DNA from: Coptis chinensis | Taxonomy: Eukaryota; Streptophyta; Magnoliopsida; Ranunculales; Ranunculaceae | Length of the DNA stretch: 64,000 nt | Assembly (NCBI GenBank): GCA_015680905.1 | Contig: CM027378.1 | Location: 77,529,501-77,593,500 of the forward strand | Reading direction: 5' to 3' | In this document: positions 1-64,000 of the stretch, piece by piece | Layout of the letters: each line of letters opens with the position of its first letter | Position numbering within the stretch: position 1 is the first letter of the stretch | Notes under the pieces: generated by a model | Told to the model about the DNA's origin: nothing | Database searches by the model: none | Seen by the model: only the letters and a program-made list of their open reading frames with translations | Translations under genes and position numbers: made by a program

Positions 1-651
1 CTGTATGTGAAATAGCATGATGTGTAAATAACTAAATAAGTAGTAAACTTTGAAGACAAAAGTACCGTAATAAAGTTGCAATGAGGGGGAAAGGTGCGGT
101 CTAATTGGTTCTGGTGATAAAGTTGAAAGGAGGCATTTTAGTGCTTCCATTAGCACCTGCATGACTCAATAAAGAAAGATTATATTAAGAAGAAAGATGA
201 GCTTTGGAAGCTTGACTATTATGCTTACAAGCATGTGGCTAGTCACATGAGAAAATGTTCTTCATCACCATGTGAAAACTCAATCCCCAACTAGATAAAA
301 GATATCAAAGACATCATAATTACACTAAGTCACGAACTATGATTAGAAAGTTTTTTTATTGGTGATCTGTTCCCTTAGAAGGCAGGGTATATTTGTCCCA
401 TGCATAACTGCATAACTTCCTTTTTTATTACAAAACTAAACAAATAATAGTTATATATATACCATACTATAGCTCGAATCTCCTCTGAACAGCTTACCAG
501 CATCTACAACAATTTGCTGGTAAACATGTGTATCACAAATAATCATCTATAAATCCTAAATAAAATATAAACACTACATATCATCGCTGCAAAGACTGGA
601 TCGGATAAGTAGACACTGAACATGAAAGTGATGAAACAATGATTGAAGTAT
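1..651. other. no gene recognised
   Basis: AT-rich sequence with no open frame, tRNA, repeat or transposon terminus that I can support. Its right end grades into the promoter described next. Confidence 0.5.
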
Positions 652-810
652 TGGGCTGTTTTTGGTGGGCTTTTTAATTGAAAATATGTGACTATTTGAT
701 AGTCCACTAAGGCCCAGCTCATAAATTTGTGTAAACTTGTAAAACCCTGTTTAATTTCTCTGCAACTCCTACTCTATTCTCTCCCTCTCTCTCTCTCGAA
801 GTGGTGTGTT
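652..810 (+). promoter_or_regulatory. site II / telo-box promoter of a ribosomal-protein-like gene
   Basis: Two TGGGCT motifs lie at 652-657 and 666-671. A GGCCCA (site II on the other strand) is at 711-716 and a telo-box AAACCCT at 742-748. A CT-rich tract follows at 776-800. Site II plus telo-box is the known promoter signature of plant cytosolic and organellar ribosomal-protein genes, which fits the bS6-like exon starting at 917. The motifs are seen directly. The regulatory role is inferred. Confidence 0.55.
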
Positions 811-916
811 CGTTCATAATAATAAGACATTTTCCCATTCTTTCATTCAATATTTCAATACCATTGGTTGAAGTATCGATTTTTCGGGTGATTTTTTTTT
901 TGTTGAATCAGGAAAA

Positions 917-1100
917 ATGCCATTGTGGGATTGTATGTTGTTATTGAAGCCCCATGTTAAGAAAGAACTATTAATGGACTTGGTAACTCGAATCGCTAAA
1001 CATGTTCACATGAGAAATGGTGTGGTTACTAATATTAAGTCATTTAATAAAGTGTACTTGGATTATGGTATTAAGAAGCTTGATGGAAGATTTTTTTCAG
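917..1100 (+). CDS. mitochondrial-type ribosomal protein bS6, first exon only
   Basis: The translation begins MPLWDCMLLLKPHVKKE and continues through RNGVVTNIKSF and YGIKKLDGRFF. From memory this is the pattern of the plant bS6 family annotated as EF1B/ribosomal protein S6, a component of the organellar small subunit that binds 16S rRNA with bS18. The ATG is the family start. The exon stops at a CAG|GTATAC donor (GT at 1101-1102), close to where the family continues with a QLMQMTM-like segment. I could not find any later exon in the 450 bases before the LINE target site or in the flank after it. It is therefore either a 5' gene fragment or a gene cut off from its 3' part by insertion. The exon itself has no lesion. 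Confidence 0.6.
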
Positions 1101-1552
1101 GTATACATTATGCAACTTTGACCTCATGTACGGGTCTTTATGGTTTTCTTGCTTTCTTTATTGTTTTTGTGAACGTTTATTATAGATTTGATCTCCTAAT
1201 GATTTTAAACATTGTCACAAAAATTTATTCGGTCAAATACAGTAATGATAACATGCTAATATGGAGTGGAATGTCCAACAATTACATACAAAGGAAATAG
1301 AAGTATGTGGGATAAGGCAGCTGCAAATAATATGTCCATCCCATTTGAAGATAAAAAACTTGTACTGGATGCCAACCATTTGGCTTTGGGTCGGTATATG
1401 TAACTTCCTAGGAGACCCAAATGATTGTGCTGCAGATCATAATTATTTAGAAATGTAGAACCTCCCTATTGAAGAAATGATTTGCAATATCAATGTATAA
1501 AGATGCTATTATGAGTTTATGACTTAGTTAATATAGTAGGACATCCATATAC
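1101..1552 (+). other. intron-like sequence and an unidentified peptide
   Basis: This follows the bS6 splice donor. Around 1303-1404 a short open stretch reads MWDKAAANNMSIPFEDKK and then LVLDANHLALGRYM before a stop. It looks protein-like (balanced composition, acidic/aliphatic alternation), but I do not recognise the family and it does not match the remainder of bS6. It could be an exon fragment of another gene. Confidence 0.3.
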
Positions 1553-1565
1553 GAGTGGGGAAAAG
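1553..1565. repeat. LINE-1 target-site duplication, 3'-side copy
   Basis: The 13-mer GAGTGGGGAAAAG occurs here, directly before an 11-T run (the element's poly(A) tail on the minus strand). It occurs again, identical, at 8936-8948. The pair bounds the LINE and shows both of its ends. Confidence 0.9.
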
Positions 1566-1599
1566 TTTTTTTTTTCCGCTAACAACACACATTTATATA

Positions 1600-2280
1600 T
1601 TAAAGCATCAAAGGAACTACACTACAATCCAATAAGAGTTTTGGCTGGAGGTTAACATCTTGATCTTGAACTGCCCATATAACCAACTCATGAGCTTCAG
1701 TATTATACCTCCTACTAATCCAATAGAACTTACAAAACCCAAAAGACCTACAGACCTCATCTACCATAAACTTTATAGGTTCAAGTTTCCAACTACATGA
1801 ATTTGACTCGATCGTGTTTACAACATTCTGAATTGCTAGCTTGCTATTCCCCTCGAACAAGAAGGAGTTAGCGCCTGTACTCCTAGCTAGCTTTGCTGCT
1901 ACTTCTATTGCCACCATTTCTGCTTCCTCTACATCCCCTGCTGTGAATCTCCTTGAAGCTGCTGCTATTAAACCTCCTTCATTGTCCCATGCCATAGCCC
2001 CACCTGCCGCTTCTCCATTTTTCCTGAAAAAAGCAGCATCAAATCTTATTATTACTGTATCTATTTCAATTACAGAAAATACATCTTCATTCAGACAGTT
2101 ATTTAATTGAGTAGAAACTCTGTTTTGGGACTGGTGCCCCCCAACTCCCTGTTCGCCTTCAAAGGCCTTGAGGGGGGTCCACATTACTGATGTCCTTCTT
2201 ATAAAATTTTCTCTATTTTTGCTCCTGCCTACAAACTTTACTTTATTTCTTGTTTCCCATAGCTCCTGCACTATTACCAT
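1600..2280 (-). pseudogene. LINE-1 RNase H domain (C-terminus of ORF2)
   Basis: This is an RVT_3-type RNase H of the kind carried at the end of plant L1 ORF2. It would degrade RNA in RNA/DNA hybrids during target-primed reverse transcription. The first catalytic Asp (IRFDAAF) and the Glu (EEAEMVAIE) are visible. The usual third acidic position reads LFEGNSK instead of an xDS-type motif, so the site is damaged. The C-terminal NTEAHELVIWA segment matches the family's N/DxxAHxLA motif. The frame opens after a stop that separates it from the zf-RVT region. Confidence 0.82.
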
Positions 2281-2421
2281 TGCTAGTATCCCTTTTTATG
2301 CTACTTCATCATCTTGGTCCTTAGTCCACTCAATGAACATGTCCAGCCATTCCCTAATAGTCTTGCCAGCTCTCTCTTCTACTCTGCCCCTAATGTTAGA
2401 AGCAAACTAAATCGACTTTAC

Positions 2422-4674
2422 CTAATCACATTGAAAAAACAGATGCACTGGGTCCTCTTGGACTTCTCCATAGAAGGAGCAAGAGAAGTCACCCTTCAGA
2501 CCTCTTCTATTGAGCAAATCCCCAATGGGGAGACATCCCATATACAACTTCCACAGAAAGATAGCTTTTACAGTCCTCATGTTGAAAGAAGAGGATTGTG
2601 CTACCTCTTTGTTCCCCATCAGCTTCTGATATGCTGACTTCACAGTGAGAGTACCATTCCTAGTACCCATCCACCTTATCTTATCTTGACCACTATATCT
2701 TGGTCTGATAAGCACTTGTTTTATGAGGTTACTAACAGCAGATGGGAATAGGTGATCAACCCTATTTATATCCCATCCACTCCCATCCTCCAGAAAAATG
2801 TCCTTTACTTCAAGCATTTGGAGCTCTGGCCTCATAGGCATCAGCTCACTGATAGTGATAGACCTATTATTTATGCTCAGCCATGGTTGAGTCATCAGGG
2901 AAACCTCATTCCCTTTCCCTATACTCAACAAGCACCCATCTATGAGTGGAATAGCCACCCTATGTATCCCTTTCCAGAACCAGGAAGCATTAGGGGGTGG
3001 GTTCTCTTTCACATCAAACCAATGCCTTCCATATATGGCTATAAAATTTTTTGCCCACAAGGAAGTCTTATCAGTGATAGCCTTCCAAGCCAACTTAGCT
3101 AGCATAACTTTATTCATATCTTGAGTTTTTCTGAATCCTAAGCCACCTTGGGCCTTAGGTCTACAAATGCTATCCCCCCCTATGGTGTGGATGCTTTTAC
3201 TTTCCTTAGTACCATGCCACCAAAAATTTCTACAAGCCTTATCTATCTTCTCACAAGTAGATGCTGGAAGAAGATAAATGGCCATTGCAAAAATTGGTGT
3301 GGCTTGTACCACAGCCTGGATGAGGGTAGTTCTGCCAGCCAAGGAAAGAACTTTAGCCCTCCATCCTTTTATCTTCCCATGAACCTTATCAACCAAGTAC
3401 TCAAAATCCTATCTCTTCTTTCTAGAGAGGACTATAGGAACCCCAAAATACTTATCTTTCCTATAAAAAAACCTCATTTTCCAAAACTTTTTCAAAAAAA
3501 TTTTATGTTTATTATTTACATTCCTACTGCTATAAAAACTAGATTTATCATAATTTGTTTTTTGTCCAGACACCTTACAATAATCTTCCAAAATCTTTTT
3601 TAAATTCCCATTTTCTGTGAGATTAGCCTTAGTAAACAAAATGAGATCATCAGTATACAGTAAATGATGAGTGATAGGTGGAACTCCTTTTTTAATCTTT
3701 ATCTCATGTAACTCCCTTTTATGTTCAGCTGAAGCTATCATCCTTGACAGAGCTTCTGAGACCAAGATGAACAGATAGGGGAAGAGAGGATCTCCCTGTC
3801 TCAGCCCTCTGCTAGGAATAACAATATCCAAAGGAGCTCCATTCAAAAGCACTTTAAAAGAGACAGTAAACAAATATTGGGAGATTAGGAGTCTCCACCT
3901 TTCATTAAAACCCAATCTATGGAATAACTTATCAATAAAAGACCACTCTACTCTATCATAAGCTTTTGACATATCCATTTTTAAAGCTACAAACCCTTTT
4001 TTATTTTTCATATGCCTCTTGTTATGAAAAATCTCACTAGCCAAGCCTATATTATCTCCTATGTTCCTACCATTTATGAAAGCTCCTTGAAAAGGAGAAA
4101 CAATTTTATTTATATGTGCTTTCAATCTGTTAGCCAGCAGTTTTGATATGATTTTATAACAAAAATTACACAGACTGATAGGTCTAATCGTGGAGATATG
4201 GTCAGGGTTAGAAATCTTAGGAATCAGAGCTATAAAAGTCTCATTAAAACTAGCATTCATCTTACCATGTATAAAAAAATCTTGAACACAATCCGTTACA
4301 CTATCCCCTACCACAATCCAGCATTGTTGATAGAAAGTACCTTAGAACCCATCTGGCCCAGGGGATTTAAGAGCCCCCAACTTCTTAACCACATGCCAAA
4401 CATCATCTCTAGAAGGACAAGCACTAAGAATCTAATTTTCTTTATCAATGATACAAGGATTAAACAGGTTTAGAATGTCTTCATTATCTATAGGATTGCT
4501 AGAATGAAAAATATTTTCAAAATATTCATTAATAGTATCACCCACCCCTTTTCTACCTTCTTGCCAAACACCATTATCATCTTTAACCTTATCTATATTA
4601 TTCTTTCTTCTCCTATATATAGTAGGCAAGTGAAAAAACTTTGTATTCCTACCCCCCCTCCCTTTTTGATCCAA
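2422..4674 (-). pseudogene. LINE-1 reverse transcriptase and zf-RVT
   Basis: The RT palm motifs run in order: FIALIPKISNPD, PISLCNFCYKIISKLLANRL, GAFINGRNIGDNI, KMDMSKAYDRVEW, GLRQGDPL and the catalytic YTDDLILF. The thumb and linker (around 3396-2650) contain IRWMGTRNGTLTVKSAY and the Cys-rich zf-RVT remnant. The frame is interrupted near 4314-4432 and 3396-3409 by stops and shifts. The RT core motifs are well kept, so the copy is not ancient. Confidence 0.85.
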
Positions 4675-4853
4675 TGTTGACTAGATTTTTGTTTCCAAAA
4701 AATTTATTCTTTTTCATACCAGTCAAAAAGCTGACTTTTTAAAACCTTTGCTTTTTCTAAATTTGAAGGGTTAAAAGGCCTTTGTAACACTCTATCCAAA
4801 TCTTTTTGAGTCTTTTTTATGTTATAGAAAATATTTTCAAAAACCTTTTTGTT

Positions 4854-5784
4854 TCAACTTTTAAGACTCTCATGATCAGCAGTACTTCTCAACTTATGAA
4901 TCACTTTCCAATCAGGTAAATAATATGTGACAGAGTTCCAAGCTTTTTCTATAGTATGTATGCAGGACTCATCTTGCAGCCACATACTATAGAACCTGAA
5001 AGGTCTCTCAGCTTTATCCTCACAAGCCTTCAGAGAGATCTTCAAAGATAGATGATCAAACGTAGCATTTGCAACATTAGTAACCAGCATATTAGGGAAC
5101 TTACGCAACCAATCAGAGGAAGCAAGAGCTCTATCTAAATGTTCTAAAATATTATCAACTAACCTCCTATTATTATTCCAGGTAAATTTAGGGCCTTTGT
5201 ATCCCAAGTCCATCAGCCCAAGATCATTGATAACAGAATTAAAATCATTCATGCATTTAGTAAAAACCGATCTTCCACCTATTTTCTCATTAAGATACTT
5301 AATAGCATTGAAGTCTCCAAACACCAACCAAAGACCAGGAATATAGGGAGCCACATCCCTTAATTAATTCTGTCCAGAACCGGTGTCTCAGACTAGCATT
5401 AGGTTCTCTATACACAAAAGTAAAAAACCAAGGCTCATTACTATGATAATTACTTAATTTACCTGAGATTTGGTTTGCTGTTACTCCCATCACTTCCAGA
5501 TTCACTCCCTCCTTCCACAATAGAGCAATCCCTCCTTTACTTCCAGCAGCAGGAACACAAAAGACATGATCATATTTAATAACCTTACCTAACATACTTA
5601 TCTTACTAGTACTGACTTTAGTTTTAGATAAACATAAAATATTCGGTTGGTGTTGTCTCACAAGATCATTTAGATTTTGAACTGCCATGGAGGAACCCAT
5701 TCCCCGACAATTCCAAGCATGTATCATTGCTGATGAGGTAGCTGTTGAGGTACAGCTATCGCAAAACCTGGGGGAGGACCACAC
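4854..5784 (-). pseudogene. LINE-1 apurinic/apyrimidinic-type endonuclease
   Basis: This is an exonuclease-endonuclease-phosphatase fold that nicks the target site. The N-terminal motif IHAWNCRGMGS gives the start of ORF2. The metal-binding position that is normally Glu (L-x-ET-K) reads LSKTK here, so the catalytic Glu appears lost. FGDFNAIKY and the later TWNNNR motif are present. A stop and shift near 5300-5360 split the domain. It overlaps the end of the ORF1 region, as usual in plant L1. Confidence 0.8.
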
Positions 5785-8079
5785 AGACCCCTACTGCTTG
5801 ACATACCTTCTGACTCTTTACTTTTAGCTTTACATGTTTCCTCCTTACACTTACCTTGTACATCTGAGCTTTCCCCTATATCATTGTTCTTTCCATAATA
5901 TTCTAACCTTCGAACCATTGTAGAGTCATCAACTGCAAGAGGACATGGCTGGGTAACACTATTCTCTGATCCAGACTCATAACCCAAGGACATCAAACTA
6001 CTCTCTTGCTCTACATCAACTTGATCATGACCCATCATTGCTAGAGGAGGCACTGAGTCAGCATTTTGCTCCTCCTCTTCTTCCTATGATACAACATCAT
6101 CCTCTTACTGAGAGTCATCTGAAGATAACTCCTCAGAGAGTGCCTCTCCCCCAGCCTCCTCATCATTACCCATAGCAGAATCATTCGACCCCATGGAATC
6201 ACTTGATATATTAGTGATTTCCACATCATTCGGTACCAGAAGATGTCCTTCACCTCTTTCTCTCATATCTTGAGCATCTAACCTCGCTCTCTTTGATCTA
6301 ACATCCATCAAACGAACACTTCTGCGAACCCAATTCTCCTCATCGTGATCTGCCATCCCCAAAGCTTGTAAAGAACGGATTTTTCTTTTTTCTCCTACCA
6401 CTTCCACTTCTTTAGACAACACAACCACTATTGTCTCTGGGAGTGAACCATCAGATCTCTTAAATTTCTTTTGCCATCCTCGAGAAGCCATAACTTTGTA
6501 TCATCTGCCACGTGTAGGTGTGCTGGAGAATCGATACAGGGGGGGGGGGGGAGTGTATTCGAAGCCACTAGATTGGTATCAGCTGATCCATCAGAACCCA
6601 CAAGAAAAGACGAGCAAGCATTGGAACTCAGAGGACATGAGTGGCTAGATATAGCCTGATCATGATTACTTTCTCTCTCCAGCTCACCTACCTCTACAGG
6701 GCCTTTATGCAATACCATAACCTCACACACGAACACCCGACCCATAAAGCAACCCCACATCCATACTTCTTCCACCCATGCCCACTTCCATATCATGGCT
6801 ATCCATTTCCACTTCCATATTAGGACTACCCAAAACAGAGCCCACAACCACCAACGGCCCAGAGGCCCCGATCCTATTTAAAACCATGCTAGATCTAGTA
6901 TTGATACTTACACAACTGCTAACACTTTCTGGGCTGTAAGCATATGGGCGTGAAGAATAGCTGTCCGATCTAGGACAAGTGGACCCAGATCCTCCACTTA
7001 TACCAACAGACCTTGACCCATCTCCTGTACCTTGTCTAGAGATAGTCATTGGAGCCTGACAAGATTTGTCCCCTTCCGATCTAGATCCAACGGCTACATT
7101 TCCATGATCCCTCGCCACGTGTTTTAATCGTGGTGGCGTCGCCAGAATTCCAGTTCTGGTCCAATTCCGATGACTCCGCCCACCTTTGAACCTAGCAGGA
7201 ATCTGATCAAACCTTGGTTTCTGTGGTCTTCCAGAGATGATCACCGAAGTAGGATTTGGGTACACCACCCCATTATAGAACACTGCTGCTCTCATCATGC
7301 ATGAAGGAGAAATTAAGTTTAATGTTCCCCGGAGAACCTCCACATTTTAGCATATTGGTTCGATACTTCTCCTTCTGATGACACAAGTAAAAATCATGTC
7401 CAATCCTCCCGCAAAAGTAGTAGAAGATATCCAGTTTCTCATATTTAAATGACACCGGAAACACCTCTCCCACTTCTGTTCTCAAGTCCAGACCTTTCAA
7501 GAGGCGTTCCTTTAAATCCATCTTCACTCTAACTCTAGCTACTTAGACCTTGAACTCTGCTGAGCAGGCTGAGCAGGTAAGATCAGTAGCTTTCACTTTG
7601 CCCAAGCTACTTCCCACACTTTGCACATTCTCAGCATTGATCCTATTTGCTGGAATCCCATAAATCTGAACCCAGAACTTTACAAAATCAAAATCAAGCA
7701 CTTCATCTCCATTGCCCAGATGTCTCCATTTCTTCATTGACATAATAAAACCATGTACTAGCTATGGTCCATTTTTTCGCACATAATCATATTCCGCTTT
7801 ATCCTCAAATTGAAGCTTGTATAAACCTCTTGTAATGAGTTCCACTTTAGTCTTGCTAGTCGTTTGCCAACACCTGTGTAGCTCTTCACCTACTTCATTC
7901 ACTTCTATATGTCGTTCCCCATACAACTTACCCACTAGAGTGTTTGCTCCTTCCTCCTCTATCACTGGGCTTTTGCATTTGATATCAATAACTTTTTTTT
8001 TCCTTTGAGCAGAATAGCTGCTGCATCTCATCCTGGAGTTGTTCAATTTTTTATCTTGAGTTCGAACCTGATGTCTCAC
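5724..8079 (-). pseudogene. LINE-1 ORF1 (DUF4283-like plus zinc knuckle), frameshifted
   Basis: The N-terminal part (8079-7543) carries the DUF4283-like RNA-binding fold: VGKLYGERHIEV, then TKVELITRGLYKLQFEDKA and VKFWVQIYGIP. Next comes a zf-CCHC_4 knuckle reading YYFCGRIGHDFYLC, in which the first Cys is replaced by Tyr. The C-terminal half is low-complexity (Ser/Gly, Asp/Glu) and chopped into several frames down to 5724. ORF1 proteins package LINE RNA. This copy cannot make a complete protein. Confidence 0.75.
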
Positions 8080-8099
8080 CTCTGAGACTTAGTCTCATA

Positions 8100-8935
8100 A
8101 GTTCCATCATCACTAAAGTACTAGAAAGATTTCTCTAAGACACTCTATGTGTTGTGAATAGTACAATGCGGAAATAATGTTATCCACAACAAATAAATCA
8201 ATCCTACACAAAGATCGATCCTTCTCAATAGACAAGACTTCAACACCCTCCAAGTAATATCCCAACACTTCTCAATATCAAATCACAAGCATATAAAGTA
8301 AAACAATTAATGTAAAGGAAGAACAAACCACAAGACAAGATATATCGTGGTTCGGCAATTTGCCTACGTCCACACTGCGAGTTCTAAGTTTTACTAGATG
8401 TCCAGAGTAACATATTACAAGTTCTCTCAATTCACTCATAAAGAATGAACACTCAACTCACAAAGAATTGATCTCTTATAATCTCTCTCTTTCTTGGTTT
8501 TGGTTAGGTTAAGTTTTTACAAAAAAAACTTCTGAAACAGTCGAAGTTTGCTGAAATACGGTGTAGTGCGGGTCGCGCCGCCCTTGTACAGACAAAGTCG
8601 AGGGCTCAATCGCCTGGATGTCGACCAAGACATGAAGCGGTCGTCTTGGCATTTTGTCGAGCAAAGTCTAGGGCGGCTTCGATACCAAAGAGAGAAAACG
8701 TCTTTTTCTCTACACTATAGATGAACCAAAAACCAACCTTCATAGGAACAAAAAGAATCTTATACTATAGAAAACTGTAGCATAGAGAAAAGCGTGTACT
8801 TTTATTATTCTAGTCCTTTCTATTGTAATCCCAAAGCCAAACTATGAATTCAAATTTGAAAGAAGAGAGAAAAAAAGGGGGAAGAGAGGAGCACTGCTTT
8901 CAGCCGCAGGAGAGCGTATTCATTTAACTTGGTTT
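8100..8935 (-). other. LINE-1 5' leader containing an LTR-like stretch
   Basis: This lies between the ORF1 start and the 5' target duplication. Within it, about 8150-8815 contains a GTGGTTCGGCAATTTGCC segment of a kind I associate with plant Copia/TRIM LTRs, plus a GC-richer block near 8570-8690. I found no paired TG...CA ends or 5-bp duplication, so I cannot say whether a second element was inserted in the leader or whether this is the LINE's own promoter region. Confidence 0.4.
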
Positions 8936-8948
8936 GAGTGGGGAAAAG
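8936..8948. repeat. LINE-1 target-site duplication, 5'-side copy
   Basis: Identical to 1553-1565. The element's 5' end is therefore at 8935. Confidence 0.9.
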
Positions 8949-9019
8949 ATAAGAATGAAGAATTCATACATATATATACAATTTGGGTTAAATGAGGAAC
9001 CCACGAACAATTAACAATT

Positions 9020-9780
9020 TTTATTCATAATTTGTAGAGTAGTGCTAGCGAGACAGCTGCTGTCATACATATACATGACAACCCACTGGTGTTTCGCCAC
9101 ATTTGCAAGTGGAAAACTGGGTACCTTCAAAATGGATAGTCTTTGTTTACGAATTAAAAAGATGGGCATGGAAAAAGAAAATAAAAATAGGCAAACTTCT
9201 GTTTCATCTTCTTCTCCCCATCTCCTTAATGGCTCCATCCGGCTATCTCATTTCTATCTGCATGTGTTAGTGATTGCGAAAACAAACATCTACTTTGTTT
9301 GAAATTGAATGTGAAAATATCAAAATTCAAGTGAAAAAAGATTAAAAATACAAAAAAAATAATAGTTTGATGAGTGGCAAAAAGTTATTGTTGTCCAAAT
9401 TTTAACTAAATTAAGATTTAGGTAAAAGAATATTAAAAACACAAATCCATTTATCATCCCAGAAAAAAAAAATTGTTCTTTTCTAAAATTGCAAGTCTGG
9501 TAATCCAACTTGATGACAAAGCTTGGAATTATCAATTGAGACTTTCAATGGATTATTCTTGAATTGAGAAGATGAAACAACCATACCAGTCACTCTCCTA
9601 TTGGTTCTATATGTTTTTTTCTTGGATGATTAGTGATTGGGTAGAAGGTGAGAACCGATCTCCTATGTTCCCAGTTATCCAATTGCAACATGGCGAAACA
9701 CAAGTGGGCTGTCACATAAGTTTGTGATAGTCGCTGTCTCGCTAGCATTTTCATAATTTGTATCCTTGGTTTCAAACAAT
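9020..9780. repeat. imperfect inverted repeat with ~100-bp arms
   Basis: The arm at about 9020-9130 (containing GCTAGCGAGACAGC and GTGTTTCGCCA) recurs in inverted orientation at about 9670-9775. By eye, identity is roughly 75-80%. About 540 bp of AT-rich sequence with poly-A/T runs separates the arms. No transposon terminus or target duplication is apparent. It may be a palindromic remnant of a local duplication or a hairpin-forming locus. Confidence 0.65.
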
Positions 9781-10121
9781 TTATAAGACACGCATATTTA
9801 AATAACCACCCACTAAGGGGCTATTTGTTTTTTCGAGTTAAGTTATAAGAGGGTCTTATAAGACCATGTGTTATAAGAGGGTCTTATAAAGTGGTCTTAT
9901 AAAGTGGTTTATTTTTCATTTTAAGTTTCTCTTATAAGCACTTGTAAAAATAGAAAAAACAAATACATGACATCCTATAGGTGGTTATTTGACAAATATA
10001 ACCCTACTTTACATCACATTTAACTTGAATAGATTAATTTGAAACAAGCGTATAGTTTGATTTTGGGTTTTAAATCAATTTTGATAATTAGAATATCGAT
10101 TTTAGGAAACTACCTTAATTG

Positions 10122-10448
10122 GCGGTGGTGGTAGTAGTGGTAGTGGAGGTGATGATATTGGTCTTAATAGCACGGTGATGGTGGTGGTAGTAGAAGTGGT
10201 GGATGTCTTAATAGCACGGTGGTGATAGTCTTAATAGTACGGTGGTAGTGGTGGTGGTGGTGGTGGTGGAGGTGATGATATTGGTCTTAATATCACGGTG
10301 GTAGTGATGGTGGTGGTGGTGGTAGTGGAAGTGGTGGTGGTGGTGGTGGTGATAGTCTTAATAGTATAGTGGTAGTGGTGGTGGAGGTGATGATAGTGGT
10401 GGTTGTGGTGATGGTGGTAGTGGTGGTAGTGGTAGTGGTGGTGGTGGC
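10122..10448. repeat. GGT/GTGGTAGTGG minisatellite
   Basis: A strongly G-rich, purine/pyrimidine-asymmetric imperfect trinucleotide array. It is punctuated about five times by a GTCTTAATAGCACGGTGG-like unit, so it has a higher-order period of roughly 45-70 bp. It lies inside the Harbinger-like element. Confidence 0.85.
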
Positions 10449-10488
10449 TAGGGCAATAGAGTTATTTGGAGAAGAAGATAATGAAAAG

Positions 10489-10937
10489 CTTTAAAGCACG
10501 GACGCACCTCCTAATAGGTTGTGTCCGCGTCGGACGCAGACGCGGTCAACTAAACCGGACGCGGGTCAAGACACAGTCAGGACGCGGTCAAAATGGTCAG
10601 GACGCGAATTTTGACCTAAAAAAATAAAATATAAATCAAAATAATATTAAAAAACTCAATTTTTTCATTATTTTTGTTTTGTTAAGACTTATAACATGTT
10701 TTTAAAGTTTGATTAGGAAATATTAAACTTAATTTTGTGGCTATTTATCTTTACTAGTTTTGAATTTATGAATGTTGATACATTTAATTTAGTTTTTAAT
10801 GTTTAATTTATATAAAATAAAATAATAAATATTAATTAATTTCCGCGTCCTTTGCCGCGTCCTCGTCCTATTTTTTTGAGATATAACCGAGTCGTCGCGT
10901 CAGTGTCTGCGTCCGTGTCAGTGTCCGTGCAACATAG
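10489..10937. mobile_element. hAT-like MITE with GGACGC subterminal repeats
   Basis: An 8-bp direct repeat ATGAAAAG (10481-10488 and 10938-10945) flanks a 449-bp segment. Its ends share the inverted sequence CTxTxxxxGCACGGACxC. GC-rich subterminal blocks full of GGACGC and GCGTC hexamers flank an AT-rich core. The 8-bp duplication plus subterminal hexamers is the hAT pattern. It has no coding capacity. Confidence 0.65.
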
Positions 10938-11177
10938 ATGAAAAGGGAAGAAGAGAAATGAGGTGAAGGGTATATGGACGGGGGTGTTTGAGTCATTTTT
11001 CTAATTATAAGACTCTTATAGAATTGAAGTAGATCCAATTTTGGTACTTATAGAATTAGAGCATTTTATAAAACATTTCTAGTAGAATGTTTCCTATAAG
11101 AGGCAAAAAAACAAACAAAAAAAATGTCCAAAATCACTGGCCACATCTTATAAGAGGCAAAACCAAATGACCCCTAA

Positions 11178-12744
11178 GTTATCTTATAACACTAACATCC
11201 TCTCACCGACTTACAAGAATCACTCATCCACAATAGAATTACGATTACCACTTATATTAAACATAATCCAGTATTACTAAACAACACCTTGTGAACACAG
11301 GCACATCTGCAAGGGTGGAGCCAATGGTGTGCAAGGGTCCTCAGCTGCACACTCTAAAATTTTGGCAATAATATAGTTAGTAAAGTGAGAACTTTTAGTT
11401 GAAGGTTTGGTTATAAGTACATGATACTCCTGGGCAATGTTACCAGACCTGGCCCAGACGTCCTCTTTAATAAATAACTTGTAATCAAGGAGTTAAATTT
11501 TGAAATGAATTGTTATTTTGAAGTTTAGCTTTAATTGTTTCAACTTTGGAGGCCCGGTTCTCCTCCAAGTGAAATACTTGAGGTCGTGGGTTAATAAATC
11601 AACCCACATTGTATATGTATGCAATCTTCGAGGTTGTATCAGATACTTTCTCCACTTAAACAACATATAGAAAATTGATCGCTAGTGACCTAATGCTTTT
11701 TTGCGTTTTTTATTATGTTTCAAATTGAAAGCATTTGAGCTATCATTCCAATTTGAATGAGTCCAGTTACATCTTTATCCTTAGATATATATATTATAGT
11801 TATATTCTCTTGGCTCTATTTTTCAAAGCTTCATAGAGTCTCCAACTTTTTGTAAACACTAATACTAATTACGAAAAAATAGAAATTCCAAATCCTTAGA
11901 TATATATTATAGTTATACCCTCACCAATCTATATTTTTAGAGCACTCACAGAGATTTTATTTTTTTCTAAATCCCATCTAGAGTTTCACAGAGTCTCCAA
12001 CTTTTCTTAAACAATATAGCTAATTACGGAAAAAAATAAAAAATAAAATAAAATAAAAAATAACTAAATTACAAAAAACAATATTTTCAACCAAAAACGA
12101 TTTTCTTAAAACCTTTACGCCACAATGAATAGCTTCCACACTAATCTCAGATGAAGTTTAACATAACAAAGTTTCTTTCTAGAAAATGATAATGAAACTA
12201 TGAAAGAACAAAGGAAAAAATGAATTGAGTTGCTTGAACATTTACTTTATGCATTTGTTAACCACACATGTGACTGGAAAAAAAAGGAAAAAAAGTAAAC
12301 TAATCATAAAATAAAATAGTGTACACCAAAAACAAATAAAATTGTATTGTATGCACTATATATATGGGACTAACAAATAAAGTTGGATCAATTTGAGGTG
12401 TCATCCACTCTGGGATTTAGACATTTAGTCATAATTAATGATTTCAATAACCACATGTCACAATAATTATGACATATTCTAATTAAATTTATGAATTTTA
12501 TAATTCCCAATTTTAGCAGAGTAACGAGATTCAGTTAAAATGGACGTTGGCTTAAATAGATTATATAACTATTGATTTAGTTAAAGTGGACGTTGGGTTT
12601 AAATAAATTATATACCAAACCAAACCAAAACAAATTATATATGGAAAATTAAATTATACAAAAAATAACATCACAAAATATATATTAGCAAATTTAAAAA
12701 AAAAACAATAATAACAAATATTTTAAAATATATATATATATATA
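11178..12744. other. no gene; AT-rich with one local tandem duplication
   Basis: A block of about 120 bp is present twice (about 11778-11880 and 11894-12035). Each copy contains CCTTAGATATATAT, AGAGTCTCCAACTTTT and CTAATTACG. A GTGGAGCCAATGGTG motif near 11326 resembles a common plant interspersed repeat, but I cannot classify it. Nothing coding is seen. Confidence 0.5.
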
Positions 12745-13455
12745 TAATACTGCATGAAACTAACGTCAAAGAACAATTAGTGGGAAACATAAAACTAGAT
12801 ACAAATGCATCGAACTAACCTCAAATAATATTTAACGGAAAATTAGAAATTGGACGCACATGCAAGCATTAAACTAATCTTAAAAATTAATTAATAGACA
12901 ATCAGAATATTGATACAACTGCATTAAACTAACCTCAAAGAGTAATTAATGGGAAATCAAAACTTGGATGCAAATACATTGAACTAACACCAAAAAATAA
13001 TTATCGGAAAATCGGGAACTGGATGCAAATACATTAAACTAACCATCAAAGATTAAATTAACGGGAAATCGGAAATTGGATGCAACTATAATGAACTAAC
13101 CTAAAAAAAATAACTATAAATTGGAAATAGGATGCAAATGCGTGAAACTAATATTTAAAAATAATTAATGGGAAATCGGAAACCAGATTCAACTACACTA
13201 AACTAATTTCAAAAAATAAATTGGATGCAAATGCATTGAACTAACCTCAAGAAATAATTAACAGAAAATTAGAAACTGGATGCAAATTTATTGAACTAAC
13301 CTCAAACAATAATTAACGGGAAATCAGAAACTAGATGCAAATGCAACCTCATCGAATAATAAATGAGAAATCGGAAACTGGATGCAAATGCATTGAACTG
13401 AGCTTGAAGAATAATTAGCAGAAAATTGGAAATTGGATGCAAATGCATTAAACTA
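12745..13455 (+). repeat. 56-bp satellite array, left block (about 12 copies)
   Basis: A diverged tandem array with monomer approximately GGATGCAAATGCATTGAACT + AACCTCAAAGAATAATTAAC + GGGAAATCGGAAACT. It ends at TAAACTA (13449-13455), where the LINE-2 5' end begins. The same monomer in inverted orientation fills 22010-23391. Confidence 0.88.
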
Positions 13456-13639
13456 TTAGGGGTATTTTCGTAACTTTACTCAAAGTTATGGAAAAATAGA
13501 AAATAACAAGTGAGAATGAGAGCGGGAATCCTAGAACAGCAAGTGGGGGACAGAGGATGATGAGGACTCGAAGTGGGTAGAAGCAGAGTTTGAGAGGCTA
13601 TATGGGGAAGGGTCGCTAGAAAGACTGATTCAAAAAAGA

Positions 13640-15220
13640 ATGATAAGGAATCACAATGATCTACTAGTCCAACGAGAGGATGAAGAAGATGTCGACCTGA
13701 CTACTGACACGACACATGAGGGAATAACCACTGGAACACGAGGTATAAACACTGGAACTGGTGCAATAATCCAAGGAAGCATGGCAATGCAAAACCTAAA
13801 AGTCAGATCCGAGATTTTAGGATCTGGAGAAAAGAGTGATACAGGCACTGAAACACCAAAGATCATAGATATGGAAACAGAGCAGCATGAAGTAACTCGA
13901 ATCTTACGAATAGAGGTAGAGAAGAAAACCACAACAGATGTGAACAAAACACAAGATGATACCATAAAAACCAAGCAAGTTGGTATGGCTGAGTCAGAGA
14001 TGATCAGTACCGAAAGTGGAATTGTGGAACATGTAAATGGTGATGTGAAAATGAAAAGCATGTGGGCAGAAGTGATAGGAAAGAGGTCTGCTGGACGAGA
14101 AGAACTGAGTTATATACCACCAACAATGGTTGACGGCAAACCAGTTATCCATGTGCAGAGCTCAAACTTCACAGCTTTCAACAAAAAAAGCGAGAATCTG
14201 GTAGTTGGTTCATTTGTTGGAAAAAGAATGAACTATGCTTATGTTAAGGAGATAGTGAGTAGGACATGGAGGATAAAGAATTTCAAAATGAAGCCGTATG
14301 CAGACACAATGTTTACTTTTTTGTTTGAGAAGGAGGATGATCGCAAGGCAGTTTTGGACATTGGATCCTTCCATATTGCGAGTAAGCTGTTTGTGATTAG
14401 ACCTTGGAAGCTATTAAGTAGGCGAAATGAGAGAACTAAAACTATACCTATATGGGTAGTAGTAAAAGGGTTACCTATGGAGATGTGGAATAAGGCTGGA
14501 TTTAGCCAGTGGGAAGTCTTTGTCGAGAGTACAATGTTTACAGATCGACTCACGGAGAATATGGCTAGAACGTCTTATGCAAGAATGTGCATAGAGATCG
14601 ATGCGAAATGCACTTACCCTGCAAACATTCCAGTGGTTTTAGACTAAAAAAGAGCATATAAAATAGAGTTCGAATACAACTGGAAACCTCCATGTTGCTT
14701 GGCATGTCAAGTATTTGGGCACACTAACCAGAGTTGTCCAAAAAAGCCGAAAACAGATGTGGCAATGAAAACAGTATGGCTCAAGAAGAACACTAAGAAT
14801 GATGGAGAGGAGGAACAGAATAAGGCAAGGAGCAAGCCAACTGAGGCTTCAGTACAAGAAGTACAAGAAGTTCAGGAGATACAAGATGATGAAGGGTGGC
14901 AGACTCTGAGTAAGAAACACACGTGCAAACAAAGACAAGTTTTGAATGGAGAAACAAGTAACAGCGCAGCTGAACCAAGGAAAGAGGGTAATGGGAATGG
15001 CAAGGAGAGTACAGAGAAAGGGGGACAGGGAGAAAGAAAGAAGGAAGAAGAGCTCAGGGAGGATGAAACATGTCTAGAAAACAGTCATGAATCGCATCAG
15101 GGGAATAACCGAGAGAAATCCACAAATAATGAGAAGGTTGCAGCTGCAGCGAGAGGAAGGTTCAGTACTGTTACTAGGAAGAGTAGCAAGCAAGTTATAC
15201 ACCCCCATTTGTTTAAATGA
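13640..15220 (+). pseudogene. LINE-2 ORF1 (DUF4283 plus intact CCHC knuckle)
   Basis: A 335-residue frame holds the acidic N-terminus and DUF4283 (AEVIGKRSAGREE, then FTFLFEKEDDRKAVLDIGSF, KLFVIRPW and IPIWVVVKGLPMEMW). A stop at 14645 (the only break I see) precedes a second in-frame stretch. That stretch holds the zinc knuckle CLACQVFGHTNQSC, with all C-x2-C-x4-H-x4-C ligands present, followed by a Lys/Glu-rich tail ending at 15220. It would be an RNA chaperone of the LINE RNP. It is well preserved apart from that stop. Confidence 0.82.
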
Positions 15221-16452
15221 TAAATATAGGCTGTTGGAATATGAGGGGACTGAATAAGAAGTTTAAGTAGGTTGATGTAAGGGAACTGATAAGGAAAAAT
15301 GATATTAATATGATGGGTTTAGTAGAGACGAGAGTCAAGGAGAAGAAGAAGGATTATGTGTTGAGGAATTACTGCCAAGGATGGAATATAGAACAAAACT
15401 ATGAATTCAATGAGCTAGGAAGGGTTTGGGTATGCTGGAACCCAAACATGTGTAATGCTACAGTCATGCATAAAGAGGAACAAAGCATAACTATGGAAGT
15501 TACTATAGTCACTAATAAGAACTTCATAGTTACCTTTGTGTATGCACGCACTAATATGATAGCGAGAAGAACCTTATGGAGGAGCATAGTGGACTTGCCA
15601 GCTAACATACACAAGCCCTGGATAATTCTAGGGGATTTTAACTCAGTGTTGGATCCATTAGAAAAAGTGGGAGGGAATGAATTGAGACACCCAAATGTTA
15701 CTGAGTTTGTAAACTGTGTAACCATAGCGGGACTGACTGACATGAGATTCAAAGGTAATATATTCACTTGGAATAACAGACAAGAGAATAGAATAAGCAG
15801 CAAGTTGGATATAGTTATGTGCAACTCAGAGTGGATAGGGGAACATTGTGATATGGAAGCAGAATTTCCGAACCCAGGAGTCACATCTGATCATAGCTCG
15901 ATGGTGGTATACTCTACTACACAGAAAAATCAAAAGAAACGGTCTTTTAGATTCTTCAATTTCTGGGTAGGAGAAGGTAAATTCATGGAAGTGGTGCAAG
16001 AAGCATGGGCAAGTCAGGTGGTTGGGAATCCGATGTACAGGGTCATGAAGAGGCTGAAGCTTACAAAGGTAGCACTCATTGAATGGAATAAAAGCACAAT
16101 AGGGAATGTAACAAAGAGAGCAGAAGAAACAAGGAAAGAAATGGAGAGGATTCAAACGGAGCTACAAAAGGAACCACTCAGTAGAGAGCTCATCAAAAAG
16201 GAAAGAATGATTGTGAGGCAGCATGTACATGCATCAAAGTCTGAGGAGGTATGTTATAGGCAGAAATCGAGAGACCAATCAGTTTGTTTGGGGGATAGCA
16301 ATACTAAGTATTTCTTTAAATCAGTGCAAGCTAGAAGAAATACCAATAAGATAACATGTCTGCTGAATGGAGATGGGTCTATAATGGAGGATCTGAATGT
16401 GATAGGAGAGAGATGTATTGAGTATTACAATGACCTATTGTCAAAAACATGA
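15220..16452 (+). pseudogene. LINE-2 endonuclease (N-terminus of ORF2)
   Basis: It begins INIGCWNMRGLNKKF with one stop near 15268, then a 380-residue open stretch. The catalytic pattern is intact: GLVETR (Glu), WIILGDFNSVL (Asp/Asn), FTWNNR and TSDHSSM (Asp-His). The frame runs to GERCIEYYNDLLSKT and then changes abruptly to gypsy sequence. The continuation (GLPMKQHISLEQQEKLQGEV, the linker before RT) is on the minus strand from 26392. Confidence 0.85.
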
Positions 16453-16455
16453 TAT

Positions 16456-16674
16456 ATGATATGGGTCAAACTTCCCGCGACGAAGCATCATCCAATCCAT
16501 ACACCTTGGTCATTTGCGAAATGGGGCCTTGACATTGTTGGTTTATTTCCGACAGCCCCTGACAGTATTCGTTTCTTGCTCGTCGTAACAAATTATTTTA
16601 CTAAGGGAGTGGACAAAATAGACAAGTTGAACGAAAAACCGGACAAAAAATTTGTTCATCTGTTTCCAGTTTAA
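16456..16674 (+). pseudogene. gypsy integrase core fragment
   Basis: The peptide HHPIHTPWSFAKWGLDIVG plus FLLVVTNYFTKGVD is the start of the rve integrase core. It keeps the first catalytic Asp in GLDIVG. After about 50 residues the homology ends in a divergent tail and a stop. The rest of the core, with the second Asp and Glu, is missing. The zinc-binding domain that should precede it is at 26390-26570 (minus). Confidence 0.8.
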
Positions 16675-16779
16675 TAGTTTCTTTTCCGTTATTATTTTTG
16701 CACTTTTCAAGATTTGGTGCTCAATAAAGTCTTTCTTTCACTTCAATTCTAATGGTATCATTTTGTTTTCATCGCAACA

Positions 16780-17640
16780 TTATTATCGCTACGACAAAAT
16801 CTGACGAAGTTACCACATTTAGCTTCGTCAGTCTAAGTTTGAACGCTTTTACGCTCGCTTAGTTCGTTATTATCGCTACGACAAAATCTGATGAAGTTAC
16901 CACGTTTAGCTTCGTCAGTCTAAGTTTGAATGCTTTTATGCTCGCTTAGTTCGTTACTATCGCTATGACAAAATCTGACGAAGTTACCGCGTTTAGTTTC
17001 GTCAGTCTAAGTTTGAACGCTTTTACGCTCGCTTAGTTTTTTACTATCGCTATGAAAAACCTCGACGGTTACCACGTTTAACCGTCGATCTAAGTTTGAA
17101 CGCTTATCACGGTTAAACAGTTCGTTACTATCGCTATGACAAAATCTGACGAAGTTACCACATTTAGCTTTATCAGTCTAAGTTTGAACGCTTTTACGCT
17201 CGCTTAGTTCGTTACTATCGCTACCAAAAAACCTTACGAAGTTACCACGTTTAGCTTCGTCAGTCTAAGTTTGAACGCTTTTACACTCGCTTAGTTCGTT
17301 ACTATCGCTATGACAAAATCTAACAAAGTTACCACATTTAGCTTCGTCAGTCTAAGTTTGAACGCTTTTACGCTCGCTTAGTTCGTTACTATCGCGACGA
17401 CAAAATCTGACAAAGTTACCACGTTTTTTACGTTCGCTTTATCCGTTACTATCGCTACGACAAAATCTGACGAAGTTACCACGTTTAGCTTCGTCAGTCT
17501 AAGTTTGAACGTTTTTACGCTCGCTTAGTCCGTTACTATCACTAAGACATATCCGACTAAGTCACCGCATTTCGTTTTATCAGTCGAAGTTTGAACGTTT
17601 TTACACTCGCTTAGTCTAATTTTGTCGAGTTAAGTTAGCA
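16780..17640 (+). repeat. 87-bp tandem repeat in the gypsy 3' UTR (about 10 copies)
   Basis: The unit begins TTCGTTACTATCGCTACGAC and contains the inverted pair GACGAAG...CTTCGTC, so each monomer can fold. The spacing measured between the first two copies is exactly 87 bp. One copy is shortened (around 17400-17450) and one carries a compensatory change: CGACGG pairs with CCGTCG near 17067-17092. Confidence 0.9.
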
Positions 17641-17929
17641 TTGGGGGAGTTTTTCTCTACATGGGGGCATCTCATTCTATTTCATTTCAACTACATAAAT
17701 CAAGAACATTGTCAGTTTTCCGCAGATATGTTATCTGTCACAACAACAATATTCAATAGCAAATCCATACTTTATTTTTATTTTTCATCAAAAAAAGTTT
17801 TAGCTCTATGGTATTCCATTCACACAATTACCTAATCAATTGTCTCTGTCAATTGTCTTACGGTCGTTCGATTAAATCTTCATTTTCTTCTTCGAAATCT
17901 GCATTCGCTTCGCTCAGCACTTTTGGTTA

Positions 17930-19170
17930 ACTATCTTCCGCATTCATTATTTTTTCTAAGGCATTGTGCCGCTCTTTCTCAACGAAACTTTCCGTCGGCT
18001 TCATTCTTTTTTCTAAGGCATTGGGTCGATATTTCTGAGAGACTTTTCGTCGATTTTTCTGAGCGAAAATTTTCTCCGACTTCTTTATTTCTTCTATGGC
18101 ATTGCGGCGCGATCACCCTGAGCAAAACCTTTCTTCAACTTCTTTATTTTTTCTAAGGCATTGAAATCTTTCCGCTCAAAAAATTTTGTCAATATCTTTT
18201 GCTTGTAATTCCTCCGTTTCAACCTGCGACAAAAATACAAATCCTTTCATCAGTCTTTCAGACTTAACCAAAGTTTTAAGATAACTAATAAAAAATACTA
18301 ACATACCTGTTTAATGCCGTTAACAATCATTGACTCCGCTTAAAGTATTTTTCGAGTTCATCCACGGTGAATGACACTTTTTCTTTAGCCATTGCTTTTC
18401 GAATAGTCACCCCAACACTCTCTATCATTCTTTCCTTAACAATCCGATTCTTTTATTTTTCTCACTCGCACGCAAGCCCCTTTTTTCTAAGACATTCTGC
18501 CGATCTTTCTACGAGGAATTTTCCGAGCAACGATTTTTGAAAGCTTTCCATTATTTTTTCGAGGGCATTGTGCTGATTGTTCTCCAAGAAATTTTCTGAG
18601 CGAAATTTTTTGACAGTTTTGTTATTTTTTTCTAAGGCATTGAGCCGATTTTTCCGAGCGAGTTGTGAATTTCCGACAGCTTCATTATTTTTTCTAAAGT
18701 ATTGAGCCGATCTTTTTCCAAGTTAAACTTTCCAACAACACCATTATTTTCTCTAAGGCATTGAGCTGATTTTTCTCAATGAAATTTCTTTCTGCTTCTT
18801 TCATTCTTCTACGACATTAATTGACACCTTGTTACGCACAATTTTTCTCCGTCGACTCTTTGTACATATATTTTGCTTGAACTACCGCCGTTTCTCCGTG
18901 CGACAAAAATTCGCATTACATTAACTTTTTGAGTGAAAACTTTCTTCAACTTCTTTATTTTTTCTATGGTATTGTGATCTTTTAGCTTGAAACTTTTCGT
19001 TAATATCTTTTGCTCATAATTTCGCTGTTTCAACCTGCGACGAAAATACAAATATTTTCGTTAGTCTTTCAGACTTAACCAAAATTTGAAGCTAACTGAT
19101 ACAAAAATACTAACATACCTGTTTCATGCTGTCGAAATTTTTTGACACCGCTTTGTCATATTCTCCGAAC
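17930..19170 (+). repeat. diverged 60-72-bp repeats and a ~800-bp long-range duplication
   Basis: TTTTTCTAAGGCATTG recurs at roughly 60-72-bp spacing, first at 17950-18160 and again at 18490-18760. A larger block (TTTCAACCTGCGAC, then TCAGACTTAACCAAA and ACTAACATACCTGTTT) occurs at about 18215-18315 and again at about 19030-19120. I read this as an older, decayed satellite-like region in the same 3' UTR. Confidence 0.7.
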
Positions 19171-21390
19171 TTTTCTCCATTTTTTTCGGCAGCCCAAAAT
19201 AACTCAATAATTGCACATCTTTTTTTTTTTTTTTTTAACGGAATTACACTCCCGTAACTTAATTTGACCATCGCCGCGGCATCGTGTATTTGTTGTTTCT
19301 GTCACCTTCTTTCCACCTCACCGAGTCTACGATCGTCATCGAGTCTTCTTACTATTCTCGATTATCTTTTGCCTGTATAATACGGTCGTTTCTCACCTGC
19401 TTAAAATAATAATAATAATAATAAAATAAAACAAAATAAAAAATCGGATCAGATAGGTGGTTCACTTGACCCAAAAAGGGTGCACCGGGCCAAGCTAAAG
19501 AACATCAGGTACGGTGCCCTTCTTTTACTGGCGCTGCACCGTATCATGTTGGTTAATATTAGTTTTTTGAATAGAGGCGCCATCAGTATCGCCTTCACCA
19601 CGTTTCTTCTATAGCAGCTCATGAGGGAATTCGCTCCAAACACCAACAGTTTTATTTTTTGTCATCTCCACATGATCCATGCAGAGGAATTCCTGAGGAA
19701 ACAATTCAACAGTTCAAAGGCCATGCATAAAATTAAAAAAAAACAAAGAAAATATAGCGCGCCAAAGTTTACTTACCACAATATAATCGGAATCCAAGAT
19801 ATGCTGAAAGGTGGATATTCCGTAGCCATGTCCCTTCTTGATAAGTTCAAATCAAGCCCAAGCAAGTTGTTTAAATCTTGAGCTGGTGGACTGGGTTTCA
19901 ATCTCATCAGTGCTACTAGAGTTGTACTATTTGATCCATATTAGAATCCTGCTCGAGCCTTACAAGCCCAGGATAGGTCGTTTTCGCTATGGGCAAAGAC
20001 GACATGTTGGGGTTTTTTCGCATGCTCGCTGCGGTTCCCTTGAGGAACTTGTGTATACACGCCAGGTATATATATAGCAGCTCTCAAATCTTGCTGTATC
20101 AGGCAAGATGCAAAACGATATTTTGAAGGCGTCCAAGTACCAGGGTGAGCTTTTTGAATTAGCAATTTATTTGGTGAACTCTCTGATCAGCTTTTTACTG
20201 GTGCGATAGTTAAGAAAGGATGAAGAAGATGAGGAGAGGAGTTACTTGAAACCAGAGGACTGTATAAATAAACAAACACAGTACTAACCTTTTCTTCGTC
20301 AACTCGCCAACTTTTTTTTTCTTCGAAACCAACGACGGCACAGTACGAAAACTCGATCACTATCGCAATGGTGTAGTACTTTTGTTAGCAAAGTGGAGTT
20401 TACTTGTGTTTTTTCTCGGTTATTAGTGCTAGCTCATAACTTTTCTCTCTCTAAGATTTGTGCTAGGCCGGGACTGGTTTTATTTTCTCTATACTTGTGT
20501 TCACTGTTTTTGATTAGTTATTATCATGTTCCCTCTGTTTATATATTCTTTCCCGATCTTGCACTGGTCTAGTATTTCAGTCCTTGTATAATTCTATTAG
20601 CCAAACCGACTTAAGGTGGGAGACTCGATGATAAGCATTATCCAATCCGGATATAATTTTGGAGTCCTAGTTTTCTATGGTGTTTTCACGTGCACATCTT
20701 CTAGTTATGTAAGGATACCAGCAAGAATTGCTCTCACATGCAAACATAATTATTAGTTGCATGGATGTATTTTTCAGTTCCTCAATCTGTTTCGTACCAC
20801 CTAATATGTATTAGTATTCTATTCCCTACAATTCTATATGTGCAATTTTTGCACTCCACGTCTATTTTGCTATTCATCAATTTATATTTTTTTATGCCCA
20901 CTTCTCACACTACTCATGTTCATATTTCGGAACAAATTTTTGACTATTGTACATTTTTCAAATTCCAATTATTTCGTTCACAATAATTCGCAAATTTTTC
21001 TCGACAGTTTTCAATGGTCTAATCCTAGTATCGCTATTCCACTGGCACGTGTCGTCGAAATCAACTTTCGTATTGTTACGTAATGCGTTTGGTACAGTTT
21101 TCGACAATCAATTTCTTTTGCAATTTTATTTCTGTGCATCTTTTATTTTTTTTGTGCATTTTCAGCGATCTTTTATTTAACTACGTCATTGCGTCCCGTA
21201 TACGTTAGTTTGACATTATTTCGTTTCCGATAATTCATGATTTTTTTCCGATTGTCTATTTTCTTATCGTTTATGTTCACACGACACTTTGTTATACATT
21301 CCGCTTACTCTTTTCTTATTCCATTTTTTCCTTGTTTTTTCTTCTCTTCTTTGCCATATGAACTTTGTTCGCATGCCAAAGAGGGGGCGA
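19171..21390 (+). other. gypsy 3' non-coding region
   Basis: No coding signature is seen. It includes a short TAA microsatellite at about 19405-19430. The last bases, AAAGAGGGGGCGA (21378-21390), form a polypurine tract that primes plus-strand synthesis directly before the 3' LTR. Confidence 0.7.
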
Positions 21391-21872
21391 TGTTTCGACC
21401 CCCATCTATGTGGCAAACATCCATTGGTATGAGTCTCCACTTTATTCGTTTAATCAACAGGGCTTTAGCCCAATTTGCAATACCATAGATCAATGTACAT
21501 GCCCATTAACTCATGTGTCTAAGGCTGAACCTTAGCCACATGGCTTGCCACTAATGTACGTTAATTTATGTCCAAATTCGTTTCTTATCAAAGAGATAAT
21601 TATCAGTTGAGAATTATATTCTATCACAATTACTCAAGCTATAAGAATACTTGAGTTACAAGGACTCTCTATTCTACCTATATAAATACCAAACTATTTT
21701 TCATAAAGAACTACGTTCTTGAGACTTGATCCCATTGATAATTTGGATACGTAGGCAACCACAAGGTACAGTCTCATCATTCTCCCGATCACCATCATTT
21801 TTCTAATTACTTTTCTACGTTCTTCGTCTCTTTCATCAACACTTAGTGTTTTGATCATATTTGGTCGAAACA
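21391..21872 (+). repeat. gypsy 3' LTR
   Basis: A 482-bp LTR starting TGTTTCGACC and ending GGTCGAAACA, a 10-bp inverted terminal match that includes the canonical TG...CA. It is preceded by a polypurine tract, so it is the 3' LTR. Its partner is the inverted copy at 27661-28240. By eye I count about 15 differences between them, excluding a 98-bp duplication in the partner (about 97% identity). Confidence 0.92.
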
Positions 21873-22009
21873 GTGACGAAGATGATATTGAAGCTACTTA
21901 AATAGCAAGCCATTCACAATCATAATAAAATAATTATAATAAACATTACTTAAAATGCAAAACTATACTTGTCGCTATATTATATTCTCCCTATATATAA
22001 TACAACTAT
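21873..22009. other. spacer between gypsy LTR and satellite
   Basis: AT-rich flank of the gypsy insertion. The five bases after the LTR are GTGAC. The five at the other outer edge, read in element orientation, are GTGGT, so the target duplication matches only in the first three positions. Confidence 0.5.
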
Positions 22010-23391
22010 GTTCCGAGGTTAGTTCAATGCATTTGTATCAAGTTTTCGATTTTACGTTAAGTATTCTTTGAAGTTAGTTCAATGTAGTTGGATCTAGTTT
22101 TTTATTTCTCATTAATTATTCTTTGAGGTTAATTCAATGTAGTTGTATCAAGTTTCTGATTTTCCGTTAATTATTCTTTGAGGTTAGTTCAGTGCAGTTG
22201 CACCAAGTTTATGATTTCCTATTAGTTATTCATTAAGGTTAATTCAGTGCAGTTCCATATAGTTTTCAATGTTTCATTAATTACTCTTTGAAATTAGTTA
22301 ATTGCATTTGCATCAATGTTCCAATTTCCCGTTAATTGCTCTTTGAGGTTAGTTTAATACATCTGCATCCAGTTTCCGATTTTCCGTTAATTATTTTTCG
22401 AAGTTAGTTCGCATCTAGCTTCCAATTTCCGGTTATTTATGCTTTGAGGGTAGTTCGATGTAGTTACATCCGGTTTCCGATTTTCAGTTAACTATTCTTT
22501 GAGGTTATTTTAATGCATTTGCATCTAGTTTCTGATTTTCCATTAAATATTCATCAAAGATATTGCATCCAATTTCTGATTTCCCAGCCTGTTAGTTAAT
22601 ATATTATTTTAGTTTAATGTAGTTGCATCCAGTTTTCGATTTTCTGTTAATTATTCTTTGAGGTTAGTTCAATACAGTTGCATCCAATTTTCTATTTCCC
22701 GTTAATTGTTTTTTTAGGTTAGTTTAATACATTTGCAGCAAGTTTTCGATTTCCCGTTAATTATTTTTTGAGGTTTGTTCAATGTAGTTGCATCAAATTT
22801 ATGATTTCCCGTTAATTATTTATTGAGGTTAGTTCAGTGCATTTGCATCCATTTTTTTATGTTTCTATATTCGTTAATTAGTCTTTAGATTAGTTTATTG
22901 CATTTGCATCCAGTTTCTGATTTCTCATTAATAACTCTTTGATGTTAGTTCAATACATCTGCATCTAGTTTATGATTTTTGATTATTTATGCTTTGAGGT
23001 TAGTTCGATGCAATTTCATTCGGTTTTTGATTTCCCGTTAACTATTCTTTGAGATTATTTATATTTCAATGCATTTGCATCCAGTTTCTGATTTCCCGTC
23101 AATTATTCTATGAGGTTAGTTCAATGCAGTTGCATTTGGTTTTTAATTTTCTCTTAATTATATTTTGAGGTTAGTTCAATGCATTATTTGCATCCAGTTT
23201 CTGATTCACCGTTAATTATTATTTGAGGTTTATTTGTAGCATTTTTGCATACCGTTTCCGATTTCCCGTTAAATAATTTTCAAGGATTTTCATCCAATTT
23301 CTAATTTCCCATTAGTTATTTTCTTACGTTAGTTTAATGCAGTTGCATCCAGTTTCCGATTTTTAGTTAATTACTTTTTGAGTTTAGTTTA
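22010..23391 (-). repeat. 56-bp satellite array, right block (about 24 copies)
   Basis: Reverse complement of the array at 12745-13455, with monomer GAGGTTAGTTCAATGCATTT + GCATCCAGTTTCCGATTTCC + CGTTAATTATTCTTT. Its right end is TAGTTTA (23385-23391), the complement of the TAAACTA at 13449-13455. Together they give a 7-bp LINE-2 target duplication once the inversion is undone. Confidence 0.88.
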
Positions 23392-23477
23392 TTTCTTTTC
23401 TTTTTTTTTTGGTATCAGGAAGCAGGGTTTTTTTAGAGGTCCCTTACCCCTATATTATTATAACTGAAATCATAAGC

Positions 23478-24848
23478 TTAGTTTGCATTACATTCTCTCA
23501 CATACTCTTTCCCTATAGCATCCTCATATACTATTTTTTTTACATCCTCTGCGAAAGAACTAGGGATTAAAATAATATATCTAACAGCTGGAATATTAGC
23601 AGCTATTGCATCTGCTAGCCTATTACATTCCCTGAATACATGTATTATAGAAAAATGTTCCAGTGTCGCTATCATTTTCCTTATGTTTCCTATCATATGT
23701 GTTGCTTCCCACGGGTATTCATTGTTGTTAAAAAAAGATACCACATTTTGTGAGTCAGTCTGCGCTCTCACTCTGCATAATCCTTTCTCCCTCGCTAGTT
23801 TTATGCCTTGTTGTACTCCTTGAAGCTCTATCAATGCTATGTTTTTGTACTCTGATCTGCCATGTGCAGCACTTATCACCTCACCTTGCTCATTTCTAAT
23901 CACTGCATCCCATCCCCCTTCACTGTTCGTCAACGTGCCATCTGAGTTCAGGTTATAAGTTCCAGTCATTGCTCTTTCCCACTTGCATCGAATGTATCTG
24001 ATCCTTTTCTCTGTTACTTCCATATTCCACAAGTCCGCAAACCTTTCTCTCTCTGGTCCTCCCATCATCTGCAAGTTCAGCGATATCAACTTCGTTCTCA
24101 CATCCTGCACAACCAGTTTAACAACTTGAGCTGCTATTAGGTACACATTATTAAAGATTCTATTATTCCTCTCTCTCCACACCCAATAGTGATACCCTAT
24201 AAACGATAGCCTCAGCGCATCTTGTTTGAGTCCTCTTCCTTCTGTAGCTTTAACAACCCATTTTACCTCCTCCCTCCATGTACCTGATCGTCTTCTTGCA
24301 TAGCCACCTTGTGTTAGCAGCTCACCCCATACATATTGCGCATATACACAATAAAAAAACAGGTGACATTCAGTCTCCATCTCTCGCCAGCACAGCACAC
24401 ATGTATCGTCTGTCACTGTTTTCCATTCCTTTAGCTTTTGTCTCGTCTTCATTCTTTCCTTCAATGCCATCCATGTTATAAAAGAATGTTTTGGAATACG
24501 GTGTGTAAACCACACAATACTATGCCATCCCACCGGAACTTTTGTGTCTCGTACACTTTCATAAGTTTCCTTCATCTTGTAGTCTCCTGACAAAGTTGGT
24601 GTCCACACTATCTTGTCATGTCCCTCTACCACTTTAACTTCTTCTAGCATCTCTGTTATGATACCTGGTAGATGGATATAACTCGGTACCCTCCACTCCC
24701 CATTCTCTATCAGTTCTGACACCTTTGCGTTCATGCTGCAAGTTGAGCTGTAGAGAAGCTCCTGTGGAAAATATTCTCTAAGGATTCCAGCTGGATGCCA
24801 TGGGTCCATCCAGAAGCTTGTATCTTGTCCTTCTCCGATTAAGTGCAT
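23478..24848 (-). pseudogene. LINE-2 zf-RVT and RNase H domains
   Basis: An uninterrupted 456-residue frame. The N-terminal third has WMDPWHPAG and the zf-RVT region (FTHRIPKHSFITWMALKERM, CVLCWREMETECHLFFYC). From about residue 290 comes an RNase H with NLNSDGT (Asp), IALIELQGVQ (Glu), AQTDSQNV (Asp) and RLADAIA (Asp), all four catalytic acids present. It is the best-preserved RNase H in the window. Upstream, RT is separated by stops around 24850-25230. Confidence 0.85.
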
Positions 24849-25229
24849 AGAAAAGAATGATGCATCCTTCCGAAGCTTTAGAATGTTTCGCCAAACCTAG
24901 GAACAGTCACTTGGAATCTTGATGTGCCAGAAGTTTCTCCCTCTGATAAGATTTTTCTTCACCCATTTTACCCACAAACTGTCTTTGTCACTTACAATAT
25001 GCCAGAGATGCTTCATTGTAGCTGCTTGATTCACCCTAGCCAAGTCTCTGATTGCCAGTCCTCCTTCATCATATGGATAGCATATCTATTCCCATCCAAT
25101 AAGTGAGTGAGATAATGAACAGTCCGTACCATTCCATAAGAAGTTCCTGCATATTCTGTTAACTTCCTCAATAGTTTTGAGTGGTGTAATGAATGATGAG
25201 AACCGATATACACTCAAACTGTTCAGAAC

Positions 25230-26392
25230 TTACTTGATAAGTTGTACCCTTCCTGCATAGGATAAGAAGCATCCTTTCCAACTCTGTACTCTATTAGTAA
25301 GCCTCGTAATAAGTGGTGTGCAATCAGTTGATTTCAACCTTGTTGTAATGAGCGGCAACCCAAGATACTTGACTGGAAGCTTACCTTCTTGGAACTGGAT
25401 AATGTCCTGCACTTCTATTATGATATTAGGGTCCATACCAGCATAGTACATTTTACTCTTTTGCATATTCACCTCGAGCCCTGTGCATCTCTTGAATAGT
25501 GATAAGTTGTCTTTCAAACATGAAGCTGTATTGACATCCCCATACATAAAAGCAATCAAATTATCCGCAAATGATAGATGTGTTATAATAGGATCCTTGC
25601 ATTTATAATGGAGTTTAAACTGTCCACTGCTCACAGAATGGATCATAAGTTCAATAAACAAATCCATGACTAGCACAAACAGGTAAGGTGACATGGGGTC
25701 ACCCTGCCTTATAACTCTCTTCCCTCTGAAGTAGCCATATGGAGCCCCATTGATCATAATCGAGTAATTTGGTGTCTGAATGCATATTTGAACCCATTGT
25801 ATAAACCTTTCTGGCACCCCTATCATTTGGAGCGCAAACACCACCGCTTCCCATCTGACTGAGTCATATGCCTTCCTCAGATCAATTTTTGCAGCACATC
25901 TAGGGGGTGCTACATCTCTATGATAGTTGTGTAGTAGCTCATGAAGAATGTTATCTTGTATACTTCTGCCTGGGATGAAAGCAGATTGATTTGATGCCAC
26001 CACATTGGTTATCATATACTTCATCCTTGTAGTTAGTACTTTAGTGATACATTTGTACATAACTCCAAAGCATGCAATAGGCCTATAATCTCCTAGAGAA
26101 ATAGGGCTTGTTATCTTTGGAACTAAAGTGATGCATGTGTCATTGACCTCACCTGGCATCATACCTGATCTGAAAAAATTCTGCACTGCTTTAACAAAGT
26201 CGTCCCCAATGATCCTCCATGTGCTTTTGAAAAACAACGATGTGAATCCATCCTTCCCTGGGGTTTATCACTATCAATCTTAGACAATGCCTCTATTATC
26301 TCATCTCTAGAAACTTCCCCTTGTAACTTCTCTTGTTGTTCGAGGCTGATATGCTGCTTCATCGGTAACCCATCAAACATCAAGAAATACAT
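25230..26392 (-). pseudogene. LINE-2 reverse transcriptase with altered catalytic motif
   Basis: RT motifs in order: ITLVPKITSP, YRPIACFGVMYKCITKVLTT, SAFIPGRSIQDNIL, KIDLRKAYDSVRWE, RQGDPMSPYLFVLVMD, then HLSFADNLIAF. The invariant second Asp of the (F/Y)-x-D-D motif is Asn here (FADN), which should abolish polymerisation. One frameshift at about 26240 separates the linker (EQQEKLQGEVSRDEIIEAL) from RT. A stop at 25230 precedes the thumb. Confidence 0.85.
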
Positions 26393-26570
26393 TTCCTCTA
26401 TCTGTTAAAGGCACACACTTCTCGGACAAATGCTTAACATCCTTTGGCATGTATGGCCACCAATACCTTTGGGTCATTACTATGTGAGCGAAACTTCGCC
26501 CCCGGAAGTGTTGTTCACATAATCCTGAATGAATTTCTTCGAGGCCTAGTAAATCGTTCGTTCTGCCCAA
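26390..26570 (-). pseudogene. gypsy integrase zinc-binding (H2C2) domain
   Basis: The sequence EEIHSGLCEQHFRGRSFAHI followed by YWWPYMPKDVKHLSEKC contains His, His and the first zinc Cys. The second Cys would lie just past the break. After KCVP the sequence turns into LINE-2 linker. Confidence 0.8.
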
Positions 26571-26929
26571 ACAACAAAGGATAGGATTGAGACTTGTGTC
26601 ACTGCGATAGAGTTTTTGGTCATCAGGAATTCTGGAGCATCATCAGCTGCATGATCCTCATCGGTAGATACCGAGACATTATCAGTGCTAAGCTCGTTGG
26701 AATCATCTGACATCATAAGTGGTTAATCCAGTGTTGTCGTGACAGTGACGATTTGATTTTCCACGGATAAGTATACGATAGAATCAAGATGCCTTACATC
26801 ATAACGCTGATATGACACAATACTGATAGATGCAAGATTTCATGCAATTCATTGAATTAAGTCAAGATAAATGACCGGTCTATCATCGTGAGCCGCATAT
26901 TATCATTCAAAGTGGCTAGCGACTAACTT

Positions 26930-27510
26930 AGAATAATTAATCGTAACTTAGTCGCCCCAACTGAAGAGCTGTGCGTATACCGCAAATGACAGTGTCATAC
27001 TCGGCCATATTATTTGAAGCATTAAATCCCAAACGTAAAGACCTTCTCAATTATGTCATTATTTAGCTTCAAGATGACAAAACCAATACTGGAGCCAGAC
27101 TTATTATACGAACTATCGGTGTAAATCTAGCAATCAGCTGATATATCGGATAAGTATTTCAAGTCATCGCCCCCGGGAGGTAATGACAATTAGGGATCGA
27201 CGTGTTCCTCATCAAGTAATGCGTTCGACATAGGAATACCATCAATAAGAAAATCAGCTACTAGCGAAACCAAAGTTTGTCTTTTTTTAACTGTATGAGT
27301 GGCAGAGACAATGTTGTAAACGCTAAGGTAACTTGTCCATTCTGTGACTCGATCCGTAGATATTGCGAAAAAACTTACACAGCGGATATTCGATCAGTAG
27401 AAACTTCGACTATTCCTTCCTTGAAAGAACCTGAAGATGTCGAACAGCATGAAACAAGGCCAATGCAATTTTTTCAATGCAAGAATGCCTCCATTCAGCT
27501 GATATAAGAG
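26930..27510 (-). pseudogene. gypsy dual RNase H region
   Basis: At 27500-27340 the RT-linked RNase H remnant reads EKIALALFHAV and EWTSYLSVYNIV across frames. The linker RQTLVSLVADFLIDG follows. A second RNase H then has IYTDSSYNKSGSSIGFVI (catalytic Asp) and NASNNMAEYDTVI (catalytic Glu). Frames shift at least three times. The domain order matches Tat-type pol. Confidence 0.75.
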
Positions 27511-27639
27511 TCTTACTAACAAATAATATGAGACGACAACATCATGTTCGCGATGATCGTCAGCAATTGCATCGGGACCTTGAGCTCTTCTAGTATTCGT
27601 CATAACTTTTGTAGAACGTGATCGATGGTGTTGAATAAG

Positions 27640-27660
27640 AACCGCAGACGGCGCCAATTA
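27640..27660 (-). other. gypsy primer-binding site
   Basis: Immediately after the LTR end (read on the minus strand) comes TAATTGGCGCCGTCTGCGG. The TGGCGCCGTCTG core is the tRNA-complementary primer site I know from Tat/Ogre-type elements (tRNA-Arg class). It fixes 27661-28240 as the 5' LTR. Confidence 0.7.
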
Positions 27661-28240
27661 TGTTTCGACCAAATATGATCAAAATACTAAGTGTTGATGA
27701 AATAGACAAAGAACGTAGAAAAGTAATTAGAAAAATGATGGTGATCGGGAGAATGATGAGACTGTACCTTGTGGTTGCCTACGTACCCAAATTATCAATG
27801 GGATCAAGTCTCAAGAACGTAGTTCTTTATGAAAAATAGTTTGGTATTTATATAGGTAGAATAGAGAGTCCTTGTAACTCAAGTATTCATTATCAATGGG
27901 ATCAAGTCTCAAGAACGTAGTTCTTTATGAAAAATAGTTTGGTATTTATATAGGTAGAATAGAGAATCCTTGTAACTCAAGTATTCTTATAACTTGAGTA
28001 ATTGTGATAGAATATAATTCTCAACTGATAATTATCTCTTTGATAAGAAACGAATTTGGACATAAATTAATGTACATTAGTGGCAAGCCATGTGGCTAAG
28101 GTTCAGCCTTAGACACATGAGTTAATGGGCATGTACATTGATCTATGGTATTGCAAATCGGGCTTTAGCCCTATTGATTAAACGAATAAAGTAGAGACTC
28201 CTACCAATGGACGTTTGCCACGTAGGTGGGGGTCGAAACA
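27661..28240 (-). repeat. gypsy 5' LTR with internal 98-bp duplication
   Basis: Inverted relative to 21391-21872, with the same TGTTTCGACC and GGTCGAAACA ends. It is 580 bp long because a 98-bp block beginning ATTATCAATGGGATC is present twice in tandem (starts at 27791 and 27889). The two copies differ at one base that I can see. Confidence 0.92.
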
Positions 28241-28477
28241 ACCACATTGGATATTCTCACAAAATTTCAATCAAACTTATATTATTAAACACAACAACAA
28301 AAATAAATCGATGGGTTTTACCAAAGTTTGGTGCTTTCTTTTGATAGAGAGTGGTGTAAGAAATTTGAACAAGTGATTAATATAATTTACATATCTTATA
28401 GCTATGAATAGTTGCTAATATTTTTTAGAATAATTTAATATAACGACACCCATTCGTAGGACGGGTTCGAAAGCTAG
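28241..28477 (+). mobile_element. 3' terminus of another Helitron (possible)
   Basis: The segment ends ACGGGTTCGAAAGCTAG followed by T (CTAG at 28474-28477). Plant Helitrons end in CTRR after a short GC-rich hairpin and insert before T. The CCC...GGG stem just upstream (about 28449-28465) is weak. The 5' end of such an element is not visible because the gypsy LTR begins at 28240. Confidence 0.45.
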
Positions 28478-28479
28478 TA

Positions 28480-29153
28480 TCACCTCTCTCTATATTAAAG
28501 CAGAGTACATCTGATGTGGCAATCACAATCCAAGGTGGCAATTTCTTATAACAGAGCTCTCCCACGTGGATCTACTAAAATTGTCCCCGTAGACTCATCT
28601 CTGCGCTAAAACTCTATACATTTTTCATGAGGCAATAGAAAACCCAATTCCTAACGTGGGTTTCTCAGAGTTGTATACAACTAAGGAAACTACTACAAAT
28701 CCCAATTAAGGAAACTACTTAGCAAACAAAAGTTCCTTCCTACGAGCGAACAATTTTAACGAACAGAGAACCTGTCGAGGAAAACAAAAGTTCCTTCCTA
28801 CGATGCATGACAAATAGGAAACAAATTATATTAGCAATCGAATCTACATATAACAAATAGATAACAAATCCTATTAGCAATCGAATGGTGTAGTTCTCTT
28901 CTATATTAACAATAATTTTTCCTACTCATCGCACTGCTCATCTTCTTATTACTATCTTATTTTTTCATTACCGTCTACGTTCTTCCTACTCATCTTCATC
29001 TTCTACGTTCTTCATGCTGATTCATTGAAAGGTATTATTTCTTCTTTTTCTCTTTTCCTCATTATCTATTCATCCATGTATCTGCAAATCAATAACATCA
29101 TACCACACTTGATTATGTAAGGTGTTTAATGGTTCTATGTTTTATTTCTGGTT
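28480..29153 (+). other. Helitron 5' leader and start of first intron
   Basis: A pyrimidine-rich leader (about 28920-29030, with TCTTCATCTTCTACGTTCTTC) ends ATTGAAAG|GTATTATTT, a good splice donor at 29031/29032. It also contains a 20-bp AAACAAAAGTTCCTTCCTAC direct repeat (28725 and 28783 regions). It is the likely promoter and 5' UTR of the Rep/helicase transcript. Confidence 0.5.
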
Positions 29154-29279
29154 TTTCTACATACTACTAAAAGAAGGGCTTTTTGTGTCACTTTTTAAGT
29201 GACACAAGAAGTCACTTGTGTCACTTTTGAAACTAATTTTGAAGTGACCTATAATCCCCTGACACATAAAGTTCTACCA

Positions 29280-30060
29280 AAAGTGACACAAAAGCCTTAT
29301 TAAATGTGTCACTTTTGTTTAATAAAAGTGAGACTTAAGAATAGCTTCTTGTGTCACTTTTAAGAAAGAGTGTCACAGTGCTTGTCTCAAAAGTGACACT
29401 AGTTGTATCCGTTTAGGACCAGAGTGGGACATAATTTCGTTAAAAGTGACACATTAAGTATACCAGTTGTGTCACTTTTAGACCAAAGTGAGACACATAA
29501 AATGCGTCAAAAGACACATTAAGTATACTAGTTATGTCACTTTTTTAGACTAGAGTGAGACATAAGTACGTCAAAAGTGACACATTAAATATACTAGTTG
29601 TGTCACTTTTGGACCAGAGTGAGACATAAGTACGTCAAAAGTGACACATTAAGTATACTAGTTGTGTCACTTTTGGACAAGAGTGAGACATAAGTACGTC
29701 AAAAGTGACACATTAAGTATATTAGTTGTGTCACTTTTGGACCAGAGTGAGACATAAGTACGTCAAAAGTGACACATTAAGTATACTAGTTGTGTCACTT
29801 TTGAACCAGAGTGAGACATAAGTACGTCAAAAGTGACATATTAAGTATACTAGTTGTGTCACTTTTGGACCAGAGTGAGACATAAGTACGTCAAAAGTGA
29901 CACATTAAGTATACTAGTTGTGTCACTTTTGGACCGAGATGAGACATAAATGCGTCAAAAGTGACACATTAAGTGTACTAGTTGTGTCACTTTTGGACCA
30001 GAGTGAGACACAAGTACGTCAAAAGTGACACAAAAGCCCCTTACTTCTTGTATCACTTTT
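29280..30060. repeat. 64-bp subterminal repeats of CACTA-1 (about 10 copies)
   Basis: The unit is AAAAGTGACACATTAAGTAT + ACTAGTTGTGTCACTTTTGG + ACCAGAGTGAGACATAAGTA + CGTC, with an exact 64-bp period between 29637, 29701 and 29765. Each unit holds a GTGACAC and its inverse GTGTCAC about 18 bp apart, so every monomer can form a hairpin. A shorter, less regular set with the same motif is at 38230-38425. Confidence 0.9.
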
Positions 30061-30771
30061 GGGAATCAACTCCATATAACTCGTATGAAAAAAAAAACAA
30101 CACATAAGAGTGGTCAGTTGTGTCACTGTTAATAGATATTATGTCATTTTCCAAAAGTGAGATAAATGAAAATAATTTTTTTTTTAAAAACATTTTCTCA
30201 TTTTTGTATTCAATTGTATTCATTTCTCAACTTGCATCCTATACGTCATAACCAAAATCCCATTAACCTGCTTTATGACATAAACAACATCCACATACAT
30301 TTATCAAAACATCACAACCAAAATCACTTTAACTTGCTTTATGATATGGAAATAACATCCACTTGAGAAGAAAGAAACAACATTCAAAACAATTAACTTC
30401 TATTGATTTCATCAATCAAACCAAGTATTTATCATCTAGTTTGACTCCCAACAAAAGAAGTCATTCCAATACCAAAAGAATCACAATTAAAAAAAAAAAA
30501 ACTACATAACGCCAATACTATCTTAGCAATATCTTAGCTTGTTGTGCGCACTTCCAACACCAAAAACCTAGCTGCCATCTATTCATCTGTTAATCAATCC
30601 ATGACACCTGCATCATATCATGAAGTCGTCATTCCACTATGACTAGTATATAAAATTAAAAAGCAAGTGAATCAAGAAGGGTATATTGTGCAAGTAAGAA
30701 AAAAAAAACGATAAGAAAAGTATATATACATAAACAAAGGGAAAATATGGAAGCCCACTTACCCAAATTAA
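30061..30771. other. CACTA-1 internal non-coding
   Basis: AT-rich sequence with an imperfect direct repeat (ACGTCATAACCAAAATCCCA region at 30242-30280, and CATCACAACCAAAATCAC at 30308-30345). It lies between the subterminal array and the stop codon of the TNPA/Ulp1 gene. No further gene is seen. Confidence 0.5.
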
Positions 30772-32403
30772 CTACTCGATAAATTGTTGGATAAAGTCGA
30801 TGAATTCAAGACGAAGTTCATCTATTTCAGTGGTGTAACTCTTCTTGCTAGAGAACTCCAATACCGTTCGAATTTAAAAATATATTATAAATATTATGAA
30901 AATGAATAATGCAGGCAATGCATTGCCTACCATATTTACAAATGCACCAATTTATAAGCTAGCTAAGACTATATGAAAAGTAATGCTACTTTATAGTCAC
31001 CTTCTTTTTGATCGGTGGACCAAGATCCTCTACTAAATCTCACATAAAGCGCAATACATAATATCCGCATACAATCCCCCCTTGTTGTTGTGGGCACTAT
31101 ACATAATTAATACTTGCATTAACACATACACAAATTAGAAGATATTTTGTATTGTATTCCAAAGAAACTAAGATTACTGTCACGTAGTTCCAATTTGGAT
31201 TTGGATTCATCTTTCTCTTTCCTTTGGACATATTTGATGTCTTGATCGCACTGAAAATGCATTTGTTTCATTCTCATTATTTTCAAGATAGAATCAAATA
31301 TACAATGAAAAATACAATAAATAAAGACTAAACTCACGTGTTTATTAATATTTTAAAAGCTGGATCCGGCGCCCCTCGAAAATCTTTTAAAGAGTCCAAC
31401 CAGTACACTTCCATTGATGGTATGTCAAGAACCATTAAGACCCAATGCCCCCTACATGACCAGTTATGTGGATACAAATTCAATTAAGTACTTTTAATTA
31501 TATAACCAATCTGAAAAAAAATAAATAAAAATAAAATAATTTTAATTATATGAAAATAATGTATATGTACTGCAAATGTATAAACACAGTTACCCTGTGT
31601 TGAAAGGAATTAAAAGCACACGATCACCGTGTTCTTTAGCTAACTTCTGAATATATCGAGCCTTCTCATCATCCTTTGTATAAATAGTAAAACTCTTTGG
31701 GTTACCAAATGCATACTTTGCTCGAGCAATTCCAAAAGTCGCATATATATCTACAACATATATATACATTATGTTAAGTCGTCGCATATGAAAAGTTAAA
31801 TTATAATTAACACAAATAAGCTCACCAAATTATTCATACCTCATGTAGGAGATAATGCAGCTACCATTTAACATTCTCTTCTCACACACATCCATCAACT
31901 CACCTTTTGAAACTCGTACTTCCGCCATCTCATCATGGAAAAGAGTTCCAACCATTGGAACTTCTATAAAAGCATTTTCTTTCACTATTTTGTCAACACA
32001 ATCTACAAACTTTCTGATCTTATATTGAATACTGCCCCGCGGAAGTGGAATACGCTTCTCTACCTAACAAAAAGTTGATGAACAAGATTGATGTTTATAT
32101 AACAAAATTAAGTAAATTACCATACAAATATCCATATCCTTATACTACCTCGTCACTTATAAGTATCACAAGTTCCTTAGGCCATGCCACAAACGAGTTT
32201 ACCGCATCTTTAACAAATACATGCTCATCGCCGTTTTGAACTGGGAGAAAGGCATCACCACACAATGCTTTATTTATTGAGACCTTCAGATATGACTCTC
32301 CCAAAGGCATGCTGTGAACAGTATCCTCTGGCCCCTTCCTTGCTAAAACATGACCTTCGGCAACAATGTTGTCTTTAGATCCCAATGCCAATCTACAATC
32401 TTA

Positions 32404-32906
32404 GTCCTATAACAAATAAGAAAAACAAAGACAGCATTATCTAGTAACAAATTTAACACAAACATTTAATCAACCTTTTTAATTAAGAAAATATTTTTTT
32501 ACCTTCCCATCTTTAGCTTTAAGTTTTTCGGAATCCACAATGCTCTTTCCGTTGTCTATTTTTTACTATACGACGAAGTGTACATCAAGTTAGTATATGT
32601 GAAGCACTTGGAATAAAAGAATGAAAAAAACTACGTATCATTCCCTTCATTTACTCCTATAACAAATAAGCAAAACAAAAACAACATTATCTAGTAACAA
32701 ATTTGACACAAATATTTAATCAACCTTTTTTAATTAAGAAAATATTTTTTTACCTTCCCATCTTTAGCTTTAAGTTTTTCGGAATCCACAATGCTCTTTC
32801 CCTTGTCTATTTTTGACTATACGACGAAGTGTACATCAAGTTAGTATATGTGAAGCACTTGGAATAAAGGAATGAAAAATGCTACGTATTATTCCCTTCA
32901 TTTATT
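32404..32906 (-). repeat. tandem duplication of a TNPA exon (about 251 bp x 2)
   Basis: Two adjacent copies (about 32404-32654 and 32655-32906) start with CCTATAACAAATAAG and end near CATTCCCTTCATTTA. Each contains a small exon encoding a Lys-rich peptide (KGKSIVDSEKLKAKDGK-like) with its splice sites. The copies differ by only a handful of bases, so the duplication is recent relative to the gene's decay. Confidence 0.8.
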
Positions 32907-34064
32907 ATACCACAATGAATATAACATGGTTAAGGCAACTATAGAATGAACTTACCTGTACATTTTTTGACTTAAGTTTTACTGAAGTCACACCTTTTTT
33001 TTGTTGACCACCATCTTTTCTCTATACATTAAATATGAGTTTAGTTAAAGAGAACACTCGAAATATGTAGAAAATTAGAAATACAAATTTAAAAGCCAAA
33101 AAACTTACCTGCTTAGACTTGCCAATCACCTGATGCCTATTATCACTTTTGGCACTATTGGATTCCACATTTTCTAATGGCAACGAGTTGACGAGTTTTG
33201 GTCCTTGCTTGAGCAACTCGCTCAACAGTTTTATCGTCGCTAGTGAATTAGTCTCACCTTGTTCTTTAAGCACATGTAGCACCAAAATTTTCAACTTCTC
33301 GTTTTGAGCTTCTTTCTCTTTCAACTTCACTTCCAAATCCTCGTGATATTTCTTTGATCTTTTGTTAGGAAGATTAAAGTACATAGTGGGAGTCGTATAT
33401 TGTCCACCCGCCCTAACTCGACCACTAGGTTCTGGAGTTCCCAATGCCATAGTAAGTATGTCATTCTTTCCTTCCGTTGCCAAAACCCCCTCCTCTACCT
33501 TATTTTTCAGCTCCTCCTGCAAAAATAGATATAAAATTCAAAATCAACGAATGAGCGACCACAGGCTGTTCTAAGAAGAGACGAAGATGGAGAAAAAAGC
33601 TTCTAAGACTTGATTATAACCTCCATCTGATTTTATCCAAGTCTGCCTCATGTATGGAAAACCTGAAAACTATTTCTATAATGCTATGAATAATATAAAC
33701 AGATGCAATATTATACACTTCCAATATTTCATGGTCTATTACCATACCCTCTAGAATCCCCAGACCCTAAGAAGCAAAACTGATTTTCTTATCATGCAAT
33801 CATCCTCCCCAGATTTAGTCTCGAACGTGTGACCCTACCGTAAAAGAGTAGCAATGGAAAGATTACAGATACTTCGCTTATAGTTTAGACATTTTTGCTA
33901 GGTCTAAAGATCAATCTTATATGCGTTCATTTAAGGATGATACGGAGGGATTAAAGCAAAATAAAACAATTAGCCACTCCTCATATTCAAGTGGAGCTTA
34001 ACCGACTGCCAAATTGGAGGTGAGGAATGAAAACAGATAACCCTATTCTACTTCAGGTTAAATG

Positions 34065-34835
34065 TAGTGGCAATTACTCAAGATGCAGTGCTCGTGTTGT
34101 ATATGAGGGGTCCCTGAAATCTGGAAAGGAAGTCGCGATCAAGAGATTCATAAGATAGACCAACTTGGTCCCTTCAGCGAACCCTTCACCAATGAGTTAG
34201 CGGCAAATGTGGGTTGCTTGAAACATAAGCACTTGGTTAAGCTCTTAGGATGGTGTTATGAAGGGAAAGAATTGGTCCTAGTTTATGAACACATGGCCAA
34301 TGGAAGCCAGGACAAGATCCTACATAAGACTGCCGGACCCAACTCACTAACAGTTCTCACACAGGAACGCAGACGAGAAAATTATCCTTGGAGTTGCTTC
34401 TCGCGCTTATTTACCTGCATGAAGAGTGTGAGACACAAATAATTCGGCCGAGACGTGAAGACATGTAACATAATGCTTGATGAAAAATATACCAAAGCTT
34501 GGAGATTTTGGCTTGGCGAGCTTTATGAATGTAAATGTATACACGAAAGCAACCATACCAAATAACGATGGGGTATCTTGCACCCAATATGTTCATACAG
34601 TGTTCCCACCGATAAGTCCGATGTATACAACTTTGGTGTGGTAGTGTTAGAGGTAGCAACCGGAAGGTGGAAGTAGATAATAATAAGGGAATTGTGTTGG
34701 TTGATTGGGTGTGGGAAATGAGGCCTAAAGGAACTCTGGCGGAGGCCGTTGTTGATCAACGATTGCGGGGAGTTTGTGATGAGACAGATGTGGTAGAAGT
34801 GACAGAACTAAAGCTAAAGATCGAGACTTTGAGAT
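34065..34835 (+). pseudogene. receptor-like kinase fragment (L-type lectin RLK-like kinase domain)
   Basis: Motifs in order across several frames: VYEGSLKSGKEVAIKRF (VAIK Lys), CLKHKHLVKLLGWCYEGKEL, LVYEHMANGS, a degraded HRD reading IIRRDVKTCNIMLDEKY, PKLGDFGLASFM with DFG intact, then SDVYNFGVVVLEVATGR and LVDWVWEM. There is no intron, as is common for lectin RLKs. At least four frameshifts or stops are present. The extracellular and membrane parts are absent. The lectin subclass is a guess from the WVWE-type C-lobe. Confidence 0.8.
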
Positions 34836-34849
34836 GAATCTGAAACATA

Positions 34850-35315
34850 ATATTGGAGCAACAAGTACTTCAATACCTGTTATTTCACCTTCGAGCCGAC
34901 GCCGCGGCTTCAAGTAAGCCAAGATGGCGAATCGGCTCCCACATCATCACAACCCTCACCACCAAAAGAGACCATCACCCATTTAAATATGTCTCTCCGA
35001 GAAGTCATCAAAGTTAGCATCCTTAGAAGCTTCGGATCAAACGGATATGTTCTAGTCTCATCACCAACAGTTGGGTCCATTCAAATAGGAAGAACGGTGA
35101 AAGGAAAGAAGCAACCTCCCATATGTAAAGTGGGTGATGTCATTAAAGAAGGGCAGATAATTGGCTATTTGGATCGATTCGGCACCAAACTTCTGTGAAG
35201 TCGGATGTTACTAGAGAAGTCCTAAAGTCTGCTGTTCGATGATGGGGAAGCAATTGGCTATGGAGACCCTCTTCTTCTTTGTCTTGCCATCATTTCATGG
35301 AATTAAGGACTAGGG
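34850..35315 (+). pseudogene. BADC (biotin/lipoyl attachment domain-containing) fragment
   Basis: A stretch with a SIPVISPSSRRR-like linker, then SPTVGSIQIGRTVKGKKQPP, CKVGDVIKEGQIIGYLDRFG and, after a frameshift, VLPSFHGIKD. This matches the plastid BADC family, biotin-carboxyl-carrier-like proteins that lack the biotinylated Lys and restrain acetyl-CoA carboxylase. The transit peptide is missing. It follows the kinase fragment by fewer than 20 bases, in the same direction but unrelated. Confidence 0.75.
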
Positions 35316-35535
35316 ATGGAGGTATAAAGATGATAATACTCAAACTCGATACTCGAGATACTCAACTACTATTTGTGAGAATAATGGAACTTCGGCTTTT
35401 ACTTAGCCAAAAAAAAATGACCCTACCGAAACAGAGTACTATCGAGTACTATTACAGCTCTAAGTTACTGAGTACTATTATAAGCGGTACTATCGAGTAC
35501 TAACAAAAACAGAGTACTATTACAGCTCTAAGTTA

Positions 35536-35668
35536 TATCCATTCATGGAGCAAAATACAAGGCCATATCATAGCTCGTCGACAATTTATGGTAGCCGAGG
35601 GCGGATTAAATGAGAAGAAACTAGAGAACCAATTGAAACTTGAAGCAAAGCTTCATGAGCTTGAGGTA
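35536..35668 (+). pseudogene. IQD (IQ67-domain) family exon fragment
   Basis: HSWSKIQGHIIARRQFMVAE followed by KKLENQLKLEAKLHELE matches the segment just after the IQ67 calmodulin-binding region in plant IQD proteins. The homology stops at GAG|GTAATG, a plausible splice donor, and intron-like sequence follows. This points to capture from genomic DNA rather than from mRNA. Confidence 0.72.
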
Positions 35669-36689
35669 ATGACTTTTATTCATGTCCTTTGGTTAGTTCT
35701 TAGAATCTCTATTCACTCGAACTTTGAACGCATGGGTTTAGGGGACCAAAGGCGTGGTGTGCATTGTGTGGACTGGTGGTGCAATCATGCGAAACCGGTG
35801 GTGGTGTCGCGGTGTGTGGTTTGCATTGTGTCGATTTGGTGGTGCAAAGGTGTATGTGGATTGTTGGTGTGAAATGTGTGGTGGCTACTTCCAATCCATT
35901 CTATCGCAGTCTATTTTGATAGAAAAGGAAGAACCCTATTTCTATATATGCTTAACACACCCAACTCATATAAAGCAGACTCGGAAGATACCTCCTAAAA
36001 GAAAGAGATGGCTGCATCTGCACCTAAGGGCTGATTATTGGTGATTGGGTCTAGCTTCTTAGAAAGCCATAGGGAGATAGCGGACCAATCTTTCTTCTGT
36101 TATAGACTTGTCTTGTGATGTCACAGAATAGTCCGGAAGAAGAGAGGCAGTCTTTCTTCTCCAATGCTTCTCTTGGATTAGAATAGGTGGGATTGCAGCT
36201 CTTATGGATCTCAGAGTGCATCTTACAACCGATATTTCTTTCCTAAATAGGCATTGCAGCTCCTAGGGCATCTTTCTTGGCAGTAGGTCTCTCAAGACTT
36301 GCTCTTCAAATAGATATATATAAAGAAAGTAGAAAAGGGGTTGGATAGGTACAAGCACACTCGGATCCCCTCCAAGGTGCCTATAATGAGTCTAGGAATA
36401 ATTCCCACAAATCAAACACGCCCTACATATACTTTCAAATATTATCATTTATAGGATTATACCTAAAATTCTAAACATTGAAACCCCTGTGGTAGTCTAC
36501 AAATGTGCATGGGAGACAAAATTGGGCCTGAGGCGAAGTCTAAAACTAGGCATTTTGTAGTTTTGTACATTAGTTGCCGAAAAATATTTTATGAGGCCTT
36601 TTGTCGCAGACATCAAAACATCATAAAGCCGGAAATGGACCTTCAATTGCGTAAGAGGGGAGTATCGGTTGGACTAGAGTTTCTTTGAT

Positions 36690-36890
36690 GCATCCTTTGA
36701 CAGGACAATTAACAACGGAGCAACTGGAGCAATTCTCAAGGACTCGGCCAGGGGAATTCTAGCGAGAAGCATACAAAGAAGTCGAGCCCAAAGACCTAAA
36801 GATCACGAGAATACTTGGCAGCAGAGGTTGGGGCAATGATAGCAACCGGGAAGGGAGAACTTCGTCCACCTTGGTAGGAGATAAGCAAGG
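36690..36890 (+). pseudogene. RNase H (RVT_3-like) fragment
   Basis: DASFDRTINNGATGAILKDS with AAEVGAM after a frame change is the N-terminal half of a plant retroelement-type RNase H. It is too short and broken to assign to a parent element. Confidence 0.55.
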
Positions 36891-38954
36891 AGTCATCACA
36901 AAGACTTCGGGAAGCCGGAAGAAGCAAATTGGAGGATGACCAATGTGGTCACAGCCATTTTGTATACTCTGGAGAGAAGTAGTGCTAGGATTTGATTTTT
37001 GTAGACTCTATTATTCATTTACTTTAACTGGGTAATGAGATTTTGGGTGAAAGGATTGGTAACTAGTAACTTTCTTGAACCTCAACACTAGTAGACACTT
37101 AGACAGGATAGATCTATATATATTATGCTTGCTAGATCAGTAAAAAAAAATCATAAATCGAAGCTAGATCAAGCTAGATAGGGAACCACATCATCTAGAT
37201 CGAGACAAAAAAATACATCAATATATCAAGCTAGATATCCTACACAATATCAAATATGTTTCGCAAACACACATACAATGATGAGCTTGATACTTACAAT
37301 CTTTTGAACTACCTCCTTTGTGGCATCATCAACATATTCACCACTTTTGCCTTGTCGAGCTAAACGCCACAAAAGAGATCTATCATCTTCATCAATACGT
37401 ATCCCAGCTTCTATCTATTATCAATTACAAATAACCAAACCAACCAAGTAATATTAGATTACCTACGTTGGTTTTATCTAACAAACTTAAATATAATATC
37501 TACTTACCATCTTATCGACAAGGCCATCATAACCTAATTTGCTTAGTCGATGGTTATACTTGTTCAAGTTTCTTCTTTCCAATTGAATCTTGCTTAGTTC
37601 CTAACAGCCCAAATAAAAATAGTATATTAGTTTATCACCCCTTAACAAAATTATAAATTTATTAGAAATGAAAATTCAAAGGAAATGACAGATATATACC
37701 TGGAACTCTTCCGATAACCTTATTTTTACAAATTTCTCCCAATCTTGCTTCTTAACATTCGGATAGATTTTTGGTGGATTCATTAGATCGGGGTCATCTA
37801 TGTAAGGTATGACAAAATATTTGTAAAAATAAAACGCCAGTGAGGACGAGAGATGGACGAGAGATGGGTGAGGAGCGCGCGTGGTGCAATAAAACGCCAG
37901 TGAGAAGTTGGGAGGAAGAACGATTATGAGACAGAGTTTTTCTTTTCTGGTTTTTTTCTTCTGGTTTTTCTCTTTTTTAACCTAAGTGATGAGTACGAAG
38001 TGATTTAAACGACCTTCAGTTTCTACTTCTATTCCCTTTCTATTCCTTTTCCTTTTAGGTTTAGCCCCTTTTAGGTTTAGTAAGTTAGTTGATTTTTGGG
38101 AGGGAACCTAAAAATATAGCCGCGCGCCCAAAATCATGACTTTGAGTTTCATGGCATACGAAGCAATTACTTGTACTCGTGTCGCTTATTTATTTCGATA
38201 ATTTGTTAATTTTGTTTTCGATATTTTTACACCCAGAAGTGACACAACAAGGCAAACCACTAGTGTCACTTTCAAATAATGGGACACAAAAAATAAAATT
38301 ACTTGTGTCACTTTTCCTAGAAGCAACACATCAGCCCTCGTTCTATAAAAAAGTGACACATCAAAACTCTGTGTCACTTTTTTCTAGTAAGTGACACAAG
38401 ACAAAAAAAAATAAGTGACACAAAAAGCCCTTCTTTTAGTAGGAGTAGTGAGACGTCATTGATTAGATTATTTCGAAGATTAGATAGTCAATTGTACATA
38501 CCTGTTTATATGCCACCGTGTCAATAGATAAAAATAGTCGCTAACACCCACCGTGTAGACAAGATCATTATTTAGATCAACATACTAAGCGATGATGTAT
38601 TCGATTTAGATCAACATGGATAGCTTGGACTGGCAGTAACTTCACCAACAGTCGATAAGATGTCCACCTTAACTGATACACACAACATTGGTCGATAAGT
38701 CATTAAGTCAGACACACATATATAATGAGCAACCATGGTGTACAATTAAGGATCAAAGAACCAAAGTTTTGAGAAGGGTCCTTTGCAGTCTTTCCAAGGA
38801 AAGTTGTTCCCAACATGATGGAATGCAGCAAGATAGCGAAACTAGCATAAGCACGAAAACCACGTAAAACTTAGATCTACAGGCAGACAACAAAATCACT
38901 ACACATAGAACGTAAAACATCTAACATTTTTTAAGGTGAAGCAAATGTATATAC

Positions 38955-39254
38955 CTGGAAGACTCCAAGCTTCTGATTGTAATCTGACTCTGGCAACTTC
39001 AATGAAATAACAAGATTCAAATTCTGATTAGGAGCAATAACACGCGATGCTACATATTTTTCAAGTTCAATATTCTCTTTACAGTTCAAGCCACATGACA
39101 CGCTTGGGCAAGACATGATGATGGATATAACACTCTTGGTATAATCGAAGTTCAGGTTCTCTGTTATGTGAATCAGTTCTTCAACAAGGTAGTACATTGT
39201 ACCACCACCTATAACGAATCCCAATACTAGCAAACCAAACAACAAGAAACACAC
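38955..39254 (-). pseudogene. seipin exon fragment
   Basis: The frame reads MYYLVEELIHITENLNFDYT, VSCGLNCKENIELEKYVASR and then LVISLKLPESDYNQKLGVFQ, ending at a CAG|GTATAT donor. Plant seipins (ER proteins that organise lipid-droplet budding) have a transmembrane segment followed by this luminal strand region ending in LPESxYNxKLGVFQ. A hydrophobic helix precedes it (LLFGLLVLGFVIGGG). The exon is open and intact, but no neighbouring seipin exon is found on either side. Confidence 0.78.
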
Positions 39255-40684
39255 ATAAGTTGACTAGAAAAATCCCCAACAAAACCTCACCACCAACTTC
39301 AAAACTGATTTCTGTCCTTTCAAAGGCAGAGAAACACTCTCACAGAAACAATACCACCCGGCCACAAACTTCAAAACTGATTTCTGTCAAACCAGATATA
39401 GAGACCACATACTGTATTAGTAAGCAAACAATAACAAGTAATTCCATTAGTATCTTTGAAATATGCCTAGAAAGACAGGAATAAAATAGCAATTAATTTT
39501 CATTTTGTACTAAAGAAGAGTCGAAGACCACAATAGCATTAAACCCAACTATCTTCTTTCCTACTGAACAAGGATCTAACAACTCAAGCATGAGGTATTT
39601 GGCAGGTGCCAGAGTCATCAGCAGCAATTTGTATGACGGGGATCAAATCTTTCTAAACTTTACAGGACACCTAACTTTCAGAGTAATCCCCAACAAAACC
39701 TCACCACCAACTTCAAAACTGATTTATGTCCTTTCAAAGGCAGAGAAACACTCTCACAGAAACAATACCACCCGGCCACAAACTTCAGTTATCCTTTCAA
39801 ACATGTAATTATCAGTGAATAGAACCAGTAAAATTACTAAGAAGATTCAAAGGTTACACGGTTACACCAATGACTGAGACATCAGGATATATGTTTCCAA
39901 ACTACAAAACCCGCTAAACAAAGCAAAGGACAACAACATGGAGTAATACTTTCGATTTAGGAAAAAGACAGACAAAGGTCCAGAGCAATCATGCAGAAAG
40001 AAATGTGAAACCAAAACAGAGAGTACCAAACTAAGAAGACTTGAGCAAGAAGCTCTAGCACAATTACAGAGACTACAAACAACTTGATATTAACACGTCA
40101 TACACAATCTAAAAACATATATAGCATTACATTTAACAACTAGATGAGAATGAGAATTACTCAAAATATCGTGAACTAGAATATAAGATGTGTAGGTCTC
40201 ACTGACAACACCAAAATAACATACATAGTAATGGCCTCAACCTAAGCTCCCAACATTTGTCACCACTTCAGTATGCTTGACACAAGGAGATACCAAGCTA
40301 CCTTCTATATTCTCACCTTCCACAAAATTATGGTAATCAAGCTACTTTCTCTTATTTCCAAGTACATTTTTCTTAACCAACAGAGTTCTAACACCAAGTT
40401 GCTATACTGATTCTAGAGATCCTATTGGTGTTTCTAAATTAAAAAACAAAAAAAAAATCATAAGCTAGACTTTGGAGACACAATTCTACTAGGGAAACAC
40501 AAGAAAAATAAAATGTTACATATATAATTCAATAAATCCTCTTAATATAAACTAATCCACTAAAACCCTAATAAGATTAGATAAAAATCAAAATTCTACT
40601 AAAAAAAATACTCCAAAACCATATTCTCCAACAACACCAAAATTGCATAAAAATGAAATTAACAAATACCCATCATAAAAATAC

Positions 40685-40995
40685 CTGCTTTGAGTAACAT
40701 CATAGATCTGTCCTTTAATAGCTATAAGCAAAGGTTTCTTAGAATCTAATCCATCATAAACTTTCAACTCTTCTTCAGTAACTTCCCCAAGTTGTACAGG
40801 TGGTACCAAAGGTTCCATCTCAGCTTCATAAGACCTTTGTCTTGGTGGTGGAGTGGGTGCAGCAAATAACCCAGAAACAAGATAATAAAAAGCTACTGCT
40901 ATACCTAAAACTGTGAAAAAAGTTGATGGTGATAAACCTGTGTATGCTGTTATTGATTAATCTTTCAATGTTTCCCATAACTCAAAATTAGCCAT
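40685..40995 (-). pseudogene. membrane steroid-binding protein (MSBP/MAPR) exon 1 with premature stop
   Basis: The translation starts MANFELWETLKD, then a TAA at 40957-40959, then SITAYTGLSPSTFFTVLGIA (signal-anchor helix), a Pro-rich linker, and the cytochrome-b5-like start VQLGEVTEEELKVYDGLDSK, PLLIAIKGQIYDVTQS. It ends at an AG|GTATTT donor at the family's intron position. MSBPs are ER/plasma-membrane heme or steroid binders. A single nonsense change (Glu-type codon to TAA) breaks the N-terminus. No exon 2 is present in the next 1.4 kb of the same strand. Confidence 0.8.
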
Positions 40996-41130
40996 TTTTG
41001 CTGATCAACAAGAAGATGTATGGATGAAAAAGTGGTGTAGTTTTTTTTTTTTTTCTATCTTTCTATCTGACTTTTTTAGATGAGCTACTTTTGTAGTATT
41101 GGACTATTTTTTTATGGTAAGCTATTAGAT

Positions 41131-41165
41131 TTTCTTACTACAAGAAAATAGACTCATTATGACGT
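41131..41165 (+). other. CACTA-like terminus (unpaired)
   Basis: ACTACAAGAAAATAGACTCA at 41138 resembles the common plant CACTA end (CACTACAAGAAAA). No inverted partner was found in the window, so it may be a solo end or coincidence. Confidence 0.35.
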
Positions 41166-41634
41166 TTTTTTTTTCCATTTTTAGTTTCTTTTTCTATTTC
41201 TAGGGTTTGGACTTTTGGAATTATCCAGGTATGGTATCACAGAAACAATACCACCCGGCGAAAAACACACCTAGAAAAATCCCCAACAAACCTCACCACA
41301 AACTTCAAAACTAATTTCTGTCCTTTCAAAGGCAGAGAAACACTCTCACAAAAACAACACCACCTGGTGAGCCCATTTCAAAATACAAAAAGGATAAAAA
41401 AACAAACATAAATGAATAGTACATTAACCAAATAGGAAATGTGGAAAAGCTAATGAATGCATTCATTTGAAAACTCATTGCTCTAATCATTAGACCAGCT
41501 ACAAATAGACACACAAATATTCTAATTTATACACATATTTGAAAACACAAATAGACACACAGTCATACACATATTCTAATTTATACGAAGATATTATGCA
41601 CAAAACTGACAATTTGGAGGATGACTTAAATTAC

Positions 41635-41751
41635 CAAAGAACTTAACTCAAAGTTGGGTCTCGCATTTATTCTAGGATTTTGATCACCATCTTCAAGATA
41701 TGGATTGTGACTGTCTCCTATGTATTTGACACGTATTGATCTTGGAACCTT
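41635..41751 (-). pseudogene. unidentified host exon
   Basis: A 117-bp open stretch flanked by CTCTACAG (acceptor) and TTTG|GTAATT (donor). It encodes KVPRSIRVKYIGDSHNPYLE then DGDQNPRINARPNFELSSL. It looks like a genuine exon (39 codons, no stop) but I do not recognise the family. It is not the next exon of the Ca2+-ATPase. Confidence 0.45.
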
Positions 41752-44309
41752 CTGTAGAGAAAGTTCCAGAGAAGAAAAAATCAACATGCACAAATTTTAC
41801 AAACGAGACAAGATAGAAAATGTCACAACCTAATTGGTTTGACGCATAGCCTGAGCTTCATAACATTTAACTACACCATAATAGGATATTTGCAACACGT
41901 ACTCTTTTTGCTTAGCAATTTATTAACGTTAAATAAGCATTGGCAATGTTGCAAAGCATTGGTTTATTTGGGTGAATTTCAGAAATTAATTGCTAACGCT
42001 TAAAAATCGTTAGATAAGTGTTACAAATTAAATTTTCGCGAAATAGGGAAACAAAAAAAAATCGCCGCTCTATTATTTCAGTCCAAGTATAAAACATAAC
42101 TTTCTTTCTCTCCTCTCTCTCTCTCACCGCCGTATTTCAAGATCCGATCTCGCACTACTCAAATTTTTACTTCTCTCTCTCCAAATCCTTGAATCCGTAC
42201 AAATCCTTTGCCTTCAAATTTGTTTATAACTAGAAAATCAATTTTTTAGGGTTTTATTTTCTACTTATTTTTCCAGATCTAGTTTCTTTCTTTGCAAAAA
42301 AGAACGCAGATCTAAATCAGGCCGGGATTCAAGTTGGTAACTCATGTTGGGAACTCTATTGTCTCGAACATGGAATCCAACCCGATGGTATCATGCCTAG
42401 GTATAATCTAGTTTTTTTATTTTTTATTTTTCTATTTCACCGCTTGAATTAGCAGAATTGCACATAAAAATGTTTGTTTTGTGTTGGTTATTATTAATTA
42501 ACAAAACTTCCTTTACCTCGGTTCTTCCGGATATTTCAATACCCTTTGACTCGTTCCACGGAAGCAATGATCATGTTTTATTCTTACGCACATTTTATTC
42601 TTTATTGTTTTTCAAGACCTTGAATAACACATTTTATTCTTCTGCAAACACATTTATTGAAATGAAAAAGTAAATCTTTTTAGTTTTGGTTACTTTTTAT
42701 TTATTTATTTCTTTAACAAGCTTTCTTTACTTGTTCCCTGGAAGCAATAAGCATGTTTTGTTCTTCTACATTTTCTTCGTGCTGTTTTTTTTTTGCATTG
42801 AAAAACACTTGAGCGGATTCATTTTTTAAATAATAAATAAATCTTTTTCATTTTGATTAGCTTTTATTTATTTTAACAAGCTTCCTGTGTACTGGGATAA
42901 TTTAATTCCCTTTTGTCCTGTTCCCTATAAGCATTTATCTTGTTTCGTTCTTCTATATATTTCCTTCTCTGCTGTTTTTGTGTGTATTATTTGTCAGTGA
43001 TGATCCATAACTCTGTTTTTACTCTTTCTACTTGTAGATTACCTCAATTTTAGTTCTTGTTTCGTTCTAGTTATCTACTATTCTTGAACCATGAAAAAAA
43101 AAATTCTTTTATTGTCTAGGGATGGAGCAGGGGCTTTTGAAGTTGCTGCTAGACATCATCGATGAGTGAAGTGAAGAAAACTGTTAAAGGGGTAATATTA
43201 GCATTCTATTGGTAATCTTAAAATTGGAGGTGTTTCGTGGGACACCACCGAGAAGGTACTATAATATTACGTTATGTTTAATGTTAACTTAGGACATTGT
43301 GTAATCCAATTTGTTGTGAAATATTGTTGAATGATACATAAAGGAAAAGTCATATAAGTTGTCATTATTATTGGAACCTCTTATACTTATAGTGGTAAGT
43401 GTCATTGCTATCTTTTGCCCCCATTATGCATTAGTTGTAGGCTTTGACTACACCGAGTAATTGAGCTTGTATTTGAATTCCCGGCTAGAGTGTTCAATCA
43501 TTTCAAATGCCTATAATTAATTGATTAATGAGACTTCACTTGATTGTTGATACGATAAGATTGTATTTCTAAGGTTGAATTATTTTGTTTTTTATTTAAG
43601 GAGCAAATATCGATTCTGAGGTTTTGGAAGGAGTTGAGTATTTACCTTGAGCATTTTGTTTTACTTGGAGTTTGTTTTGTTGCAAGGGTGTGTAGTTGAG
43701 CACATTGGTGGGGTTTTCATTTCTTTCACCAACTTGCTTTAAGCTTTGTCCCAATGGTAGCTTCCCTTTTCATTGAATTAAAAATTTTAGGTGGCACACA
43801 ATGATGCATGGGCTCTTTTCCAGTAAAAGAATTTCCACTTTACATGAACTCTGGAGATTGGCACGAATATACAGATATTTGCATTCTACATGGTCGCAGT
43901 AGTGACTGCAGAAGCTAACTAAGCTGCATTACGCGTCTTCATTGAAGATTAGATAGGTATACTTAAGCTAAGGCTAATGAAATTTTTCCCCCATATGCCA
44001 GTAGAAAACTTCCATGGCAAATAATAGTGGGCAGAGACAAACTATAGTGGATGAATTGCATTTCCTGGGGTTTGATTGCATTGTTGGTGAATTTTTATTT
44101 TGATAGCAAATTTGTTCCAAGTATGGCAAATCCCTTTGTGTTTTTGCCTGGAAAAATTTGCCTATTGGGAATGTAAGAAATTTCCACCCACTATATGGTA
44201 AGGTTGTAAGGAAGACTTATAGTGAATTGTGGCAAAGTTCCCTGCGGGTAAAAGTGAAACAAGCAGTGCATTTATGATTGTAATGGGTGAGTTAAGCCAC
44301 TGTAGCCAT

Positions 44310-44460
44310 TCACTACTGAAAAAATGGTTATCAAACACACCCTAATAGAAGGGTGTAGATGGTCTATAATTCATCTCACCAATTCAAGACCATCTAACAC
44401 AGCTCAGGGTAGATGGTCAGTGATCCATCTTGCCAACTCTGCAGTCATCTGGTAGCTTGT
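44310..44460 (+). other. second CACTA-like terminus nested in CACTA-2
   Basis: CACTACTGAAAAAATGGTTA at 44310 followed by repeated AGATGGTC units (some inverted) looks like a CACTA end with subterminal motifs. No partner end was found. Confidence 0.4.
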
Positions 44461-45164
44461 TTGCTAATACAAGGCATATGTTTCTTTATTTAGTTGGAAA
44501 CAGCCAGATCCCCACAAGTGGGGCCATCCTGAGACAAAGGTTAGTGGCAAAGAGCTGACTTGTCTTAGTTTGCTAGAACACAATCTTTCAGAAACAATTC
44601 TCTTGGCGAATTTGTCTTTAGCAGCCTTTAGCGAACTAGTTATGACAAGGAGAACCTTGTGCCAAGGGTTTTTAGCTTAGTGGGCCATTCCAGATAGTCC
44701 ACAAACCGCCTCTGGCAGTAGCACACGTTAACACTTGGCGTGTATCAGGCTGCCACGTCCCCACTAGATGGCCGCACCAGCCTCTGTATGAACATTCTTG
44801 GGGAATCAGCTCTAACCTCTCTAAGAAGCAATTAAAACGTACAAGTATTGCGAAGGTGATGTTAGCACAAGCAAGGTCTTCATCAAATTCTGAATTTCGT
44901 GGTGAAATAAGTGAGATGAAGTCCTCCATAGCTAGAGAGTTGAGGGGTGTGTTGATGGTGAGTTTGCCTTAAATAAAAACTTATTGCTTTCATCATATAT
45001 ATAATTCTTAGTTTTGTCATTCATTTTGTCGATATGCTTAAGCTTGTAACCAACAATGGAATGTCGAATAGTCAAATCGCCACACATGGGGATACAACAC
45101 CGAACCGATGTTGGCTCCAACTCGGTTAAATTCGTCCATCTCAACAGAATTTAATGAATATGTT

Positions 45165-45240
45165 TGAATCTGTGAACCCTCCCCGTGAACCCTCCTCCCG
45201 AACCCTCCCAGCGGAACCCTCCCCGTGAACCCTCCTACTT
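45165..45240. repeat. GAACCCTCC minisatellite
   Basis: Five copies of (GT)GAACCCTCC with short spacers (CCC, TC, CAGCG), within CACTA-2. Confidence 0.8.
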
Positions 45241-48100
45241 TGAAATGTTGAGTCCACCTCTTAAGGTTACCCTATTAGGTAGAGATGGTGTTCGGTTGCT
45301 AGGGGATATGTTATGACAACCACCCCTAATATTTGCCATGGCGTAACCGGCCTTAGAGGGGAGAAAAAAGATCTACATCGAGGAAGTCTTGGTTCCCAAT
45401 GCTCCTATTTATGATGGACCTCAATTTGGCTGCTTTCGGACCTTAGTCATTTTGTTGAAGGGGGCCTTTGATTTGGCTTGAATCAAGGTTGCGATATGAG
45501 TAATCTATTGTGTGGGATATGCAAACTTCATCTATTTTGGTTTTTGAGTATGTTTTTGTAAGTAATGGTAAGAGCCTTTTGCAAGATGTAAGAATGACAT
45601 AACGAACTTGTGCACTATAGCTTGTTATGATGGTATGATGGTTTATAAGAATGTTTATTGTCCGAATGTTATATTATGAAAGTTTTATGTTTTTGCAGGT
45701 TGAAGAGATAACCCGTTTTAACTCTGCCGGTTACAAAGTAGTGAAAGTCTTTCTTATTTGCCGGTCCCAAGCCCGGATAAAGGAGGAGGGAGAATGGTGA
45801 AACCTTAGAATGAGTGTTCTTTGTCATGGTAAGAATAGGTATGTCTTATTTTGGAGAATCCACTTCCCTTCTCGCGGGCATGACTCATAAATAACCACTT
45901 CTTTTTTGTTTGAATTGCGAATCCCAAATTGGTTCAAAAGTTAGACCGCGGATACAAATGCTCCTGTTTTGATTAATTTCTTTCGTCCCCAGCTAATCTG
46001 TTAGCTCTTATCATGTTTATTTATATTGTTAGGGTCTGCGCTTAGTGATGGAGCTATTGAGCCTGAGAGATTACATAAAGCATATGTCCGTGATTATTCT
46101 GCTCTCATTTACTCGTTCCATCGTCGAACGGTTAAGTGCATTAAATCTTACGTAGTAGGAGATCACCGTGGTTTTACATCGTTCTTACTTGGGAGTTCTG
46201 AGTTAGGGACAATGGTTTGACTGGATTTTTATTGATAGTGTTAGAAACCCCTGTTTTCTTTAGATTGGTAAGTTAATGAACGGTAATTTAAAGCTTACAT
46301 TTGGGAATTCTCTTTCTTCTTAATACTTGAAATACTTATTTTTTGTTATGACTTGGTAATTTACATATTCGATGCATTTCGAGAAGGTGAAAGCGGAGAT
46401 TGCAGAAATTAAGAACAACCCTCGGGGCTTGCTTATGGAGGCGCTTCACTCGCTAGTTATTCGAGCATTGGCTAATCCACTTTTGCCCCCGAATCTGCCT
46501 TGCATACTAAATGGTTCTATCCTCGGAAGGAGGTTGTTGCGATGAGACAAATAAGCTTTATGCTCACTTTTGCACAAGTCATACCTTAGTTGCTATGTAA
46601 ACTCGGTTGACCGTCTTTGAAAATTATAGGAAAACTATACCGCTCCACGCATTGTACTTTTGGGCTTCGTGGGTTGACCATGAGGAGTTTTTTGGCTCTC
46701 GCAGAGCCTCTTCTCGTCGACATGCCTCAAGCGGTTCCTAGGCCCACGGGAGCCACCTTCTGAATATGTTGGAGGTGATTTTCGTTATCCGTCCCGATTC
46801 ACCGTGACGTATTTATATTAATTTTCTTATGAACGTCTCTCATGCTACTTACCGAATTGATCACATTTAGTTTATTTGCTTCCTTCTTAAAGTTTGTCTT
46901 CCTTTTAATGGCGAGTACGATATTGCCCCCTCGCTTTTTGAAGTCCCCGGTGGTCGGCACTCGAGAGAAGGATGCCATGACATCGATCGCAGTCGTGCAT
47001 ATATATAATTTTTTCTAGAAATTTCGTTGCTATGAATGTGTTCCCATTCTATAAATTCTATAAAGTCGGTGATAATTGCTATCACGTGTTTTACTTGCTC
47101 GGATGTATTTCGATGGTTATGGTATCCCCAAAGATCTCAAAATGGTAAATATATATACTTTTTTATATATATATATTTTGAATTGTTTCATTATTTGTTT
47201 TGTTTGGAAGATTTGAGTATTGTTTATGTTTGGAATATAAACAGGGAAAATTTGGATAAATAAAGCTTCTAAAGTTCGATCGGTGGCTTTGAAAGTGGGC
47301 GATAAAGCGTCCGGTGAGTTAGATTCCTTTTACTTGGGCTACTTGGTGTTTTGTTGAAAAAATGTTTTCACTAATTTAAGTTTTATTTTGGTTATAGGGT
47401 ATGTTGCAAGTGATTCTCGATTCGTGAGGAGTTGGTGATGAAGTATAATGAATTGTCGAAAGTGAGGACCGATAAAAATTGTGAGTTCTTCTTCATGTTA
47501 TTTCTTATATCTTTGTCAAATGACTTGTGTTGGTAATTCGATGACATATCGTAAAATGCTAGTTAGTCCGTAAGGGCAATAAAGTTATCTGCATTGGATG
47601 TTTAGTTTGTCATGCCTTTTCGCTTTTACGATATGGTCGTGAAAACACGAGATTTGATTTGATGAAGAAATTTAAGACTAATTCATTTACACGTTATCAA
47701 ACTAAACCATCTACGTTTTTGGGATTCATGCAACCACGGTAATCTCATGGCGCCATTGTCCCTTTAACACGCCACACATCTTTTTTTCAAATAATCTGCC
47801 ACTATTCCAAATTGGAGTAGAAAAGGAAAAGTTGCAATGGAAAAAAAAATATTATTTTTAAACACTATATGTCGAGACTTGCACTTTGTTTGCAACTTAT
47901 GCACATTATGGTATTCGCTAAGAAGTTTCAGTTTTAATATTGTTGGTGGTTTTTTTCTCACCTCTGTGCCCCTCGATTACTTTCTTCCACCAAAATATAT
48001 AGCAAAGATCTGTACCCAATATGGTCACATTATTTTATCACTGTATGATACAATATAGTATGATATGATGAGGACACGTAACTATGCCATTTTAATGATT

Positions 48101-50519
48101 ACTATTTAAGTATTTATTATATATTTATATTAGACCTCCTCTTGTGTAAGATTTGTTTATACTTAATTATGACTAGAATGTGTTTTTTGCAATGGATGTC
48201 TGTGTAATGAAGAAAGGTTAAATTATAGCACAGAAATTTGGTTATCATGAAGTTCCTCAAGATTCTCATAATGAAATTATAATTTATTCTTATATATTGG
48301 TAAAATGGATATCTTTTGTTGTATCACTCTATGGTGAGATTTTTGGGGTCAGGATATGACGTCGCTAAAACTCGATGAGATTCCTGGTTGTTTCTTTAGT
48401 TGTAGTAGCTTAAGAATGTTGAAGTTGTGCTATTTCAAATACTCAAAATATAGGTTATCGTGTCAAATACTCAAATATAGGTTATGAGAGGTTGCTAGAT
48501 TACCCAACCTCAGTTTATTCTTTTGCTCATAGATGTATGTCGAGGCACTGAATATATACTATGGAGCATCTTATTTGTAGATTGGAAGTGTTTTACTATT
48601 TTCTTGTACTAATCTCTATTCATTGTTTTCCCAGTTCTTTTAGACCTTACCAGTTGGAGGTCTCAACGTTCCACTTTAGGCTGGATATATTGATAAAGCC
48701 CGGGGCTAGATGTGATGGAGAACTGTTCTTTCTGACTACAAAACAATATAAGCATGGAGTTACTCACTTTCTCATAACTTGATCTCGTTCTTTTTTGCTT
48801 CCAAGGTATTGCTTGGTTTTTCTCACCTGTTTTATTTTCTTTATCTGCCTTTTCTCGTTAGTTATTTCCAAAAATATAAACTCAATAGTGGTGAAGTATT
48901 TCATATGTACTAGGAATATTTAAGTTTACAATCAAGTCAAGGTTCTCGACATTTTATTGAAAACTTCATATTTTATTTTCATTTCTATTATCCGAAAGTG
49001 TGTTGACTTCTCTCAGATCTTGCACTAGTTTTTATATTGGTCCGATCTAATTACCGTGGATACCATGCTTGTGTATTTCGGCAAGCCCTCACAGATAATA
49101 CAAAGATATTCATCATTTGCATCAACACTAATTATTCCTTCAAATACTAATCACCGTTGGTTATTTGGTGATATTCAATGGTTAAGTCTTTCTTTTGGCT
49201 AGATATGACTTATGAGAAGTTATGTTTGAAGGTAAAAAGTGGTATGTTCTAAATATACAATGAGTCGTTGATATAGGAATCTATTTGCTTTTGTGTCCTT
49301 CTCTCTTGATTTGTTTATAAAGTGGCTTGAGAACTAGGGTGTGTTTGATTGCATGAGGGAATTTGCACCACTGAATCCCACATTTTAGTGCAATTCTCAA
49401 GAGATAGGAATCATATATAGGTAGGTATGGGAAACTTTTGACATCCTCAAGAACGTCTGTGGAGAAGTTGTATGGGAATTCTTATATTAGGAGGGCATGA
49501 AAGACTTTTCTAAGGGAAATGATCCTTTGATTGGTAATCTCCTATTTACTCGTTAGTTTTTCTTTTTCGATCGATAAAGGTCCTGTATGTGAATTGCTAT
49601 TGAATCAGGTTCATTTGTATATCTGATGATATTTGCATAAGTGAGCTAATTCATAATATATTTATGTGGACTTTCAGAAATCTATTTTTGAGTCATGGGT
49701 ACAGGACCCTTTACATGCAAGACATATCACTCGTGCAAGTTCTTTCTTAGCTTGATAGATCATTTTGTTGTCGTTCGGTGTATTGTGTAGGGTATCGATT
49801 TTATGAAAGGAAAAACAAGAAGGCCAAAAGAATTGCTTCCCAATCTGATGAGTCATGCTCACTTCAAGCTCCTCGTTAAGGTAAAAACTTAAACCCCACT
49901 CTCTATTTTCTCAATTTTCAACTCATCAAGTTACTACAAGGTTTTCTTTTTATGCACCGATTTTATGTAATCATTGTTTATGTCGTCGAGATATGGGAGT
50001 AGACAACAAATGGTCTATTTTTTTTGGGGGGGGGAGGGTGGTCAAGTAATTAATATCAAGTATTTAATTAATTGCATGAATTTAATTAGTATGATTGTTT
50101 TTCTGAGTTCATTATTTATTTTGTGATTTTTTTGGAATTAAATGGGCTTTGTGGAGCGGCACTAGGATTTATATTAAGTGAAGCCATTGTCACTAATGCT
50201 TGTTATTGCATTTTGAAGATTTGGAATTGCTTGGAAAATCGTATAGAAATTTGTAACTCTTAGTAAATCTGAATTTGTAACCCTCAAAACTCTTTTGAAG
50301 TTATATATATGATTCAATGAATATAATATGTGTTTTCATGCGTTTAATTGCTTGTGTTTATTTTACTTGTCAAATGGTATGAAAAAGCATTGGTATTTTT
50401 CTTTGCTTCTATATGAAACCAGGAGGTGCAGGTTTAGGGCAAAAAAAAATAAAAATAATTTTTTTTACAATATCAACACATTAGTAACGGTTGTAAACCA
50501 TTGCAAAGCAAAAAATAAA
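48101..50519. other. CACTA-2 interior without recognised genes
   Basis: AT-rich sequence with no coding or RNA feature that I can support. A G-run (GGGGGGGGAGGG) lies at about 50026-50037. The left-hand interior 41900-43100 is similar, apart from CT-rich leader sequence. Confidence 0.45.
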
Positions 50520-50818
50520 TATTAAAGCATCATCAATAATCGTTACAAATCAAACTACGCAACGCTTTTTAACCGTTAGTAATAGTCACTCTGCAACGGT
50601 TAATAACCGTTGGAAAATTTCTTTTGCAACGCTTTTTAACCATTAATAATTGTCACTCTGCAACGGTTAATAACCGTTGGAAAATTTCATTTGCAACGCT
50701 TTTTAACCGTTGCAAATATTTCCAACACTTTACCGACGCCTTATTTACAACGCTTAAAAAACGTTGCGAAAATTATTCGCAACGGTTTTTTGCCGTTGCA
50801 AATATCCTGTTATGGTGT
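50520..50818. repeat. CACTA-2 right subterminal palindromic repeats
   Basis: CTCTGCAACGGTTAATAACC + GTTGGAAAATTTC occurs twice in tandem, with further CAACGCTTTTTAACCGTTGC units. These AACGGTT/AACCGTT palindromes form a dense binding-site-like array, mirrored more weakly near the left end (GCAACACG, AACGTTAAATAAGC). Confidence 0.8.
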
Positions 50819-50820
50819 AG

Positions 50821-50930
50821 TTTGGAAAGGTTGGCAGTGAAATGAAACCTACGCTTAAGATTCTTAACAAATCCACAAAGCTTCCTCCATCTCTCAAGTG
50901 CTTCATCTGACGAGTTTTGGTTGCTTATTC
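50821..50930 (-). pseudogene. autoinhibited Ca2+-ATPase (ACA-type) exon, split by CACTA-2
   Basis: The translation SSDEALERWRKLCGFVKNLK followed by RRFHFTANLSK is the N-terminal calmodulin-binding autoinhibitory segment of plant type-IIB Ca2+-ATPases. The exon resumes on the far side of CACTA-2 (41868-41830) as CYEAQAMRQTN followed by a TAG. In the family the next residues are (R)xEAxAxRxxNQ, so the TAG probably replaces the final Gln codon before the intron. No other ACA exon was found. Confidence 0.82.
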
Positions 50931-51086
50931 CTTATATCTTAGATTGTGAGGCCTTCATAAGCTGATCTCCATTATTCATAGCACAATAACATTCATAGTA
51001 GCACGAAAAGCCAGCCATCCTGCAGAGAGCATGCTATATTAGTTTGTATATATTTATTTTCTTGACTAATATATTTTACCGTGCAG

Positions 51087-51558
51087 AACTAAATGGATAT
51101 CTCCAAAAAACTGAAGGCAAAACAAGCACGCATAGAAAGAATGTTTAAGTTGAGAGCAAAGGGAAACCATACACACAGAAGAAGAATGCATAACACACCA
51201 AGACAAAACTCACCTGCCGGTCTAGCATTTGGTAATTCTTATCACATTCATTTATCTCAACAGCACAAACACAAGCACAAGCACATGAACTAATATATCT
51301 TTATCTCAACAACACAAGCACATGGATACTTTTCTTCATATCCATTATCTTTTCAGTACAATAGCAACATGCAATCATCCCCTGTGATTTCACATTCACA
51401 ATACCAGTACTTTCCTTATGTTCAACATTCAACAGCACAAGCACATGGATTCTTTCCTTCGTATCCATTATCTTTTCAGTACAATAGCAACGTGCAATCA
51501 TCACCTATGATTTCACATTCATAATACCAGTACTTTCCTTATGTTCAACATTCACCAG
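51087..51558 (+). pseudogene. Helitron Rep/helicase, N-terminal exon with Q/Y/S-rich duplication
   Basis: It starts with ATG at 51093 just after a GTGCAG acceptor: MDISKKLKAKQARIERMFKL, the basic start typical of plant Helitron proteins. It then becomes low-complexity (Gln, Tyr, Ser, His, Pro). A ~122-bp unit encoding SSYPLSFQYNSNMQSSP and QYQYFPYVQHS is tandemly duplicated (about 51305-51430 and 51431-51555). A stop after HKHMN near 51291 and another in the second copy break it. It ends at CCAG|GTAAAA. Confidence 0.7.
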
Positions 51559-51663
51559 GTAAAAAATATTCATATTCATATTATATTTACATACGTTTAC
51601 AAGAAGTTTTTTTTTTTTTTTTTTTAAATAGTTAGGGGTTAGGTAGACCCCAACCTGTATTAA

Positions 51664-52928
51664 TTAAAATCTCTCATACATGACCTGTCTTGCATCCTTT
51701 TCGAGGATTATCGAAAGTTTTATATCAAAAGGTGCATAGAAAAATAAAACATGATCATCGTACACTTTTGACAACTTCGACAAGTAGTCTGCGGCTTGGT
51801 TTCCTTCCCTATACACATGCATCACCAACACTCTTTCTAGTTTACCAATTTTTCCCATAATAGCTGCAAGATATTTGCACAATACCATGGAACTTCTTCT
51901 TCTCCTTTGATGGCCTTAACCGCACTGAGTGAATCAGACCCAATCTTTAACTTCCTAGTGCCCAATAATTCTACTCCCGTAAGCCCTGCATCAATTGCTA
52001 GTAGTTCCTGAGTCAGAACTAACTTCTTCGTTGAGCTACCAGAGTATGCTAGCACTGTTTCCCCGACATGGTTTCTTATCAACCCCCTGAATCCGTTATC
52101 ATCCTCAGTGACAGACCCATCAGTGTTCAACATCAGCACATCTTCATCAGGCCGTGACCAAGCAGTCCACTGAGATGCATTTGCTTTAAATTGTACCTCA
52201 ATGCCCAATCTGCTAAAGAGTTTCCTATTTCGGTCAGTGTCAGGAGCTTCTTTGAGTGCGCCTTGCAAGCATAGCTTGATTTCTCTAAAAATCCTCCCAA
52301 ACACAACTTGTATACTCTTTGTTCTATTCTCAAATTTTCTTCTGTTCCTCTCCATCCAAATTGCATAAACAACAACATTAACAAAGACTTTGTAAACCTC
52401 AGTTTCTACACTTGAGTCTTTGCATCTCCTTAAGATCCGATACCATTCAGACGTAGAGTTAATGACCCGATCATTTAACCCTAAGTTTCTCTTTGTCATT
52501 GCACAAAGATGTGCTGAGAATGGGCAGTCAAAATACAAATGCTTAGAGTTCTCCCTACTGGAATTACACAAGGAACATCTCGAGTTATTGATGATCTTCT
52601 TCTGAATTAATCGGTCTTGTGTAGGTAGGTGACCACCAAATAATTCCCAGCTTGTAAGCGAATGTTTGGGCAGTACAAGCTTTGCCCAGACCAGTTTATA
52701 CCACTTAACTTTTGGTCTAATACTCTTAAGAGCATAATAAGCAGATTTGATTATGAATCTACCTGAGCTTGTAGGCTTCCAAATGACCATGTCTTCTTGT
52801 AAATTACTGCAGATTTCAGTATTGAGAATGGATTCCTTCAACTCACATGGGGGGAGATTTTGCACTACCGTATTCCATTTGTTATCGGAGATTAAGTCAC
52901 TTACTCTTGCATTATCTGGCAACGCCAA
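51664..52928 (-). pseudogene. LINE-3 zf-RVT and RNase H
   Basis: The frame at 52928-51837 carries zf-RVT (WAKLVLPKHSLTSWELFGGH, CSLCNSSRENSKHLYFDCPF) and then RNase H with MLNTDGSVT (Asp), TQELLAIDAG (Glu) and KIGSDSLSAV (Asp). A frame change near 51860 leads to RVLVMHVYREGNQAADYLSK with the last Asp. All four catalytic acids are visible. Confidence 0.82.
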
Positions 52929-53069
52929 GAGGTTTGCTTGAGGATGCTTAAGTAAAGGCTGATCAGTGCACCATAAGTCGTGCCATACTAGAGTCTATTC
53001 ACCAGTGCCTATCAATTATTTGACTAGCTTCATAATGTCTTCTCTGTGCTTGGGAATGTTTCTCTAAAC

Positions 53070-54599
53070 CTAAGAGCTATCTTGAGGTGCCTTCATAGTC
53101 CAAAATGGCTTTTCTCTAATCTGATTCTCCCACATCCATTTAACCCATAAAGTGTCTTCATAGCTCACTAATTTAAAAATTAGTCCACAGTAAGCTAATA
53201 TGTTCCATATTCTAGGGTCAACAATCCCTAGACCACCTTGCTCTTTACTTAGTCGCATAGTTGCATTACTAGCGTGATGCATCTTCTTCATCATTTGGGG
53301 CCTTGCCCATATAAATCTGTTGCAGATCTTTGCCACTTTATCAAGTACTTGTTTAGGCAGAATGAAGTTTTTCGCCCAATAAGTATGGAGAGAGGAAAGA
53401 ACTGAGTGGACTAGTTGAACCCTTCCGGCATGTGAGAGTGCTATATTCTTCCAATTTATGATCCTGCAAGTCAGCTTTTCTACCAGTGGAAGGCAATCTT
53501 TCTTGTTAATTCTGGTGGAAGTGAGCGGTAGCCCTAGGTAAGTAATAGGTGGAGTGACCAAAGAAACCCCCAATAAATCAGCGAGCTGTTGTCCTTCATG
53601 TGCTGCCATACTTCCAACGAGAATAGATGTCTTCTCAAAATTTATGTTAAGTCCAGTGCATTCTGAGAATTTATCTAACACTTGCTTCGCTGCAACAATA
53701 AAGTGAATGTCTCCTTTACTGAACATGAGAATGTCGTCCGCAAAGCATAGGTGCGTGATCTTCAATTTCTTGCACTTTGCATGGTACTTAAAGTCATTTG
53801 TATTTGCACTCAAACTCAAGAGTCCTTGGAGAAGCTCCATGACAAGCACAAAGATGTATGGGGACACTGGATCACCTTGCCTAAGTCCTTTCTTGCCTTC
53901 AAAATACCCCTGTGGAGTGCCATTCACTAATATGGAGAAAAAAGGTGAAGTAAAGCACATCTTTAACCATTCAATGAAAACAAGCGGAAATCTGAATCTA
54001 TGTAACATGAGTTCAATGAAATTCTAGCTAATCGAATCATAGGCCTTTTTAATGTCTATTTTAATAGAGCATCTTTTAGCACCCCTAACTCTATTGTATC
54101 CTCTAATTAACTCATGTGCTAGAAGCAGATTATCCTGTATAGATCTACCATGTATGAATGCAGATTGGTTAAGAGATACCAGCTGAGGGATTATGATCTG
54201 GAATCGATTGGTGAGAACTTTTGAGATGCACTTGTAGATTATATTGTAGCATGCTATGGGCCTGAATTGCTCCACCATTGTTGCTGAAGTGATCTTTGGA
54301 ATTAAACATAGGTACGTTGAGTGGACACCTTTGTGTATATGAAAGTGTAGAAAGGCTGAATGTACTGCTCCAAGGAAGTCCTTTTTAACACTGCTCCAGT
54401 TCGTCTTGAAAACTTCTACATTTAATCTATCTGGTCCTGGTGCCTTGTTCTCTTCCGTACTAGTAAGTGCTCGAAATATTTCCTCATCAATGATCTCTTC
54501 CAGTAGCATTTGTGTTTCAGTTGGACTCACCACATTTCTGACAGGTATGGATTCCAAGAATTCAATTGTACATCTTGCTTGTGAAGGAGTACCAATCAA
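53070..54599 (-). pseudogene. LINE-3 reverse transcriptase
   Basis: RT motifs: LCLIPKITSA, FRPIACYNIIYKCISKVLTN, SAFIHGRSIQDNLLLAHEL, KIDIKKAYDSIS, then a single TAG at about 54025 (probably a former Trp codon). After it come GLRQGDPVSPYIFVLVMELL and the intact LCFADDILMF. Only a few lesions are present. The catalytic FADD is unaltered, unlike LINE-2. Confidence 0.85.
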
Positions 54600-54635
54600 G
54601 TTCTTATAGTACTCTATAAAAGCTTCTGCAATTTG

Positions 54636-55817
54636 TTATTGTACGTTCATCACATTTCCAACTGTATCAGTGATTGAGCATATTAACTTCCTGTTCTTCT
54701 TCTCCTTAAGAATGTTATGGAAAAAGGCATTACACCTATCCCCAAATGATAACCAATCAATATTTGTCCTTTGCTTCAAGTCTACTCCTTCCATAAAAAT
54801 GAAATTGCAGAGGGTGTCTCTCGCTATTTTTTCCCTTGCATGAAGTGCAGTGTTTCCTGGCTGAGCTTGGATATGCTTTTGAATAGTCCTGAGATCAATT
54901 CTGGCAGCTTTAGTCTTGTTAAACAAATCAGAGCAATGCACCTTTGCCCAACCTTTCAGCTTGTTCTTCAAAAGTCTGAGTTTTTGAGCTAGAATATAAA
55001 AAGGGCTTCCAAACATAGGGGTTTGCCACGTCTCTTGAAGAACATCTTTGAAATCTCGATGCAACATCCAAAAGTTACAAAACCGAAAAGGAGGTCTTAT
55101 GTTTAGTGGTTCCATGAACGTAACTAGAATAGGGGTATGATCTGAGATATCAAAAGTTTGGAACTCTGCATGTGACGAATGGAAATAGGTACTCCATACA
55201 CAGTTAACCACACACCTATCGATCTTAGAGTATTTTCTATCAGCACTAGTCCCATAACTAGTCCATGTATAGAAGCTTCCAAAAGAAGAGAGGTCATACA
55301 ACCCTGCATTTGTGAGACAATTTGCAAAAGGTGTTGTTTCCCTAGGATGCACTACATCACAACCAATTCTCTCATAAGAGTAGAGAACATTATTGAAGTC
55401 CCCTAGTACACACCATGCATGATTCACACTGTTGCTAATAATGCCAATATCATCCCATAACTTCAGCCTGTCATACCTATTATTACTAGCATATATGACC
55501 GTTAAGAAGAACCATTTTGGTGCAGTAAGAACCTCTACCTTGCAGTGTATTAGCTGGCTCGTCTCCATGAGCTTTGTTAATGAGACTAAGCTAGAATTCC
55601 ATGCTATCCATACTCTTCCACTATCTGCTGACCCATAGTTGTGCACAAATTCCCACTGAGGACAACAAAGTGCACTCAAAAACCTAAAGTTATGTTGTTT
55701 CACTTTAGTTTCTATCAATCCCAAAATACAGAGTTTGAATTCTAGTCTAAGCTTATTTACCTCCCTTGCTTTATTTTGATCATTTATACCTCTTATGTTC
55801 CATACACAAATCTTCAT
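54636..55817 (-). pseudogene. LINE-3 endonuclease
   Basis: A clean 393-residue frame starting MKICVWNIRGINDQNKAREV. The catalytic set is complete: LGLIETKV (Glu), WCVLGDFNNVL (Asp/Asn), FYTWTSYG, KIDRCVVN and ISDHTPIL (Asp-His). It ends at a stop right before the pre-RT linker. Removing that stop and the RT TAG would give a nearly continuous ORF2. Confidence 0.85.
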
Positions 55818-55908
55818 TTCATGATGGTGTTTGTTTCAAGCATTCCCAGACCCTCTTGGTTTACTCTTTTCCTTTTACAAGAAGTTACTTACATCATTAT
55901 GTGTGCAG

Positions 55909-56328
55909 CAATTGGATATACCAATGTCCACCCATCACATCCAATCTCACGATCACTATTCCAGTAGACTCAATATGCAAATCTTCCTCAATATCAATCA
56001 GGTACAATATTGAAAATATGATAATATATTTATGAAATAAAACTTTTAGGATTCTTACTTTTCTCATCTGTACGTCCAGATATTGGCTCTTGCAATACAC
56101 AAAGTTCACAAGAGATTTCGACTATATACACGAATGCCACAACCTTGGCAAGCGATGATCATATGGAAATTGATTATGATACAATCGGTAATAACTTATT
56201 AATGCATTTCTTAGTGTATATCACAAAATCATTTGTTAACACCTTATTAATGCTATAGACAATGACAATTTAGCAGACGAGATGTTTACGGATCAACAGA
56301 ACAATCAAGGCAAAGTTGTCACCAATAG
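55909..56328 (+). pseudogene. Helitron gene, three small exons
   Basis: Exon-like pieces with AG/GT borders: 55909-56001 (QLDIPMSTHHIQSHDHYSS...), 56080-56187 (TQSSQEISTIYTNATTLASD, ending in DYDTIG) and 56260-56328 (NDNLADEMFTDQQNNQGK). They encode a polar, acidic linker between the basic N-terminus and the Rep region. The exon borders are read from the sequence. The joining is inferred. Confidence 0.55.
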
Positions 56329-56398
56329 TAAGTTCTAATTGTATTATTGTTTTGCTAAATTAATTTATATTATTAACATGTGTGCATTTCATTTTTAG

Positions 56399-59300
56399 GA
56401 AAATTCTCTATGCCATGGAATTTCAGAGGACCTTCGAGTGTCTGCTCTCACTGTGGTGCTATACTTTGGTATGAGGAAAGGAACACAAAATATAGGAGAC
56501 CCAAGAATCCAAAGTTCACCATCTGTTGCCAACAAGGGAAGGTAAAATTGCCATTACTAAAAGAACCTCTGAGTTTTCTAAAGCAGCTCATGGACTACAA
56601 TGGGGGACCTAGATCAAGAAAATTCAGAGAAAATATACGGTCATACAATACGATGTTTGCTATGACATATATGGGCGGAAAAATAGACAAGGATATAAAC
56701 AAAAAAGGTCGTGGACCCTATGTTTTCAAATTGACCGGGCAAAATCATCATAAGATAGGTTCTTTACTGCCAATGCTAGGCCAGAAGCCAAGATTTGCTC
56801 AGTTATATATACATGACACAGAAAACGAAGTTCAAAACCGAGTGGATTTTTTGAAAAGAAAAGAAAAAGAAGATCCGAAAAACATAGATAAAGAAATTGT
56901 CGACAGATTGATAAAAATGTTCAATGTTGAGAATAATCTAATAAAATCTTTCAAAACAGCAAGAGAAAGATTCCGAGAGTCTGATTTGATCCACGTGCGC
57001 TTGAGAATCATTGGAACGCAAAACAAGGATGCAAGGTAGTACAACATACTAGAGGCAGCAGAAGTCGCTGGATTAATTGTTAGAGACGGAAATGAAAATA
57101 ATAACGATAGAGATGTAATTGTCGAGAAAAGATCATAAGGCTTAAAAAGGATGAATGAGTTACAACCAACCTTTATGGCTATGCAGTATCCTATTCTTTT
57201 TCCATTTGGAGAAGACGGTTTCCATTTGAACATTTTAAAAAATAATGTACGTGGAGGTAAGCTGACAAAACGCAATACAGTAAGCATTAGAGAATTCTAT
57301 GCTTACAGGCTTCAACATAGAAAAAATGAAGGACATACACTGATGAGAGGTGGACGTCTTTTGAGCCAGTTAGTAGTTGATGCAGAAACAAGCGTAGTGG
57401 AGCTCCGTCTATGTTGGATACGTGATAACCAGAAAAAGATCATATCAGAATTATACCAAGGTCTCCAAGATGCAGTTGTTCTCGGAGAAACAACACCAGC
57501 TTCAGTTGGAAAAAAATTAGTTCTACCTTCTTCATTTACAGGAGGTCCAAGATATATGGTTCAAAGCTATCAAGACGCAATTGCTATTTGTAGATATGCA
57601 GGATCACCAAATCTTTTCATCACATTTACCTGTAATTCTAAATGGCTAGAGATAGAAGAATTCACCACCTTAGTGGGGCTAAAACCATAAGATGACCCAT
57701 TAATTGTAGCTCAGGCATTTAAGATCAAGCTAGATCAACTCATGGACGATTTATGTCGAGGTCAACACTTCGGAAAGGTTATGGTAGTTATTTTCTAGAT
57801 GTCTCTCCTTCTGTCTCACTGACGAATCTAATTTATTCAATTTTAGTTGAACTTCCTAATTAACTATATATTAATTAATATTAACATCAGCCAAAGTGGC
57901 TAATTATTTATTTTCATTTGGACTTTGAACTTCAAACTTTAGCCTCTAAGTCAATAGAGACTTTTGTTTCTCTGTCCTTATTACCTTTTTGTGTATTTAA
58001 TCTAACTGATTTCCTCTTTGCAGTTGTTTACACAATTGAATTTCAAAAAAGGGGACTACCACATGCTCATATATTGTTGTTCCTGCACGACAAACTGAAA
58101 ACTCTATCAGACATCCAAACAATCATCTCTGCCGAGCTGCCTGATGAAGTCGATGATCCATTAGGATTTCAAGCCGTAGTCCAATACATGATACATGGTC
58201 CATGTGGCACAGAAAATGAAAAATCTCCTTGCATGGATGAAAATAAATGCACTAGGAAATTCCCAAAGAGATTTTTTGCAAATGAAAACAACCATAGATG
58301 AAAAAGGATTTGCTGCTTACATGAGAAGAAATGATTCCAAATTCGCTATAACAAAGAAAGGGAAAAAAGTTGATAACAGTTGGGTTGCTCTGTACAACAG
58401 AGATTTGATCGTCAAATACCAAGCACACATAAATGTCGAATTCTGCAACCAAGGAAAGTCTGTTAAGTATTTGTTCAAATATGTGCACAAGGGTGGTGGT
58501 AAGAGCAACATTTGTTATTGAGGAGAACATCCAGAATGGCGAATCAAATGGAGAACAGGTTATACGTGAAGTTGACGAGGTCAAACAATATCAAGACTGT
58601 CGTTATCTATCAGCACATGAGGCAGCTTGGAGAATTCTCGATTTTCACATTCAATATCGAAACCCAGCAGTCGAACGTCTTTCATTCCACTTGGAAAACC
58701 AACAACCTATCATATACCAAGATAGTGATTATATACCTGATGTGGCAAATAGGAGTGGAGTGCACAACACTCAATTCACCGAGTGGATGAAGACAAATGT
58801 AGAGAACGAAGATGCAAGGCAATTGACATATGCTGAATTTCCTACAAAATGGGTCTAGGATGCAAACAGTGACAAGAAATGGACAAGAAGGAAATCAGGA
58901 AGAACTATAGGCAGGATATACTATACCCCACCGACAACAGGTGAACAGTTTTATCTTCGTCTACTTCTTAACACGATGAAGGGTCCAACGAACTTTAAAG
59001 AGATAAGAACAGTAAATGGAAAAGTGCATCCGACCTACAAGTCAGCGTGCCTCGCACTAGGACTGTTGGAAGACGATGGTGAATGGCATGAAGCAATCAA
59101 AGAAGCAGCAATTTCAACATTACCAAAAACATTGAGGCAAATGTTCGTCACTCTTTTGATGTACTGTGAGATAACCGATCCTTTGGAACTATGGAACATA
59201 AATTGGAAATTACTTTCTAAGGACATTCTTTTTAACGAAAGAAACAGACTCATGAACGATGAACTGACACTCACTAATGAGGAAATTCAAAATTGTGCAC

Positions 59301-60994
59301 TCTACAAGATTGAGAGATTATTAAACAAGTACAATAAAAAACTCAAAGACTTTTCAGAAAAACTAATTCCTGACATGTCGAAAGAGTATGATGTTGGTAA
59401 AGGTAACAAATTGCTTCAAGAAGAGCTGTGCTACAATAGGGTAGCCCTCGACAAAGAGTTCTCCGAGCATCACAAACAGCTAAACAGTGATCAAATGAGA
59501 GTTTTTGACGCAATTATCAATGCAGTAGAGGAAAAAATAGGAGGCCTATTTTTTGTGTATGGCAGCGGAGGAACTGGGAAAACATTCCTTTGGAACACAA
59601 TCCTAGCGAGATTGAGATCACAGGGGAAAATTGTGTTGGCAGTAGCTTCTTCAGGTATAGCATCTCTATTAATGCCTGGAGGAAGAACTGCACATTCCAG
59701 ATTGAAAATTCCTATAGACATTGATGAATACTCATGTTGCAACATCGGCCAAGGCAGCCATTTGGCTGAACTCATATGCGAAATGGATCTTATTGTGTGG
59801 GATGAGGCACCAATGAATCATAAAGATGCTTTTGAAGCAGTGGACAAAACCTTGAGAGATCTGATGCAATTTAAAGATCCACAATCCAATACAAAAGTCT
59901 TTGGAGGAAAAACAGTACTCTAGGGAGGAGATTTTAGGCAAACTCTACCCGTTATCGCAAAAGGAAAAAGAGAACAAGTGGTCTGCACTTCACTAACTAG
60001 ATCTCACTTGTGGGACCAATGCAAGGTTTATCTACTGACAAAAAATATGCGACTTAGAGACGAAGACCTTGATATAGAAATGGTTGAGTCCATATCCAAA
60101 TTCAGCAAGTGGGTCCTCGATTTAGGAGAAGGAAAGTTGCCTACAATTGCTCTTAATAGTAACAAAGAGCCAACTTGGATAAAAATCCCAGACGATCTTC
60201 TCATTCCGCCTGGAGAGAACGGCATTAAAGAAATCATGTCTAGCATGTACCCTGACATTGAGAACAACTATACGAAGCTGGAATACTTGAGAGACAGATG
60301 CATTTTGACACCAAGAAATGATTGTGTCGACGAAGTTAACTCATTCGTCCTTTCGACATTGGAAGGAGACTATAAAAAATACCTGAGTGCGGACTCAATA
60401 AGCCCAATGTGTGGAAATATTCAAAATCAAGATATTTTGTATCCGACAGAGTTCTTTAATACGATAGAGTTGTCTGGGATTCCAAATCATGCACTCGAGC
60501 GGAAGCGTGGCATACCCATTATGCTCCTCAGAAACACAAACCCGAGTATGGGCATGTGCAATGGCACAAGGCTGATCGTCACTAAACTAGGAGAAAGGGT
60601 TATCGAGGCACAAATTATAACAGGAAGGAATATCGGAAAAAGGGTTCCCATCCATTACATCGTCATGTCTTCAAACGAATCAAAATGGCCTTTCATTCTA
60701 AGACGACGACAGTTTCCCGTAAAAATTTGCTTTGCGATGACAATCAACAAGAGCCAGGGTCAAACTCTAAAACATGTTGGAATCTACCTTCCTATACCCA
60801 TTTTCAGCCATGGACAACTGTATGTTGTTGTTTCCCATACCACGTCACGAGAAGGATTAAAGATATTGATAGACAATAAAGAAAATAAACCATACGGTCA
60901 TACAGAGAACATTGTTTACCATGAGGTTTTCAACAATCTATTAATAGGTATGTCAACTAGACATGATCCGAACACAACATCTCTTAATCTATGA
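56399..60994 (+). pseudogene. Helitron Rep/helicase (HUH endonuclease plus PIF1-like helicase)
   Basis: A CxxC...CC motif (VCSHCGAILWYEER, ICCQQGKVKLP) opens the protein, followed by the Helitron-like N domain (FMAMQYPILFPFGEDGF, GSPNLFITFTCN). After an intron at about 57778-58023 comes the HUH motif in QKRGLPHAHILLF and the Tyr region KYLFKYVHKG. The SF1B helicase has GSGGTGKT (Walker A), DLIVWDEAPM (Walker B), GGDFRQTLPV, and TINKSQGQTL near the C-terminus. Rep nicks and joins single strands during rolling-circle transposition. Stops at 57037, 57136, 57688, 58856 and 59921, plus two frameshifts (near 58300 and 58505), show decay. Each catalytic motif is intact. Confidence 0.88.
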
Positions 60995-61358
60995 ATATAT
61001 ATTTAATACCACTGACCAAATGTTATTATCAAACTTTTCAGAATAAATTTCATAGCGGCTACACATGGAAATTGAAGAACAGCAAGCAACACAGCTCAAT
61101 CACATGGTAAGATTATCAAACACAAATGTATTACGACCAATTGCACTCGCATACATATTTTTATTTTATTTTTATATCTAACTAAATTCTAATACATTCT
61201 TTTTATTGTGCACACATGAGATAATAATGTCAAAGCTGAAGGCATTGCAAGACATATATATTCTCATGATTATTTTTTTAATCAATTTTAAACACTATGT
61301 ATTTTCTATTTCTATTACTGACTTATACATAATAAATTAAGTTGATTACCTTAGTAAA
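60995..61358. other. Helitron 3' flank, nothing recognised
   Basis: AT-rich with homopolymer runs. I looked for a CTRR end preceded by a GC hairpin and did not find one, so the element seems to continue into the gene fragments. Confidence 0.45.
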
Positions 61359-61469
61359 CATGATACCAACAAGGTAACCCCACCCAACGATGATATATAT
61401 CCCAATGGCATTTATTATTCCTTTTGGTCCACTCCGATCTGCATTTTTTATTTCCTCTATCTTTTAGGT
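61359..61469 (-). pseudogene. BAT1-like amino-acid/GABA permease fragment
   Basis: The sequence EEIKNADRSGPKGIINAIGI followed by YIIVGWGYLVGIM matches the (T)EETKNADxxGPxGIIxxIGI + xIIVGWGY segment of plant bidirectional amino-acid transporters (APC family). It is one transmembrane segment only. Upstream in the same orientation the similarity is lost. Confidence 0.7.
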
Positions 61470-61639
61470 AGATCCCTGAAACTCTCTTAACCCAATATCC
61501 TGGCTGTTTCCATTTTAGAAGCTTTCTTTCTTGGGAGACGTACTGCGACGAAGTAGATAACACAATAAATTTATTGTAGAGGAAAGGATAATTCGAGTTA
61601 GCAACAACTACAGAAAACAAAGGGGAAGGACAATTTTAT

Positions 61640-62165
61640 TTAATTTAACCATGTATAATATGTATCAAATTACCTTTGGGAGCACAATACACCTTCGATC
61701 GACTTTTGGGTATTGTTTTAAAACAATGAGAAGCGACAATAGCTCTTGAACCGGATACTCCAGCTTTTGCAACACTGGCAACCCAAGGTGACAACATACC
61801 AATTTCTTCAACATACCTGACCATCAAACACAATGGAAGATTATAATTGAAAACAGTGTCTTTTTCAAAGCAGCATAGAAAGCATTTAACTGGCGTTTTA
61901 TATGTGGGATGTGCGAGAATTAGTGTGTAATGTAAGTGTCAGCAATAAAAAAAAATGGGACAAATGATGATAGTGATGATGATGGTGGTAAAATGGAAGA
62001 CATGGACCCACTTCCACATATCTGGAACATTTATGGGCTAAGCAAAATAGAATCCCGCACTACTCCTGATCTGAGACCTCTCCATAAGGTATGCCATCCT
62101 TCCAATGATATAATATCTGCAGTCCTTTTAACCTCATGAACAGAGGGTGGCTTTCCAGACCTAGT
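61640..62165 (-). pseudogene. unidentified exon fragments
   Basis: Two open, splice-site-flanked pieces: about 61664-61815 (YVEEIGMLSPWVASVAKAGV, then SGSRAIVASHCFKTIPKSRS) and about 62000-62165 (EYPWMMTRSGKPPSVHEVKR, then IISLEGWHTLWRGLRSGVV). They read like coding exons but I cannot assign a family. They lie between the permease and MORC fragments and share their strand. Confidence 0.4.
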
Positions 62166-62418
62166 CATCATCCAGGGATACTCTTTCAGAGAACTAACCA
62201 TATTTGGATGCTATGCTATATATTTGTGTGAAGTTGCATATACACTTGCCCCCCAAACTCATTCCTACCTCCGTCAATTAAAATCACCACACATGGCTGA
62301 ATTTTTTTACTAAAAAAAATAACTTTCTATTGCATATAGTAAAAGTTAATTATTGACGGTGACCCTTTACCAGACCAAAAAGAATTATAACCATAAGAAG
62401 CAATTGAAAATAGCTCAC

Positions 62419-63454
62419 CTCAATCAATCAGCCATGCCAATACAAAAATATTCCACTATTCATCCTTTGCCATTCTACTTGAGAACGACCAAGAATGAGC
62501 TGAACAGGTTTTCCCAGGATATGACCTTTTCTAATAGCCGTCTTATTCAAAGATTTTGCCAATGGACAACTTTTGACCTCAAAAGAAGTCATCCATCAAT
62601 CAATGAAACAAGTTATATGAAATGCAACCAGAAAGTGAACAATAACATTAACAATATGGACTATGAAGTTACCAGTGACCCTTGAACCTTGATCTTCAAT
62701 CGAGGATCCAAAAAGATAACTTCTCAGTAGGATCGGAGGGAATAGTCCAAAGGGACCTATAAGAAAAAAAAAAGGAAAAACTGAAATAACAAATACTAAT
62801 TGCAAAAGTAATAACTAAAAAAAAATCAACCCATATAAACTAAAAGCAGTAGAGTAAGATAATAAACTATATGCGGTATAATAAGTTGATTTATAACTTA
62901 AAGAAAACTACAAAACCTTCTTCCTACAGAAATGTTTCAGACTTCAAATAGAATGTGATAATTACCAACCTTCTGGCTGATCTGACCAGGACGCATCCTG
63001 ATCCTTCTAGACCGAATAAAAATGTCACCTTCAGACAAAGTATCCTTTCCATACGACCAATCCAAACAGTAATCCGACCCCCATTCATCCAAATTCCATA
63101 TGTATATTTGTGTCCCAACCCCTCTAAGAGTAATAGTGTCGCAATGAATTACTCATCAAAAGGTGAAAATTCCTTTATAATTCTCAGATTATATTTAGCT
63201 AAAGGTCAGTATGAACGCGCTTAAGTCAAATTCCATCGTAAGGCCCTGCCTAGCATAGCTTACAATTGGAATTTCCAAAATCTACAGTCATATCAATTAA
63301 TTAGATAAAGCAAAACAAGGAAAACAAACATAAGAAATTGGTGATAACTTACATCTTTGCCTTCATTTAATGATTGTGGCAGGAAACCTATAGATCTCGA
63401 TTTGGCAGTCTGGGTAAGAACAATGGCATCCCTTCCGATTTTCATGGATCAAGT
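62419..63454 (-). pseudogene. MORC-family GHKL ATPase fragment (several exons)
   Basis: Consecutive exon pieces: MKIGRDAIVLTQTAKSRSIG to SLNEGKD (63454-63353); EIPIVSYARQGLTMEFDLS, IIKEFSPFDE and, after a stop and frameshift, VGTQIYIWNLDEWGSDYCLD with RSRRIRMRPGQISQK (63283-62966); VPLDYSLRSY-stop-EVIFLDPRLKI (62756-62670); and SCPLAKSLNKTAIRKGHILG with SGIFLYWHG-stop-LIE (62580-62419). This is the MORC S5/transducer region. MORC proteins compact and silence heterochromatin with RNA-directed DNA methylation. Introns are retained. At least five nonsense changes are present (including CGA to TGA). Confidence 0.82.
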
Positions 63455-64000
63455 CTGATAATCACAATCAGGAATGTGCATATCATGGAGATGAGATTCA
63501 CTTTCATGAGTCAACGTTAGCTTCAATATTACAAGATTAATCAGAAATTCAGAATATTGATATACTTAACGACACATTAGATTGTCTGTGGTGCGGCTAT
63601 TCAAAGGCCTCTCTTCTCTCTCTCTCTCTAGCGTCTTGACTTCAAATGCGATATGACAGCCATTCCTGTGTTTCAATTGTATATAACATTTTGTTGGTTG
63701 GCAACATACAATGTAATAACTTCTATTTTGGTTGGGAACATTCAATGTATTCACTAATCCAAATCCTCGATTGAGTTACAGAATAGAATTGTAGCAAGGA
63801 GCTACCAGGCCTCTTTACACACAAGCCATAGAGAACATTCAATAACCCAAATTCCGTCATGTGACAAGATGTCCCAAGTTCTCTCTTGAAACTAGAGCAA
63901 GCATAAGCCCAATAAAAAAATGTATATGTAATCCTTTGTTAAGATCAGCTTAAAATTCTACTAAGCCGTTTAAAAAAGTAAAACAAACAAATGGCAATAA
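63455..64000. other. no feature recognised up to the window edge
   Basis: A CT/GA microsatellite (TCTCTTCTCTCTCTCTCTCT region, about 63610-63632) lies within otherwise unclassified AT-rich sequence. Earlier MORC exons would be expected here on the minus strand, but I cannot identify them. Confidence 0.4.

What the first reader, a model, noticed from the sequence alone, without database searches (positions are those of the whole stretch)
16453..26392. A single ~9.9-kb inversion simultaneously breaks a LINE, a gypsy element and a satellite array
Four things are visible. (a) A LINE stops at 16452 in the linker before RT, and the rest of a LINE starts at the matching linker point at 26392 on the other strand. 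(b) A gypsy integrase core starts at about 16456 (plus), and the integrase zinc finger that should precede it ends at about 26393-26415 (minus). (c) The same 56-bp satellite is in opposite orientation at 12745-13455 and 22010-23391. (d) The gypsy LTRs are inverted, although one has a polypurine tract before it and the other a primer-binding site after it. Flipping 16453-26392 repairs all four: a ~6.0-kb LINE in a continuous array, then a gypsy element with two direct LTRs. I see no inverted repeat at the two junctions themselves, so a simple assembly flip is less likely.
Basis: partly seen in the sequence, partly recalled or inferred. Interest (0 to 1): 0.87.

Follow-up and report, generated by a model that had tools for sequence, protein, structure and literature searches.

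The report
Small inversion cutting two mobile elements
About ten thousand letters of a plant-like chromosome appear to have been cut out, flipped and rejoined, splitting two old jumping genes that other copies in the same genome still show unbroken; it is a cleanly readable but ordinary kind of break-and-repair scar.

Summary
The inversion is present in the sequence and can be placed to within a base or two. The window lies on a 114-Mb contig of a 935.6-Mb genome. Among the 39 other rows scored for each junction, none spans it. In 24 of 24 fetched gypsy loci (22 distinct) the two gypsy sides are adjacent with a 2-bp overlap. In the two closest LINE sisters the LINE sides lie 9-10 bp apart, bases the window has lost. 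An independent test agrees: DNA outside the two inverted LTRs (from 21873, and from 28241) is contiguous in 7 of 7 longer copies of a host repeat without the gypsy insertion. The two broken sites share no homology. Best explanation: two double-strand breaks about 10 kb apart, rejoined by non-homologous end joining after the gypsy insertion; LTR divergence (15 of 482 sites) sets the upper age. Assembly error is unlikely but not excluded without reads. Opposed satellites alone are weak evidence. An ordinary kind of event, unusually well resolved.

The parts
16438..26407 (.). inverted segment (left end ambiguous by 1-2 bp)
16436..16440 (.). junction 1: LINE left half joined to gypsy 3' part; 1-bp overlap (T at 16438)
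   Evidence: window CCTATTGTC; intact LINE CCTATACAG; intact gypsy CCTTGTC or CCTTATC in most printed copies
26405..26410 (.). junction 2: LINE right half joined to gypsy 5' part, one extra or changed base at 26407; the gypsy TT (26408-26409 on the minus strand) is also present at junction 1
13456..16438 (+). LINE, 5' part (DUF4283 frame; endonuclease frame)
   Evidence: starts TTAGGGG as in sister L050
23402..26406 (-). LINE, 3' part (RVT_1, zf-RVT, RVT_3)
26408..27660 (-). gypsy-like element, 5' internal part (PBS side by eye; RNase H-like trace E 0.035; integrase zinc-finger-like region E 3.6e-4)
16438..21390 (+). gypsy-like element, 3' internal part, with 87-bp tandem array 16780-17616 and a purine tract before the LTR (by eye)
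21391..21872 (+). gypsy 3' LTR (482 bp)
27661..28240 (-). gypsy 5' LTR (580 bp, with 98-bp tandem duplication at 27791-27990)
21873..22010 (+). host-repeat flank A, outside the 3' LTR
28241..28478 (-). host-repeat flank B, outside the 5' LTR; on the + strand it ends in hairpin-like sequence and CTAGT
22010..23391 (-). 55-bp tandem array 1 of the host repeat
12745..13455 (+). 55-bp tandem array 2 of the host repeat
11787..12745 (.). other unique end of the host repeat
   Evidence: 11787-12790 matched as one block in L062, L063, L065 (92-94%), in two blocks in L066 (92-94%), from 12284 only in L061 (86%); no match in L064, only fragments at lower identity in L067

Best explanation
The segment 16438/16439-26407 was inverted in place by two double-strand breaks, one inside a LINE and one inside a gypsy-like LTR element about 10 kb away, whose ends were rejoined in the swapped order by non-homologous end joining. 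Before that, a dispersed, probably Helitron-like repeat with 55-bp tandem arrays had received a LINE in its array and a gypsy-like element in its end region. Shown: the four half-elements, their adjacency in intact copies, the empty site in other copies of the host repeat, and the junction letters. Inferred: the breaks, the repair pathway, the Helitron label, and that the inverted order is the derived one.
For: Among 39 other scored rows per junction none spans it. Gypsy sides are adjacent with a 2-bp overlap in 24 of 24 fetched loci, 22 distinct. LINE sides are adjacent in both close sisters, and 25 of 40 non-window rows of the left half (65-97% identity) have the right half within 300 bp in intact order. 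For each LINE half the listed matches at 95% or more are window, C4 and C6. Host-repeat flanks A and B, separated in the window by the inverted LTRs, are contiguous in 7 of 7 longer host-repeat copies and in 9 of 9 loci (L060 over 66 bases of B only). The array phase is kept across the LINE, with TAAACTA on both sides when the right side is read on the minus strand. Repair-like marks: 9-10 bp lost from the LINE, 1-2 bp of the gypsy present at both junctions, one extra or changed base. No homology between the intact sites: best local score 9; 469 of 500 shuffles score as high or higher.
Against: No reads, second accession or relative genome was available. The gypsy target-site copies differ (GTGGT and GTGAC, 3 of 5 the same); empty sites read GTGAC (3 of 7), GTGGC (3 of 7) or ATGGC (1 of 7), so one transition on each side would explain it, but that is a patch. 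The window's host repeat lacks the roughly 0.5-kb spacer seen between the two arrays in the four copies mapped (L061, L062, L063, L067), so an additional array deletion is needed. 15 of 40 left-half LINE rows had no listed right half. Two of 7 host-repeat regions did not show the far end well (L064, L067).
Confidence: 0.93

Rival explanations
1. Assembly error: the segment was flipped by the assembler and does not exist in the plant.
For: The window as assembled holds inverted LTRs and inverted arrays, which can confuse assemblers; no reads could be checked.
Against: The switch points lie inside the LINE and the gypsy, not in the inverted LTRs or arrays; there is no N in the window; the junctions carry repair-like marks (9-10 bp lost, 1-2 bp doubled, one extra base) that a scaffolding flip would not be expected to produce.
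Confidence: 0.05
2. Recombination between inverted repeats at the two sites (NAHR).
For: Ectopic recombination between repeats such as TEs is one of the mechanisms named for inversions (PMC7093584, passages).
Against: No similarity above shuffles between the intact sites within 100 bp on either side; the LTRs and arrays are inverted to each other only in the present order.
Confidence: 0.01
3. Replication-based template switching (FoSTeS/MMBIR) instead of two breaks.
For: One or two shared bases and one extra base at the junctions would be allowed.
Against: The event is balanced: about 10 bp lost and 1-2 bp gained, which two breaks and end joining give most simply (inference).
Confidence: 0.06
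4. The halves belong to different insertions that happen to lie side by side.
For: The gypsy family is large: 1380 first-look candidates for one piece.
Against: For each LINE half only three listed places reach 95%, the breaks in LINE and gypsy are complementary to within about 10 bp, and the flanks of the two LTRs form one empty site in other copies.
Confidence: 0.01

Closest known systems
Small inversions of plant genomes formed by breakage and non-homologous end joining
   Same: Two breaks, swapped rejoining, small loss and gain at the junctions, repeat-rich DNA. Breakage with non-homologous end joining is among the mechanisms named in PMC7093584 (passages).
   Different: Found from a single assembly through other copies of the broken elements instead of by comparing accessions.
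TE-driven inversions such as Galileo in Drosophila or alternative transposition in maize (PMC2775673, PMC8225341; search listings and abstract starts only)
   Same: Inversion breakpoints at transposable elements.
   Different: There the element drives the event by ectopic recombination or transposition; here no homology was found and the breaks lie inside the elements. Transposase signatures were not searched for by any tool.
L1 5' inversion by twin priming (recalled)
   Same: A LINE with halves in opposite directions.
   Different: Here the inverted segment also holds part of another element, arrays and host-repeat DNA.

Membership tests
Simple (balanced) chromosomal inversion | Both junctions join the same two sites in swapped order | tested here: met
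Simple (balanced) chromosomal inversion | Uninverted order exists at this locus in another haplotype or relative | not testable with these tools
   no relatives held; in the rows listed, the left flank 10600-11780 matches elsewhere only within its first 341 bases, so no second copy of the locus was seen
Non-homologous end joining product | No long homology at the breaks; small loss, gain or extra bases | tested here: met
NAHR inversion | Inverted repeats at both breakpoints | tested here: not met
   (100 bp on each side of each intact site)
L1-type LINE of plants | DUF4283 frame, endonuclease, RT, zf-RVT, RNase H | tested here: met
   (DUF4283 E 4.8e-20, Exo_endo_phos E 2.6e-6, RVT_1 E 8.3e-35, zf-RVT E 4.7e-19, RVT_3 E 1.8e-17); that this set marks plant L1 is recalled
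Ty3/gypsy LTR retrotransposon | Two LTRs, PBS, PPT, 5-bp target-site duplication | tested here: inconclusive
   LTRs met; PBS and PPT by eye; target-site copies agree at 3 of 5
Ty3/gypsy LTR retrotransposon | gag, protease, RT, RNase H, integrase in Ty3 order | tested here: not met
   only a weak integrase zinc-finger hit and an RNase H-like trace; 1,253 bp between LTR and break leave no room for gag and RT; a non-autonomous derivative at most
Helitron (host repeat) | 3' hairpin and CTRRT end, 5' TC, no target-site duplication | tested here: inconclusive
   end at CTAGT followed by different DNA in the window, L062 and L064; the motif was not found in L063, and two more copies were not reached because the script stopped; 5' end not settled; motif recalled

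The most novel reading that the evidence does not exclude
The inversion turned a direct LTR pair (15 of 482 sites different, 5.8 kb apart in the window) and two tandem arrays into inverted repeats; a read-through transcript could fold into long double-stranded RNA and seed small RNAs against a large gypsy family, as recalled for Mu killer in maize.
Probability: 0.04. Interest if true: 0.6.

Novelty: new member of a known kind. Interest (0 to 1): 0.25.

Why it matters
It shows that a small inversion in repeat DNA can be recognised and placed almost to the base from one assembly, because other copies of the broken elements keep the intact letters. Scanned genome-wide, this would let one measure how often such inversions occur where synteny cannot be used. 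No function of the locus is suggested by what was seen.

Tried and rejected
The satellite orientation as independent proof was dropped: 2 of 7 host-repeat regions (L061, L067) also carry arrays of both directions. A homology-driven event was rejected. Rfam and tRNA scans of the window gave nothing. The integrase-core piece gave no Pfam hit and only two chance-level PDB rows. Five paper searches were used for context; this locus was not seen in their listings, and nothing is claimed about print beyond them.

Full report
Setting. Contigs C1-C9 are 85-125 Mb each, so the assembly is chromosome-scale. The LINE's domain set with DUF4283 suggests a plant (domains; the inference is recalled). The window holds no N.

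Junction 1. A 301-base query over 16300-16600 gave 40 scored rows. Only the window covers all of it; of the 39 others, 38 start at query base 139 (window 16438) and one at 138, all on the gypsy side. Junction 2. A 311-base query over 26250-26560 gave 40 rows: the window covers all, two rows cover 1-157 (LINE side, C4 and C6), and 37 start at 159 (gypsy side). The tool scores only the best candidates (40 of 531 and 40 of 641 first-look candidates), so absence of a spanning copy holds for the scored rows.

Intact gypsy. For the 24 fetched gypsy loci (22 distinct; L005 and L022, and L008 and L013, are the same places), window base 16438 and window base 26408 fall on neighbouring bases in 24 of 24 and on opposite strands, as an inversion requires; this makes a 2-bp overlap. 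They were 7 of the 39 non-window rows and 17 of the 37 gypsy rows. The 16 copies printed read TGCCTT or TGTCTT, then GTC, GTA or ATC and A-rich sequence.

Intact LINE. The two closest sisters, at C4:82.52 Mb and C6:54.31 Mb, match both halves at 95-98%; the C4 sister matches the left half only from 13881 on. In L010, 16438 is base 1491 and 26406 is base 1501, leaving 9 bases that the window lacks; the count becomes 10 if the ambiguous T at 16438 is given to the gypsy. Among the 40 non-window rows of the left half, 25 have the right half within 300 bp in intact order, with gaps of 5 to 127 bp; 15 have none in the capped list, 13 of these at 65-69% identity, one at 74% and one at 84%. The one at 84%, C7:70418853, is the first piece of a locus whose second piece does pair.

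Third line: the host repeat. The DNA just outside the LTR at 21391-21872 (flank A, 21873-22010, then the array) and just outside the LTR at 27661-28240 (flank B, 28241-28478) come from one dispersed repeat. A and B are contiguous in 9 of 9 non-window loci fetched (in L060 over 66 bases of B only), seven of which were re-fetched longer and agree, 7 of 7. The empty site reads ...AAT followed by GTGAC (3 of 7), GTGGC (3 of 7) or ATGGC (1 of 7); the window has GTGGT before one LTR and GTGAC after the other. This looks like a 5-bp target-site duplication with two differences, each side one transition from GTGGC; it fits but is not clean. The far end (11787-12790) lies beyond the array in L062, L063 and L065 as one block, in L066 as two blocks and in L061 from 12284 on; L064 showed no match and L067 only fragments. 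So the left end, the arrays and both LTR flanks of the window are pieces of one kind of repeat, and an inversion is what puts them back in the order of the other copies.

LINE insertion site. The LINE starts at 13456 (TTAGGGG, as in L050) directly after GCATTAAACTA; after its A-rich tail on the other side the minus strand reads TAAACTAAACTC, in the phase of the tandem unit. The window lacks the spacer of about 0.5 kb that lies between arrays 1 and 2 in the four copies mapped, so an array contraction must have happened too; its order relative to the LINE is unknown.

Mechanism. Junction 1 reads CCTATTGTC (LINE CCTAT, gypsy TTGTC, one shared T). Junction 2 on the minus strand reads GCCTT-T-AACAGAT (gypsy, one extra base, LINE). 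Thus 9-10 bp were lost at the LINE break, 1-2 bp are doubled at the gypsy break, and one base was added or changed. A local alignment of the two intact sites (one LINE copy, one gypsy copy, 100 bp on each side) scores 9, against a mean of 10.7 for shuffles; 469 of 500 shuffles reach 9. This is what end joining of two breaks leaves. PMC7093584 (passages) names ectopic recombination, and breakage with non-homologous end joining, among the mechanisms of inversions. PMC7156093 (passages) describes end-joining marks at indel junctions in wheat. [quoted passage not shown]

Age. The two LTRs differ at 15 of 482 sites (11 transitions, 4 transversions) apart from one 98-bp duplication; K2P is 0.032. 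With recalled rates of 1.3e-8 and 7e-9 per site per year this is about 1.2 and 2.3 million years for the insertion. The inversion should be younger, since it broke the element; no lower bound is available.

What is not shown. The inversion was not tested with reads, in other accessions or in relatives. No second copy of the locus was seen: in the rows listed, the left flank 10600-11780 matches elsewhere only within its first 341 bases. The gypsy label rests on LTRs, a weak zinc-finger hit and a recalled integrase motif. The satellite directions alone would not have proved anything.

Noticed in passing
26408-27700: The gypsy-like family looks like a non-autonomous derivative: 31 of 39 non-window places match at least 594 of the 601 bases of 27100-27700 (LTR edge to RNase H-like region) in one piece. 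At four places (C8:59.0, C2:65.3, C4:76.7, C1:29.1 Mb) about 0.57-0.60 kb of other DNA lies at about window 27538; a fifth (C5:14.0 Mb) is split there with overlapping pieces (40 of 1380 candidates scored).
   Followed up: partly
11787-28478: The host repeat with two 55-bp tandem arrays ends, in the window and two of three copies reached, at CTAGT followed by unrelated DNA: it may be a Helitron that spreads a satellite. 1922 first-look candidates for its flank A; tandem-repeat-bearing Helitrons are described in PMC10048060 (passages).
   Followed up: partly
27791-27990: A 98-bp direct duplication inside one LTR only.
   Followed up: no
56377-60994 (+): Open frames that look like an autonomous Helitron's helicase protein (recalled motifs in the translations; not searched).
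   Followed up: no
29398-30032: 64-bp tandem array, about 10 copies, 90% matches.
   Followed up: no
13535-15220 and 23478-26404: The LINE has a stop inside its DUF4283-side frame (14645-14647) and its RT half is broken into several frames, so it seems decayed apart from the inversion.
   Followed up: no
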